This document shows, piece by piece, positions 1 to 64,000 of a stretch of DNA of 64,000 bases. Location: positions 41,102,797 through 41,166,796 of the forward strand of contig JASXTE010000004.1 in the NCBI GenBank assembly GCA_030280995.1, in the 5' to 3' direction. A model generated the notes under the pieces. It worked only from the letters and a program-made list of their open reading frames with translations. It did not search any database and was not told the origin of the DNA. The position numbers and the translations under genes are program-made. Position 1 is the first letter of the stretch. Each line of letters opens with the position of its first letter. Source of the DNA: Hemileia vastatrix (Eukaryota > Basidiomycota > Pucciniomycetes > Pucciniales > Zaghouaniaceae).

Positions 1-2293
1 AATATACTGTCTATAATATCCACACATACCCAGAAAATGTTGAACATCTTTTACATTCTTAGGTATATGAATTTTTTTAATTGCTGCCACCTTATTCTGG
101 TCAAAACAAATTTATAATCCAGATACAACATGTCCAAGTACTGTAAAGGATTGTAATCCAAACTTACATTGTGTTAATGCAATTTTCATATTAATTTCAT
201 CCATCTTTTGAAAGACTCTCTTCAGGTAATTTGAATTTTCATCACATGTTTTTTAAAACACTATTATGTCATCAATATAACCCAAAAGCCATCCTTCAAC
301 CATTTCTTGATGAAAGACACTATCCATCAATTTTTGGAAGACTGAAGGCTCATTCTTTGGGCCAAATGGCATTCTTACATACTTATATATTCCCATATGT
401 GTGGTTATTAATAAGTTATTTTGAGAATTTTTTTCCACAGGAATCTGGTGGTAACCTTTGTTTCCATCCAGACAGGAAATATATTTTGCTCCTTGTAAGG
501 TAGCATGGATAGAAGCTATCCTTGGTAGAGGGTAAATATCATCTACAGTGTATGTATTCAGAGCTCTATAATCACCGCATAATCTTGCCTTATCTTTTTC
601 ATAAGAGATTAATACTGGTGAAATAACACAATACTTAGGTGTTGTGTTTACTTTTTCAACAATACCCATTTCCAACAAAATTTTTATATTGTCTTCAATA
701 TCTTTCATTTTTGCAGGAGATGCTGGGTAAGGTTTCTTTTTCAAGCTTTTCAGGAATATTATCCAAGTCACAACTTAAAGAGATTTTCATCTCATGGTCT
801 TTGACCAATCCTAGTTCATTTGAACCATGGGCAAATGCCATAGGATAAGATTTGATCAATCTCAAAATATTGTCTTCTTCAATTTTCGAGAGTTGAGGAC
901 TGAAAGAGGCCTTTTGGATTTCATTGTCCAATTCTACCACTTCAGTGGTGGTTCTTCCACCTTGCAGCTGTTCCTCTCTAGGAGAAATGGAATATACTGA
1001 ATTTTCAGAACATATATTAAATTTTTTCTTACCATTAACACCTATAGTGAAGCAACTGTTTGCAGGATCTAGTTTAATGCCAAATTTTTTCAATAATTCA
1101 TTGCCAATAATAAACCAATCACTGCAATTATTACTATCCATTACAACAAATTCACACTCTGCTCTTACATATCCATTACTATAATTAAAGAATACAGCAG
1201 TTTTGTATTTGCAAATTGGATTTAAAACTGAACCAAAACCCCTCCAGTTCTTTGTCTGTACATGTTCTTGTTTTTCTTTATACTTACTGTCAAGTTTCAT
1301 TAATGTATTAATAGAAACTACACTACCTGTAGCCCCAGTGTCAAGAATGGCATTCATTTCTCTTCCACATATAATAAAAGGTGCTCTGATAGGTGTTATT
1401 TTGTAAGTATCATGAGATACATCTTTAATTATTTCAGCTTCTTCAATGGAAGTTAAAGATGTATCTGTATATGGTATAGCATCATTCAGGAACATGATAT
1501 CCTGTTCTAATACAAATATCACATGTTCATCATCACTGTAAGATATGTTACTTTTACAATCCTCACTGGATTCCACGTTCTCATCTTCATGATTACTTGG
1601 TTCAGAATTTTGTGAGATTTCAATAACATTTTTTCTCTTTTTACAGGTGTGACCCTTAATCCAAGGTTCATTACATTTATAAAAAGTATTATTCTTTTGT
1701 CTTTTAGGGAGAAGGGGAGCTGAAGGTTTTTTCTTCTCCACTGGTAACTTACTTGTAGTAGGTTTTACTACGTCAACACTTTGTTTGTAATTATTATACT
1801 TGGTTTCATATTTTTGGGTTAATAATATTTCATTGCATATATAAATGAACCCAGAGGTATCTCTGATGGTTTCAGTTCTAGCTACAATAATTTCTCTAAC
1901 TGATATAGGCAACTTGTATATTATTTTCTCTTTCCACTCATCATAATCCATTTTTGGATCCATAGCTTTCATGATTTTTATTAAATTCATTAAAAAAACC
2001 ATGGGTTTATCTCCAACATTTGGATTATATCTGGCTCTTTCATACAATCTTTGTTGAATAATTCTGAATTTTGGGCCACCAAATTGCTTTTCAATTAGTG
2101 CCTTCCATTCATTCTAGGAGTAGTTAATTCCCTCACTCAATACAGATTCAAACTATGATAAGGCCAAATCTGTAAATAAAGATATTAATTATGATGTAAT
2201 TTCTTCATCAGGTAATTTGTATGAAAACTTTAAGTTATCAATTCTTTGAATCAATTGTTGCCAATCAGATTTTGAATCCCCGTCAAAAGAAGG
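1..2293 (-). pseudogene. A0 gag (C-terminal), protease and RT, broken
   Basis: Continuation of the A0 polyprotein after the A1 insertion. Read on the minus strand, 2293-2047 holds the gag stretch around SYKLPDEEI with stops, and 2047-695 is one open frame. That frame covers the end of the gag domain, a zinc-knuckle region (first cysteines FYKCNEPW, so the first Cys of CX2C is lost; KGHTC remains), and an aspartic protease with LDTGATGS. A frameshift near 735-770 leads into 771-253, the RT fingers and palm with GDYRALNTYTVDDIYPLPR and the catalytic GYIDDIIVF motif. Below 253 the frame decays with stops and frameshifts but still matches the thumb region (VCVDI near base 1). It is clearly paralogous to the A1 copy at 10772-13481 and to element B. 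Confidence 0.88.
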
Positions 2294-2298
2294 GTACT

Positions 2299-3799
2299 TG
2301 TAAGACTAAGATCAACTAAATGGACATGAACTAGTTTGAAAAGTCTTTTTCTAGAAGATTTAAATGGTCCTATATGAATACTGTAGTATAAATCCAACAA
2401 ATACTAAAATATAATTCAGAATAAAGGTTTCAGTAATATAATTCTCACTATTCTTATATGTGGCTTACAATCTTTTTAGTTGGTAGAAAAATAGATTTAA
2501 TAATTTCAGATACTATTCAAAAGTCTTATATAAGTACTAATTGAGTTGTATTGTAATTTGTTTGGTTATATTGGTTAAATTGAAGTGATAAAGAATGTAG
2601 AAAACAAGACCTAAAAGCCTCCTCCTTTTATACACACTGAGTTCCCCAATAAATCCCTTGATATACCATCCAATACACAGTTAATGACGCCTCAAACAAC
2701 TAATAGGCCTCCCCATCAAGATCCCTAGTTACCCATGACATAATTAGACAAGTAACAACCTCCAAAATCCTATTAATAATAAGGGAAATCCATCAAAATT
2801 AAAGAAAAGACAAAAAGAGAGTATATGCGTATAAAACAATGATATAAAAGACTAAAGGAGACTTTTTAAGGTTAATAATAGCTTAATAATAAGTGTAATC
2901 TACTGTAGAAATTGAGGGGCTAATCCTGACATTATACTACGTGAAATTCCCATCCAAAAATGACCAATATTGATTGAGAAACCACCCAGAAACTTAAAAA
3001 AGAGCGTGAGATGTGGGGTAACTACATGCAGTCCTTGGAAGGCGCTTGCACGGGTAAATCCTTGACTAAATTTAGACAAATTTAAGCGTGGTGATGAAAT
3101 AAAATGCCAAGAGTGAGGTTATTAATGAAATTAGTGCATATAAACAAGGTCAATGCACTATTAATTAAGCTAGGACACTAAATAAGCGCCTGTCACCTAT
3201 TTTAGTGTGTTTCCCCACAGTGGGCATAGAATGTGGGGTAATTATAGTGTGAAAAAGTTAACTTTGCTAAAAATGAAGCTATTCACACAGGAAAAAAGCA
3301 GGCAGTATGTGGCCAGTACACAGAAGCCATTTCTGGCATAAAAAACACCAAATTTTAAAAGTGTTACTTTTATGCATTTAAATAGCCAAATCAATAGTTC
3401 TAAATGAGCCCAATTGATCTGTCAAAGCGCATTTTTGATATTCTCAATTTTATAGCGCATATAGTCAACTTTTAAGTGAAATAAAGCGCATTTCTTGTTT
3501 TTTGCGTAAAACAATGAATATAACAGCTTTAAGTGTACTTAAAAATTATGTAGCCTTATACTTAAGGTTCTTAAGATTACCCTAACATATTCAAACTTAA
3601 TATTAAGTACATAAGACCTATAAAAGGTGTATATATGCGTGTATATAAGGTTTTATAAAGGCATTTTTTTGTGTATTATCATAATTTTACTTATGTATAC
3701 TGTTTGTGTGCTCTTATTTATTATTCCCATGTATAGTTCATGTGTTTAACATAACTTATAAGCACTTTTTACTCAGTCCTGGGTATATACAGGCTGACA
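2299..3799 (-). repeat. A1 3' LTR (family A)
   Basis: 1501-bp LTR; on the minus strand it begins TGTCAGCCTG and ends in a degenerate CTTACA (the 5' copy ends CTGACA). The minus strand carries TATAAAAGGAGG near 2620-2632, a likely promoter TATA box upstream of the R region. It matches 17001-18503, 20606-22094 and 54893-56145. Confidence 0.93.
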
Positions 3800-3830
3800 C
3801 TCGCCCACCCAAAAAAACAATAAAAAAAAT
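3800..3830 (-). promoter_or_regulatory. Candidate polypurine tract of A1
   Basis: Directly upstream of the 3' LTR on the minus strand lies a T-run followed by GGGTGGGCGAG and then TGTCAG, the expected place and composition for the plus-strand primer. The equivalent site in element B (57258-57275) reads AGAGTGAGGGAG. Confidence 0.55.
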
Positions 3831-3959
3831 GATAAGTTATACATTTTATTTATTTATTTGTAATTTTCAGGTATTCAGATTAACTCTGTAGCATTAAAGA
3901 TTATACTTTAAAGAAATAAAACATAATAAAATATTATGAGTACTGGTTTTTAACCCCTC

Positions 3960-5280
3960 AGCTTGTTGAACAGAAATTTATTTCTGTTTAAATTTTTTAA
4001 GAAGGGTGGATAAATTTGAAATTTCTTTTTCAGGTATCCATTTATCAAATTCATTTGATTTCCCTTTAAATCTTAGTAAATACTCAGTTTATTTTTCTTT
4101 AATAAGGATTCTTTTCTTGAGTATTTTTTATATCTCTGATTTTTCCACAATTTCTTCATGTTGCTTTTTAGGCCTTCCCCTTCTTTTGGAAATAAGTCAG
4201 GATCATTTGCATAGTAAGGTTTTAATAATGAGATAGGGAAAACTGGATGTTTCCTATCATATGGAGCATATAATATGACTTCCACTGCATTATTACCAAC
4301 CATTTTACTTACTACAAAAGGTCCTACAAAGAGATCCTTTTATTTAACATTACCTTGTAAGTTAAAATGTAGTGTTGATATAAGGACTTCATCTCCCTTT
4401 TTGAATTCAAATTCTTTATGAGATTTGTCCCACCATTTCTTTTCATATTCAAATGCTTTTTGGATGCATTCTTCTGCATGCTTCCTACACATTTGTTGCA
4501 TATGAATAAAGTATTTAGTACCAGGGTGTATATCTAACCTTGGTAATTAATTTAAATGATTTACTGGGGTATTTGGTACGTATCCAAGCCAGAGTTTAAA
4601 TGGTTTCTTCTCTGTTACAGAATGAGTTGTGCTGTCATAAGCAAATTCAAGGCCAGCAATTAATGTTACCCAGTCATATGTGAATTTCATATTGTCTTTG
4701 TATTCTAATCCAAAGGTACAATATCTTCTGATCATGTCTTCTAGAGTTTGTATCATTCTCTCAGCCAGCCCATCAGTTTGTGGATGGTGTGCTGTGGACA
4801 ATTTCAATTGAAAACCTGATACTTCCATCAAAGATGTCCAGAACTCTGAAGTAAATTTAGGGTCTCTGTCAGAGATTATGGCTTTGGGGAACCCAGAAGT
4901 ATTCATAATCTGAGTCCACCATAGTAATTCCAAGTCTTTTTCAGATACCTCTTTATGGGTAGGGATAAATTTACACATTTTTGTTAATCTATCCAAAATT
5001 ACCCAGCAAAAATTGAAACGTTCTTTTCCTGCTAATGGCAAGCCTGTTACAAAATCCATGTTTATAATTTCCCATGGAGCTTTTGGTTGCTCTATTTTTT
5101 GTAACAACCCAGCTCTCTTCCCAGTTAATCTTTTAGATTTCTGACAAGATTCACATGTTTCAATGTATTTTTGTACATCTTCTTTCATGTTTATCCACCA
5201 GGCTGTATTTTTAACTCTGGTTAATGTTTTGTCAAAGTCAAAATGACCAGCTAAGATGTCATCATGAAAAGTACTCAACA
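3960..5280 (-). pseudogene. A1 integrase and chromodomain-like tail, broken
   Basis: Distal pol of A1, continuing from 10772 after removal of H1. From 5280 down to 4547 the open frame covers the integrase: part of the HHCC zinc region (CESCQKSKRLTGKRAG), the catalytic core with MDFVTGLP (first D), ISDRDPKFTSEFW (second D) and TDGLAERMIQ (E). A stop near 4546 is followed by the GPF/Y-type segment (GPFVV, then MVGNNAVEV at 4303 down). The tail, with stops, resembles a chromodomain (EYLLRFKGKSN, FDKWIPEKEIS). Such tails in chromoviruses are known to direct integration to particular chromatin; that role here is inference. Element B has the same order. Confidence 0.88.
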
Positions 5281-5283
5281 TTA

Positions 5284-5314
5284 GGGGGTATCAATGTTCA
5301 GGGATCCGCAATTA
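5284..5314 (+). repeat. H1 left terminal inverted repeat
   Basis: About 31 bp starting GGGGGTATCAATGTT and ending GATCCGCAATTA; pairs with the reverse complement of 10738-10768 with a short mismatch block in the middle. Relatives begin GGGGGTGTCAGTTCTGG (H2, H3). Confidence 0.9.
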
Positions 5315-5364
5315 GGGATCAGGAATTTTTTTTCCCGGGATCAGACATTATTAATTGCCGAAGA

Positions 5365-5400
5365 TTCTTATCCACTAGCCCCAGGGCTAGTGGATAAGAA
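5365..5400. repeat. Perfect 17-bp palindrome inside the H1 left end
   Basis: Arms TTCTTATCCACTAGCCC and GGGCTAGTGGATAAGAA separated by CA, without mismatch. It lies about 80 bp from the terminus, where subterminal protein-binding sites or hairpins would be expected. I see no counterpart at the right end of H1. Confidence 0.85.
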
Positions 5401-5662
5401 ATCCACGATAATGCATTATCCCGCCTCTTATACCCCAATTTCCATTCCTAATTCCTGATCCCAAACTCATCTCATCCATGATGGATTTTTAAGAAAGTCA
5501 CATGACTTATAATTGCTGATGCCATCCTTAAGTATTTCCTCACTCTATGCTACTTAATTTTGGTGGCGAACACTTAAGTTTTTTTTCTATCTACACACCC
5601 CAACTGCACATTTGGCGGTGAATTCCCACTTCCCTCATCACATAACCCTTCCACCGGCAACA
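5401..5662. other. H1 5' subterminal region
   Basis: Between the palindrome and the transposase start. No coding signal; probable promoter and leader of the transposase. An upstream in-frame ATG at 5612 precedes the preferred start at 5663. Confidence 0.4.
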
Positions 5663-6295
5663 ATGAAACACCTCTCTACTAGGAAGCTACTTCACTCAAC
5701 AATGAATGCTATTACTTTTCTTTTAGTTCTTTACTATAAATCTGACTCTGATTTGGAAGATGCTTTAGCTTATATGTGTTTTCTTTCCAAAAAGCGTTAC
5801 ATCATCACCAGGGGGCCAAATCTTTATCATGATCCCCGATATGATCTGGCCTCCATTCTCAACATTCCTCATTTAAACTTCACACAACTTTTTAGAACTT
5901 CTCCCAATTCTTTCTTCAAACTTTATCAACTCATCTCCGATCATCCTATCTTCCATAACAATTCTCATAACAAACAGCGTAATCCTGCCATACAACTTGC
6001 TGTTGCTCTATGTCGCTTTGGCTCAAATGGAAATGGTGCTGCCGTAAGACGTTTGGATAATCTCTTTAACATAGGATATGGTACCGTGATATTATACACC
6101 AAGCGCTGTATGATTGCTATCCTTTCCCTCAAGTCTCAAACTCTTGCTTGGCCAACTCCAGAACAGCGACTTGAATCCTCTCAAGTAATGCAAGCTGAAG
6201 GTTTCCCTGGCTGTGTAGGTTTTGTTGATGGCACAACCATCCCTTTGAGTCAAAAGCCTGCAATTACTCTCCAACATTTCTCTTCACCCTTTTAA
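5663..6295 (+). pseudogene. H1 Harbinger transposase, catalytic half deleted
   Basis: N-terminal part of a PIF/Harbinger-type transposase (DDE_Tnp_4-like), which cuts and rejoins DNA at the terminal inverted repeats. The start at 5663 is chosen because an acidic SDSDLEDA segment about 20 residues in aligns with SDSDLEED in H2. A helix-turn-helix-like region (QLAVALCRFGSNGNGAAVRRL) and the first catalytic motif VDGTTIPLSQKP follow. Directly after SQKPA the frame jumps to ITLQHFSSPF and stop, which matches the last residues of the H2 protein (ITLHHFSMQF). About 600 bp holding the intron and the second Asp and Glu of the DDE triad are therefore gone, with the frame kept. The protein may still bind DNA but cannot catalyse. 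Confidence 0.85.
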
Positions 6296-6875
6296 TTTTT
6301 AATTTTTATGTTTTCATACTTTCCAAATGTCCTCTTTGTGTACTTTAATCACTTGGTTTTGTATTTTGGTTTGTTGCATATTCATTTTTTTTTTTGAATT
6401 TACGGTGAATATCTTTTTTTTGGATGGCTCATTGGTTTTCTTTCACCAGCTCAACATGAAATCGCATATTTTCTGAAATTGCATATTTTGTCAGTGATTT
6501 TTTTTTTCATTCATCCCTCATATCCTTTTCCTATTCTCCTCCAACATCCCTCAAACAATTCGGTTTCATTCATTTTGTCATCTCATCTCTCCAGGTAAGT
6601 CATTTTATTCTTTCTTTTTGATTTTTTGATAACTAATTATAATTTTTTTTGTTTTTTTCTGTTTATTTTATTTTTTTATCTAAATTTTTTTTGTAAGTGG
6701 TTATTTTGGAATTCAATGGTATAATTAACCTTTTTTTTCTCTCCCTCTTTACTTTATTTTTTAGCTCCATCACCCTACTCTTCATCCCTCCTTGGCATTG
6801 TCATTATCCCCCCTTTCCCTTATTTCACTTTTTTTTGGCTCCATTTCATTGAAACACATACATTGCACATTCTTT
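6296..6875 (+). promoter_or_regulatory. Intergenic region with conserved leader splice donor, H1
   Basis: Pyrimidine-rich, no coding signal. Two blocks are conserved in H2: a CAACATGAAAT-GCATATTTTC block (6452-6480; H2 41872-41895) and the splice donor CTCTCCAG/GTAAGT at 6587-6600 (H2 42009-42020). With an acceptor-like TTTTTTAG near 6763 they suggest a spliced 5' leader for the dioxygenase gene. Confidence 0.5.
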
Positions 6876-8169
6876 ATGCATTTCACTTACTCCATATTCA
6901 ATTTCCCCACAATTCCAACATCAATCTTTCTCACTCTATTTTTCCTACTTTTCAATCAAGGTAAGTTTCATCTCCTTTTTTTCATGCCTATATGATATCT
7001 CATTCCTTTTATGAAAACTTCATACTTAAATATATGTATGACTCTTATCTGGATAACAGTGAACTTATAAAACTCCTTTTGATCTCATCTTCATTACCAC
7101 TTTTCAAGTTTTTGTAAAAGTTTGAAAATCGGACTCGGAATTAGGGTTAGGTTTATTCAAATCTAATGTTCTTTTTACTGAAGATTCTCCTGAAGGCTAC
7201 CTTTCATTTCCTGCAAACAGATTTGAATTTGATTCAGTGGTTGCTGAGATATTGACCGTTAAAGTTGAGCCTTTTTTTTCCCAATTTAAATTTTTATTTC
7301 ATTTTTTTATGTAACAAATTAGGGTTAGGTTTATTTAAATCACATGTCCTTTAACTGAAGATTCTACTAAAGCATATCTTTCATTTTCCACAAACAGGTT
7401 TGAATTAGGTTCAGTGGTTGCTGAGATTTTGACCTTTGAAGTTGAGCCTTTTTTCCAAATTTCACTTGTCTTATTTCACATTTTTATATTGCATATTTAG
7501 AGAATAAGGATTCTGAAACTCTTATATGATTATTATATAGGCATATATTCGTTGGTCAAGAATATCACTAAAGCTCAAAAAGATGAAGATTTTCGCTTAT
7601 GGGACACTCTACCTTCCTTTGACTCTTTTCTTGCTTTTCAACTCAACAAGCTCTGTATTAAAGCATTTGAAAAAAATCATGAACTTGCAACCAAAGTTGG
7701 AATACCGAATTGGTGTGACTCAAAATTGGAAGATATCAGCCACGAATATCTTTTATTTTCTAATGTTATTATCACTCATTCTGGATTCCACAATAGGATT
7801 CATATCGATAGGAATGATGCCAATTTTCTTACTTTTGGAATATTCTCATATATCAATCTGATAACTGGCCACTCAATACCATCTCCAGCTAAAATCAAAG
7901 GACATGGTTTATATTTTCCAGACCACCGGTGCATCATTGATTTTGGTTTGGGAAATGGTATCATCAAAACTATTTGGAATTCTTCTAAGGATAATCATCA
8001 AACAACCAAAGCTCCTCCTGGTTTGAAATCCTGTCAAGATTTCACTCATTTCGGTTGCTCATTTCAAATCAGTAATAAGTTGATACAAAGAATCAATAAG
8101 GTAAAGAAAGAAGGTAAAGTTATTCGATTTAAAAAAACTTTATCTAGATCCAAAAAGTATGGGGATTAG
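6876..8169 (+). CDS. Tet-like (TET/JBP-type) 2OG-Fe(II) dioxygenase, two exons, in H1
   Basis: Joining 6876-6960 (donor AAG/GTAAGT) to 7541-8169 (acceptor TATATAG/GC) gives an uninterrupted frame of 237 residues with matching phase. The core is a double-stranded beta-helix dioxygenase: GFHNRIHID holds the HxD iron ligands (His116, Asp118), GHGLYFPDHRCIIDFG the next strands, IIKTIW a further strand, and NHQTT the distal iron His (His181). The closing strand HFGCSFQIS (198-206) has His where related proteins usually carry the 2OG-binding Arg, so activity is uncertain. Family members oxidise methylated bases or thymine in DNA; that substrate here is inference. The tail is basic (RFKKTLSRSKKYGD), suiting nucleic-acid binding. 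The N-terminal 28 residues of exon 1 are hydrophobic and less certain; translation could start within exon 2. H2 has a truncated homologue (42728-43057), and a decayed one lies at 28381-28660. Confidence 0.72.
7124..7456 (+). repeat. Two ~145-bp direct repeats within the dioxygenase intron
   Basis: 7124-7272 and 7314-7456 share TTAGGGTTAGGTTTATT, ACTGAAGATTCT, TTCAGTGGTTGCTGAGAT and AAGTTGAGCCTTTTTT in the same order. One related copy survives at 22590-22735 in relic H4, so the unit belongs to the transposon and was duplicated in H1. Confidence 0.8.
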
Positions 8170-8463
8170 AGTTGTCATCGAAAATTTTATATTTTTTCAT
8201 AAATTTTTAATAAATATTTTTTATATATCAATTTTCTCAAATAATGTGATGAGCCATCGACCTTGTGTTGTATAACAGGTAATCATGATAACATTTATTT
8301 GTTTCATGGGGTTCCTCTTTCCTATACCTGTAGAAAGTCCCAAACTTATGTTTCTCGACTTGGTCTGCATTTTGGCTTGAGGGATTGTCATTACTTTAAA
8401 CTAGGGAAATTGATATATATTAGATATTTATTTAATAATTTACGTAATTATATTAAATTTAGA
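8170..8463 (+). other. Conserved block downstream of the dioxygenase
   Basis: 8255-8410 is conserved in H2 (43140-43290), including GGTAATCATGATAACATT, TTTCATGGGGTTCCTCT and AAAGTCCCAAAC. One frame reads GNHDNIYLFHGVPL in H1 and GNHDNINLFHGVPL in H2, but H2 then meets a stop. It may be a 3' UTR, a lost exon or a regulatory block. Confidence 0.5.
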
Positions 8464-8890
8464 TGACTTCCACCCCTTACTTCAATAAAATGCAGGGGGG
8501 GGGGGTATTGCCAAATTTTCAAATCTGACATGTGAAATTGATGACTTAGAAAAATTTTGGTGATACCCACCCCTTGCTTCAATAAAATGCAGGGGAGAGT
8601 ATTGCCAATTTTTTTAAACAGATATAGAATTTTTTTGACTTGTAAATATTTTTGTGATACCCGTCCCTTACTTCAATAAAGTCCATGGGGGGTTGTGCCA
8701 AAATTTTTTATAAGACTTGTGAAATTCTTGACATGTAAGAATTTTTAGGATACCGGTAAAATGCAGGGGGTAGTAAAGCCAAATTTTCATATAAAACTTT
8801 CAAGATTCATGACATGAAAGAATTTTTGTGATACCCACCCCTTACTTCAAAAAAATCCAGGGGTAAGGGATTGTCAAATTTTCAAAGGAG
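8464..8890. repeat. Five-unit tandem array between convergent H1 genes
   Basis: Units of roughly 80-100 bp begin near 8464, 8562, 8655, 8748 and 8829. The core reads CACCCCTTACTTCAATAAA then ATGCAGGGG, followed by TTGCCAAATTTTC. C4/G4 ends can pair as a small hairpin, and most units hold AATAAA. H2 keeps about two units at 43345-43500; one relic unit stands at 28926-28980. Confidence 0.85.
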
Positions 8891-9020
8891 ACTTGAAAAT
8901 TTTATTTAAAAAAAGAATATTTAACATTAAAATACGATATTTCAAGAAATACAGAAAATAATTGTAAAATTTATGTACAAATAAATATGAACACATGAAG
9001 TGTGAAAGAAATAAAAGAAA

Positions 9021-10418
9021 CTAGTCAACAAAAAATTTCATTAAACGTTCTATTTCTTCAACAGATTTGTTTGCTTTAATGCATTCGATCAAGAAATCTT
9101 TCTTTTTAAAACTTTCTTGGAGATCATGCTTATACTTCATCTGTTCCATTAAGTTTTGATGCTCGAGTGTTTTTTCCTTATTTTTGGATTTTTCAATACT
9201 AAGAGTTAACTCAAACTTCTTCTCCTCCAAATCTTGGGCCCTACCATCCTTCTGTAAAGAGAGCTCAAACTTCTTCTCCTCCAAATCTTGGATCCGATCA
9301 TCCTTCCGTAAGGAGAGCTCATACTTCCTCTCTTCCAAATCTTGTACTCTGTCATCCCTCCTTAAAGAGAGCTCGTATTTCTTCTTTTCAAAGCTCAGTG
9401 TCTCTTTAGCAATTTCCACTTGTTCTAGAGTGAGAATAAAAATTAACATAAAGTAGAAGAAAAGCAGAGTAAAGTAATAAGAGGTATGATATCACTTACC
9501 AGCATCACGTTTCTCTAAAAACTGTTCCATTGAAGAAAAAGGTGTTTGTGATGAAGTATCACTTTTTCGTCTTCTTTGGGAGAGGAAATTTAGACTAGTT
9601 GAAGCCCTTCTCTTTTTGTTCAACGTAGCATTTTCCTCCTCATCATTGTCACTAGCTTCAGACTCAGTTGATTGAGGATCCTGGGTTTGTTCATCAGCCT
9701 TTTAAGAAATAAGAAAAAGATAAGTAAATAAAAAAATAGAATTGATAAGATAAAAGAAACAGACCTGAGTTAGATTGGGTTGGGTTAAATCGCCAATAGG
9801 ATCAATAGCAAAGCTATCTAGATTCGTAGAATTTAGAAGAGGGGAGGCTTGAGTGGAGGAAGAGGATGGGAAAAGATTTGCTTTGACATCATGTTCGGAG
9901 ATAGGATCTTCTCCATCCAACATGTTTACAGGATTAACATCGGCTCACTCTCCAAAAATTGCATCCATATCTTTAAAGTAAGGACATAAAGAATCAAGTT
10001 TATTGTCTATGGATTTTATACCCTTAGTTATATCAATGTCAGTAACCCCAAAACCAGTGGAAGATGAAAGAGCCTTTGCCTTCTTGTATTTTGCTCGATA
10101 ATGCTTGAAGCGTACAGACATCTGTTTAGGCAAAAGATCAATCCTTCCCTTGGTCTTATTGCGTAATTCATTTGCCATTAGAAGATAGCCATTAACTTTT
10201 GATGTGGGGGGCCGTCCTACTTTAGTGGCATACTCAGTACCAAAACAAGAATCATAGTTAGATTTGGTTTTCAGCCAGTTGATAAGAATGAGATGTTCAT
10301 CTTTTTTTAATTGAAAAGTCTTTGATTTCTTGGCTGAGCGGGGGAAAGAGGAAGTAGTGGGAATTGAAGAACAACTGGGTGATGGCTGCCTTTGAGAAGA
10401 TCTAGGATGACGAGGCAT
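9021..10418 (-). pseudogene. Myb/SANT-like DNA-binding plus coiled-coil protein of H1 (three exons, one nonsense codon)
   Basis: Second accessory protein typical of Harbinger-type elements, where a Myb/SANT-like protein binds transposon ends and helps transposase enter the nucleus (known for the superfamily; inferred here). Exons on the minus strand: 10418-9765, 9698-9500 and 9424-9021, with GT...AG junctions in phase. Start MPRHPRSSQ aligns with MPPRHSKSQ in H2. Residues about 35-155 form the Myb/SANT-like domain (LKKDEHLILINWLKTKSNY, KVGRPPTSKVNGYLLMANE, RFKHYRAKYKKA, TGFGV, LDSLCPYFKDMD). Then come a Ser-rich linker, a basic KKRR patch and a coiled coil with an 18-residue unit (YELSLRKDDRIQDLEEK) repeated about 3.5 times. 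A TGA at 9945-9947 after AIFGE corresponds to an Arg codon (CGA) in H2, so this is one transition away from intact. Confidence 0.8.
9211..9395 (-). repeat. 54-bp tandem repeat coding the H1 coiled coil
   Basis: About 3.5 copies of an 18-residue unit, YELSLRxDDRxQDLEE(R/K)K. The H2 homologue has a different 21-bp repeat at the same place. Confidence 0.85.
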
Positions 10419-10724
10419 GTTATTATAAATGAAGATGAAAAGGAGCAGAAACAAGCAGATGAGATAGCGAGATGAAAAGGAGAAGAATCAAATAGATGAA
10501 ATGGGGAGAAATTCTGAGCGGATAGAATGAACAGGATGGGATGAGAATGGAAGTGCGCAGCAAGGCAGAAGGCTGGGATATCCAGAAAGTTGTCCAAGAT
10601 GTGGTTATCAAATATTGAGGATAAAAATGTCAGATAAGAGGTGAACATTGACACGTAAAGTGTCTAATAACCCAATTATTAGCAAAAATAATTGCGGAAG
10701 ATAATTGGGGTATGCAGATTATTT
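10419..10724. other. H1 right subterminal region / promoter of the Myb-like gene
   Basis: Upstream of the Myb-like gene (minus strand). No reading frame supported. Contains AATTGCGGAAG and further AT-rich copies of the terminal GCAATTA motif. Confidence 0.4.
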
Positions 10725-10747
10725 TCCGCAATTAATTTAATTGCGGA
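10725..10747. repeat. Subterminal palindrome at H1 right end
   Basis: Perfect inverted repeat TCCGCAATTAA-T-TTAATTGCGGA, overlapping the inner edge of the right TIR. H2 has the equivalent at 45477-45505 with core TCCGCACTTAA. Likely a transposase or Myb-like protein binding site. Confidence 0.8.
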
Positions 10748-10768
10748 TCGGTCAACATTGATACCCCC
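10738..10768 (-). repeat. H1 right terminal inverted repeat
   Basis: Reverse complement reads GGGGGTATCAATGTT then GATCCGCAATTA, matching the left end; flanked by TAA. Confidence 0.9.
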
Positions 10769-10771
10769 TAA

Positions 10772-12030
10772 TATATATATCCATCTTCAATTGATAGTTT
10801 ACCTTTTTCCAATTCATTTTTTTACTTTGGAGGCAAGGTTTTAATTAATGCACTCATGGAGGCATTTGTTGGATCATTAAGAATGGTAGATAGTTTAGAC
10901 AAATCTTTATCAGATGAATAATTTTCTAATATAGTTTGCATAAACTCTTCTTCTAAATCCACTATATAAATCCCAAATATATGTATAACCTCATTTGCAG
11001 TTACATAAGCTGGGTTGTCAGCATCATTTGGCAAAGGACTTCTGGATAATAAATCCACATTAGAATGCAATGTTCCTGCTCTGTGAGTGATTGTCATTCT
11101 TCCTCTGTACTCTTGTACAGCTAGTTGCCATCTAAACATGTGCCTATAAGGTTTTTTCATGTATAGTAATTATTTTACTGCACTGCAATCTGTTATAAGT
11201 TCAAACTTCTGTTCTTCCAGATATTAATGAAGCTTCTCCAAAGCCCACACCATGGCTTAACATTCTAGCTGTGTGGAACCATACTTTAATTCAGTTTTTC
11301 TTAAGGTTCTGGATATATAACAGATAACTACTTCAGATAATTTTCCATTTATTATCTGTTTCTGCTGTAAATCAGCACCTAAACCTATGAAGCTTGCGTC
11401 AGTGTACAAGATAAAAGGTAGGGTGAAATCTGGCAGTCCCGAAATTGGAGCTGTCATTAAACATTCCTTTAATTTATTAAAGGCTTGTTTTCTTTCATTA
11501 TTCCAAATGAAAGCCTCATTTTTCCTGATTAATGTTGTTAAAGGAGCTGCAATAGATTGGTAATTTTTAATATATTGTCTATAATATCCACACATACCCA
11601 AAAAACTTTGAATTTCTTTTACATTTTTAGGTATAACAATGTTTTTAATTGCTGCCACCTTATTTTGGTCAACACAAATTTGTAATCCAGATACAACATG
11701 TCCAAGTACTTTCAAGGATTGAAATCCACATTTACATTTCTTAAATGCAATTGTCATATTAATTTCATCCATTCTTTGAAATACTCTTTTCAGGTGATTT
11801 AAATGTTCATCATATGTTTTTGAAAACACTATGATGTCATCAATATAGACCAATAGCCATCCTTCAACCATTTCATGATGAAAAACACTATCCATCAATT
11901 TTTGGAAGACTGAAGGCGCATTCTTTGGGCCATATGGCATTCTCACATACTTATATATACCCATATGTGTGGTTATTAATAAGTAATTTTGAGAATCTCT
12001 TTCCACAGGAATCTGGTGGTAACCTTTGCT
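10772..12030 (-). pseudogene. A1 RT (C-terminal half) and RNase H, broken
   Basis: Middle pol of A1. 12006-11257 is open and holds KGYHQIPVE, YKYVRMPYGPKNAPSVFQ, the catalytic VYIDDIIVFSK, the thumb (LGHVVSGLQICVDQNK, SFLGMCGYYRQYIKNY) and the start of RNase H (LYTDASFIGLG). Stops lie at 12028-12030 (TGA within CLD*SKGYHQ, a Gly codon in relatives) and just below 11257 (QLEC*). Two further stops occur before 11160-10822, which contains the RNase H end HMFRWQLAVQEYRGRMTI and the linker with LIKTLPPK. The reading continues in the integrase at 5280 once H1 is removed. Confidence 0.9.
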
Positions 12031-13481
12031 TCAATCCAGACAGGAAATATATTTTGCTCCTTGTAAAGTAGCATGGATAGAAGCTATCCTTGGTAGAGGG
12101 TAAATATCATCTACAGTGTATGTATTCAGAGCTCTATAATCACCGCATAATCTTGCCTTATCTTTTTCATAAGAGATTAATACTGGTGAAATAACACAAT
12201 ACTTAGGTGTTGTGTTTACATTTTCAACGATACCCATTTCCAACAACATTTTTATATTGTCTTCAATATCTTTCCTTTTTGCAGGAGATTCTGGGTAAGG
12301 TTTCTTTTTTAGGCTGCCAGGAATATTATCCAAATCACAGCTTAGAGAGATTTTTATCTCATGGTCTTTGACTAATCCTAGTTCATTTGAACCATGAGCA
12401 AATGCCATAGGATATGATTTAATCAATCTCAAAATATTTCCTTCTTTAATTTTTGAGAGTTGAGGACTGAAAGAGGCCTTTTGGATTTCATTTTCCAATT
12501 CAATCACTTCATTGGTGGTTCTTCCACCTTGCAGTTGTTCTTCTCTAGGAGAAATGGCATACACTGAATTTTCAGAAAATATCTTGAATTTTCTCTTACC
12601 ATTCACTCCTATGGTGAAACAACTGTTTGCAGGATGTAGTTTAATGCCAAATTTTGTCAATAAATAATTGCCAATAATAAACCAATCACTACAATTATTA
12701 TTACCTATTACTACAAATTCACAAACTGCTCTTACATATCCATTATTATATTTAAAGAATACAGCAGTTTTGTATTTGCCAATTGGATTTAATATTAAAC
12801 CAAAACCTCTCCAGTTCTTTGTTTGAACAGGTTCTAGTTTTTCCTTATACTTACTGTCAAGTTTCATTAATGTATTAATAGAAACTACACTACCTGCAGC
12901 CCCAGTGTCAAGAATGACATTAATTTCTCTTCCACATATAATAACAGGTGCTCTGATAGGTGTTATTTTGTAAGTATCATGAGTTACATCTTTAATTATT
13001 TCAGCTTCCTCAATGGAAGATAAAGATGTGTCTGTGTGAGGTATAGCATTATTCAGGAACATGATATCCTGTTCTAATACAACTATCACATTTTCATCAT
13101 CACTGTAAGATATGTTACTTTTTCAATCCTCACTGGATTCCACATTTTCATCTTCATGATTACTTGGTTTAGAATTCTGGGAGGTTTCAATAACATTTAT
13201 TCTCTTCTTACACGTGTGACCCTTAACCCAAGGTTCATTACATTTGTAACAAGTGTTATTTTCTTGTCTCTTAGGGACAAGGGGAGCTGAAGGTTTTTTC
13301 TTCTCCACTGGTAACTTACTTGTAGTAGGTTTTACCACGTCAACACTTTGTCTGTAATTACTATACTTGGTTTCATACTTGTGGTTTAAAAATATCTCAT
13401 TGCATATATTAATGAATCCAGAGGTATCTCTGATGGTTTAAGTTCTAGCTACAATAATGTCTCTAACTGATATAGGCAACT
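12031..13481 (-). pseudogene. A1 gag end, zinc knuckle, protease and RT N-terminus
   Basis: Continuation of A1 gag after the solo LTR. Near 13481-13430 the frame reads PISVRDIIVART with a stop, then a nucleocapsid segment 13338-13123 with CYKCNEPWVKGHTC and basic flanks, and a stop after ENVESSED. 13089-12031 is open: aspartic protease with LDTGAAGSVVS, a conserved block around NWRGFG and GNYLLTKFGIKL, a linker, then the RT fingers (KKPYPESP, CVISPVLISYEKDKARLCGDYRALN). It ends at TGA 12028-12030. Order and spacing equal those of element B. Confidence 0.9.
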
Positions 13482-14607
13482 TGTCGGTCAGTCGTCTAGA
13501 AGAGATAAGAGAAGAGGGAAGAAAAGAGAGGAGGACAAGAAGGAAATAGTAATTTAGAAATAAAAGAAATAAAAAACAAATGAAATTATTTAATTTATTT
13601 GAGAGAAAGCAACAACGAGTGATTTGAGAGGTGACACCAAATTGGTTTTATTAATATTAATATTATTTAAGTAAGAGTTCTGTGCGGTAAAGACTATGAT
13701 TACTATCAGACTTATGGCAACCTTTTAATTGTTATTTAGAATTTTTAATTAGAATTTAATACTAATAAAAATAATAATAAGCGTAATAAAATTATCTTTA
13801 AATTGTCGAGTGTGTAATAAGTGATGAGGCTACAGGGGATTATCCAAGGCCCTTTTATAGGCAATGGGTCCTCTGAAGCGCCACTATATTTGTAAATACA
13901 ATAATTATAATAGGATAAAACAAGTATATCAAAGAGTTAGTGAAACATAACAATGTAGAGAAAAATATGAAACAAATAATTAAAAACCCCAATTAAGAAT
14001 CCAATTTTCCCGTCATTAATTCCCAAATCAGTAAGTAAAAATAGTGAATAACTAAACAAGCCTGGAAAATAGGAACTATGAGAAAAATCATTCAAAACAG
14101 ATGGTACAGTCTGATTTAAGGATTTTTAAGTGAAACAAAAAATATTCTGACGCAAAAAATATGTAATTTATTTCAATTCAGTATTAATTAGTTTTTCCTG
14201 ACACAATTATAGGTCAAAAGAAACGTCATTATTTATTGTTTAATATTATGAAAAATGATATTTAATATATAAATATAATTAATTAATTTAATTATATTAT
14301 AAGTAAATTTTAAACTTATAATTATAATATATGTTTTTAATTAATTAAATATAAATTTATAATTATTAAATACATAAAAAATGCGCCATTATTTGTAGAA
14401 CATAATATATTATGTTAAATTTAAATGTATATAAAATTTATATAACCAATAAAATTAATATAACACTTATATGTAATAAAATACTTATATAATTTTATTA
14501 TGGAATAAAATATTAATTTATATACATTAAATACAATTCTTACCCCCTCTTTCAGGTCTTATAAGTTACATATCATTTACTGGACTCCTGGAATAGCCTG
14601 GCTGACA
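13482..14607 (-). mobile_element. Solo LTR, family B, in A1 gag (TSD CAACT)
   Basis: 1126-bp LTR between perfect 5-bp duplicates CAACT (13477-13481 and 14608-14612). Plus-strand ends are TGTCGGTCAG and GGCTGACA; sense orientation is minus. It contains TATAAAAGG on the minus strand near 13850-13860. It matches 56146-57257 (3' LTR of element B) and 23255-24494. The gag frame of A1 runs into it (IIYKL then LTR sequence) and resumes beyond it. Confidence 0.95.
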
Positions 14608-14612
14608 CAACT

Positions 14613-15885
14613 TGTATATTATTTTTTCTTTCCACTCTTCATAATCCATTTTTGGATCCATAGCTTTCATGATTCTTATTAAATTTATTAAGAAGACCAT
14701 GGGTTTATCTCCAGAATTTGGATTATATCTTGTTTTTTCATACAATCTTTGTTGAGTGATTCTAAATTTTGGGCCACCAAATTTCCTTTCAATTAGTGCC
14801 TTCCATTCATTCCAGGAGTAATTAATTCCCTCACTCAATACAGATTCAAACCATAATAAGGCCACATCTGTAAATAAAGATATTAACTTTGAAGTAATTT
14901 CTTCATCAGGTAATTTGTATGAAAATTTTAAGTTATCAATTCTTTGTATGAATTGTTGCCAATAAGATTTTGAATCCCCATCAAAAGAAGGGTACTGATC
15001 TAACTTAGTCCAGTTCTTTTGGTTAGTTTTTGCTTCCTTAACCTGAGGAATATTGAGTAATTCACTTACTTTATATAGATGATCATTTATTTCATCTTTT
15101 ACTGATTTTATATTCTCAGAGCCCATGACACTACGCTCATGTTCAATCATTGGTTTATCATCAGAGTGTTTCATGAAAACTGGTACTCTTTCTACATAAG
15201 AGGTATTATCTTTTATTTTTTCAGTATTTTTCAAAATGTTAGCTACTTCAATTTCTACTCTTTGTAACCTATCTTTTATTACAGGTACATGAGTCAAGGT
15301 ATCATTTACATTTGAAAAAGACAATTTCACATGTCCCTCTATGGTGGCCATAATATTCTGAGAATGTTCTAATTTATTTTCTAAATTTATAATCTCAGAG
15401 TTTAATCTTTTGTTTTCATTGATTAATTCATTATTTGAATTCTCAATAATTTTTAACCTATTGGCTGTTGTACTCAATGATTGTGTGAGGTTTAATAATA
15501 CACTTTCTGTATTATTGTTGGACTCTCTAGATAATTCTTCAATTTTTACAATTCTTAATAATAATTTACTAATTATTTTTGATTCCATTGGATTTTATTT
15601 TAGAAAATATTCAATTTTGTCTGTGTTCAATTCAGAAGACTTATCATCAGGGTCAAGATTTAATTCATTTGATTCCATTTTTACATTAATAGTATTTTCC
15701 TGGTGGTCAATAAAACTATGTACATTGTCCTCATTGAAAGACAAGTCTAACATGTTATTTTTAAATGAATAATTTTTTAAATCCTTCTCAATTATATCTA
15801 ATACCTCTCTATCAATTTTATTACCTATAAGTAATTCATTGTTAGGATTATATAATTGATCCTGAGAAGATGGATGACTTACCAC
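14613..15885 (-). pseudogene. A1 gag (N-terminal and capsid part)
   Basis: Minus-strand frame 15885-15595 (VSHPSSQDQLYNPN, acidic) ends in a stop, then 15588-14613 continues: a long coiled coil (NRLKIIENSNNELINENKRL), a linker, and the retrotransposon gag domain with QYPSFDGDSKSYWQQFIQR, LISLFTDVALLWFESVL and MDPKMDYEEWKEKIIYKL, where the solo LTR interrupts. The gag frame overlaps the accessory frame at 15879-16360; in A1 the upstream gag frame is closed by a TAG where A0 has CAG. Gag packages element RNA into particles. Confidence 0.85.
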
Positions 15886-16360
15886 GGTCTTATTCCATTT
15901 CCCCTACCTCTCCTTGGCTTTCCCCTGTAAGGGTGACTGCTGGAGCCCTGTTGTTGAGGGTTGTTGTAGTTTTGGGCGTACCAATCCCATTTCCATTTGC
16001 TTACTGTAATTTTTTGGTCCTCCTCTTGGGCTGGAGGTGTTTCTATGGAATTGTTGGGTGCCACTGTTGGTGGTTGAGTCTTTATGTCCACTAGAGCTTT
16101 GTTGACTTCTAGGAAACCCTGAGCTTCTCTTTTCTCCAGATTGTTTATCTGGTCCACTATATTGTTTACCCTTATTGTCAAGGTGTTCAGTAGGGTGGAG
16201 AGGGAGTGAATTTGTTCTTGTAAGGTATTTTTTGTTTTCTTTATTGATACCTGTTTTAAAGCTTTTCCCTTTCCTCCAGAGACATTGGTGGAGTGATGGT
16301 GTTTATGGGGGACTCCTGGCCCTTAATTTGAATGTCCTGTACCAGGTTTCTCAGCTCTAG
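15879..16360 (-). pseudogene. A1 accessory frame (ORF0) upstream of and overlapping gag
   Basis: Small protein of unknown function conserved in A0 (19391-19870) and element B (62795-63364). In A1 it is open from about 16350 with a one-base shift near its N-terminus. Order: a leucine-rich coiled coil (TLQEQIHSLSTLLNTLTIRV), a Pro/Thr linker, the motif SKWKWDWYAQNYNN, a Gln/Ser/His-Pro-Tyr patch, an RG-rich end (GKPRRGRG) and terminal PW followed by stop. The stop lies in TGGTAAGT, where the gag frame continues one frame over; TGGTAAGT is also a splice-donor consensus. No known domain recognised. Confidence 0.55.
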
Positions 16361-17000
16361 GTCTTAAGCTATAAGGTTTTGCCTTATTACTTACAATGTC
16401 ATTGTTATCACACATATTTACGTGGAATTTAAAGAATTGAAAATTTAGTTATGAAAACTTCAAAATGAGTTTTATCAGTATTTATCAATACCACTGAAGA
16501 CAATTTTATTGCTTACTTATTGGTATTAAGTGATTTGATAAGTGCCAAAAGTCAAATGTGCTTTTATGTGGTCACTTGATATAACTGGTCTACAATATGT
16601 AGCCGTGTTTTTATATTTAAAAGAAAACAACTATCAGTAAGATTCCTTCTAAATATTTAATGAATTTTACAAAACAATAAAAAGAAAAGATTAAGAATCC
16701 TGTTAAAATAAAACAATTAATCAGTTTAATTGGTTTATTATCTGCAAAGATCACAAATTTAATTGGTCTATTGACAGACTCCCACTAACAAAAATTTTAC
16801 GTTAAATTAGTGGTAAAATTGTTGATTCAATATCACAATTTTATTATATAACAGGGCTTCTTTTTCTGAAATCACTATATAAGTGACCCCAACCTGTTGT
16901 AATTATCCAAATATTTCTATAGGGATATTATTTACGTGTACCTTCTTTGAAAATTTCACTTACTGGATTATAACAGAATTCTTGAGGAAAGGCCCCCAAT
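16361..17000 (-). other. A1 untranslated leader and primer-binding region
   Basis: No coding signal. Directly next to the 5' LTR, the minus strand reads CTGACA then ATTGGGGGCCTTTCCTC, the position of the primer-binding site; the same sequence adjoins the A0 LTR at 20588-20605. I cannot assign the primer tRNA. Confidence 0.6.
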
Positions 17001-18503
17001 TGTCAGACTAAGATCAACTAAATGGACTTGAACTAGCTTGAAAAGTCTTTTTCTAGAAGATTTAAATGGTCCTATATGAATACTGTAGTATAAATCCAAC
17101 AAATACTAAAATATAATTCAGAATAAAGGTTTCAGTAATATAATTCTCACTATTCTTATATGTGGCTTACAATCTTTTTAGTTGGTAGAAAAATAGATTT
17201 AATAATTTCAGATACTATTCAAAAGTCTTATATAAGTACTAATTGAGTTGTATTGTAATTTGTTTGGTTATATTGGTTAAATTGAAGTGATAAAGAATGT
17301 AGAAAACAAGACCTAAAAACCTCCTCCTTTTATACACACTGAGTTCCCCAATAAATCCCTTGATATACCATCCAATACACAGTTAATGAAGCCTCAAACA
17401 ACTAATAGACCTGCCCATCAACATCCCTAGTGACCCATTACATAATTAGACAAGTAACAACCTCCAAAATCTTATTAATAATAAGGGAAATCCATCAAAA
17501 TTAAAGAAAAGACAAAAAGAGAGTATATGCATATAAAACAATGATATAAAAGACTAAAGGAGACTTTTTAAGGTTAATAATAGCTTAATAATAAGTTTAA
17601 CCTACTGTAGAAATGGAGGGGCTAATCCTGACATTATACTATGTGAAATTCCCATCCAAAAATGACCAATATTGACTGAGAAACCACCTAGAAACTTAAA
17701 AAAGAGCGTGAGATGTGGGGTAACTACATGCAGTCCTTGGAAGGCGCTTGCACGGGTAAATCCTTGACTAAAATTAGGCGAATTTAAGCGTGGTGATGAA
17801 ATAAAATGCAAAGAGTGAGGTTATTAATGAAATTAGTGCATATAAACAAGGTCAATGCACTATTAATTAAGCTAGGACACTAAATAAGCGCCTGTCGCCT
17901 ATTTTAGTGTGTTTCCCCACAGTGGGCGTAGAATGTGGGGTAATTATAGTGTGAAAAAGCTAACTTTGCTAAAAATGAAGCTATTCACACAGGAAAAAAG
18001 CAGGCAGTATGTGGCTAGTACACAGAAGCCATTTCTGGCATAAAAAAACACCAAATTTTAAAAGTGTTATTTTTATGCATTTAAATAGCCAAATCAATAG
18101 TCCTAAATGAGCCCAATTGATCTGTTAAAGCACATTTTTGATATTCTCAATTTTATAGTGCATATAGTCAACTTTTAAGTGAAATAAAGCACATTTCTTG
18201 TTTTTTGCGTAAAACAATGAATATAACAGCTTTAAGTGTACTTAAATGTTATGTAGCCTTATACTTAAGGCTCTTGAGATTACCCTAACATATTCCAACT
18301 TAATATTAAGTACATAAGACCTATAAAAGGTGGATATATGCGTGTATATAAGGTGTTATAATGGCATTTTTTTGTGTATTATTATTATTTTTACTTATGT
18401 ATACTGTTTGTGTACTTTTATTTATTGTTCCCATGTATAGTTCATGTGTTTAACATAACTTATAAGCACTTTTTACTCAGTCCTGGGTATATAAAGGCTG
18501 AAA
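17001..18503 (-). repeat. A1 5' LTR (family A)
   Basis: 1503 bp, plus-strand ends TGTCAGACTA and GGCTGAAA (last bases mutated from CTGACA). Nearly identical to 2299-3799. On the minus strand TATAAAAGGAGG lies near 17322-17335, the likely promoter. Confidence 0.95.
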
Positions 18504-18508
18504 GTACT

Positions 18509-19510
18509 GGTCCAACTTAAGCCAGTTCTTTTGGCTAGTTTTTGCTTCCCTAATCTGAGGAATATTAAGTAATTCACTTACTTTAGAAAGATGATAATTA
18601 ATTTCATCTTTTACTGATTTTAAGCTCTCAGATTCCATGACACTATGTTCATGTTCAATCATTTTTTTATCATCTGAGTGTTTTATGAAAACTGGTACTC
18701 TTTCTACATAAGAGGTATTATCTTTTACTTTCTCAGTATTTTTCAAAATGTTTTCTACTTCAGTTTCTACTCTTTGTAACCTATCTTTTATTACAGGCAC
18801 ATGAGTCAAGGTATCATTTACATTTGAAAAAGACAATTTTACACATCCCTCTCTGGTAGCCATAAAATCCTGAAAGTGTTCTAATTTAGTTTCTAAACTT
18901 CTAATCTCAGAGTTCAATCTTTTATTTTCATTGGTTAATTCATTATTTGAATTCTCAATAATTTTAAACCTATTGGCTGTTGTACTCAATGATTGTGTGA
19001 GTGTTAATAATACACTTTCTGTATTATTTTTTGACTCTTTAGAGAACTCTTCCTATTTTTCAATTCTCAATAATAATTTACTTATTATCTTTGATTCCAT
19101 TGGATTTTCTTTTAAAAAATATTCAATTTTTTCCGTGTCTAACTCAGAAGACTCATCATCAGGTTCAAAATTTAATTCATTTGGTTCCAATTTTATATTA
19201 ATAGCATTATCCTGGTGATCAATAAAACTATTTACATTGTCCTCATTTAAAGACAAGTTTAACATATTATTATTAAATAAATAATTCTTTAGATCCTCAT
19301 CAATTATATCTAACAATTACTTATCAATCTCATTACCTATAAGTAATTCATTGTTAGGATGATATAATTGATCATGAGAAGATGGATGACTTACCAAGGT
19401 CTTGTCCCACTTCCCCTGCCTCTCCTTGCCTTTCCCCTGTAAGGGTGATTGCTGGAGCCCTGCTGTTGAAGAGAGTTGTTGTAATTTTGGGCGTACCAAT
19501 CCCACTTCCA
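18509..19510 (-). pseudogene. A0 gag N-terminal part
   Basis: Minus-strand gag of the outer element, over 90 percent similar by eye to A1 gag. Segments: MEVGLVRPKLQQ (overlap with the accessory frame), VSHPSSHDQLYHPN, an acidic stretch, then the coiled coil (NRFKIIENSNNELTNENKRL) and a linker ending KNWLKLDQY, where A1 inserted. Stops occur near 19315 and 19055. The capsid domain resumes at 2293. Confidence 0.87.
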
Positions 19511-19870
19511 TTTGCTGACTGTAATTTTTTTGTCCTCCTCTTGGACTGGAGGTGTTGCTATGGAATTGCTTGGTGCCACTGTTTGTGGTTGAGCCTTTAT
19601 ATCCACTAGAGCCTTGTTAACTTCTACGAAACCCTGTGCTTCCCTTTTCTATAGATTGTTTATTTGTTCTACAATGTTGTTGACTCTTATGGTGAGGGTG
19701 TTCAGTAGGGTGAAGAGGAAGTGAATTCTCTCTTGTAATGTGTTTTTGGTTTTCTTTATTGATACTTGTTTTAAGAGTCGTTCCCTTTCATCCAAGACAT
19801 TGGTGAGGTGTTGTTTATGATGGGAGATTCCTGTCCCTTCATTTTAATGTCCTGAAACAGGTCTTTCAGC
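19391..19870 (-). pseudogene. A0 accessory frame (ORF0)
   Basis: Same small protein as in A1: coiled coil (LDERERLLKQVSIKKT, then NTLTIRVNNIVEQINNL with a TAG), SKWKWDWYAQNYNN, HPYRGKARRGRG and terminal RPW. It overlaps the gag frame for at least 120 bases, and here both frames are open across the overlap. Confidence 0.55.
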
Positions 19871-20605
19871 TCTAGGTCTTAAGTTATAAGGTTTTTCCTT
19901 ATTACTTACAATGTAATTTTTGTCACACATATTGTACATGGAATTTTTTTTTTAAAAATTGAAATTTAGATATGAAAACTTCAATTAAGGAGTTTTATCA
20001 GTATTTATCAATACCTGAAGACAATTATATTTCTTACTTATAGGTATGAAGTGAATTTCTAAGTGCCAAAAGTCAAATATGCTTTTATGTGGTCACTTGA
20101 TTTAACTGGTCTACAATATGTAGCCATGTTTTTATATTTAAAAAAGAAAATTTTTCAGTAAGATTATTTCTAAATATTAAATGAATTTTACAAACCAATA
20201 AAAAGGGATTAAGAGTCCTTTTAAAAGTGAAATTAATCAGTTTAATTGGCTATCATCTGCAAAGATCACAAATTTAATTGTTCTATTGAAAGACTCCCAC
20301 TAAGAACAATTTTATGTTAAATTAGTGGTAAAAAATTTTATCTGCAAAGATCACAAATTTAATTGTTCTATTGACAGACCCACTAATAACAATTATATAT
20401 TAAATTAGTGGTAAAATTGTTGATTAAATATCACAATTTTATTTTATAACAGGGCTTCTTTTTCTGAAATCACTATATAAGTGACCCCAACCTGTTGTAA
20501 TTATCAAAATATTTCTATAGGGATTTTATTTACTTGTAGCCTCTTTTTTGAATTTTTTACTTACTGGAAGATAACCAACAGAATTCTTGAGGAAAGGCCC
20601 CCAAT
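19871..20605 (-). other. A0 leader and primer-binding region
   Basis: No coding signal. A local duplication of about 100 bp (GCAAAGATCACAAATTTAATTG at 20258-20279 and 20343-20364) distinguishes it from the A1 leader. Confidence 0.6.
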
Positions 20606-22094
20606 TGCCAGGCTGAGGTCAAATTCAAAGATGTGAACTAGCTTGAATGTTCAGTTTTCTAAAAGATTTTAATGGTCCTATATGAATGCTGTAGTACAAA
20701 TCCAGTAAGAAAACTATAACTCAATATAAGGGTCTCAGTAATTCTAATCTTACTAATTATATATGGCTTACAATCTTTATAGTTGGTAGAAAAATAGATT
20801 TAATAAATTCAGATACTATTCAAAGACTTTATAAGTACTATTGATATGTATTGTAATTGTATTGATTATATGTTTAAATTGTAATGATAAAGAATGTCAA
20901 AAACAAGACCCAAAACCTCATTCTTTTATACACATTGAGTTCCCCAATCAATCCCTTGATTTACCAGTCCAATACACAGTTAATGACGCCTCAATCCAAA
21001 TAATAGACATGTCCATCAACATCCCTAGTGACCCATAACATAATTAGAAGAGTAACTACCGCCAAAGTCCTGAAATAATAGGGAAAATCCATTAGAATTA
21101 AAGAATAAGTAAAAAAGAGAGTATATGCGTATTATACATCAATATAAAAGACTAAAAAGGGAGAATTAAGGTTAGTAAGAGTTTAATAAGGAGGATTAAC
21201 TGTAGGAATTATGGGGCTTATCCTGACATTATACTATGTGAAATTCCTATTCAAAAATGACCAAAATTGACTGAGAAACCACCTAGAAACCCAAAAAAGG
21301 GCGTGAGATGTTGGGTAGCTACATGCAGTCCTTGGAAGGCGCTTGCACAGGTAAATCCTTGACTAATTTTAGGCAAATTTAAGTGTGGTAGTGAAATAAG
21401 GAGCCAAGAGTGAGGTTTTTAATGAAATTAGTGCATATAAAGAGGGTCAATGCATTATTAATTAAGCTAGGACACTAAATAAGTGCCTGTCGCCTATTTT
21501 AGTGTGTTTCCCACATTGAGCATAGAATGTGGGGTAAGTATAGTGTGAAAAAGCTAACTTTGCTTAAAATGAAGCTATTCACATGGGAAAAATGCAGACA
21601 GTATGTGGCCAGTACACAGAAGCCAATTTCTGGCATAAAAAACACCAAATTTGAAAAGTGTTATTTTTATGCATTTAAGTAGCCAAATCAATAGTCCTAA
21701 ATGAGACAAGTTGACCTGTCAAAGCGCATTTTTAATATTCTTAAATTTATAGCGCATATAATCAACTTTCAAGTGAAATAAAGCGCATTTCTTGTTTTTT
21801 GCATAAAAAAATGAAAATAACACCTTTAAGTATACTTAAAAATTATTTAGCCTTATAATTAAGGCTCTTAAGGTTCCGCTAGCATATTTCAACTTAATAT
21901 TAATAAATAAGACCTATAAAAGGTGGATATATGTGTGTATATAAGGTGTTATAATGGCATTTTTTGTGTATTATCATACTTTTACTTATGTATACTTTTT
22001 GTGTACTCTCATTTATTGTTCCCATTTATAGTTCATGTGTTTAAAATAACTTATAAGTACTTTTTACTCAGTCGTGGGGATATACAGTCTGACA
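20606..22094 (-). repeat. A0 5' LTR (family A)
   Basis: 1489 bp, plus-strand ends TGCCAGGCTG and AGTCTGACA. More diverged from the A1 LTRs than those are from each other, fitting an older outer element. Outer flank is GAAAT. Confidence 0.93.
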
Positions 22095-22957
22095 GAAATT
22101 CAAAACATTTTATTGTGAAACTTTTGAAATTATTGAATTTTTATTAGTAAACATTCCTGACTCAAATTTTTATGTTTCTCTACACAGTAAGATCATTCCT
22201 TTTCATTTCTTGATTCATAAACTTTTTCCAGCTGAAGCTTTCATCCTCCCCTGCATCTTGTGGTTTATGAGAGTTTGAAATTAAAATTTGAGCCCTCTTT
22301 TTTTTAATATTTCACTTTTTTTCCCCATGTAATTTATAAACATACATATTTTACCTTTCATTAATTTATCTGAAAATAGATTTTTATTTGTATTTTATGC
22401 TTCATCACTCATTCTCTTTACAACACTTGAATCAACTTTTTTTCAACTTTTGTCAACTAGGTCTCACTTTCTATCATGAATGCACACTCCAATCTATATA
22501 GGACATGTTTTGGTATAATGGTTGATTTTTTAACACCTCTTTTTTCATTTTGACTATCACTTTTAAAATTTTTGTGAAAATTAGAGAAAATAATTTTGAA
22601 TGTAGGGTTTGGTTTAGTTGAATCTCACATTCTTTTAACTGAAGATTCTCAAGAAGCCAGCCTTACATTTCCATCAAATGACTTTTATTTTTGTTAATTG
22701 GTTTCTGAGAAAATTTACAATAAATTTGAGCAACTTTTAGCACTATATTACCTTTATTTACTTAGAAATTATATATTTATCAAATAAAGCTTCTCAAATT
22801 CTTATCTCATGATAATTTTCATATTTTTAACAGTAATTTTGAATTTTTAATGAAAAAATCAAATTTACTTACTTTATTTTCACTCTTGAGGACCTCTAGG
22901 CTTCATTTTAGATTTTATATTTTATGGTTTGGATATTTTTAAGTTTATGATTGTGGG
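22095..22957 (+). mobile_element. Harbinger relic H4, left segment
   Basis: 22520-22832 aligns with the dioxygenase intron of H1 (7080-7540): CACTTTT...TTTTTGT, GGGTTTGGTTTAGTTGAATCTCACATTC, ACTGAAGATTCTC and a final stretch ending in an AG. 22095-22519 and 22833-22957 are AT-rich without identifiable genes. The TSD of the solo C-type LTR starts at 22958, and the relic resumes at 28381. Confidence 0.65.
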
Positions 22958-23254
22958 ATAATTTTCATGCACCATGTGAAACTTGAAGTAAAAGTCAATC
23001 TTTTAATCTATATGCAAAAGTACAGAAGCAACATCTACATAGCAACTGCCTTTTTCTTTTGTGTGTCTTGATTTTGCCACACTAGAAACTGTGCTATCTA
23101 AAACTTAAATCTAAACTATTCAATCATATGCTTATATTTTTCAATCTTAAGAAAATGTGCCATGTATTAGTGCCATGTTCAATTTTAAATTTTAAATTTT
23201 GGGTTATTGCGTATCCAAGTGTAGTTAAAGGTCTGTGTGTAGTAATAGGGGAAC

Positions 23255-24494
23255 TGTCAGCCAGGCTCTCCCAGGAGCCCAGTAAATAAACATACAATTT
23301 ATTGGAATTAAATAAAGACAAAATAATTGCAGAGTTTGCATTTAACATTAATATTATATTACATAATAAATTTATATTAATATTTTATTTATATAAATAA
23401 AGTAAATATTATTTTAATTTTATATGATAATTTAAAAGCATTTAATTATATTCCATAACAAAGGGCACATTGTTTATTTAATAATTATAAATTAATTAAT
23501 TAAAAACTTATAAGATATTTATATTCAAGTGTTTATCTTATATTGTAATTAATTTAATTAATTAAATTTAATTATTAAAAAATACTTTTTCATATACTAT
23601 TATACATGGTTATTGCCGCTGTTTTTTGGACCCTCAATTGTGTCAATAAAAAATTAAATAAATTATAATACTTATTTTATAAAATAGTATTAAAATTCTC
23701 AACTTAATTTAGTAATAAATTAATTACTTGTTTTATTTAAATTAATTATTTAATTACATAGTTGGAACAATTTATTAATTTCTTTATACTAAATTAAAAT
23801 TGATTACATATTTTGTTATGTCAAAATATTTTTACTTGTTTCACTTAAAAACCCTTAATGTATACTGTACCATCTGTTTTGAATTATTTTTTCTCATAGT
23901 TCCTATGTCTCAGGCTTGTTTTGTTACTCACTATTTTTACTTACTGATTTGGGAATTAGTTGTGGGGAAATTTGGTTCTTATTTGGGGTTTTAATTATTT
24001 GTTTCATATTTTTCTCTAAATTGTTATGTTTCACTTATTCTTTTATTTTCTTGTTTCATCTTATTATGACTCTTGTATTTACAACTGTAGTGGCGCTTCA
24101 GAGGACCCATTGCCTATAAAAAGGCCTTGAATAATCCCCTGTAGCCTCATCACTTACTATACAAACATAATCTGAACCAATTGTCAATATAATACGTTTT
24201 ATTATTATTTTTATTAGTATTAAAATTCTAATTAAAATTCTATATAACTATTTAAAGGTTGCTTTAAGTCTGATAGTAATTATAGTGTTATCCGCGCAGA
24301 ACCCTTACATTAAATAATATTGTTATTTAATAAAACCTCATTGTTGTGTCATCCCTCAAGTAACTCGTTGTTGTCTCACTTTAAATAAATTATTACTTTA
24401 TTTCTTTTACTTTCTATAAACCATTCTTTCCTATTTCCCTTTCCTCCTCCTTTTCTTCCCCTTTTCTTACCTTCTTCTAGAAGACTGGCCAACA
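23255..24494 (+). mobile_element. Solo LTR, family B
   Basis: 1240 bp, TGTCAGCCAGGCT to CTGGCCAACA. Flanks GGAAC and GGGAC agree at four of five bases, a slightly decayed TSD. The sense strand carries CCTATAAAAAGGCC near 24113, preceded by GGCGCTTCAGAGGACCC, which is shared with the other B LTRs. C-type LTR sequence continues on both sides. Confidence 0.9.
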
Positions 24495-25116
24495 GGGACG
24501 GTCAAAGTATCTGTGGTTTATATTGGAGGGTCAGTGATAAAGCAAGGGCGGTTTATTAAAGAGGTCAATGCAAGGTCAAATTATCTATATTATTGGGTGG
24601 ATTTGGTTCTAAATTCATTAGAATTAATTTATAACACAGGAGGAAAAAAACATGAACTAGATGTAAAGTTCAGTTTTGGAACCCTATTCCATTCATGGGT
24701 GCATTTCTGTGAAAAACATGGAATGTCACTTTTTGGGCCAAGGGCATGACTCTAGAATTAACAATTTTTGAGCCCTTGATTCTTTTGTTTGTCTGACATT
24801 AATTTTCCCCTTTGTTACTTCTCCTTCCCCTTGTTCATATATCCTCCTACTCCTATATCTTCATGAGTGATTTGATATTTTATTTTTTTTGCTTTTATCA
24901 TGAATTATTGTTTTTACCCTCTTAATTAGATGCTGTTCTCATCTTTGTGAAATCATAAACTTCCCCATTTCAAACGTATAATTATGTCTAGTTTTTATTA
25001 TTTCTCAATCATGAGCCTCTACTTACGTTTTTCTATACTCCCTTCTCCTCTTCCTGACTTCCTTAATATCCTACTCTAACTCCATACATCACCTCTCACA
25101 TTCACTACGCAATATA

Positions 25117-25350
25117 GGGGGTGGACTTGCTAGCAAGTCCTCAACCTGAACTCAGATGGAACTCAGATGGAACTGAGACTGAACTCATACTGAACCCATA
25201 CTGAACTCTACTTGAACACCCACCTAAAACTGTTCTGCTGAGTGGTGTTCATCCCTGATTGTATGGTTCCTTTATCAATAGCTCAATGTGTGTTCAATCT
25301 ATGGTGAGTTTGGGTCCAAGGTTGCGGACTTGCTAGCAAGTCTGCCCCCC
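25117..25350. mobile_element. MITE with palindromic terminal inverted repeats
   Basis: 234 bp. Both ends carry GGACTTGCTAGCAAGTCC or a one-base variant behind a G-run, followed by T(C/G)CAACC-type sequence inverted at the other end; TIR about 31 bp. Each TIR contains the 16-bp palindrome GACTTGCTAGCAAGTC. Flanks CAATATA and ATATTG can be read either as an ATA duplicate or as TIR extension. Confidence 0.85.
25148..25213 (+). repeat. Six 11-bp tandem repeats inside the MITE
   Basis: Units GAACTCAGATG (twice), GAACTGAGACT, GAACTCATACT, GAACCCATACT and GAACTCTACTT, with a partial seventh (GAACACC). Confidence 0.9.
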
Positions 25351-25499
25351 ATATTGTGTGGGGATTGACTCTGTATTTCTCCCTCTTGCTTCACCCACAG
25401 TCATCAATCTTACCTCTTTGTGTCACTGATTTTTTGCTCTGCACCATCCTTCTCTTTATCTTGAATAACTGTCATCTCTCCTCTGCACATTCCTAAATC

Positions 25500-27500
25500 T
25501 ACCCTTGGTAAGAAATTAAAAATCATAAGAACATTTACATCAAAAATAATAGCAAGGTATGTGCCTAAAAAATGTTAGACTAACATACCATAAGCTACAT
25601 GATTATTGGACATGTAAAATTGCACAAATAGTTGTAGCTCATGAGATTTGAACATTCCCCAGTATACTTTGTTAAACAAATGGAGTGCAGAAAAAAATGA
25701 ACTATGTCATGCTCACTTCAAAATCTTTCAACAAAAAAATGCTATTCCCTCAGGTGTTTGGAAAAATAAAGGCTGTTATCTATAACAAAACATGAGATAA
25801 TCAATGTAAGTTAAGAAACCAATTTTTTTCTGCATTTATGATTTACATGTTCAATGACAGATAGCAACAACTTGCATCAACTAAGCTGCTCACTGAAAAA
25901 TCATTGACAACTAAATGTTACATCATTTTTGTCCCCCCATGTAATAGTCAAAAGTCAAAATTTATCAGGGCAAATGTACATTTCTCTTGCCCAACATATC
26001 TATGCAATATGCAAAATGATATTGAATATCCAACTGTAGCCCTCTAAGTGTATTCAATAAAATGTATCAACTGAAAGAAAACCAATCAATATCAAAAAAC
26101 AATTGTTAAATAAGTATAAAGAAAATTGAATAAAAAAATTATAAAATTCTGAAAATCATAATCTTCATCAAATACATCAAATTCAAAAAAATCAAAAAAA
26201 TAAATAAATTAAAATAAAAAAAATAAAAAACATTAAATCATGAAAATCATGAAAAATCATAAAAATCATAAAAACAAAAAAAAATTCAAAAAACAAAAAA
26301 TTCAAAAGATTCAAAAAACTCAAAATAATCATAATTTTCAAAAAAATTTGTTAAGATCAAAAAATTAGGAAAATTAAAATTTCATAAAATCATAAAAAAA
26401 TAAATCTTGAAAGCCTAAATAGATCTAAATAATCAAAATATTCATTGAAATCATAAAAAATTCAAAATTATCATAAAAACCCCAAAAACCATAAATTTCA
26501 ATAATTTCAAAAAAATTACCAAAAAATCCTAGAAATAAAAAAATATAACTAATTAAAAATTTTATTAAATTAATTAAATGAAAATTTTTAAAAAATTAGT
26601 ATAAATTATCAAAATCATTAAACCATAAAATTCACCTAATTGATTGAAAATATAAAATTTATTGAACTCATAAAAACCATAAATGTCACAAAAAAAAACA
26701 AAAAACAACACAAGCCTCAATGAAAAAATATAGACAAATTGCAAGAATAACTTAATGAAATCAAAATTAGAAAAGTAAATAAACCATAATATTTTTGAAT
26801 TTCAAAGAAACTATTTATATCAAATGAATCATTAAAGCTATGATAATTATAGAAACTTAAGAAATAACAAATCAAAGTTACAAAAAAGGTAAAGAATGAT
26901 AGACATCAATTTATTGTTATCAAGAAAATTATTTTGTGTTTATCAATTTTTTTTCTAAAAAATCAATGATTTCTTCAAAGTAATTACTATTATTAAGATT
27001 GTAGGATCAAGAAAATCATAATATTCTCATTATCAGAATTAGTTAAGAATACAATATAAATAATAGAAAAACAACAAATATGTAAAAATAAAAAAATATA
27101 GAAGTTAAAAATTATAAAAAATAAATTTCAGAAGGATAATCTCAAATGGAGGTTTTAATTTTTTTAAGTGAAGTAATAAATAGTCCCATATGAATTAAAT
27201 TTTTTTAGTAGATCAGTGAAAACATTAAATTTATAAGGTCAAATAAATAATCAATATATTCAATTTTTATTTTATTATAATAGCCCAAGCTTACAGGTGA
27301 TAGAGAAATAGTAATTCTTAAATTTAAAAGTAATCTTCTTATCTAATTATTTTTAATAAAGACTCTATTAAATTAAATAAATACATAATAATTCTTAAAA
27401 TTATTTCATACTTTTTAAGAGGCTAGAGTAAAGCGCAACAAATTTTCTCATTATATACATCAAAACACAGTTCTAAATAGCTCAAATAACTAGTAAGATA
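25500..27500. other. A-rich, G-poor non-coding interior of element N
   Basis: 26060-26760 consists largely of A with scattered ATC and TTC, e.g. repeated AAATCATAAAA and TTCAAAAAA steps; G is nearly absent on the plus strand. No frame, RNA or further TIR recognised. Confidence 0.6.
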
Positions 27501-28380
27501 AAATACTAAAATTATCAAAAAAATGACCAAAGAGTCAGAAAAGTACCCTCACAAACCTTGGTGTTGAGAAAGACAAAATAGAGAATAGAATGGTGAAATA
27601 AGTGAGGTGGCAAGAATAAAAAGGTGACTTAGCTTTCATCTCAAATGAAGGAAATAGGGGTAACATGCATCATCCATGCTGCTTTCTGATTACCATCAAG
27701 TAGACTACTTTCTAGAACCCATATTGAAAAGCTTGATGGAGATTTGAAAGTCAAACAGTGATGGATATTGTGAGGGACACCAGCATTGGAATAGAAAGTA
27801 GGAATTGGACAAAGATAGAAAAAGTAAATGAGGAGTGTATAAGAGGGTGTGAGAGGTGGAGTGAGAAGTGGAGGAAAGGTAGATATGAAGTTAGAAAGTT
27901 ACTGAGAATGAGAGAAAATGGGGAAAAGGTGCCAGGAGGAGGGATGTCAATATCATAAAATAAAAAATCTGAGCACAACCAGGGTCACTCTGAATGTTTC
28001 AAAACAGGTTTACTCCATAAAAAACCCTAGAAGTGTGCCCTGTGACCAAAAACTGAACTTGAGGTCTAGTTCAGGGTTCTTTCCCCCTGTGTAATATTTT
28101 TGTGATAGTAGTTAAATTTTTATAATGCTATTATTGTTTCCTAACTTAATAATCAATACCTGTTGTGAGATTAACCTGAATATTTAGTGTAACTTCACAA
28201 TTACATTATTTTTTACCTTGAACTTATCTCAAAGCATTATTAATTTATCTTTGACTTATCTTTGAACCACTCCCTTGAATTATTCTTCTGTTCTTCAAAA
28301 AATCTCTCAATCATCTTTTCCAGTCTCACTTACACAGGAACACCCTCAAACTTGTGTGTAGGCCATCCAGTGACAATAAT

Positions 28381-28985
28381 ATGAAAAAAAGTAAGATTTT
28401 CAATTTTATAAATTCTTTATTAATATATTCAATTTTTTTCTGTACATTATAGGATCATTTTGATTCAAATAAAAAATTTATACAGCTCTTCATCATTCTA
28501 TGGAAAAGTATCAAACAACTTATGCTCCCCCATGGTTTGGCATTGTTTGATGAATTTACTCATCTTAGCTGCTCTTTTTAAATCAATCAAGACTTACTTA
28601 ATAGGGTAATTAAGGCAAGCAAATATGGTTCTTTTACTTCTAAAAATTTAGGTATACATGCAAATTATAGGTTCTAAGAAATGTTTTTATTTTTCAATTT
28701 TAATATCAGTAATTAATGTTGAGAAGAATTTGACAATTTTACTTGCTTAAATTTTAAGACTGTTGGGCTGTGTGTTGTGGTACATGTTAGAAATTGATTT
28801 TTGCATATATTTATGTCTTTATACAAGCTAAACACATTAATTTTCATAAAATTTTAAGAAATTACCTTATAGATTTTCTTTTATTGACTTTTTTATCATT
28901 AAGTTATGGCTTGAGATTGAAATTTGTAAATATGGATCCCCTACTAGTGAAAAATACAGGGGGAGGAGTTGACATTTTTTTAAAT
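28381..28985 (+). pseudogene. H4 dioxygenase relic and downstream block
   Basis: Decayed copy of the C-terminal part of the Tet-like dioxygenase. Around 28500-28530 one frame reads YQTTYAPPW (NHQTTKAPPG in H1), and after a frameshift FDEFTHLSCSF, stop, INQDLLNRV (QDFTHFGCSFQISNKLIQRI in H1). The distal iron His is now Tyr. Downstream, GTGTGTTGTGGTACATG and ATGGCTTGAGATTG match the conserved 3' block, and 28926-28980 (CCCCTACTAGTG, ATACAGGGGGAGG) is one unit of the H1/H2 tandem array. The order matches H1, so this continues the relic at 22520-22957. Confidence 0.65.
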
Positions 28986-29168
28986 TCATAATTTATAAAA
29001 AAAAGTTTGAAAAAAATGCAGTTAATCATATATTGGAGTTAAAAAATTGAAATTAACATAAATTTCACACTAAAAATATATAAATTTATGCACTTATATG
29101 GATGAATTTTAGATTACAAAAAAATTCAACAAAATACCAGATTTTCATGTTACTTAAATTTGATTTTT

Positions 29169-30087
29169 TTAACAAAAAACATGACTAAGTAATGAAAAAT
29201 TGTTTTGAATGAAAAATATCTTGAAAAAAAAGTATTTGAATTCTTTAAACCAGAAAAAAAATTCTCTCTTTTTTTGGTCAAAGTAATTGCTTCCACCTTG
29301 AGAAGCTTTCTGACTCAATGGAATAGTTGTACAATCAAAAAGACCAATAAATTCTGTGAGACTCTCCACTTGAATAATCTGATATTATTCACATATTTAT
29401 TCTTTTGTTGTTCAAGAAAGAATTTTAGAATGTATGGAAAGAATAGTAATATGCATTTTTTGGTATAGCTATTAATTGATCCATACCCTAAAGAGAACAC
29501 ATTTTTCAAATGTTTCAAGGCAGATCTATTACTTCTGGAGCCCAAAAAAAATATTTCAACAGCTAATATAATTGAAGGATCATGTTGTTGTTTTTAAGAA
29601 TTTTTTTGAATCATGGGGTGATCCTGTATAAGCGTAACCAATTTATGAGTATGAATTACTTGAGGCTTTCTGGGAAGATGGTAATTTTTCCTAGCCATTT
29701 TTAATAAAATAGAAAATTCTTCTTTAGAATCAAAATAAAAGACATCAAGAGCTATTAACCTGATTTCTTGGTGCAGTTCATCAAAATTTGAAAGAAAGGA
29801 AGGCATGACTCTTATATTATATAAAAGTGTAAATTTTGAATTATTCTTTGAGTTATAAAAGTTTATGCTTCAGAGCTCTGCATATGAATGGCATGATGCT
29901 CAAAAATCTGTGAAATAGGACTTAATGGTGAAGCCAGTAATTTTGGTTGAGAAAGTGTGGATTTGAGTTAAATAAGTGACTTATTTCACTTTTGAAATGT
30001 GCCAGTTTTGGCGCTAGTGTGTTTTATGAATCCGCACCTAGATAAGTGCAGATATGTAAGAGTGACTTTTCCAGAACTGACACCCCC
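29169..30087 (-). pseudogene. Harbinger transposase relic H3 with one TIR
   Basis: Minus-strand element end: right terminus 30087 reads, reverse complemented, GGGGGTGTCAGTTCTGG, identical to H2, followed by a similar leader. The transposase starts at 29806 (MPSFLSNFDELHQEI), keeps the PRKPQVIHTHK block, then has lost about 40 residues before LVTLIQDHP. The frame resumes as GSRSNRSALKHLKNVFSLGYGS. The first catalytic motif is FDCTTIPLSQK (VDG to FDC). The remaining DDE region and the other TIR are absent or unrecognisable. Confidence 0.78.
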
Positions 30088-31974
30088 TATTTTGAATTCT
30101 TAAGGAATTAATAAGATTTTCAGGATTCTCATCCAATCCTCTATTTTGGGAGAGTTATCATTTAATTTTCTCAGGAGGTTGAATAGGTAAAAAATTGATA
30201 ACTTTCATTGGAAAAAACATTTGGGCACCTGTTAGCAGGTGCCAATGCCTATCTTTGATTTAATGGTGGTTTTGAAGGCTTTCCTGAATCAACTGATTGA
30301 AAGCCAAAAACTGGCCTCAGGAACCACAAAGCAGATATAGTGATATCCTTCTACACCTAAACATTTCCAGAAACAATTCTATGTGTTTCCACACACTCCA
30401 TCTATTTTTTTCTGATCATTATTTCTTTCATGTTTGCACTATTAATTTTTCAAATAAATTTACCATTGGAAAGAAGTGTAGTATTTATTGGATAAATAAA
30501 TATTTCTGAGTGATATTTTAAGACAATAAAAAATACCAAGAAAAATAAAATATTTTCTAAGCCCAATTAGATTCCTCTATCTTCTTTTAAATTCAGAAAA
30601 ATGGATGTTTTTTTGCAATTTTACTTCACATGTTTCCTTTTTCTGGTCTCAAACTTCCACCTAATGTACTCAATCATTTTTCAGTCCATAATTATCAGTA
30701 TCTATTTAGGTCAAATAAAATATTTTCTACTTCCTCATTTCATAGAAATAGGATTATTTGGGGTCTTTGAGTAATGAGTGTCAAGGAGGTCAAAGAAAAG
30801 TAGAGATTCAGGTAGAAACTTGACAATGGTCTCATTCCTGATTATGAATTAAGTTCTTCATGATTTTCTTCATAATGGACAAGGCAAACTAAACATGATG
30901 ATCATCATCAGGAAAAAATTAACTGTTGTCATCATCATCACCCTAAAAATCAACCTCATATCTCTTCTCTCAAAAAGTCCCACATGGCAAAAAATTCAGA
31001 TGATACTAGCACTTTCAGTGCCTTATGCTTACTTTCATTAGCTATTAATCTGTTCAAAAATACCCCACATCTAACATAAACTAATAATCACATGTAAAAA
31101 GCTATTCAAAACCAGAAAATATCTGGCCAAGTAATGATCTTACCAATTGAGCCAAAACTGCTACCAATGTTAACAAAAAAAAGCCTGTAATCTACCCTCA
31201 AGATTTAAATCTCCTTTTAAATGTCTTAGATTCAAGGGATTTTTTCAGTAAAAAATTTATTCATACTGTAAATTATGTTTCATAAGATTCTACTACACTT
31301 GATTGAAGAGAGGTTAATTCCAAGGAGCTCACAGAATGAAAAAAATATTTAGATAAAGCTCTTTAATAAAATAAAAATGAGCCAGAAAATTCAATCAATA
31401 GAGATTAAACTTTTACTTGTTTCTTACAAGAAGTTTGTTTTTTTTAAGAAGAAAGAGCCAAAATATTACAGTTACATACTGAAAGTTTCATGGTATCATT
31501 AGAGATTTTTGGACTCTTAAAAGGTGCCTAAGATGCTAAAAGAGTAAGATTTCTATTCATGCTTAATACACTGTGTTCCAAAAGTGATGATTAATTTTTG
31601 TCTTTTTTTACTTTATTTTTTCTTTAGCATTCACTTTTTACTTCACATACATGGTTTAAAAAAATAGATTGAGTGGTGATAGCCACACTTTTGATTATTA
31701 TATAAGTAAGCTAGCTTTTTAATTATTTTTTCAATTCCAAATTTAACAATCTTATATGATACATATAAAAATTTGAAGAGAATTTTGTTTTCCACTAATG
31801 AAGATACAGAGGGATTTGGTATATGAATGATGTAAAAAGTTTGAATAAATCACAGACTTGATCTCACCTTTTGATTCAACAAAAGTTTCACATAGATTTA
31901 TTTTATTTTTCTTTTTCCTGCTAGTTCATTAATAACTCTTCTAAATAAACTGTTGTGATTGGATGAAAAATCTT
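30088..31974. other. AT-rich non-coding spacer
   Basis: No gene, LTR or TIR pair recognised, apart from a tRNA-like promoter relic at 31080-31165. Confidence 0.5.
31080..31165 (-). other. Possible tRNA-derived (SINE-like) relic
   Basis: The minus strand has TGGCTCAATTGG (31154-31143), a perfect Pol III A-box match, and about 30 bp on GGTTTTGAATAG, a weak B-box, followed by TTTTT. No cloverleaf can be folded by eye, so it is not an intact tRNA. Confidence 0.25.
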
Positions 31975-32273
31975 TTTTAAGATTTTGGTTGAGATGCAAA
32001 GAGTAAGAGTGCTATGAGTGCTATGCATTTTAGTAAGCAGAAGAGAGGGATATTCTATAAGGGGGCTTTATGGGGAAAGTGCTGTGAGGCACTCTTACCA
32101 GACAATTTATTTAGTAATCCAGTTACTTCTTAGTCTCCTATAGTCATAACCCTCACTGTTGGTAGCTGCAACATATTTAGTCTTAGTAGTCTCACTGCTT
32201 TTCTCAGCATAGTAAGTCATGTCTTAAGCTAGTGTTAGCGCTAGTAGTATTATGACTTGATAGGTCTTAAATT
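31975..32273 (+). repeat. D 5' LTR (right end approximate)
   Basis: Matches 37938 onward: TTTTGGTTGAGATGCAA, GTGCTATGAGTGCTATGCATT, TAACCCTCACTGTT and TTAGCGCTAGTAGTA. Terminal TGTTAG has decayed to TTTTAA. Followed by CTATAACCAGAGC, the probable primer-binding region. Confidence 0.75.
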
Positions 32274-32310
32274 TTTGTCTGATCTATAACCAGAGCACCT
32301 CAGAAGAACC

Positions 32311-33300
32311 ATGAACCTCTCAGTCCAGTCCAATGCAACACTCCTCACTGCAATGCAAGAGCAAATTGCATGATTGTAGGAACAGAAATCCAGACTCATG
32401 GAACGTCTGGAAGAGGAAAATCTCTCATATTGCAGCCCCAAAGAAGAAGATTTGGACACTTCTGAAGCCAAAAAACAGGAGCTTCTTACCACACCAGTTC
32501 CACTTGTAAAAGGCCCAAAGATGCTGGTCCCAGAAATCATTGATGGAAAAGGAGGTCTCCAGCCAGATCATTGTGCATCACAGGTAAACCTCTATGTCAT
32601 GCTAAATGGTCATCAATTCCCAGATGAGCAATCAAAAATTGGGTTTTCAATATCGTGCCTCAGATTAGGTGGCATTTCAGGAAAGGCCATACACCAAGGA
32701 ACTCCTTGTAAGCCCAAATTCAGAATTTTTTTTTGAAAGTTCATGGAAGCATTTGAACTAGCCATTGGTGATTCTAATGTAGAAAAACCTTAAAAAATGC
32801 ACTAAAACAGTTAAACTAGAAACATTTAGCCTTTTAGTATGTGTCAGAATTCAAGGGGAAAGCCAGATGATTCACAACATGGGGAGAAGGAGGGCTCATA
32901 TTTCATTTCAGGTATGGAATCTCTTCAGAAATCTTAAATTCCCTAACCAGTTTCCCTCATATAAGCTCTATCTAAGAGCTCATGGATCTGAACATTCAAA
33001 TTAATAACAAGTTCACACATCAGAAAAATTGATGGCAAGAGCGGCACTTGTAATTGGTGAAAATATGCCTCATCAAGTGAGTCCAGCACCTGGGACCCAA
33101 ACAACATGTATATTGATGCAGTGGATTCACATGGTGCTAGTGGGAGTAGAAAGTTATCTGATGAGGAATACCAAAGGCATATGAGAAAGGGTATTTTACT
33201 CCAATGTGGGGGTAGTGGACATTTGGAAAGGGATTTTAGAACGAGAATAAAGATTAGTGATGTGGAGGATAGCACATGAAAGGCACTGGTAAAAGACAGA
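32311..33300 (+). pseudogene. D gag, broken
   Basis: Starts MNLSVQSNATLL at 32311 with two stops near 32371-32380. The open part 32398-32736 runs MERLEEENLS, a linker (PLVKGPKMLVPEIIDGKGG) and the gag helix pair (ASQVNLYVMLNGHQFPDEQSK, ISCLRLGGISGKA). After a stop at 32736 the frame decays. No zinc knuckle is readable. Confidence 0.75.
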
Positions 33301-33439
33301 ACTGGGGAGTGAAGGTTGTGCCCTCCTTGAGCAGAATATATGGAAAAGATAAGGGAGGGTTTGAAGTAGACTTATCAGGGTGTAAGCCACTTGAAATAAA
33401 TGATAATTGTTTTATACTGAACTTTCCTTAAATGACCCT

Positions 33440-36400
33440 TGATACCACAACAAATATACAAACCCTGATATACTGTGGCACCACAGACAGTTTTATTTCT
33501 AAAAAGTTTTTACAGAGAAATAAAATGAAAATGAAAAAATGGACCACCCAAGGAATCTAATAATTTTTTACAGATCCCCAGGTGGGGGTGGGGGAAAGTA
33601 AAAGAGAAGGTTTATTTAGATTCTGGTGTGATGGAAGGAATTATAAATGCAAGGAATATGCAACAATCTTGAAATACTAGTACAACATGGCTGGACCAAT
33701 ATAACCCACACATTTACTGAAAGGAAATGAGGCTTCAAATGGGAAGGAAATGGGACACTGGCACTAAATTATCAGCCCCCTGGCCCATCCCAGAAATTTC
33801 TCTGATGTTCTGTTATCATCATTTGACTTTCTTTCAGAACTGATTCTTTCTCTTGATTCTAAATAGCAGGCTGGGGATGAGGTTCCAATGGGAAGAACCA
33901 AAGAGGGTATGAAGCACACCAAATGGAGGAGAAAGCTCAATAGAGAAGGGGGGTAGAAGAAGATGGAAAGGTAAGGGGCACAGATAAAAAATTGGCCCCC
34001 TGGCCTCTTTAGAGGTCAGGTGAAACTCCCAGAAAGTCTCCTGGTGTCTCATTACACTCATTAGAATTCTCACAGGAGCTGAAACATTCTCTTGATGCTA
34101 AGTTTCAGGAATATGAGGGGGCACTTGAGGAAGAGGGGGAATTAAAATACAAAACAACAGCATGGAAAATATCTTTCAATATTACAGAAAAGCTCCAGTT
34201 CTCAAGGCTAACTAAAAGCCGCAAGAAAATTGTCTCCAAAGCCTATTGGTAATTCTAACCACTGTTTGAAGATAGAGGAGTCAAGGCCCTTCCACATCAT
34301 TGACCATATGACTTTTCCATTAACCTGATGCCTGGCACAAATATTCAATTTAGTTGCATAATCTCATTTCAAACCTTGGAGTCAGCTGCACTAAAAGAGA
34401 AGATTAAGGAAAACTTAATGAATGGCTTCATTAGAGAACCAAAATCTACCTGGGAGGTTCCTGTGATCCTTGCAGGTGAAAAGGATGGATCATTTAGACC
34501 ATGTATGTATTTCAGAAGGTTGAATGTGCTGACAGTTAAAAACTGATATTCCCTTCTTCTGACTTGTGATCTTTTTGAAAGTCTTCAGGGTTCAGTAACT
34601 TTTACATCCCTAGATCTAAGGGTAGGTTACCACAACATATGTGTAAAAAAGGGGGACAAACACAAACTGAAATTTTTGACTAACTTTAATCATTTTGAAT
34701 GGTTGGTAATGCCTTTTGCTCAATTTAATGCACCTGCTACATTCCAGTACTTCACCAATAGTATCTTACAAGACAGAATAGGAATAGATGTGTCAGTGTA
34801 TTTATAAAACATCTTGATTTACCCCAAATTAGTGGAGGAATACCAAATGTAAGTGAAGGATTAGTTTCTGTGCTTGAGAAAGGTGCTAGTATGGTTGAAA
34901 CCCAAAAAACGTGTCTTTTCATAAAATGAACTCCCCTACCTGGGTATTATCATTTCAAGGATAGGGTGCGTATGGAACAGGAGAAGATAACAGCAGTAAC
35001 AGAGTGGCAAACACAAGAATTAGTGAAGGAGCTCCAGTAATTTTTATGCTGTTCAAATCTTTACCACTATTTTATTGAAAATTATTTTAATATCTGTTGA
35101 CCAATATGCATGCTAAGAAAGAAAAAAGCAAAATTTACATGGACAAGTATCCAGCAAGATTCTTCTGACTACCTGAAGAGGAAAATTGTGATGACCTCTA
35201 TTCTTGTGATCCCAGACTTACTAAAGCCATTTATTCTGGAATGTGACTGTTCAGAATTTTCACTAGGCACTGTATTATGCTGATGGGATGCTTAAAATTT
35301 CTTACAGCCAGTAGCATATTTTTTACACACACTATTGGGCTCTGAATGGAACTAAAAGATTTATAGCAAAGATACTGGCATCAGTAGAAGCTGTACACAC
35401 CTGGTGAAACTACCTGGAAGGAGGACTGCACCATTTGCAAGTTATAATTTATACAGATCACAAAAACTTGCAAAAATTCCTGACCACAAAAAATCTGACA
35501 AAAAGTCAAGCATTCTGGGTGGAGCTATTGAGTAGCATTAGCTTCATTTCTCAATTACAGCAAGGAAGAAAAAATGGAAAACCTGATGCACTATCCCGAT
35601 TCCCTGATTTGTACCCAGAACCAAACCAGTTACACACTGTTGGCACAACTTTACTGAAGGGGAGTCTTGAAGAGGGGGTAATCCTAGGTGAGGTGGAATT
35701 GGAAGATGGGCATTTGATGATATGGGTAAGGAGGGGTAAGGAAAAGGATGACTGGGTATAGGAGTTGGTGAAGGCACTTTTATCTAAGGAGGTACTGGTA
35801 AGGAATGAATTGAAAAAGTATCACTTGAAAGGGGAAGTGCTGTATTGGAATGGTAGGATATTAGTGACAAAAAAATGAAGAGCTCAAGAGGAGGGTGGTC
35901 AAATCAAGCCACTATTCTACAATGACAGGAACCCAGGACCTCTAAAGACAGTGGAGCTTATAAATCATAAATTTTATTGGATTTACATGAAGGCATATTT
36001 CCAGCGCTATTTAACCACATGTAACTCTTGCCAGAGGAACAAAGTAAGTTTAAAAGTCACACCACTAACCCCCATAAACATACCCAAGCAGCCATGGAAG
36101 AAACTCTCATATGATCTTGTAGTGGAGTTACCTAAGTTACAAGAAAAAAAAACTATCCTCACATTTTTTGACTGCTGAAACAATATGGCACACTGTGTCC
36201 CCACTAGTTCCAAGGTCAAATCAGAAGGTATTACAGACTTAATGGTGGAACATGTGTGGAAGTTACATGGATTCCCTGAAAGTACAGTATCAGACAGGGG
36301 AAGTACTTTTAACTCTAATTTGTTAAAGGAAATGAATGAGCAACTAAAAATTGGGCCCATATTTTCAACAGCATGGCATTCACAGACCAATGGGCAATCT

Positions 36401-37926
36401 GAGAAAGTGAATAAGGAAATTGAAAAAATACCTATTCTATTTCATTAGATATCAGCAAGATGATTGGGTGCAGCTTCTACCATTTTCAGAACTATAATTC
36501 AACAACCAGACACATTCTGAAACTGGCATGTCACCTTTCTATGCCAACTATGGATACCACCCAACATTATCAGTTGGTACAAAATTAATGTTTCAAGTTC
36601 CAAAAGCTGAAAAATGGATTCAGAAAATACTGAATATATGTCAAGAGTTGGAATCAGCACTCAAACTATCCCAACATGATCAAGAAAAAACTCAACATCA
36701 GGTGCTACAGGTAGGTGATGAGGTTTGGTTAATGTCACTGGATGACCTACGCACAAGGTAGAGGATTTTCTGAGTAAGTGAGATTGGAAAAGATGATTGA
36801 AGACTACTTTGAAGCACAGAGGAATACTTCAAGGGAGTGGTTTTAAGATAAATCAAAGATAGTTTACTACTGCTTTGAGATAAGTCCAAGGTGAAAAATA
36901 ATGTAATTTACAGTAACACTAAATACTCAGGTTAATCTTACAAAGGGTTTGAACTTAATAATCAAAAGTTTTTTAGGAGTTTAAGAGCTTGAAAAGAAAC
37001 TTATTAATAAGAAAGGTAGGAAACAATAATAGCCTTATATAAATTTAGCTACTATCACAACAATATTATAATTTAATTCTAAGGAATGTCAAACCGAATC
37101 CACCCAATTATATAGAAAACTCAACCTTGCATGGATCCCTTTAATAAAGTTCACTTAATTTATCAATGAACCTCCAATATAACCCACTAATCATTTAACC
37201 TTACTTCTATTACTACTCACAGACCTTTAATTACCCTCAGACACACAATAACCCAACACTAAAAATATATCATCAATCCTAGCACTAATACATTGCAAAT
37301 TTGCCTATAGTTGAAAAGTATAAGCAGATGATTGACTAATGTAGATTTAAGGTTTAGATAGCACAGTTTTTAGCATGGTCAAATCAAGACACACAGAGGG
37401 AGAAACAGTTTCTATGTAGATGTTACTTTCTGCACTTTGAGTATGAATTTATATACTGATTTATGGGTTTAAAGATTGACTTTTTCTTCAAGTGTCACAT
37501 GGAACATGAAAGTTAAGCTCCTAATCCTTTTCCACATTATGCCCAAGCACCATGCTAGATCAAAAGAAATTAGGCCCATTTTAGATCAACGGAAAGATAT
37601 TTGAATCAGCATATAAATTGGAACTACCAATTTCAATAATACAAGTGCACCCAGTTTTAAATATTTCATTACTCACAAAGAAACAAGAAGATAGAATACC
37701 AGGGAGCCCAGAAGAGCCACTGGCACCAATATATGTAGGAAATGAAGAGGAGTTTGAAGTAGAAAAGATTATTGCTAAGCAGGTGTACAGGGAGAAAGTT
37801 AAGTATTTGGTGCACTGGAAAGGATATGAGGTGGGAGATAGGTCTTGGGAACCAGTAGAGAGCTTAGTTAATGCTAAGGAAAAGGTTATGGAGTTTGAGA
37901 AGGAGGGAAAGGGGAAGGAAGGGTAA
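33440..37926 (+). pseudogene. D pol (protease, RT, RNase H, integrase, chromodomain), broken
   Basis: Protease trace near 33470 reads YCGTTDSFISKKF (Asp of DSG lost). RT: 34328-34546 with NLMNGFIREPKSTWEVPVI and FRRLNVLT, then TFTSLDLRVGYHN and EWLVMPF. The catalytic YLDD has become YL, stop, N near 34803. RNase H: YTDHKNLQKFLTTK and GRKNGKPDALSRFPDL (35435-35761). Integrase: YLTTCNSCQRNK, SYDLVVELP, VSDRGSTFNSNL, TNGQSEKVNKEIEK; the DDE residues remain but the frame is broken several times. After the inserted LTR, LDQKKLGPF, stop, INGKIFESAYKLELP leads to HPVLNISLL and a readable chromodomain (EVEKIIAKQVYREKVKYLVHWKGYEVGDRSWEP, 37741-37870). The 3' LTR follows within about 12 bp of the stop. 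Confidence 0.87.
36733..37511 (-). mobile_element. Solo LTR, family C, in D integrase (TSD GTTAA)
   Basis: 779 bp between perfect duplicates GTTAA (36728-36732 and 37512-37516). Plus-strand ends TGTCACTGGATGACC and CACATGGAACATGAAA; sense orientation minus, as in element C. The D reading resumes directly after it. Confidence 0.93.
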
Positions 37927-38235
37927 AAGGGGGGTAATGTTAGGATTTGGGTTGAGAGGCAAGGAGGAGTGCTATGGGTACTATGCATTGTGGTAGGCAG
38001 AATAAAGGGATATTTCATAAGGGATTTTATGGGGAAGAGTGTGGGGAACTTCTCATCAGAAAGATCATCTAGAAATTCAGGTACTTCTTAGGCTCTCATG
38101 GTTTTAACCCTCACTGTTAGTATCACCAACATAGTCAGTCTTAGTCTCACTTCTGTTCTCAGAATAGTCAGTCACCTCTTAGGCTGGTTTTAGCACTAGT
38201 AGTAGTCCACCTTCTTAGTTATTTAAATATCTCTC
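37927..38235 (+). repeat. D polypurine tract and 3' LTR (right end approximate)
   Basis: AAAAGGGGGG just upstream of TGTTAGGATTTGGG (LTR start 37938). Matches the 5' LTR to about 38205, after which similarity fades. Confidence 0.75.
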
Positions 38236-40153
38236 AATTGGAGATATAAGATGAGTATGAAGTTTGAGATGATCTGAGAGTTTAAAAAGTGGGAGTGTTT
38301 TGTCTGACACAGAATTCAAGAAGGCCTAGATTAGAAAAAATCTATATCACATTGGTTTACCTGAAGTTACACTTTTTACTCAAAAAATTGAATAAATCTT
38401 GATTTAAATGGCTTAAGGTTGTTTGAAGAAAACTTAAAAATAATTATGGAGACTTATAGTTAAAATTTATGCATTGATTTGGCCGAAAACTGTAACTTTA
38501 GGTAAGAAAATCTTATGTGTGTTTTAGCTCTCCCATAACTTTTTGAGTTATATGTGAGTGTAGTGTAGCATGACAGAGAGTGCATATGAGAGTTTACCAG
38601 AATCCTACAGGGAGGGCCTAATAGAGAGTTTGTGTGTGTGATAATGAAGTGTGTTGATGGTGATGATAATGAAGTGTGTTGATAGTGATGATAATGATGT
38701 TGATGTTATTAATAATATTTTCACTCACTCATCCTTTCTCTTTTTACCATGTGTCTGTGGATATAAATCACCTGATAGTCTTTTCTCAATTGAGAAATTG
38801 GTGCATTTTGGATCTGCACCTCTATATTAAAATTTTTTCTAATATATAATTATTATTTGTCTTGTGAAACATCAATGGCTCTAAATCCTTTTATCTTTAT
38901 TTCTTCTCCTCTCAACCAAAATTATTTATGTGCTCAGCTCAAAAGAAACACCCAGATGTCTTTCACATTGATTAAAGATTTCCAATTAGATTATTCCAAA
39001 TGTTTTTGACCAATTTCCTTTTTATATGTTTCTGTATTTCTATCAATTAATCAAAAATGTATATCTTTTCCTTTTAACCAAAATTGTGTTCAGCTTGAAG
39101 CTCAAAGGAAAATCTTTATTAAAAGCATAAAAAAGACTTAAAAATTAAAAGTGTAATATAAAAAAAAGGACAAAAAGAAATAATAAAGAAAAAACAACTC
39201 AAAGGAAGAGAAAATGCAGCATATCTCTTGCTTTAGCAGGCCACAAAAAATTTCTCCTGCCATTTTTAGGGCTGAAAGTAGAAAGGCCTGTCCTAAAAAA
39301 TGCCTTAGTCTGGTTATCACAGAAAAGTTTTCAATGTAGTTTCCCATTTAGTGTAACACCATATTATTCTGTTTTCATTTTTTTACTCTTTTCATTCCTA
39401 GTTTTTAAAAATTATCTCAAAAACAATAAAAATCCTAAATTTCTTTATATGAATTTACTAATTTCTCTTCTAAACAATTTGAAAGATAAAAGACCATACA
39501 ACTGAAGAAGCATTATCATCTCATCCTTATAAACTGGTTAAATTTTAAACCTAACTATTATTCATGATTTGGCACTGATGAAGCCAGTATTTTTCAAAAC
39601 TTCCTCCTTCCTCAATAGTCAAAATTGTGGCATAATATTATTTTCTAGTGATTCATAAAGTTTTATACCTTTAATTAAAAAAACACTTCTGCATTTAAAT
39701 TTATTACTCCTTATATATTTATTCAACCCAATATAGAGAAAAATTAACTCAATTTTTTTCTCAAAGTAAATTCTCAGGACAGTTTAAATTTGGCTTCAAG
39801 TTCTCATTGGCTTAATTGTGTTTTTAGAATGTTCAATATACTTATTTTTGAAATTTTTAGTTTATGAGTATCTTCAGCCCTGTTGGTAAATCATTTTTAT
39901 GCATATTTTACTGAATAATACCTCATTTATTTCTCAATTAGACTCCAAAAAATACTTTTATCTGTATTTTTTCAATCAAATGAGAAATTCTACTGAATCA
40001 ATTAGCTGCTTCTGTAAGTCTCAAAACCTTATTCCATTTTTTTAAAATAATCAATTATCTATTGGATTCAGATGTGCTTTGTACTTACTTATCAATTTTT
40101 TCACTCCCACTTAATAGAATGTTAATCATTGCACTTCAGCAATATACACATTA
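38236..40153. other. AT-rich spacer with one minisatellite
   Basis: No gene recognised. 38639-38706 holds about 2.5 copies of a ~24-bp unit (GATAATGAAGTGTGTTGATG). Confidence 0.55.
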
Positions 40154-40200
40154 GGGGGTGTCAGTTCTGGAAAATCTGCACTTACAAATCTGCACTTAAA
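40154..40200 (+). repeat. H2 left TIR and subterminal motif repeats
   Basis: GGGGGTGTCAGTTCTGGAAAA, then AATCTGCACTTA twice and AATCGGCACTTA further in; the right end (45484-45523) carries the inverse. Confidence 0.88.
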
Positions 40201-40461
40201 TTTGACCAAATCGGCACTTATCTAAGTGTGGATTTCCAAAAGACACTAGCCCCAATACTGGTGGATTTCAAAAGTGAAAAAAGTCACTTATTTCACTCAA
40301 ATCCGCACTTTCTCAACCAAAAGTGCTAATTTCACCATCAAGTCCCATTTCACTGATTTGTCAGCATCATCCCATTCATACGCAGCACTCTGAAGCATAA
40401 CACTTCATAACTCAAAACATTGTACATCATTTACATCTTCATATCATATCATATAAGATTT

Positions 40462-41727
40462 ATGCCTTCCTCACTTTCAAATTGTGATAAATTACATAAA
40501 GCAATGACTTTCATGGCTCTTGAACTGCTCTTGGACTCTGATTGCAATTCTGATTCTGATCTAGAAGAAGATTTTGTCTTTTTATCAAAAATGGCCACGA
40601 AATGTTACCTTCTTCCCAGAAAGCCTCAAGTACTTCATACCCCCAAGTACACCATCCAAACACTTCTTAACCTATCTACACCCAGTTTTAGACAGCTGTT
40701 CAGGACTTTTCAGGAATGTTTCCTTAAATTTCTTGAGCTTATTCAGGATCATCCCATATTTCACAATAATTCTCAAAAAGAACAACGACATCCTTCAATT
40801 CAATTGGCCATCACACTATGTCGTTTGGGTTCAAATGGTAATGGAGCCACTTTGAAACATTTAGAAAATGCCTTTGATTTAGGCTATGGTTCAGTTAACA
40901 CTTATACCAAACAGTGTATCACTGCCATCAACTCCTTGGAATCTCAACATCTCACCTGGCCAACAAAAGAAGAGCCACTTGAATCATCTCATTTTTTGCA
41001 AGCAGAGGGCTTCCCAGGAAGTATTGGTTTTGTTGATGGTACTACTATTCCTTTGAGCCAGAAACCTGCTCAAGGTGGAAACAATTACTTTGACCGTAAA
41101 AAGAGGTAGATTATTCTTAACTCCTTTCATTCTCTTTGAAACTAAAACAAACAAATATATCTTCTTTATAGATATTCAATTTCTGTTCAGCTTATATGTG
41201 ACATAAACAAAAAATTTATATCATTCTTCGCTGGCTATCCTGGCTCATGTCATGACTCCTACTTCTTCCAAAGAATGCAAATTTCAAATTAACCTGAAAA
41301 ATTCTTTGATGAAGATCAGTATCATCTTGCAGATTCTGCTTATGTGGATGGAAATTATGTACTTCCTGATTTTCGGCAAGCAGCTTCAGAAGACAGTCAA
41401 AATGCCAAGTTCAACAATCATTTGGCAAAGTCAAGAGTCCGTATTGAACATTCTATTGGAATCTTGAAAGGCTGTTTTTCTAGTTTAAGGGAATTAAGAA
41501 GTCCTCTTAGAAATAAATCTGAAATGGAGGCGGTGATCAACTGGATTCTGTGTTGCACTATACTTCATAACCTACTTGCTGACCTCAAAGATCAATGGTT
41601 AGAGCTGTATGAAGATGAACAAGTTGATTCACCTCCGACTATATCCAACACTTTTATTTCTCAATCAACTAGTATAAGGGCAAAAATTCTTCCAATAACA
41701 CTCCATCATTTTTCAATGCAATTTTAA
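40462..41727 (+). pseudogene. H2 Harbinger transposase, two exons, one stop
   Basis: Nearly complete PIF/Harbinger-type transposase (DDE nuclease acting on the element ends). Start at 40462 (MPSSLSNCDKLH) is preferred over 40420 because H3 starts the same way. Exon 1 to 41105 holds the acidic SDSDLEED, PRKPQVLHTPKYT, a helix-turn-helix region (QLAITLCRLGSNGNGATLKHL) and VDGTTIPLSQKP with the first Asp. Donor AGAG/GTAGAT and acceptor TTTATAG/AT restore KKR-YSISVQ. Exon 2 holds YPGSCHDS (second Asp) and RVRIEHSIGILKGCF (Glu). One TAA at 41290-41292, after RMQISN, is the only lesion I see. About 405 residues, normal for the family. Confidence 0.87.
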
Positions 41728-42314
41728 TTTTAATTTTTCATTCTCTTCAAATGATCAATTTGCATGTGTTATTCACTGAGAATGGTAAATTTTTTTGAAT
41801 ATTTTTTTGGTTTTTGAATTTGCTGTTAAAGTCTTATTTTTTTTATCTCTCTGTGTTTTCTTTCATCAACTCAACATGAAATTGCATATTTTCAGCAAAC
41901 GCATATTTTTCAGTAACTCTCTTTTTTTTCTTCACTCATATCTGTTTTCTCCTCTCTTCCTACATTACTCAAACAATTTCACTTATATTTCTTTTTTCTC
42001 AACTCATCTCTCCAGGTAAGTCATTTTATCTTTTTTACTTAATTTTTTGCTAATTTTTTTTTTTTTGGTTTTTTAGGTTTTTTTTTTTTTTTTTTTTTTT
42101 TTTTGTAAGTGGTTTTTTTTAAATTTATAGGTAAAATTAACTTTTTTTTTCTATCTCTCTCTCTCTCCCTCTTTTCTCTCATTTATCCTATTCTTTATCC
42201 CCCCTTGGCCTGGGCTTTTTCCCACCTTTACCCTCTCCTTGGAATGGATACATCTCCTCTCCTTCAGTCTCAATACATCAATATACATTGTTAACAAAAC
42301 CCTTTTACATATGA
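41728..42314 (+). promoter_or_regulatory. Leader and intron region before the H2 dioxygenase remnant
   Basis: Conserved with H1: CAACATGAAATTGCATATTTTC and the donor CTCTCCAG/GTAAGT near 42016. Contains a poly-T run of about 27 bases (42078-42104). No coding signal. Confidence 0.5.
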
Positions 42315-42727
42315 TTAGATCAGGGTACATATGTTTTTTCTCCTATTCAAATATTTCTTGAAATTTGAAGACGTGTACCCTGATCTTTGGCCGAAGATCA
42401 GCGTACACCATGGTATTTTTGCCTGCAAACATGTGTTCAGTGATATTTGAAGAGGTGGACCTTCATCTTCGGCCAAACATCAGAGTCCACCATTGTATAT
42501 TGGCCTTGATAAAAATTTTATCAGAGATTTTGAGAAGTGTACCCTGATCTTCGCACAAAGATCAGGGTACACATGAGTGGGTTTACCACTATATTGTTTC
42601 CTTTCAACACATTGTTCTTAAAAATTGAAAAGGTGTACCTTGATCTAAAAGCAAAGATCAGCGTAAACATGTGTATTTTTGCTTCAATTCAAAATGTTTA
42701 TGAAATTTGTAGAGGTGTACCTGAATT
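42315..42727. repeat. Hairpin-forming tandem array, 82-bp period
   Basis: 36-bp inverted repeats start at 42373, 42455, 42537 and 42633, with a partial fifth at 42715; spacing 82, 82, 96 and 82. First arm GTGTACCCTGATCTTTGG pairs with CCGAAGATCAGCGTACAC with two mismatches; the third is nearly perfect. A half unit (GATCAGGGTACAT) lies at 42318. It stands where H1 has the dioxygenase part with the HxD iron ligands. The period is not a multiple of three and repeat peptides change frame, so I treat it as non-coding. Confidence 0.85.
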
Positions 42728-43057
42728 TTCACATATATTAATCCTATCACTGGACAACCTATTCTGTCACCTGCAAAAATTAAAGGACATGGATTATATT
42801 TCCCGGATCATAGATGTATAATTGATTTTGGATTAGGAAATGGAATTATCAAAACAGTTTGGAATTATTCTTACAATAATCACCAAACCACAAAGGCTCC
42901 TCCAGGTTTGGAATCTTGTCAAGACTTCACACATTTTGGTTGCTCTTTCCAGATCAGTCAAAAGTTAATCCAACAAATAAACAAGTTAAAAAAAGAAGAA
43001 AAAGGTAATAAATTTAAAAATTCCTTAGGTAGATCTAAAAAGTATGGGGATTCGTAG
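42728..43057 (+). pseudogene. H2 Tet-like dioxygenase, C-terminal remnant
   Basis: Open frame of 109 codons without its own start, FTYINPITGQPILSPAKIKG onward, to TAG at 43055-43057. It aligns residue by residue with the H1 protein: GHGLYFPDHRCIIDFGLG, IIKTVW, NHQTTKAPPG (distal iron His kept), HFGCSFQIS and a basic GRSKKYGD end. The upstream half with HxD is missing and replaced by the hairpin array. High identity with no stops suggests loss was recent or the part was spliced to something else. Confidence 0.8.
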
Positions 43058-43779
43058 AGTCACCAAATATTTATTATTCTTCCATAAATTTTTAATAAAT
43101 AAATATGATATTTCAATTTATGAAATTAAAGTAATGGGCCAACAACCATGTGTTGTATATAAGGTAATCATGATAACATTAATTTGTTTCATGGGGTTCC
43201 TCTAGCCAATACCTGTGGAAAGTCCCAAACCTAGTTTCTAGACTTGATCTGCATTTTGGCATGAGGAATTGTCATTACTTTAAAAGTAGTAAATTTGACA
43301 TATCTTATTTATATATTAATTAATTTATGTAATTATATTAAATTTTGATGACTTTCACCCTTTACTTCAATAAAATGCAGGGGAGGGTATTGCCAATTTT
43401 TTAAATCTGACATGTGAAATTGATGACTTAGAAAAATTTTGTGGTACCAACCCCTTGTTTCAATAAAATTCAAGGGGAGGTATTGCCAAATTTTCAATAG
43501 AGATATTGAATTTTATTGACTTAGAAGTATTTAGATAAGCAAACTTATTGACTTGAAAGTAAAGATAGAAAATTTTTATTATATTTTCAAATTTTTGTCA
43601 AAATAAAAGTATAAGCAAACTTATTGAGTTGAATGTAAAGATAGAAAAATTGTATGATATTTTCAAAAATTTGTCAAAAATAATGTACTATATTCAAGAC
43701 CTTTTATAAGTCAGCATATAAGAAAATATTACCAAAAAGAAATCAAACAAAATTAAATTAACTAGAAAAAAAATTTATC
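43058..43779. other. H2 conserved 3' block and tandem array
   Basis: 43140-43290 matches H1 8255-8410. 43345-43500 holds two array units (CACCCTTTACTTCAATAAA, CCAACCCCTTGTTTCAATAAA). 43530-43680 has two copies of a ~65-bp AT-rich repeat (AAGCAAACTTATTGA). Confidence 0.75.
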
Positions 43780-45153
43780 AATTGAAAAGGTCAAGTAATT
43801 TTTTAATGTCCTCATAAGATTTTCCATTTTTACACATTCCATAATGAAATCTTTTTTTTAAAACTCTCTTGTTTTTCCAATTCACAAGAAGCCATTTCTC
43901 TTTGAAATTGAAGGTCTTCTCTTTGAAATTGACGGTCTTCTCTTTGAAATTGACGGTCTTCTCTTTGAAATTGACAGTCATTTACTCTTTCCATCTGCTC
44001 TGCCTCAAATTATTTTTCTTCCAAATCTAAGGCTTGCTGATCTTTACTTAGCATATGATCAAACATCATCTTCTCAAAGTCAAGGGCATTTTTCGCAATA
44101 GTTGATTTCGCTGGGAAAATTAAATTGAAATAAATAAATAAATGAGTTATTGATTAAGATATATAGTAAACAAATCTTACTTATATCTTTTTTTTCGAAA
44201 TAATCCTCAAGGGAGCCAAATGAGCTTGTTGAAGTATTACCACGTTTTAATAGATGGTTCAAGTTCATTGAAGTTGAAGCTCGACGCTTTAGTTTGGAGC
44301 TTGAGCAAGAGGCTTCAGGAAGTTCATCTAAAACAGCTTCTAAAGTGGGATTCACATTTGCAGAATCAAGATTATTTAATGGAGATTGAGTTTGAGAAGT
44401 AGGAGACTAGAATGAAAGAGAAAATCAGAGAAGAATTGAAGAAAAAACAAAAAGTAAACATACATTTAAATTTTGGGCCTCTGAGGATTCAGATCTGCTG
44501 CAATATAATTGTTCTGCTTGACAGTCGGGATCATCTTCAGCTGAACTATGGTTAGAAGGTGGAGGGGATTGATCTCCTTCAAGTAAAGGTGTGTCGGGAG
44601 GATTATAGGAAGGTTTGGATCCAGAGGGTATATCCTTAGTAGTATCGTGTAGAAACCAAGGGTTTACATCAACTCGGGAGCCAAAAAGATTATCCATTTC
44701 CTCATAGAAAGGACACATGACATTGAGCTTTTTGGAAACAGTAGTAATTCCAATCTCCAAATAATCATTGTCAATACCAAAGCCAGTTTCATTTGCAACA
44801 TGATGAGCCTTTTTATATTTTGATTGGTAACTCTTAAATCTCTCCTTCATTTGTTTAGGATTGATATCGATTCTCCTCCTTGTTTTCTTCCTTACTTCAT
44901 TGGCCATCAATAAGTAGCCATTAAACTTTGAAAAAGGTGGACGTCCAATACAAGTGGACTTTTCACATCCAAAAAATGCTTCAAAATTTGATTTTATTTT
45001 AAGGAAGTTGATTATGATGAGATAATCATCCTTTTTAAGCTGACCTAAACCTGACTTTGATTTTTCAGGTGTAGGGCTTGCTTTACGAGGAGACTTTTGT
45101 GACGAAGCAGATTTTTGAGTTACCTTTTGAGATTTGGAATGCCTGGGAGGCAT
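43780..45153 (-). pseudogene. H2 Myb/SANT-like plus coiled-coil protein, three exons, one stop
   Basis: Exons 45153-44464, 44406-44181 and 44110 down to about 43780, with GT...AG borders and matching phases. Start MPPRHSKSQ. Myb/SANT-like domain: LKKDDYLIIINFLKIKSNF, IGRPPFSKFNGYLLMANEV, RFKSYQSKYKKAHHV, TGFGI, LNVMCPFYEEMD. The linker is Ser/Pro/acidic-rich; exon 2 holds a KLKRRAST patch. Exon 3 begins KSTIAKNALDFEKM and then has TAA at 44010-44012. The coiled coil beyond contains four QFQREDR heptads. Compared with H1, exon 1 is intact here and exon 3 is broken. Confidence 0.8.
43896..43979 (-). repeat. 21-bp tandem repeat (four units) in the Myb-like gene
   Basis: Codes the heptad QFQRED(R/L) four times in the frame of exon 3. 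Confidence 0.88.
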
Positions 45154-45476
45154 TATGAAACTGGCACATAACAAGAAAAAAAATAAAGACGTAGAAGAAA
45201 TAAGTAAAAAAGAATGTAAACATGCCTGGTCAAAATGTTGAAAATTTCAGGAAGGGGTGTGTGCCGAGGATTGCTGGGTAGGTAGCAAGGAAGTTCAGTG
45301 TATCACATGTGATAGAGATGGTATGGGAAAGAAAGGGATGATGTGGCCAACATGTGGTTTTGAAAAAAAAATCACAAAAAAAGTGCTGATTTGAGGTCAG
45401 AACTGACACCCATTTTTGAAATAAGTGACTTTTTTGCAAAATTTAAGTGCTGATTTGTAAGTTCTGATTTGGTTTG

Positions 45477-45505
45477 AAATCCGCACTTAAGTTAAGTGCG
45501 GATTT
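45477..45505. repeat. Subterminal palindrome at H2 right end
   Basis: Perfect arms AAATCCGCACTTAA and TTAAGTGCGGATTT around one G. Counterpart of H1 10725-10747. Confidence 0.88.
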
Positions 45506-45523
45506 TCCAGAACTGACACCCCC

Positions 45524-46027
45524 TATTATTTCTACATGGTTACCTTCTTCCACATCCTCCAAACTATTTTTTGATCAAAAAGATTTCATAATGTTGACCA
45601 AAGCCAAGAAGAAAATTAATTAAGTGCATGCATTTTTGTGCCATGTAATGGAGAATTTATGTACATACAGATAATTCAAAATACAATTGCTTTATATACT
45701 CTTACCACTTTCAAAAATTTACCTAAAATAATACATTTGGTAGCAGATGGAAGATGTTAAACCTTCAATGTTTTACAAATTAGATGTATATGGATTTTAA
45801 TACCCAAAATACCTTTGTAACATAAACTAGAACTTAATGAATGAGGAAACTCAAGTGATCAATATTTGATTTAACTTGTATTTAGTTAATTTTTTTCATA
45901 GGGGTGATAAATACTGCAATCAAGTAATAAATTGTGCCTGTAAAATCCATGTAGCTAACAAATATTTTCTAGAACAGCTGTGAATACTCTAAGTGACTTA
46001 TAATAATTAAAAACCAAAATATGATTC
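45524..46027. other. Spacer between H2 and element C
   Basis: AT-rich; nothing recognisable. Ends in GATTC, the element C target site (46023-46027). Confidence 0.5.
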
Positions 46028-46840
46028 TGGCACCGGAGGACCTACGCACAAGGTCAAGGGTGTTCCTGGAAGTGAGATGAGGAGAGTAGTTTAGAAACTT
46101 CTTCAAAGCACAGAGGAAATTTTTGAGGAAGTGATTCAAAAATGACTTGAAGGAACAACTACTGCTTTGAGATAGGTTCAAGAAGAATTCTAATATAATT
46201 TAAAGGTAATATTAATATTCTTTAAAATCTAACAAAGGGTTGGAAACTCAATAATCAAAGATTTAGGATTGAGAAATGATTACTGAGAAAATAAGGAAAG
46301 ATACAATAATAATGATTTAACCTGAAGCTTTACCAATATTAACTATATATACATTTTATAATTTAATTCTAAAGAATTTCGAACCAAAAATCCAACCCCT
46401 TTTATATCCTTTAATGCTCCTTGCATTGACCTCATACCCATCCATCATTCCGTTCACCACAGAACACCGAAATTACACCCGTTACACCTGGACCCTCCTC
46501 ACTAACATCCGTTAACCCTTTAATCCTCCACTAACCATTCCGTCCATGCTCACTACCCCTTTTTAATAACCCACAGATACTTTAATAAACCTTTTTAGCA
46601 GACTATTACGTTGAATATTGCGCTGTGCGTCACTTATTGAGAAAAAGACTAAGACACACTATTGAGAGATTGACTAGTTTAGATTTAGAGTTTAGACTAG
46701 TGTGGTTGAATAGTGAGCACACAAAGGAAAGTCGCAGTTGCTATGTAGAATTGCTTTCTGCTCTTCGAGTATGGATTTAGACCTCTGTTTTATTGATTTA
46801 ATGAGCTGCTTTTGCCTCGAGTTTCATGTGGCACGTGACA
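46028..46840 (-). repeat. C 3' LTR
   Basis: 813 bp, plus-strand ends TGGCACCGGAGG and CACGTGACA. On the minus strand GATATAAAAGGGG near 46398-46410 is the likely TATA box. Confidence 0.95.
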
Positions 46841-46850
46841 GATGCCCGGG

Positions 46851-46857
46851 TATAAAA
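46851..46857 (+). promoter_or_regulatory. TATA box of the antisense gene in element C
   Basis: GGGTATAAAATTG, 11 bp outside the LTR and 109 bp upstream of the ATG at 46966; a CT-rich stretch (CTTTCTCTCCCTC) lies between, as is common before fungal start sites. Confidence 0.55.
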
Positions 46858-46965
46858 TTGTGAGCTCTGTTGAGCGTGAGACATACTTTCCCACACTACT
46901 TTCTCTCCCTCTTGTTTTTAATTATTTTATACTTTATTATTTCAACTTGTCCTACCCCAACTCCC

Positions 46966-47887
46966 ATGCCTCCACACCCTAAAGCAGATGGTGGAATTAT
47001 TACCTGGCAGTATTCTCAAGCATGCACAGCCTGCGAATCAATGGAGTACTTCTGCGTTGAAAGCACGGCGACACGAGGTCCTTGACAGAAATGCGAGTTT
47101 TGCCGCTGGAGACGGGTGGCGTGTGATGCCTTGTCAAAAAATACAGACATCAAGCATCAAATTACAAAAACCAAATATTGGGTAATACCAAAGACCAAAG
47201 AGGTGGTCGAAGATATTTGGGACTTATCGGTCAGGGACAATCAGTCGGTGGGAGAGACTGAGGAGGAGTTTGAAGATACCGTGGCAACCTGGGTAACCCA
47301 GGCCACAAGTAAGAAACAAGGGGTCAAAGAAGAGATAGATGAACTAGTTGAAGAGGATGAGGATGAAATCCCTATTTCAAGACAGACGCCAAAGAAGCGG
47401 CAGATGGTTATCGAGGATGACGAAGAGGAGAAGGAAGTGAGAGCAGAAGTCACCCTGAAATTATTCTTAGAAACTGACCCATTGTTTGAAGTAAGTCTGT
47501 TCTTCTTTTTATTTTAAAAAATTTTGTTACTGATGACCTATATTTGAGAGTTCAGATGTCATTGCGGATGTTCTGATTGTGGAAGCTGCGCCATTGCTGC
47601 CAGTTGAGGCAAATCAACCAGTGGTTGATTCAAGGGAGGACAACAAAGAGACTCTCCACCAGGTATGGTCGAAGAAACCTCGGCAAGGTCGACAAACTCA
47701 ATTCATTGAAGATTTAAGAAGTGAGGTTAATAAGATTGTCTATTCTGCCTCCTTCGATGTGGCCGAAGAATTACTAAAAATTGGGGAAGTGGTACCAATA
47801 GGGGAGGAGGAGATATTTGAGAAATGTAGGAAGGAAATAAGAGTGGTTTTAGAAAAAATGAAGAAGTTGGTTCGGGAGAAAATTTGA
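46966..47887 (+). pseudogene. Antisense accessory gene of element C: double CX2CX6C (Zn2Cys6-like) protein, two exons
   Basis: Plus-strand gene opposite in sense to gag-pol, between the 3' LTR and pol. Exon 1, 46966-47490, starts MPPHPKADGGIITWQYSQ. It carries two cysteine triads, CTACESMEYFC and CEFCRWRRVAC, each CX2CX6C, resembling a fungal binuclear zinc cluster split by a spacer. Between them a TGA (47083-47085) interrupts RGP-stop-QKC; CGA (Arg) is the likely ancestor. Then come an acidic EEDEDE stretch and a KKRQ patch. Donor GAA/GTAAGT at 47491; acceptor best placed after TTTGAG (47548), which keeps phase. Exon 2, 47549-47887, is charged and helical (FIEDLRSEVNKIVY, VVLEKMKKLVREKI). 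It could be a DNA-binding regulator of the element; function unknown. Confidence 0.62.
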
Positions 47888-48780
47888 AATGGAAGGAAAA
47901 AGAAAAGAAAGAAAGAAAGAAAGAGGAAGGAAAAAAAAGCAAATTGTATATTTATTTATTATTTTTTTATTTTGTTGTTTTAATTGAAAATGTTGATATA
48001 TATTTTATAAGATTTTGAGAAAAGAAAAGAAAAGGAAAGAAAAGAAAAGAGAAAGAAAGAAAAGATTTGAATAAAATTTTGTTATAAATTTTGAAAGAAG
48101 AAAAGAAAGAATGTTTAACTGAAGGAATTTTAGTTTTAAATTTTGAAAAAAGAAAGATTTAAGTAAAAAAAAGAAACAGTTGATTGAAACGATTTTGTTT
48201 GAATTGAAAATTTTAATGAGAAAAAAAATTTTGTTATTTGTGAAAGTTTATTTATTGAAGTTTTGAGGGATTTTGGTCATTTGAAAAGAAAGAAGAAAAA
48301 ATAGTTTTGAAGAAGAATTTGAAAGAAAGAAGTAATTTGTTCGAAGAATTTTAAAAGAGAGATTTAAAGGTTGAAGTAAAGTTTGAGAAAGATTGTTGTA
48401 TTGAGTTCGTGAAAAAATTTTGATAGTTTGAAGAAAAAGAAATAAGGGAAAAGAAGAAAAGTTTGAAAAGAGAAAAGAAAAAAGAAAAAAGAAAGAAAAT
48501 TAAAGGAATTATTGATTTTTAACATTTTATTATTATTATTATTTTTTTTTAATTTTAACTTTTAATTTATTTTAAATTTTAGTTTTATTTTATTTATTTA
48601 ATTTTATTCTTTAAAGAAGGTTGAAAAAAGCTTTTGAGAAGAAGAAGAAGAAAATAAAACAGAGTAAGGATTTTAGAAGAGAAGGGGTTTTAAAATTTTA
48701 AGAAAAGAAAAAAGAATAAAAGAGAGTTCTAAGGTTTTGGTTTTAAAGGATATTAAAGATGTAAAGATTTTAGGAGTTCA
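47888..48780. repeat. Polypurine-rich tract between antisense gene and pol
   Basis: About 0.9 kb in which the plus strand is dominated by A and G: (GAAA)n runs near 47895-47940 and 48020-48065 and many GAAAGAAAG steps, with T-rich interruptions. No coding signal on either strand. Confidence 0.75.
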
Positions 48781-51700
48781 GGGGCGTTAGAAACATTGAT
48801 GGCTGGTTCCCAGGATGTTTTGTCTGAGTCATTGAGGAAGCCTTCCCATTCCATGAGGTATTGAAGTTTCCCCTTGTGTATTCTTGAATCAAGGATAAGG
48901 CTTACTTCCCACTCTAGATGGTCTTCTACTTTGACCAGTTCTGGAGGAGGTTGGTTTGCGCTCGGGTATGTTTCTTGAGCCAGTTCTAGGAGAGATATGT
49001 GGAAAACAGGGTGAATAGCCTTCTATTTAGGAGGTAGCTTGAGTCAAAATGCAGTTTTAGAGACTTTGGAGTCAATTTTGAATGGTCCCAGGCGTTTTTC
49101 AGCCAGTTTCTTTGATGGTCCAGTTGTTTGAATGTTTCATGCATCAAGCCATACTTTGTTGCCTGGTTTAAAAGAAGGAGCAGATTGTCGATGTTTGTCG
49201 GCCTGTTCCTTGTACCTTCAAATCACTAATTCCAAGTTTGATTTAAGTTCTTCTTGGAGTCATGATATGGTTCGAAGATAATTTTCTGCAGGATGACTAG
49301 TTCCTACATGGATTGAGTTGAATCAAGGATGTCTCCCATAAACAGTTTTGAAAGGAGATTGTCATGTCAAAGAATGAGTCGAGTTATTATAAGCAAATTC
49401 GGCCAATGGTAACCATGTGGTCCAATCGTCTTGTTCGTAACTGACATACATTCGAAAATATTGTTCAAGGATTTGGTTGACCCTTTCTGTTTGCCCATCA
49501 GTTTCAGGATGATAGGCCGTGGAGAGATTCCTTGTGATATTGAGTTGTCGACACAATTGAGTCCAGAATGTGGATACAAACAATGAGCCTCTATCTGAAA
49601 TAAAATCATTAGGTAAGCCATTTTTGAAAAATACATATTCTAGGAACAATTTTGACAAATCTTCTTCTGTAGCACTAGTAGTGGTTTTAATGAAAATAGA
49701 CATTTTTGAAAATCTATCTACTATTACTAATATAGCATCAAAATTATTAGAAAGAGGAATTTGAGAAATAAAATCCATCAATAAAGATTCCCAAGGTTTA
49801 GAGGGAATAGGAAGCGGTTGAAGCAGCCCATACTTCCGGTGGCGGGGAGCCTTATTCCTATTACATTCATAACAAGATCTTATATAGGCCTTGATTTCTC
49901 TGGTCATTCCTGGACAGAAGAGATCCCTCGCAATTAACTGGTAGGTTTTATCAACCCCAAAATGACCAGCTAATGGAGAATCATGTTGACTATTGAAAAT
50001 CCATAATTTTATTTCATTATTGTTGGGTATGACTACTCTACCTTTGAAAAATAATAGACCTGATTCAATACTAAATCTTTTGGCCCCTTGCTTCAAGAGT
50101 ATTTTGTCTTCTATCCCCAAACAATAATTGTCCTTTTACTGAGCTTTGAGGATGTTGGATAGTGGATTTTGAAAAGATTGAATTGTCATCAAATTAAGTT
50201 GATGAGTTGTTAACATTGATTCGTTGAAAATTGATTTCACATTTGCTGGGTTCTTGTCAGAAAATGTGTCCCCCCTCTGTGGGTAAATGTTGTCTCGATG
50301 TGACAGGATATCTGGGAGAATTCAGTTCATACCTGGGTGATAGGAAATAGAAAAGGGAAATTCAGACAAAAATTCAGCCCACCTGGCTTGACGCCTGGTT
50401 AACACTTTGGAAGACATAAAGTATTTCAAAGGATTCTGGTCAGTCAGGATTTGAAAAGGACTATCTAAACTGAGAAGAAAAGAGCGCCATTTTTTAAGAC
50501 AATGGATAATATCTAAAAGGTTCTTGTCATGAATTTCTTAATTTAATTCTGCTGCAATGAGTTTGCGTGAATTGAAAGCAACAGGATGAAGAAATTTTGT
50601 TTCAGGATTGAATTGAGAAATGACCCCTACAATAGCATAATTGCTAGCATCTGTCTCGACTATTGTCAAAGCAGAAGGATCAAAGTGTCAAAGAATTGGA
50701 GCTGTGGTAAATGCAGTCTTCAATGTTCAAATTCCTTTTGTGCTGTAGAAGTAAAAACAAATGGAATATCTTTTCTAAGAAGAGAAGTAAGATTGGAAAT
50801 ATTTTTAGAGTAATCTTTAATAAATATTCTATAGAAATTGGCAAAACCCAAAAATCCTTGGAGGGATTTAATGGTTTTGGGCTCAGGCCATTCCAGGACC
50901 TTTTGGAACTTTTTGTTGTCCATGACTAAACCATCAGTGGATAACGTAAAACCCAAAAAATCAATAGATTTAAGATGGAATCTGCATTTATTGTGCTTGA
51001 AGTGGAGACCTTGATCTTGAAGGCAATTTAGAACCTGTCAAACATGATGAATATGTTCATCCAGTGTCTTCAATAAAATTAAAATATCATCTAAGTAGAC
51101 AACCACAAATTGTTTGAAAACATCTTGAAAGATGTCATTAATAAAAGTTTGAAAATTAGATGGTGCGTTACATAATCCAAAAGGCATTACTAAATATTCA
51201 AAACTACCAAATCATTAAAAAGCGTAAGAAGCAATGACATAGGAGGAACTGGATATGCATTCTTCTTTGTAACTGTGTTGAGCTTTCTATAGTCAACACA
51301 CAGCCTAAGGCTGCCGTATTTTTTCTTTACAAAAAGAACAGGGGAGCCGGTTGGAGATTTACTGGCTCTGATGAAACCTTTGTCTACATTCTCTGAAATG
51401 TAGTCTCGAAGAACTTGAGATTCATCCTTTGACAAAGAATAAACATGACCTGCCGGAGGTACTGGACCTATTAACTCTATTTGATTGTCGTAGGGTCAAT
51501 GAGGTGGTAACTTATTGGCCTTGCGGATTGAGAAAACATTGAGGAAATCATGATAGATTTCCAGTAGAGTTGATTTAATGGCTTCAACATTGATTTGGTT
51601 GTCCTCATCATCTTTGAGAGAGTCTGTTGAGGGAAGACCCAAATTGAGAGAGCATAATTTGACTACTTTGAGGAAATTTAAATCCTCTTTGAGTGAAGTG

Positions 51701-52266
51701 ATCGAGCTAGAAGAGTTAGCCAATTGCTCATTTAGAGAAAGATCAGACTCTTGCAAGTCATCTGGCAGAGATTTTTCCTCTAGTAGTAAATTGTCAGGCG
51801 GGTTGTTTAACTCTCTATTGACCTGCATTGAAGAATTAGAAATATAATTAGTGCGTGGGGTGATCAATCCCCGTGACCAATCAATTTCAGAATTCCAATG
51901 CATTAAAAAGTCATGGCCAAGAATGGTATCGTCCATTCTTGGGGCATCCAAGACTGATAATTCCCACTCGAAAGGGGGAAAGTTCGGAAAGTTGAAAACC
52001 CATAAACCTTTCTTACTTACCCAATATTTGGGTTCCTCTGATTCGACCAAATATATTGGAGTTTAATCAATATCTGTGAATGTCAGTTTTAACTTCTCGG
52101 CAAAAGATAAAATGACCAAAGAAATTGAAGCTCCAGAGTCTATAAGACAAGTGAAGGGGGTATCCTCCTTGAAAAGAATGAATCTCAAGCGGTTTAAGGC
52201 GACTCCATTACTTAAGACATGGAGGTTCTGTGCACTGGGAGAGATAAGATAGTTTGCTTTGCACAC
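48780..52266 (-). pseudogene. C pol (protease, RT, RNase H, integrase, chromodomain), broken
   Basis: Minus strand. Protease 52266-52063 with CLIDSGASISLV, continuing 52050-51496 (TILGHDFLMHWNSEIDW). RT: 51435-51190 with [18 protein letters not shown] and [23 protein letters not shown]. About 30 residues holding RT motif A, with a catalytic Asp, are deleted between LFNDL and [23 protein letters not shown] follows near 51100, then FTLSTDGLVMDNKK and SLQGFLGFANFYRIFIKDYS. Integrase 50120-49362: HFGVDKTYQ and CYECNRNK (zinc), LLMDFISQIP, ISDRGSLFVSTFW and TDGQTERVNQ (DDE). The tail has stops; GPFKIDSKVS leads to HPVFHISLLE and a chromodomain (WEVSLILDSRIHKGKLQYLMEWEGF, TSWEPA), ending near 48780. 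Confidence 0.92.
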
Positions 52267-52280
52267 AAGTAAACTATCTA

Positions 52281-53468
52281 CTAGTTTTTTAACCTTGAAC
52301 TAGTACCTTCTCTTTCTTTCAACTTTACACAATATTCTAGCTTGTGCTTACCCCCACAATACATACATAACCCATTATCTGCTTGCCTCTTCTTCTCAGC
52401 TTCTTTAAGTTCCCCTTTTGGATCCAGTACTTTGCTGATATTGCCTGGGGTCGAGCCTTTTGGTTGAGGTTTGTCCTTTCCCTTATTGGGTTTGGATTGA
52501 GTCAAGGAGGATTGAGTTGTCTGTGGGTGTGAAGAAGGTCCCGATTGAAAATTTAGGCCTTGAGATTTGTTGGCGTATCAACGATGTTGGAGTCATCCTT
52601 GGTAAATGCTGTCAAGATTGAGGGTTTGATCCATTAAATCTGTTAAGGTAGTCATTTTCTGACCATGAAGATTTAATTGATCCAGAATCCTCAAAGGAAG
52701 TCCCTTTTTGAAATGATACTTAAGGGCAGCATCATTCTAACCTACTTGAGTTTGAAGTGCTCTGAAGTTCGAGATGCATTCAGAGGCTTTACCATTATCA
52801 CTCATGCAAAGGAAATCAAGTTCAATTTCTGTGTTGTCAGTTTCATTAGGGTCACCAAACAACGTAAAGAGTTGGTCTTCAAACTTTTCCCAGTTAATAA
52901 TAAGTAAGTGGGTTTCTGTCAAAGATAGCATGAGAAGATAAAGTTTGAACCATCTTGCTGCTTTTCCAGCTAGGAATGAAGAAGCATAAACAACCTTCAA
53001 TCGGTCATTATTGAAGGTTTAAGGGTTGTTATGGAACAGGACCTTGCAGGTTTGCAAGAAGGGCCGCAATCTGTCTATTTTTTCTCCATCAAATTTATCA
53101 GGAGATTTCATGGAAAGAGTTTTGAATTTAGATCCCTCCGAAGATGTTGTATTGGAAAGAGTTTTCATAAAAAGTCTCATGAAGTCTTCCAGAGAATTAG
53201 ATGGTCCAGGTTCTGAAGGTTGACCAGAAGGGTGAGTAGCAGGGGCGGATGGTGACTCATGCATCGTATCCTCTCCTTCTTCTTCCTCACTAGAATCATC
53301 AAAGTCCTGGGGGATGTCTTCTACAGATTGGACTGAATGTCTCCATTCCCTAAGGTCTAGAGGTTCCAAGGAGTGAGTGCAGGAAACAGGCCGTGTAGCT
53401 GTTGGCCTGCCTCTGGTGCAAGCCCTAGTAGTAGCGCCCGTAGAAGGAGTGTGTTGAACAGGTGCCAT
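52281..53468 (-). pseudogene. C gag, broken
   Basis: Starts MAPVQHTPSTGATTRACTRG at 53468. A basic Thr/Arg-rich N-terminus and acidic SSEEEEGED stretch lead to the capsid domain (MKSPDKFDGEKIDRLRPFL, then a stop, FLAGKAARWF, NWEKFEDQLFTLFGDP). Further stops occur near 53020, 52738 and 52590. The zinc knuckle in 52505-52281 is CMYCGGKHKLEYC, CX2CX3HX4C, one residue shorter than the usual spacing. Confidence 0.88.
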
Positions 53469-53541
53469 TTAAAGAATTTAAAACACCTAAAAAGGACATA
53501 GTAGTGCGAAAGAATGAGAACTAAAGAGAATTAAATTATAC
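53469..53541 (-). other. C leader with primer-binding region
   Basis: Only 73 bp separate the gag start from the 5' LTR, a much shorter leader than in families A and B. No primer tRNA can be assigned. Confidence 0.5.
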
Positions 53542-54354
53542 TGTCACCAGACAGCCTACACACAATTTCAAGGGTGTTCCTGGAAGTGAGATGAGGAGAG
53601 TAGTTTAGAAACTTCTTCAAAGCACAGAGGAAATGTTTGAGGAAGTGATTCGAAAATTAATCGAAGGAACAACTACTGCTTCAAGAAGCGTTCAAGAAGA
53701 ATTCTAATATAATTTAAAGGTAATATAAATATTCTTTGAGATCTCATAAAGGGTTGGAAACTCAATAATCAAAGATTTAGGATTGAGAAATGATTACTGA
53801 AAAAATAAGGAAAGATACAATAATAATGATTTAACCTGAAGCTTTACCACTATTAACTATATATACATTTTATAATTTAATTCTAAAGAATGTTGAACCA
53901 AAAATCCAACCCCTTTTATATCCTTTACTGCTCCTTGCATTGACCTCATACCCATCCATCATTCCGTTCACCACAGACCACCAAAATTACACCCGTTACA
54001 GCTGGACCCTCCTCACTAACATCTGTTAACCCTTTAATCCTCCACTAGCCATTCCGTCCATGCTCACTACCCCTTTTTAATAACCCACAGATACTTTAAT
54101 AAAACTTTTTAGCGGACTATTACATTGACTATTGCGCTGTGCGTCGCTTATTGAGAAAAAGACTAAGACACACTATTGAGAGATTGACTAATTTAGATTT
54201 AGATTTTAGACTAGCGCGGTTGAATAGTGAGTACACAAAGGAAAGTCACAGTTGCTATGTAGAATTGCTTTCTGCGCTTCGAGTATTGATTTAGACCTCT
54301 GTTTTATTGATTTAATGAGCTGCTTTTGCCTTGAGTGTCATGTGGCGCATGACA
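53542..54354 (-). repeat. C 5' LTR
   Basis: 813 bp, plus-strand ends TGTCACCAGACAGCC and GCGCATGACA; close to 46028-46840. TATA box on the minus strand near 53905-53917 (GGATATAAAAGGGG). Confidence 0.95.
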
Positions 54355-54359
54355 GATTC

Positions 54360-54892
54360 CCACTGGATATCTAAATCTTTATACATTTTTCATTTAACTT
54401 TTATTATTTCATTTCAATATTAGGTAAAAAATAGATCATATAAGATTTAAAGAGTTATAAGCTCAATAGTAATTTAAGGTATTTTAAAAAGGGAATATAG
54501 GGTGTACTGTGGCCTGTGATACCATTATATATTTTAGGTGTATTTTTAGGCATTTTCTGACTTTTTCATTTTCTGTGTAGGTTCATATTTCAAATATAAG
54601 CACAAAATGTAGTATTGGGGAAACTATATATATCTTTTAGTGATAGATCTTACTCAAATTATTTTTTTGACTCCTATTTTTTAAGTTTAATTTTTTGCAT
54701 TTTAGGAGAATTTCTTAAATTTTCTAACCTTTTGGGTCTCTGAAGAGGTTTATATGGCTAATACAAGAAAGGAATTTTGTTTAGGAATTTAAATAATGAT
54801 ATTTCTCATTCTAAACACTCATTTTATATTTAATTACTTTTCATATTTAAAAAAAATTATTTTATGGATTTTAATGGTTTTTAATGGATTTC
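54360..54892. other. Spacer between element C and the A-type LTR
   Basis: AT-rich, no gene or repeat recognised. Confidence 0.5.
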
Positions 54893-56145
54893 TGTCAGCC
54901 TGTATATCCCCAGGACTGAGTAAAAAGTACTTATAAGTTATTTTAAACACATGAATTATACATGGGAACAATAAATTAGAGTACACAAACAGTATACATA
55001 AGTAAAATTATGATAATACACAAAAAATGCCATTATAACACCTAATATACATGCATGTATCCATCTTTTATAAGTCTTATTTACTTAATATTAAGTGGGA
55101 ATATGTTAGGCTAACCTCAATAACCTTAATTATAAGGCTACATAATTTTTAAGTATACTTAAAGCTGTTATTTTCATTGTTTTATGCAAATAACAAGAAA
55201 TGCGCTTTATTTCACTTAAAAGTTGATTATATGCACTATAAATTTAAAAATATTAAAAATGCGCTTTGACAGTTCAATTTGTCTCATTTAGTACTATTTA
55301 TTTGGCTACTTAAATGCATAAAAATAACACTTTTAAAATTTGGTGTATTTTATGCCAGAAATGGCTTCTGTGTACTGGCTACATACTGCCTGCATTTTTC
55401 CTGTATGAATAGCTTCATTTTTAGAAAATTTAGCTTTTTCACACTATAAATACCCCACATTCTATGCCCACTGTGGGGAAACACACTAAAATAGGCGACA
55501 GGCGCTTATTTAGTGTCCTAGCTTAATTAAAAATGCATTGACCCTCTTTATATGCACTAATTTCATTAATAACCTCACTCTTGGCTCCTTATTTTGCTAC
55601 CACGCTTAAATTTGCCTAAAATTAGTCAAGGATTTACCCGTGCAAGCGCCTTCCAAGGACTGCATGTAGTTACCCCACATCTCACGCTCTTTTTTGAGTT
55701 TTTGGGTGGTTTCTCAGTCAATATTGGTTATTTTTGAATGGGAATTTCACGTTGTATAATGTCAGGATTAGCCCCATCATTTCTACAGTGAGTCCCCCTT
55801 ATTATTAAGCTATTATTAAACTTAAAAATTCCCTCTTTAGTCTTTTATATTACTGTTTACTAAGCATATACTCTCTTTTTATCTTATTCTTTAATTTTGA
55901 TGGATTTTCCTTTTTATTACAGGATTTTTACAGTTGTTACTCTTCTAATTATGTCAAGGGTTGCTGGGGATATTGGTGGGCATGTCTATTAGTTGGTTTG
56001 AGGCGTCATTAACTGTGTATTGGAGTGGTACATCAAGGATTCATTAGGGAACTCAATGTGTATAAAAGGAGGAGGGTTTTGGGTCTTGTTTCTACATTCT
56101 TTATCAATAAAATTTACACCATATAGCCAAATCAATTACAATACA
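54893..56145 (+). mobile_element. Family-A LTR, plus orientation, truncated by element B
   Basis: Begins TGTCAGCCTGTATATCCCC and matches the A LTRs to ...ATTACAATACA, where element B starts; about 230 bp of the LTR should continue beyond B, outside the window. TATAAAAGGAGG at 56061-56072 is the sense promoter. Upstream flank ATTTC. Confidence 0.92.
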
Positions 56146-57257
56146 TATCGCCGTGGTTGTCTAGAAGGTGGAAGAAGAAAGAATAAAAAGGAGAAAGGGA
56201 CACAAGAAGACAAAGAATTGAAAGAGGAAAAGAGGGAAGGACGCAAATAAGGGAAAAAAGGATCTAATGTATAAGGTGAGTAGTCTTAATATTATTGTAA
56301 TGTAAGTATTTTAATTTCAATGCGCAGAAGTCAAGTATTATAGTTTAATGTTCTTACTGCAACCTTAAGAATTTGTATACAGTATTTATTTATTTTATTT
56401 CAACTAAAATGTATTACTAGTTAAAAGAAAAAGAATCAATACATGTATAAAAATATATAAGTGTAAGTAAATTGTAAATATGTAAGTGATGCAGCTGAAG
56501 GGGGTTCCCAAGGCCCTTATATAGCCAAGGGGCCCTCTGAAGCGCCACAAGAGTAAATACAATAATTTATGAGTAAATGTAAGGGGTGAGAAATAAAAAA
56601 TGTACTAATTTGTTTAAATGCAGTAGTCAATATTTCACCAGTATTAATTCCCCCTGGATATTACACATAAGTAAGTACAAGACATATAAAAAATAACTAA
56701 TGTAATTTAAAATAAGTATTATGCAGTACTATTTTATAGTGGAATGTAATTTATTACTATTTTAATTCATACAATTAATATAAGTAATTATTTTAGATTA
56801 AAATATGAGAATGTAATTAGTTTAAATGTTTTAATAAATTTAATTACATAATTTTGAGCCACAGAAGCGCCCAAAAATCAGGAATAATAATGTATAAATT
56901 ATTATAAGGGTCTAATAATTAATTAATATTATTATAAGTCAACATTTTGCCTTATAAGTATAATATAATATTATAATTAATTAATTATTATTTTATAATT
57001 ATTTAAATACATAAAAATGCGCCCAATTTTTATAGAATAGAATATAATTTATGTTTATTTTAATAGTATATAATTAATAACATAATAAAATAAATATAAC
57101 CCTTATTTTAATTTTATTTAATAAGGTAATTTGTACTTAATTTTATTATGCAATAAAATATAAATTTATATACATAAAAAGCATAAATTTTCGCCCTCTT
57201 TCAGGTCCAATGACTTAACATAAGTTTTACTGGGCTCCTGGTACAGCCTGGCTGACA
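56146..57257 (-). repeat. B 3' LTR
   Basis: 1112 bp; plus-strand left end TATCGCCGTGGTTGTCTAG (TG decayed to TA), right end GGCTGACA. TATATAAGGGCC on the minus strand near 56512-56525. Matches 13482-14607 and 23255-24494. Confidence 0.92.
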
Positions 57258-57275
57258 CTCCCTCACTCTAAAAAA
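57258..57275 (-). promoter_or_regulatory. Candidate polypurine tract of B
   Basis: Minus strand reads TAGAGTGAGGGAG directly before TGTCAG. Confidence 0.6.
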
Positions 57276-57279
57276 AACA

Positions 57280-58630
57280 ATAAAAAAAATGCTAAGATTT
57301 TTTCTTTTTATACTTTTTAATAATAGAGTTGAAATGTTAGAAATCTCTTTTCCAGGTATCCATTTATCATTCTCAGATGATTTATTTTTATATCTCAATA
57401 AATATTCAATACCTTTTTCAGAGGTGATAACTCTGTCATTAAGAATTTTATCAATTTCTGCAATTTCTGTGACTTCCTGAAGATTTTTCTTGGGTCTTCC
57501 CCTTCTCTTAGGAAATAAGTCACTGTTGGAAGTATAAGGTTTAAGGAGGGAAATGGGAAAAACAGGATGTTTTCTGTCATAAGGAGAATACAATATAACT
57601 TCTACTGCATTATCTCCCACCATTCTTTTAACAACAAATGGTCCTACAAATGGATCCTTTAATTTTTTATTGCTTGTAAATTGAAGTGAACTGTAGATAT
57701 TAGTACTTCATCACCCTTTTTAAAAGTGTGCTCTTTATGGGATTTATCCCATCTCTTTTTCTCATATTCAAATGCTTTATCAATACAACTTTGGGCATGT
57801 TTTGTGCATAGTTGCTGCATTTGGAGAAAAGACTTCACACCAGGATGTAATTCCAACTTTGGTAATTTGTTATTGAGTATTTGAGCAGGAGTACTTGGAA
57901 CATAACCTAACCATAGCTCAAAAGGCTTTTTCTCAGTGACAGAATGAACAGTGCTATTATAAGCAAATTCAAGACCTGGAAGTAAGGTTACCCAGTCATG
58001 TGTAAATCTGTCATTGTCTTTATATTTTAATCCAAAGGCACAATACCTTCTAATCATATCTTCCAAGGTTTGAATCATCCTTTCAGCCAGTCCATCAGTT
58101 TGAGGATGGTGGGCAGTGGATAATTTCAACTCACAACCACATATATCCATCAAAGACATCCAAAATTCAGAAGTAAACTTTGGGTCTCTATCAGATATGA
58201 TGGCTTTTGGAAATCCAACAATATTAAACATATGTGACCACCACAAAAAGGCTAAATCTTTTGTGGAAACATCTTTGTGGGTAGGAATGAATTTACACAT
58301 TTTAGTAAATCTGTCCACTATAACCCAGGAAGAATTATAACTGTCTTTCCCTGCTACAGGAAGACCAGTGACAAAATCCATATTAATGATTTGCCAAGGA
58401 GCATCAGGTGCTTCAATATGTTGCATTAATCCTGCTCTTTTACCAGTCAATCTTTTAGATTTTTGGCAAGAATTACAAGATTCAACATATAATTTTGTGT
58501 CTTCAGACATATTAGCCCATCATGCAGTGTTTTTAATCCTGACCATAGTTTTTTCTAGATCAAAATTACCGGCTAATATGTCATCATGACATAATTTTAA
58601 AATGATTTCTTTCATTGAAGAAGAAATAAC
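57280..58630 (-). pseudogene. B integrase and chromodomain-like tail
   Basis: Minus strand. Upstream of 58510 the frame reads LCHDDILAGNFD and RIKNTA, TGA, WANM; the TGA replaces a Trp codon (AWW in A1). 58510-57659 is open: CNSCQKSKRLTGKRAG, MDFVTGLPVAGKD (D), ISDRDPKFTSEFW (D), TDGLAERMIQTLEDM (E) and FKKGDEVLISTVHFNL. A one-base shift near 57665 leads to DPFVGPFVV and 57623 down (MVGDNAVEVILYSPYDRKHPVFPISLLKPY). An AT-hook-like RRGRPKK and the chromodomain-like IEYLLRYKNKSSENDKWIPGKEIS complete it. Near-intact, but broken twice. Confidence 0.9.
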
Positions 58631-61600
58631 AATTACATTAGTAAGTTTCTCCTGTAATAAATATAACCATCATCAATTGAAAAATTTCCTTTAGTCAAAG
58701 CAGTTTGGTACTTTGGAGGGAGAGTTTTTATTAATGCTTGAATTGAAGAATTCTTTGGATCATTCAAGATAGTAACCAATTTATTCAAATCAGAATCTTT
58801 TTCATATGAATCCAGAATTAATTGCAACAATTCTTCCTCCATGTCCACAATATATATACCATAAATGTGAATGTTATCATCCTCAGGGACATAGGCAGGA
58901 TTGGAGTCATTATTAGGTAGGGGTAGTCTTGACAGCATATCAACATTGGAGTGAACATTTCCAGCTCTATGGATAATTGTCATTCTTCCCCTGTACTCTT
59001 GAACAGCCAGTTGCCACCTAAACATATGTCTATTTGGTGTCTTCAGGTTTAAGAGGGACTTCACAGCACTACAGTCAGTTACCAGTTCAAACTTCTGGTC
59101 ATCTAGGTAGTAATGAAGTTTTTCAAGAGCCCAAACAACTTCTAAGCACTCTAATTGAGTGGAACCATATTTCAATTCACTATTTCTTAAGGTTCTTGAA
59201 ATATAACAAATTACAACCTTTGAGGATTTATCATTAATAATATATTTTTGGTGAAGGGCAGCACCCAGACCAACAAAGCTAGCATCTGTGTATAGGACAA
59301 AAGGTTTGTTGAAATCTGGAAGAGCCAATATAGGGGCTGCCATTAAGCAACTTTTTAATGTATCAAAAGCTTTTTGAAAGTCATTATTCCAGAGAAAGGC
59401 AACATCTTTTCTGGTCATTTTTGTAAGAGGCAAGGCTATGACCTGATAATTTTTAATATATTGTCTATAATATCCACACATACCCAAAAAACTTTGGATT
59501 TCTCTTACAGAAGTTGGTGCTTTCACATTTTGAATGGCAGCAACTTTGTTTTGGTCTACACAAATTTGTAAGCCTGACACAACATGGCCAAGGACTTTCA
59601 AGGATTGAAAACCAAATTTACACTTTTTTAAGGACAAGGTCATATTGATTTCATCAATTATATGGAAAACTCTATTTAAGTGAATCATATGTTCATCAAA
59701 AGTTTTAGAAAAAATTATTATGTCATCAATATGAACCATGAGCCATCCTTCAATTATTTCTTGATGGAAAGTGTTATCCATTACTTTTTGAAAAACTGAA
59801 GGAGCATTTTTAGGGCCAAATGGCATCCTAACATATTTATAAATTCCCATATGAGTAGCAATTAGTAAAAAATTTTGTGAATTTTTCTCAACAGGAATTT
59901 GATGATAACCTTTATTGCCATCCAGACAACTAATAAATTTTGCACCCTGTAAGGTAGCATGAATTGAATTAATTCTGGGCAAAGGATAAATATCATCCAC
60001 AGTATAAGTGTTTAATGCTCTGTAATCTCCACATAATCTAGCCTTATTTTTTTCATAAGAAATCAAGACTGGGGATATGACACAATATTTTGGGGTGACA
60101 TCCACTTTCTCAATTATATTCATGTTTAATAAGGTAGAAATATTATCTTCAATATCCTTTCTTTTTGTTGGAGAAGAAGGATATGGTTTTTTCTTAAGAC
60201 TAGAAAGAATATCACTCAAGGTACAGGATAGAGTAATTTTTATTTCATCCTTAACAACTCCTAGGACATGAGAACCATGAGCAGAAGCCATAGGAAAAGA
60301 GGTAATTGAGGCAATTATAGAATCCTTCTGCTCACTAGTTAATTGATCACCAAAAGAAGCAGTATTTATTTCAGCTAATAAACTATCCATTTCATTTGTT
60401 GGTCTACCAGTACATTGAATTAATGAGTTACAAGACTTTAACAAATATGCAGAAGATCTTCTAGGGGAAGAAATTTTGAATTTCCTTTTGCCATTCAATC
60501 CCAATGTGAGGCAATTATTGGCAGGGTCCAATTTTACACCAAACATGGTCAGAATGTCATTACCCATAATAAACCAATTGCTCAAATTATCATTTCTCAT
60601 GACAACAAATTCACAAACAGCTCTGAAAAAAACACCATTATATTTGAAGAATACAGTGGTTTTGTATTTGCCAATGGGACAAAAAATTGAGCCATAGCCT
60701 CTCCATTTTTCACATGTCATAGGTAATAATTTATCCATATAATCTTTATCCACTGAAACCAGTGCCTTTTCAGACACCACACTTCCTCCAGCACCAGAGT
60801 CAAGAACAACCTCAACATTTTTACTATTAATGATAACTGGTGCCTTAAAAGGGGATATGGATATAGAGCTGTAAGTAATATCTTTAATGATTTCAGCATT
60901 TTCTACTGAAGATAAATCTAAATTACACTCCTCAGAAATATTGTCTAAATATTGCACATCTTGTTCCAACATTAAGACATCCTTAAGGGATTCATTTTCA
61001 TAGGAGATATTACTGTCACAGTCACTGGAAGAATCATTGAGATCAACATCAGCATCCTCAGTGTCTGCAGTTTGTTCAACAAGATGAATTTTCTTGTCAC
61101 ACACATAGCCCTTCTGCCAAGGTTTGTTACATTTAAAACAAGTATTAGTTGCATATTTTTTGGGTGCAACTGGGGCAGAGGGTTTACCAGGTTTTTCTGG
61201 AGGTCTGGTAGAGGGCTTACTCTGATCATGATAAGATTTCATAGGATAATTCTTTGGTTCATATCTATGGTTAAGTAATACTTCATTACAGATATTAATG
61301 AAAGAAGAATGTTCCTTTACATGATCAGTTCTAGCCACAATTAAATCTCTTAGAGAATTTGGTAATTTATAAAGAATTTTATCTCTCCAAATATCATAAT
61401 CCATTTTTGGATCAATAGCTCTCAGGATTTTTGTTACTTTCATAAGAAAAACAATTGGTTTATCAACAGAGGAAAAGATATATTTAGAGTTCTCATAAAA
61501 TCTCTGTTGAGCCAATCTAAATTTTGAACCACCAAACTGATTCTCAATCAAGGTTCTCCATTCATTCCATGTATAATGAATATTATCCAATAAAACAGAT

Positions 61601-61725
61601 TCATACCACATTAAGGCTACATTGGAGAATAATGAAATTAACTTAGAAACAATTTCTTTATCTGGTAGTTTATATGACTTCTTCAAATTATCAATTCTTT
61701 GGATAAAGTGTTGCCAATCAGAGAA
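58631..61725 (-). pseudogene. B gag end, zinc knuckle, protease, RT and RNase H (1017-residue open frame)
   Basis: 61686-58633 is a single open frame. Capsid end (KLISLFSNVALMWYESVLL, QFGGSKFRLAQQRFYE), nucleocapsid CFKCNKPWQKGYVC (the His is Tyr), protease VVLDSGAGGSVVS and WRGYGSIFCPIGKYKT. RT follows with GDYRALNTYTVDDIYPLPR, GNKGYHQIPVEK, RMPFGPKNAPSVFQ and the catalytic motif VHIDDIIIFSK (HIDD in place of YIDD). RNase H has VLYTDASFVGLGAALHQK, QLECLEVVWALEKLHYYL and VTDCSAVKS, then a tail with LPLPNNDSNPAYVPEDD. The frame closes after YYRRNLLM. Upstream, a one-base deletion near 61725 separates it from the gag N-terminal frame (DQYPTFDGDSS, shift, IQRIDNLKKSYKLPDKEI). Confidence 0.93.
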
Positions 61726-63443
61726 GAATCACCATCAAAGGTAGGGTATTGGTCCAGTTTAGGCCAGTTTTTATTACTGCTAGGGTGGTCAGCCTTATTG
61801 TTTGAATTATTCAAGGTAATCAATTCTTGAAGTCTTGAAAGGTGCTCAGATATTTCATTACTGACAGAGGCAGATGGCTCATTGTGAGTATCAAAATACT
61901 TTTTTTTTGAAGCACCAGACTTCACAGACAAGTTATCAACTGGTTTAATTGGGGCATTACAAGTGAGAGAAGAAACACCCTGTTCAGGCTGTTTATTTTT
62001 ATAATTAACAGAAAGTTTAGTATTATTTCTTAACTCATCACAATTGTCATCATGAATAGCTTGTAATGTAGAAACCTTTTTCTCAAGATCAGATTATTTA
62101 TTCCTTAATTCAGGGATATAAGATAGTTGATCATTAATTTTAGCAATAGATAGAACATTTCTGTCCTCTTCTACTGAGCATTTATTACTCAAATTCTGGA
62201 AATCAATTTTCAATTTTCTTAATTCACTGTGCAGAAGCTTATTGTCATTTTTCAAGGAAGTATTTTCATCCATGAGTGGCTTCATATCATTGATAAGTTT
62301 ATTAAGATGATTATTTTTATCAGAGAGTGATCTGTGATCATTTCTAATAGACTTTTGCTGAGAAAGGATGGTATTTAAAGTATCTTTCAATTTGAAATAA
62401 GCTGTGTCCTGGACAGAAGAACTCACTTTGAAGTGTAAATGTAAATTATTTAATCTATCATTCTCATGTTTTAATAAATCACTTAAAATTTTATCTTTGA
62501 TAACATTAAAATCAGGAGAACCTTTCAATATTTCTTCAGAAGTTTTCTCAAGTAAAACATAAATCTCAGGAGCAACAGAATCATTTTTGATTGCAAGAGA
62601 AGGATTAACTAAAGAAGTAGAGGTCAAATGTAATGGTTCATCAAAACAAAGTTTGCTTAGAACATCATTAGGGCTAGTAATTACAGGAAGTTGTCTTTTA
62701 ATAGGTTTAACTGTTCTTTCACCATAGTCAATAAGATTACCTGTAGAAGAATTCTTATCAGTATAAATACCAAAATGTTTATCAACCAAATCACTTACCA
62801 TGGAAGAGGAGGAAACTTCCCCTGAGCCTTCTTTCTTCTGCCTCCCTGATAAGGATGGGGCTGAGGAGATGGATGGTAGGTTTGTGTCCTGGATGGGCCA
62901 GGGTGTTGAGCTGGTTGTTGAGCATTCTGCTGGTAATGGCTCATCAAGTAATCCCATTTCCACTGTTCCACTTGTAGAGTGTTTTGATTTTGGGTGGAGG
63001 AGCTGGGGGACTGAGAAGGTTGAGCCTGAAACTGAGGCTGACTGAGAGGCAACTGAGGAGGAGCCTGGGCCTGATTTTGGTTCCTGAGTTCCTGAACTTG
63101 ATCCCACAAGGTGTCTATTTTTGCCTTGTATTTCATGTTTTCTGTCTTCAGTTCTTTGATGTGACTGGACAGATTGCTGATTTGCTGGGACAGAGGAAGT
63201 TTTTTTATTCTGAAGCCTTTTGGAAGACCTTCTTGAGGTACTGGAGTTCTTACTTCCTTCTGTTGTGCTGGGGGAAGGGGGTTTGATTTGTTTACTTCTC
63301 CTATCATTTCCACATCCTGAATTATGTGAATTTTTCTTGTTAGCATAACATTTTTTATGTGCAAATTTAGAAGAACTCACAGTATCAGCATCATAATCAA
63401 TTTCAATTTCATCCACATTCAAATTTTCCATGGTTTCACTCAA
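61683..63443 (-). pseudogene. B gag N-terminal part
   Basis: Starts MSETMENLNVDEIEIDYDAD at 63443 and is open to a TAA at 62094-62096. It resumes to 61683 with a spacer (NELRNNTKLSVNYKN), EHLSRLQELITLNN and KNWPKLDQYPTFDGDSS before the frameshift. The central part is Ser-rich and low-complexity, the distal part a coiled coil (LNKLINDMKPLMDENTSLKND). Bases 62795-63364 also code the accessory frame in another register. Confidence 0.85.
62795..63364 (-). CDS. B accessory frame (ORF0), wholly overlapping gag
   Basis: 190-codon frame, MHIKNVMLTRKIHII to LPPLPW and stop. Parts: basic N-terminus, coiled coil (LSQQISNLSSHIKELKTENMKYKAKIDTLWDQVQELRNQ), Gln/Pro-rich stretch, the motif VEQWKWDYLMSHYQQN, HPYQGGRRKKAQGK and terminal PLPW. 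A0 and A1 have the same order (KWKWDWYAQNYNN, HPYRGK, RRGRG, RPW). The Pro/Gln bias and Ser bias of the two frames go together, so one could be a shadow; conservation of the aromatic motif and the PW end between families favours this one being coding. Its stop sits in ATGGTAAGTG, where the gag frame reads MVSD. Function unknown; an RNA-binding or particle role is a guess. Confidence 0.5.
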   Translation of the reverse strand: MHIKNVMLTRKIHIIQDVEMIGEVNKSNPLPPAQQKEVRTPVPQEGLPKGFRIKKLPLSQQISNLSSHIKELKTENMKYKAKIDTLWDQVQELRNQNQAQAPPQLPLSQPQFQAQPSQSPSSSTQNQNTLQVEQWKWDYLMSHYQQNAQQPAQHPGPSRTQTYHPSPQPHPYQGGRRKKAQGKFPPLPW

Positions 63444-64000
63444 TTTAGAAGAAATGTTTTATCTGTGGGATAAAAAAAAATCAAGTGGTTAATATGAAAT
63501 CACTGATTCAAAAGGTAATTAATTATTGTTTTTTATTATACTGTTTAATTTTGAAATCACAACAATGATAATAAAAATAAAATTGATTTAATTTAATAAT
63601 TTATTATTTCAATTGATTTGGATAATAAAATTTATTTAAAATTTCAAGATCTTTAAACAATAAGGTTTATTTATTATTATTTTGAATTTATCAACAACAA
63701 ACAATTTATTATTATTAGAAAAAAAATTTTCAAAGTAATAATAGAATTATTTATTATTTTAAATCCTAAAAACAATAAAGAAAAAGTATTATTTTAAAAT
63801 AATCAAACTTTAATTTATTATGTCAAATTTATTAAAACAATAAAAATTTAAATTTAAAGATTATTATTTATGTTATAAAACAATAATCAATAATAGAATT
63901 AAATTTGGGACTAAATACACTGAGTATTATTATTGTCAACCAAAAATAATTAATAATATTTATTGGGACTAAGTATAAAATACTATTTTGGTCAACCAAT
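63444..64000 (-). other. B leader, AT-rich
   Basis: No coding signal; TTATTATT/AATAATAA steps throughout. The family-B LTR end (TCTAGACGACTGACCGACA on the minus strand) is not reached. Confidence 0.6.

Follow-up and report, generated by a model that had tools for sequence, protein, structure and literature searches.

PIF/Harbinger-type transposons with a Tet/JBP-family dioxygenase gene in the rust fungus Hemileia vastatrix

Introduction

The closest described relatives of the elements reported here are the TET+ PHISTA transposons, a lineage presented in December 2025 with members in Puccinia and Austropuccinia (Kojima, 2025; PMC12730594). Fifteen TET+ Harbinger families that make TA duplications were described there, drawn from six species of rust, one of which is Austropuccinia psidii. 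Compared by their published description, these elements share with ours a PIF/Harbinger-type DDE transposase, a TET/JBP dioxygenase, a third gene and TA duplication, and TET- relatives exist beside them. The same paper proposes that the dioxygenase removes silencing marks and counteracts C-to-T hypermutation. Two features set the Hemileia elements apart from TET+ PHISTA as described there: the third proteins of the latter are stated to have no Myb/SANT domain, whereas those of Hemileia give a consistent, sub-threshold Myb/SANT-like match, and the Hemileia elements include characterised transposase-deleted and dioxygenase-less subfamilies. Two other kinds of transposon, both as summarised in PMC12730594, are more remote. 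Nuwa, a PIF/Harbinger element (citing Han et al.), likewise encodes a transposase and possibly a Myb/SANT DNA-binding protein, but it has two proteins and 3-bp duplications, which none of the five Hemileia elements with both ends visible has. The KDZ elements (Kyakuja, Dileera and Zisupton) also carry a TET/JBP dioxygenase in basidiomycetes but make 7- or 8-bp duplications, in contrast to the TA-flanked ends and DDE_Tnp_4 transposase of the Hemileia elements.

We analysed a 64,000-nucleotide stretch of the genome of the coffee leaf rust Hemileia vastatrix (the window), in which a sequence-only reading had proposed a dioxygenase as undescribed cargo of PIF/Harbinger elements. That novelty has been overtaken, as Kojima (2025; PMC12730594) already describes the class and the same proposed function. 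The words "Hemileia" and "CpG" do not occur in the main text of that paper, none of the openly licensed papers listed for Hemileia, judged by titles and the opening of abstracts, is on such elements in this genus, and the parts of PMC12210899, on rust transposons, that we covered hold nothing on this class. The Hemileia elements are thus well supported as a known kind in a new host; the class itself is not new.

Results and discussion

The window holds two PIF/Harbinger-type transposons, H1 (5284-10768) and H2 (40154-45523), each with matching terminal inverted repeats (TIRs), a TA at each end, transposase sequence, a Tet-like dioxygenase of Pfam family PF20515 and a Myb-like gene; these and a third element are all broken. 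We searched the whole genome (747.6 Mb in 791 contigs) for relatives, denoted L below. Taken as a whole, the enzyme's role included, our model is probable. It places H1 and H2, as damaged copies, in two related and abundant transposon families of the TET+ PHISTA kind. A complete element, typified by L063, has TA-flanked TIRs, a DDE transposase, a dioxygenase with two or more exons and, in convergent orientation, a Myb-like/coiled-coil gene. The transposase and its Myb-like partner would cut and paste the element at TA, and the dioxygenase would oxidise 5-methylcytosine on element DNA and so oppose silencing by CpG methylation. We advance this functional step, read from sequence, tentatively, as quite possible but short of likely.

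H1 is nested in a retrotransposon that by eye is gypsy-like, with minus-strand open reading frames (ORFs) on either side. Its left end comprises TA at 5282-5283 and the TIR GGGGGTATCAATGTT... (5282-5314, plus strand), and its right end a TIR and flanking TA (10738-10770, minus strand); the 35-nt arms (5280-5314 and 10738-10772) are 91% complementary, and a 15-nt TIR pattern occurs exactly twice in the window, once at each end of H1. H2 is bounded by a related but different TIR, with GGGGGTGTCAGTTCTGG and TA on the left (40152-40174, plus strand) and TIR and TA on the right (45503-45525, minus strand). All five elements with both ends visible (H1, H2, L061, L063 and L064) have TA on either side, which could belong to the ends themselves, and the flanking triplets differ in all five, giving no 3-bp target site duplication. 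When flanks were joined to mimic an empty site, they matched a gypsy-like copy at 71-74% identity as two separate pieces only. The third element is a decayed copy, with a TIR ending at 30087 and a transposase remnant at 29265-29800 (together 29265-30087, minus strand, by sequence similarity) and a dioxygenase remnant on the plus strand (28498-28629; 38% amino acid identity over 48 residues, E=2e-4). The opposite strands of these two remnants differ from the arrangement in H1 and H2 and rule out a same-order element.

H1 retains a remnant of the transposase gene (5612-6295, plus strand, by similarity to full copies) rather than the whole gene that had been supposed. Homology to full copies extends from the N-terminal part past the first catalytic D, breaks at about 6261 and resumes at the very end of the C-terminal tail; the catalytic core is deleted. 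With this sequence H1 cannot make a working transposase; presumably, relatives that share its TIRs mobilised it in trans. The H2 transposase (40468-41727, plus strand) consists of two exons, the second of which is interrupted by a single in-frame stop at 41290; the two pieces into which this exon is split were scanned separately and both match DDE_Tnp_4, which we take to be the Pfam family typical of Harbinger. This type of transposase is also present in L063 (E=4e-26) and L062 (E=4e-25), and a 454-aa open transposase frame occurs in both L063 and L064.

The dioxygenase of H1 is represented by its last exon (7540-8169, plus strand, from Pfam and alignments), which contains the catalytic part with HxD and a distal H but is not accompanied by the N-terminal exon. 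Pfam assigns the ORF at 7552-8169 to PF20515 (Tet-like 2OG-Fe(II) oxygenase) with E=3.8e-28, over profile positions 59-211; for the L063 dioxygenase the E-value is 2.5e-31. This match bears out the Tet/JBP-type dioxygenase proposed for H1, together with its HID (H84 and D86) and NHQTT (H149) motifs: in alignments of three and of six sequences H84, D86, H149 and also H166 are invariant, H149 and H166 being candidates for the distal His ligand. Structure prediction, which had been suggested alongside the profile search, gave a model, but a poor one (pLDDT 42), and no PDB sequence matched the H1 dioxygenase, so the assignment of fold and putative substrate to the Tet/JBP type rests on Pfam. Our protein database search with this sequence found two relatives, both without names.

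The sequence-only reading had assembled a 237-residue protein starting at 6876. The first exon implied by it (6876-6960) is rejected, since the upstream exon of the complete relative L063 is different and is missing from H1. Because this upstream exon includes an 84-residue stretch (L063 4066-4317) without counterpart in H1, the H1 protein looks N-terminally truncated, and with that exon missing the enzyme may be inactive. Upstream of the dioxygenase, a stretch at 6262-6819 (plus strand) is 73% common to H2 (blastn, 6261-6819 against 41693-42232) and contains what by eye resembles an intron donor, CTCCAG/GTAAGTCATTTTAT. The place of the N-terminal exon region is taken in H1 by two tandem units of about 177 bp (7139-7454, plus strand, by repeat comparison). 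Within them, 7139-7174 and 7317-7352 form a repeat pair with AATTAGGGTTAGG, like two telomere units, where complete relatives carry that exon; the telomere motif of H. vastatrix is given as TTAGGG (PMC10652848).

H2 has the same gene order as H1 and, as had been noted, a related dioxygenase remnant (42725-43057, plus strand; PF20515, E=6e-7), which is 82% identical to the H1 protein over 109 residues and consists of the C-terminal part only, the HxD half being absent. Directly before it, at 42330-42721, lie five repeats of about 82-96 bp with hairpin-like GTGTACCCTGATCTT...AAGATCAGCGTACAC units.

The third gene runs convergently on the minus strand in both elements. In H1 it comprises a Myb/SANT-like exon (9945-10415), with an in-frame stop where L063 is open, and an exon that is coiled-coil-like by eye (9021-9449; ORFs and comparison with L063), and an array of degenerate repeats of about 81-95 bp (8455-8905, by repeat comparison) lies between the convergent genes. 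The H2 Myb/SANT-like exon is at 44425-45153 (minus strand), by similarity to H1. The proposed Myb/SANT gene is thus present in both elements, with a putative Myb/SANT domain: Myb_DNA-bind_4 was matched by all four proteins scanned, those of H1 (E=0.0085), H2 (E=0.0014), L062 and L063 (E 0.0013-0.0085 overall), in each case under the Pfam cut-off. The H2 protein has no relative in the protein database, the Myb-like protein has no match in the PDB, and its predicted structure is poor (pLDDT 40).

Complete and damaged relatives of both elements occur elsewhere in the genome. In L063, TA-flanked TIRs of the H1 type enclose the 454-aa transposase frame, two dioxygenase exons, both open, a Myb-like frame of 261 aa, and the coiled-coil exon. 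L061 and L062 belong to the H2 family and share the gene order, with some frames damaged in each; L061 shows both TIRs with TA, and L062 the left TIR. The H1 dioxygenase has at least 150 matches that are 94-100% identical (the best 150 of 14,973 unscored candidates), and the PF20515 search likewise gave at least 150 scored matches (the best 150 of 10,849 unscored candidates). At all 30 top-ranked H1 dioxygenase loci, one of which is H1, the end of a transposase remnant lies about 1.3 kb upstream of the dioxygenase, and between the two no match to the catalytic pieces of the transposase was found at any of them. Conversely, 17 of the 18 H1-type 245-aa transposase frames have an H1-type dioxygenase about 1.9 kb downstream, by eye and among the matches listed; the single one without a listed dioxygenase is at C26:15200603.

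To gauge constraint on the dioxygenase, members of the H1 family (H1, L063, L064 and L019) were compared with members of the H2 family (L061, L013, L017, L021 and L026). Over 207-209 codons, the last dioxygenase exon differs between families by dN 0.11-0.19 and dS 1.3-2.1, with dN/dS 0.07-0.12. For the N-terminal part of the transposase dN is 0.33-0.36 with dS 2.3-3.0, near saturation, and for the Myb-like gene, whose dS is saturated, dN is about 0.45; by its lower dN the dioxygenase is therefore the most conserved of the three. These codon comparisons show strong long-term purifying selection on the dioxygenase between families. The enzyme has therefore been of use over long periods, although single copies are not kept intact.

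It is rather likely that H1-type copies are young deletion derivatives amplified by relatives, in which the truncated dioxygenase is an inert passenger; this applies to the H1 type only and is compatible with our main explanation for complete elements. Among 66 sequences (L001-L064, H1 and H2, where L031 is H1's own locus), the N-terminal dioxygenase exon was found in 33 (L001-L030 and L061-L063) and not found in the other 33 (H1, H2, L031-L060 and L064). L064 offers a simple deletion path: it keeps the 454-aa transposase frame and lacks the N-terminal dioxygenase exon as H1 does, so that H1 has the look of an L064-like element from which part of the transposase has been deleted. The dioxygenase dN/dS among H1, L063 and L064 is high (0.38-0.76), as expected for copies decaying after insertion. 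Against an inert passenger, 121 of the 150 best-scoring H1 dioxygenase matches have no stop, though ranking by score favours intact copies.

How often the dioxygenase is retained was sampled from transposase-anchored matches. For the H1 family, rows 2, 12, ... 112 were taken from the list of 150, and at each of these 12 loci we inspected the sequence from 1.8 to 5.0 kb downstream of the start of the transposase match. Five of these 12 copies carry the dioxygenase (L068, L071, L072, L075 and L076), of which only L068 and L071 have the N-terminal exon, and seven lack it (L065, L066, L067, L069, L070, L073 and L074). All seven match L063 on either side of a replaced segment, which falls into two classes, from L063 2520 to 5463 (L065, L067, L069 and L070) and from about 2596-2620 to 5791 (L066, L073 and L074). 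Over its main stretches, the filler in this segment shows 88-99% identity to sequence lying just 3' of another type of dioxygenase, that of L010 (51% amino acid identity to H1), and its shorter stretches also match other loci; by this similarity the filler appears to be a trace of exchange between families. In the H2 family, three of four sampled loci carry the dioxygenase (L077, L079 and L080), and L078 matched no query. The earlier suggestion that loss from most TIR-bounded copies would mark a chance capture in one ancestor thus receives a divided answer: most copies lack the gene in the H1-family sample, which is small, and most carry it in the still smaller H2-family sample. Capture in a single recent ancestor is at odds with the conservation of the dioxygenase between the two families.

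These losses bear on a second alternative, that the dioxygenase is passively exchanged cargo, a working enzyme that persists because rust transposons repeatedly pass it on, and not because it benefits the family. Frequent transfer of dioxygenases among superfamilies is described in PMC12730594, the L010-like filler suggests that this region of the element is recombination-prone, and the gene is missing from more than half of the sampled H1-family copies. However, the low dN/dS between families, a protein divergence below that of the transposase, and an identical gene order in two diverged families are harder to explain by passive transfer, and we regard it as unlikely. The high protein identity had raised the idea of a recent swap between H1 and H2, but synonymous sites are nearly as diverged in the dioxygenase (pS 0.61-0.71) as in the transposase N-terminal part (0.71-0.74), which rejects a recent swap and is compatible with an old one. 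We retain the reading of a PIF/Harbinger-superfamily element whose conserved third gene encodes a Tet/JBP-family dioxygenase, as seen in two or more diverged families of the Hemileia genome.

If the dioxygenase counteracts methylation, carriers might be expected to be spared CpG mutation. Across 30 H1-type loci, the rate of difference per site and copy is 0.083 at CpG and 0.005-0.006 at other C/G; the ratio is 14.6 (11.9-18.0), and 164 of the 174 changes are transitions. Because a change found in several copies enters the count repeatedly, the intervals here are too narrow. C>T changes reach 0.078 at CpG compared with 0.0016-0.0028 at other C, and TCG is hit hardest (0.115 versus 0.038-0.050 at ACG, CCG and GCG), in agreement with the TCG pattern cited for Pucciniomycotina in PMC12730594. 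A 1.27-kb stretch present in carriers and non-carriers gives a CpG excess of 8.0 (4.9-13.0) for six dioxygenase-bearing copies (H1, L063, L064, L072, L075 and L076) and of 12.7 (5.2-31.3) for the seven dioxygenase-less copies (p=0.44, a small sample); L068 was left out as too diverged, and L071 did not reach the stretch. No mutational protection was thus seen in carriers relative to non-carriers, in a comparison made mostly of copies with a truncated enzyme, where the N-terminal exon is shown for L063 only and the complete enzyme is hardly covered. CpG observed/expected in H1 (0.41) and H2 (0.28) exceeds that of three stretches that by eye are gypsy-like (0.01-0.17), but a fourth such stretch has 0.35, values per kb over 46-57 kb are 0.23-0.67, and the copies themselves hypermutate at CpG, so that we discard this difference as a sign of protection. 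A separate gypsy-like element (by eye) at 57200-63400 has a 1017-codon open frame and a CpG observed/expected of 0.01, far under both H1 and H2. Escape from methylation-based silencing, which the sequence-only reading had offered as one possible purpose of the gene, is weakened by the strong CpG hypermutation of carriers and by the seven of 12 H1-family copies that do without the dioxygenase.

The hypermutation of carriers is easier to fit with an enzyme whose net effect is not demethylation. JBP and CMD1 are enzymes that make a hypermodified base, and the Hemileia dioxygenase could similarly write another mark, for recognition or mobilisation of the element, instead of erasing methylation. 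PU-type enzymes are only distantly related to the TETs that have been characterised, and the account in PMC12730594 leaves other activities possible for them. Yet no glycosyltransferase or other modifying gene was recognised by eye among the L061-L064 ORFs with 90 codons or more, the Pfam scan covering seven frames of L062 and L063, and we consider such a mark distinctly improbable, preferring, at the tentative strength given above, oxidation of 5-methylcytosine against CpG-methylation silencing.

Immediately 3' of the dioxygenase, H1 carries a strongly conserved noncoding block of 185 nt (8236-8420, plus strand), with a copy in H2 (43122-43305, plus strand, by sequence identity). Its query segment 8240-8420 is 85-91% identical to eight H2-family copies, while only 25 of 54 4-fold sites of the adjacent dioxygenase exon are identical between H1 and L017. 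The similarity reaches four of the more distant dioxygenase loci (L002, L009, L012 and L024) over a core of about 60-70 nt, and the block has at least 40 exact copies in the genome (the best 40 of 1,462 candidates). It can be drawn as a stem structure, with 15 pairs in the consensus fold, none of them with a change on both sides; an Rfam search over 5-11 kb, including the block, found nothing credible (best E 0.87). That transposase-less H1-type copies keep the dioxygenase, 3' block and Myb-like gene, whereas many transposase-bearing relatives have shed dioxygenase and block, would fit a single module helping element copies in trans, with the block as a functional RNA or binding site directing the dioxygenase and the two copy classes persisting as partners, an idea that we think very improbable.

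The preferred model, broken members of two TET+ PHISTA-like families with a dioxygenase long under constraint, extends the TET+ PHISTA class to Hemileia (Zaghouaniaceae), where it is present in high copy. It adds to that class complete, truncated and dioxygenase-less subfamilies, a long-term constraint on the enzyme with no visible mutational protection, and a conserved noncoding block. Since complete, dioxygenase-truncated and dioxygenase-less copies of one family coexist in this genome, whether a transposon-borne TET protects its carriers is here directly testable.
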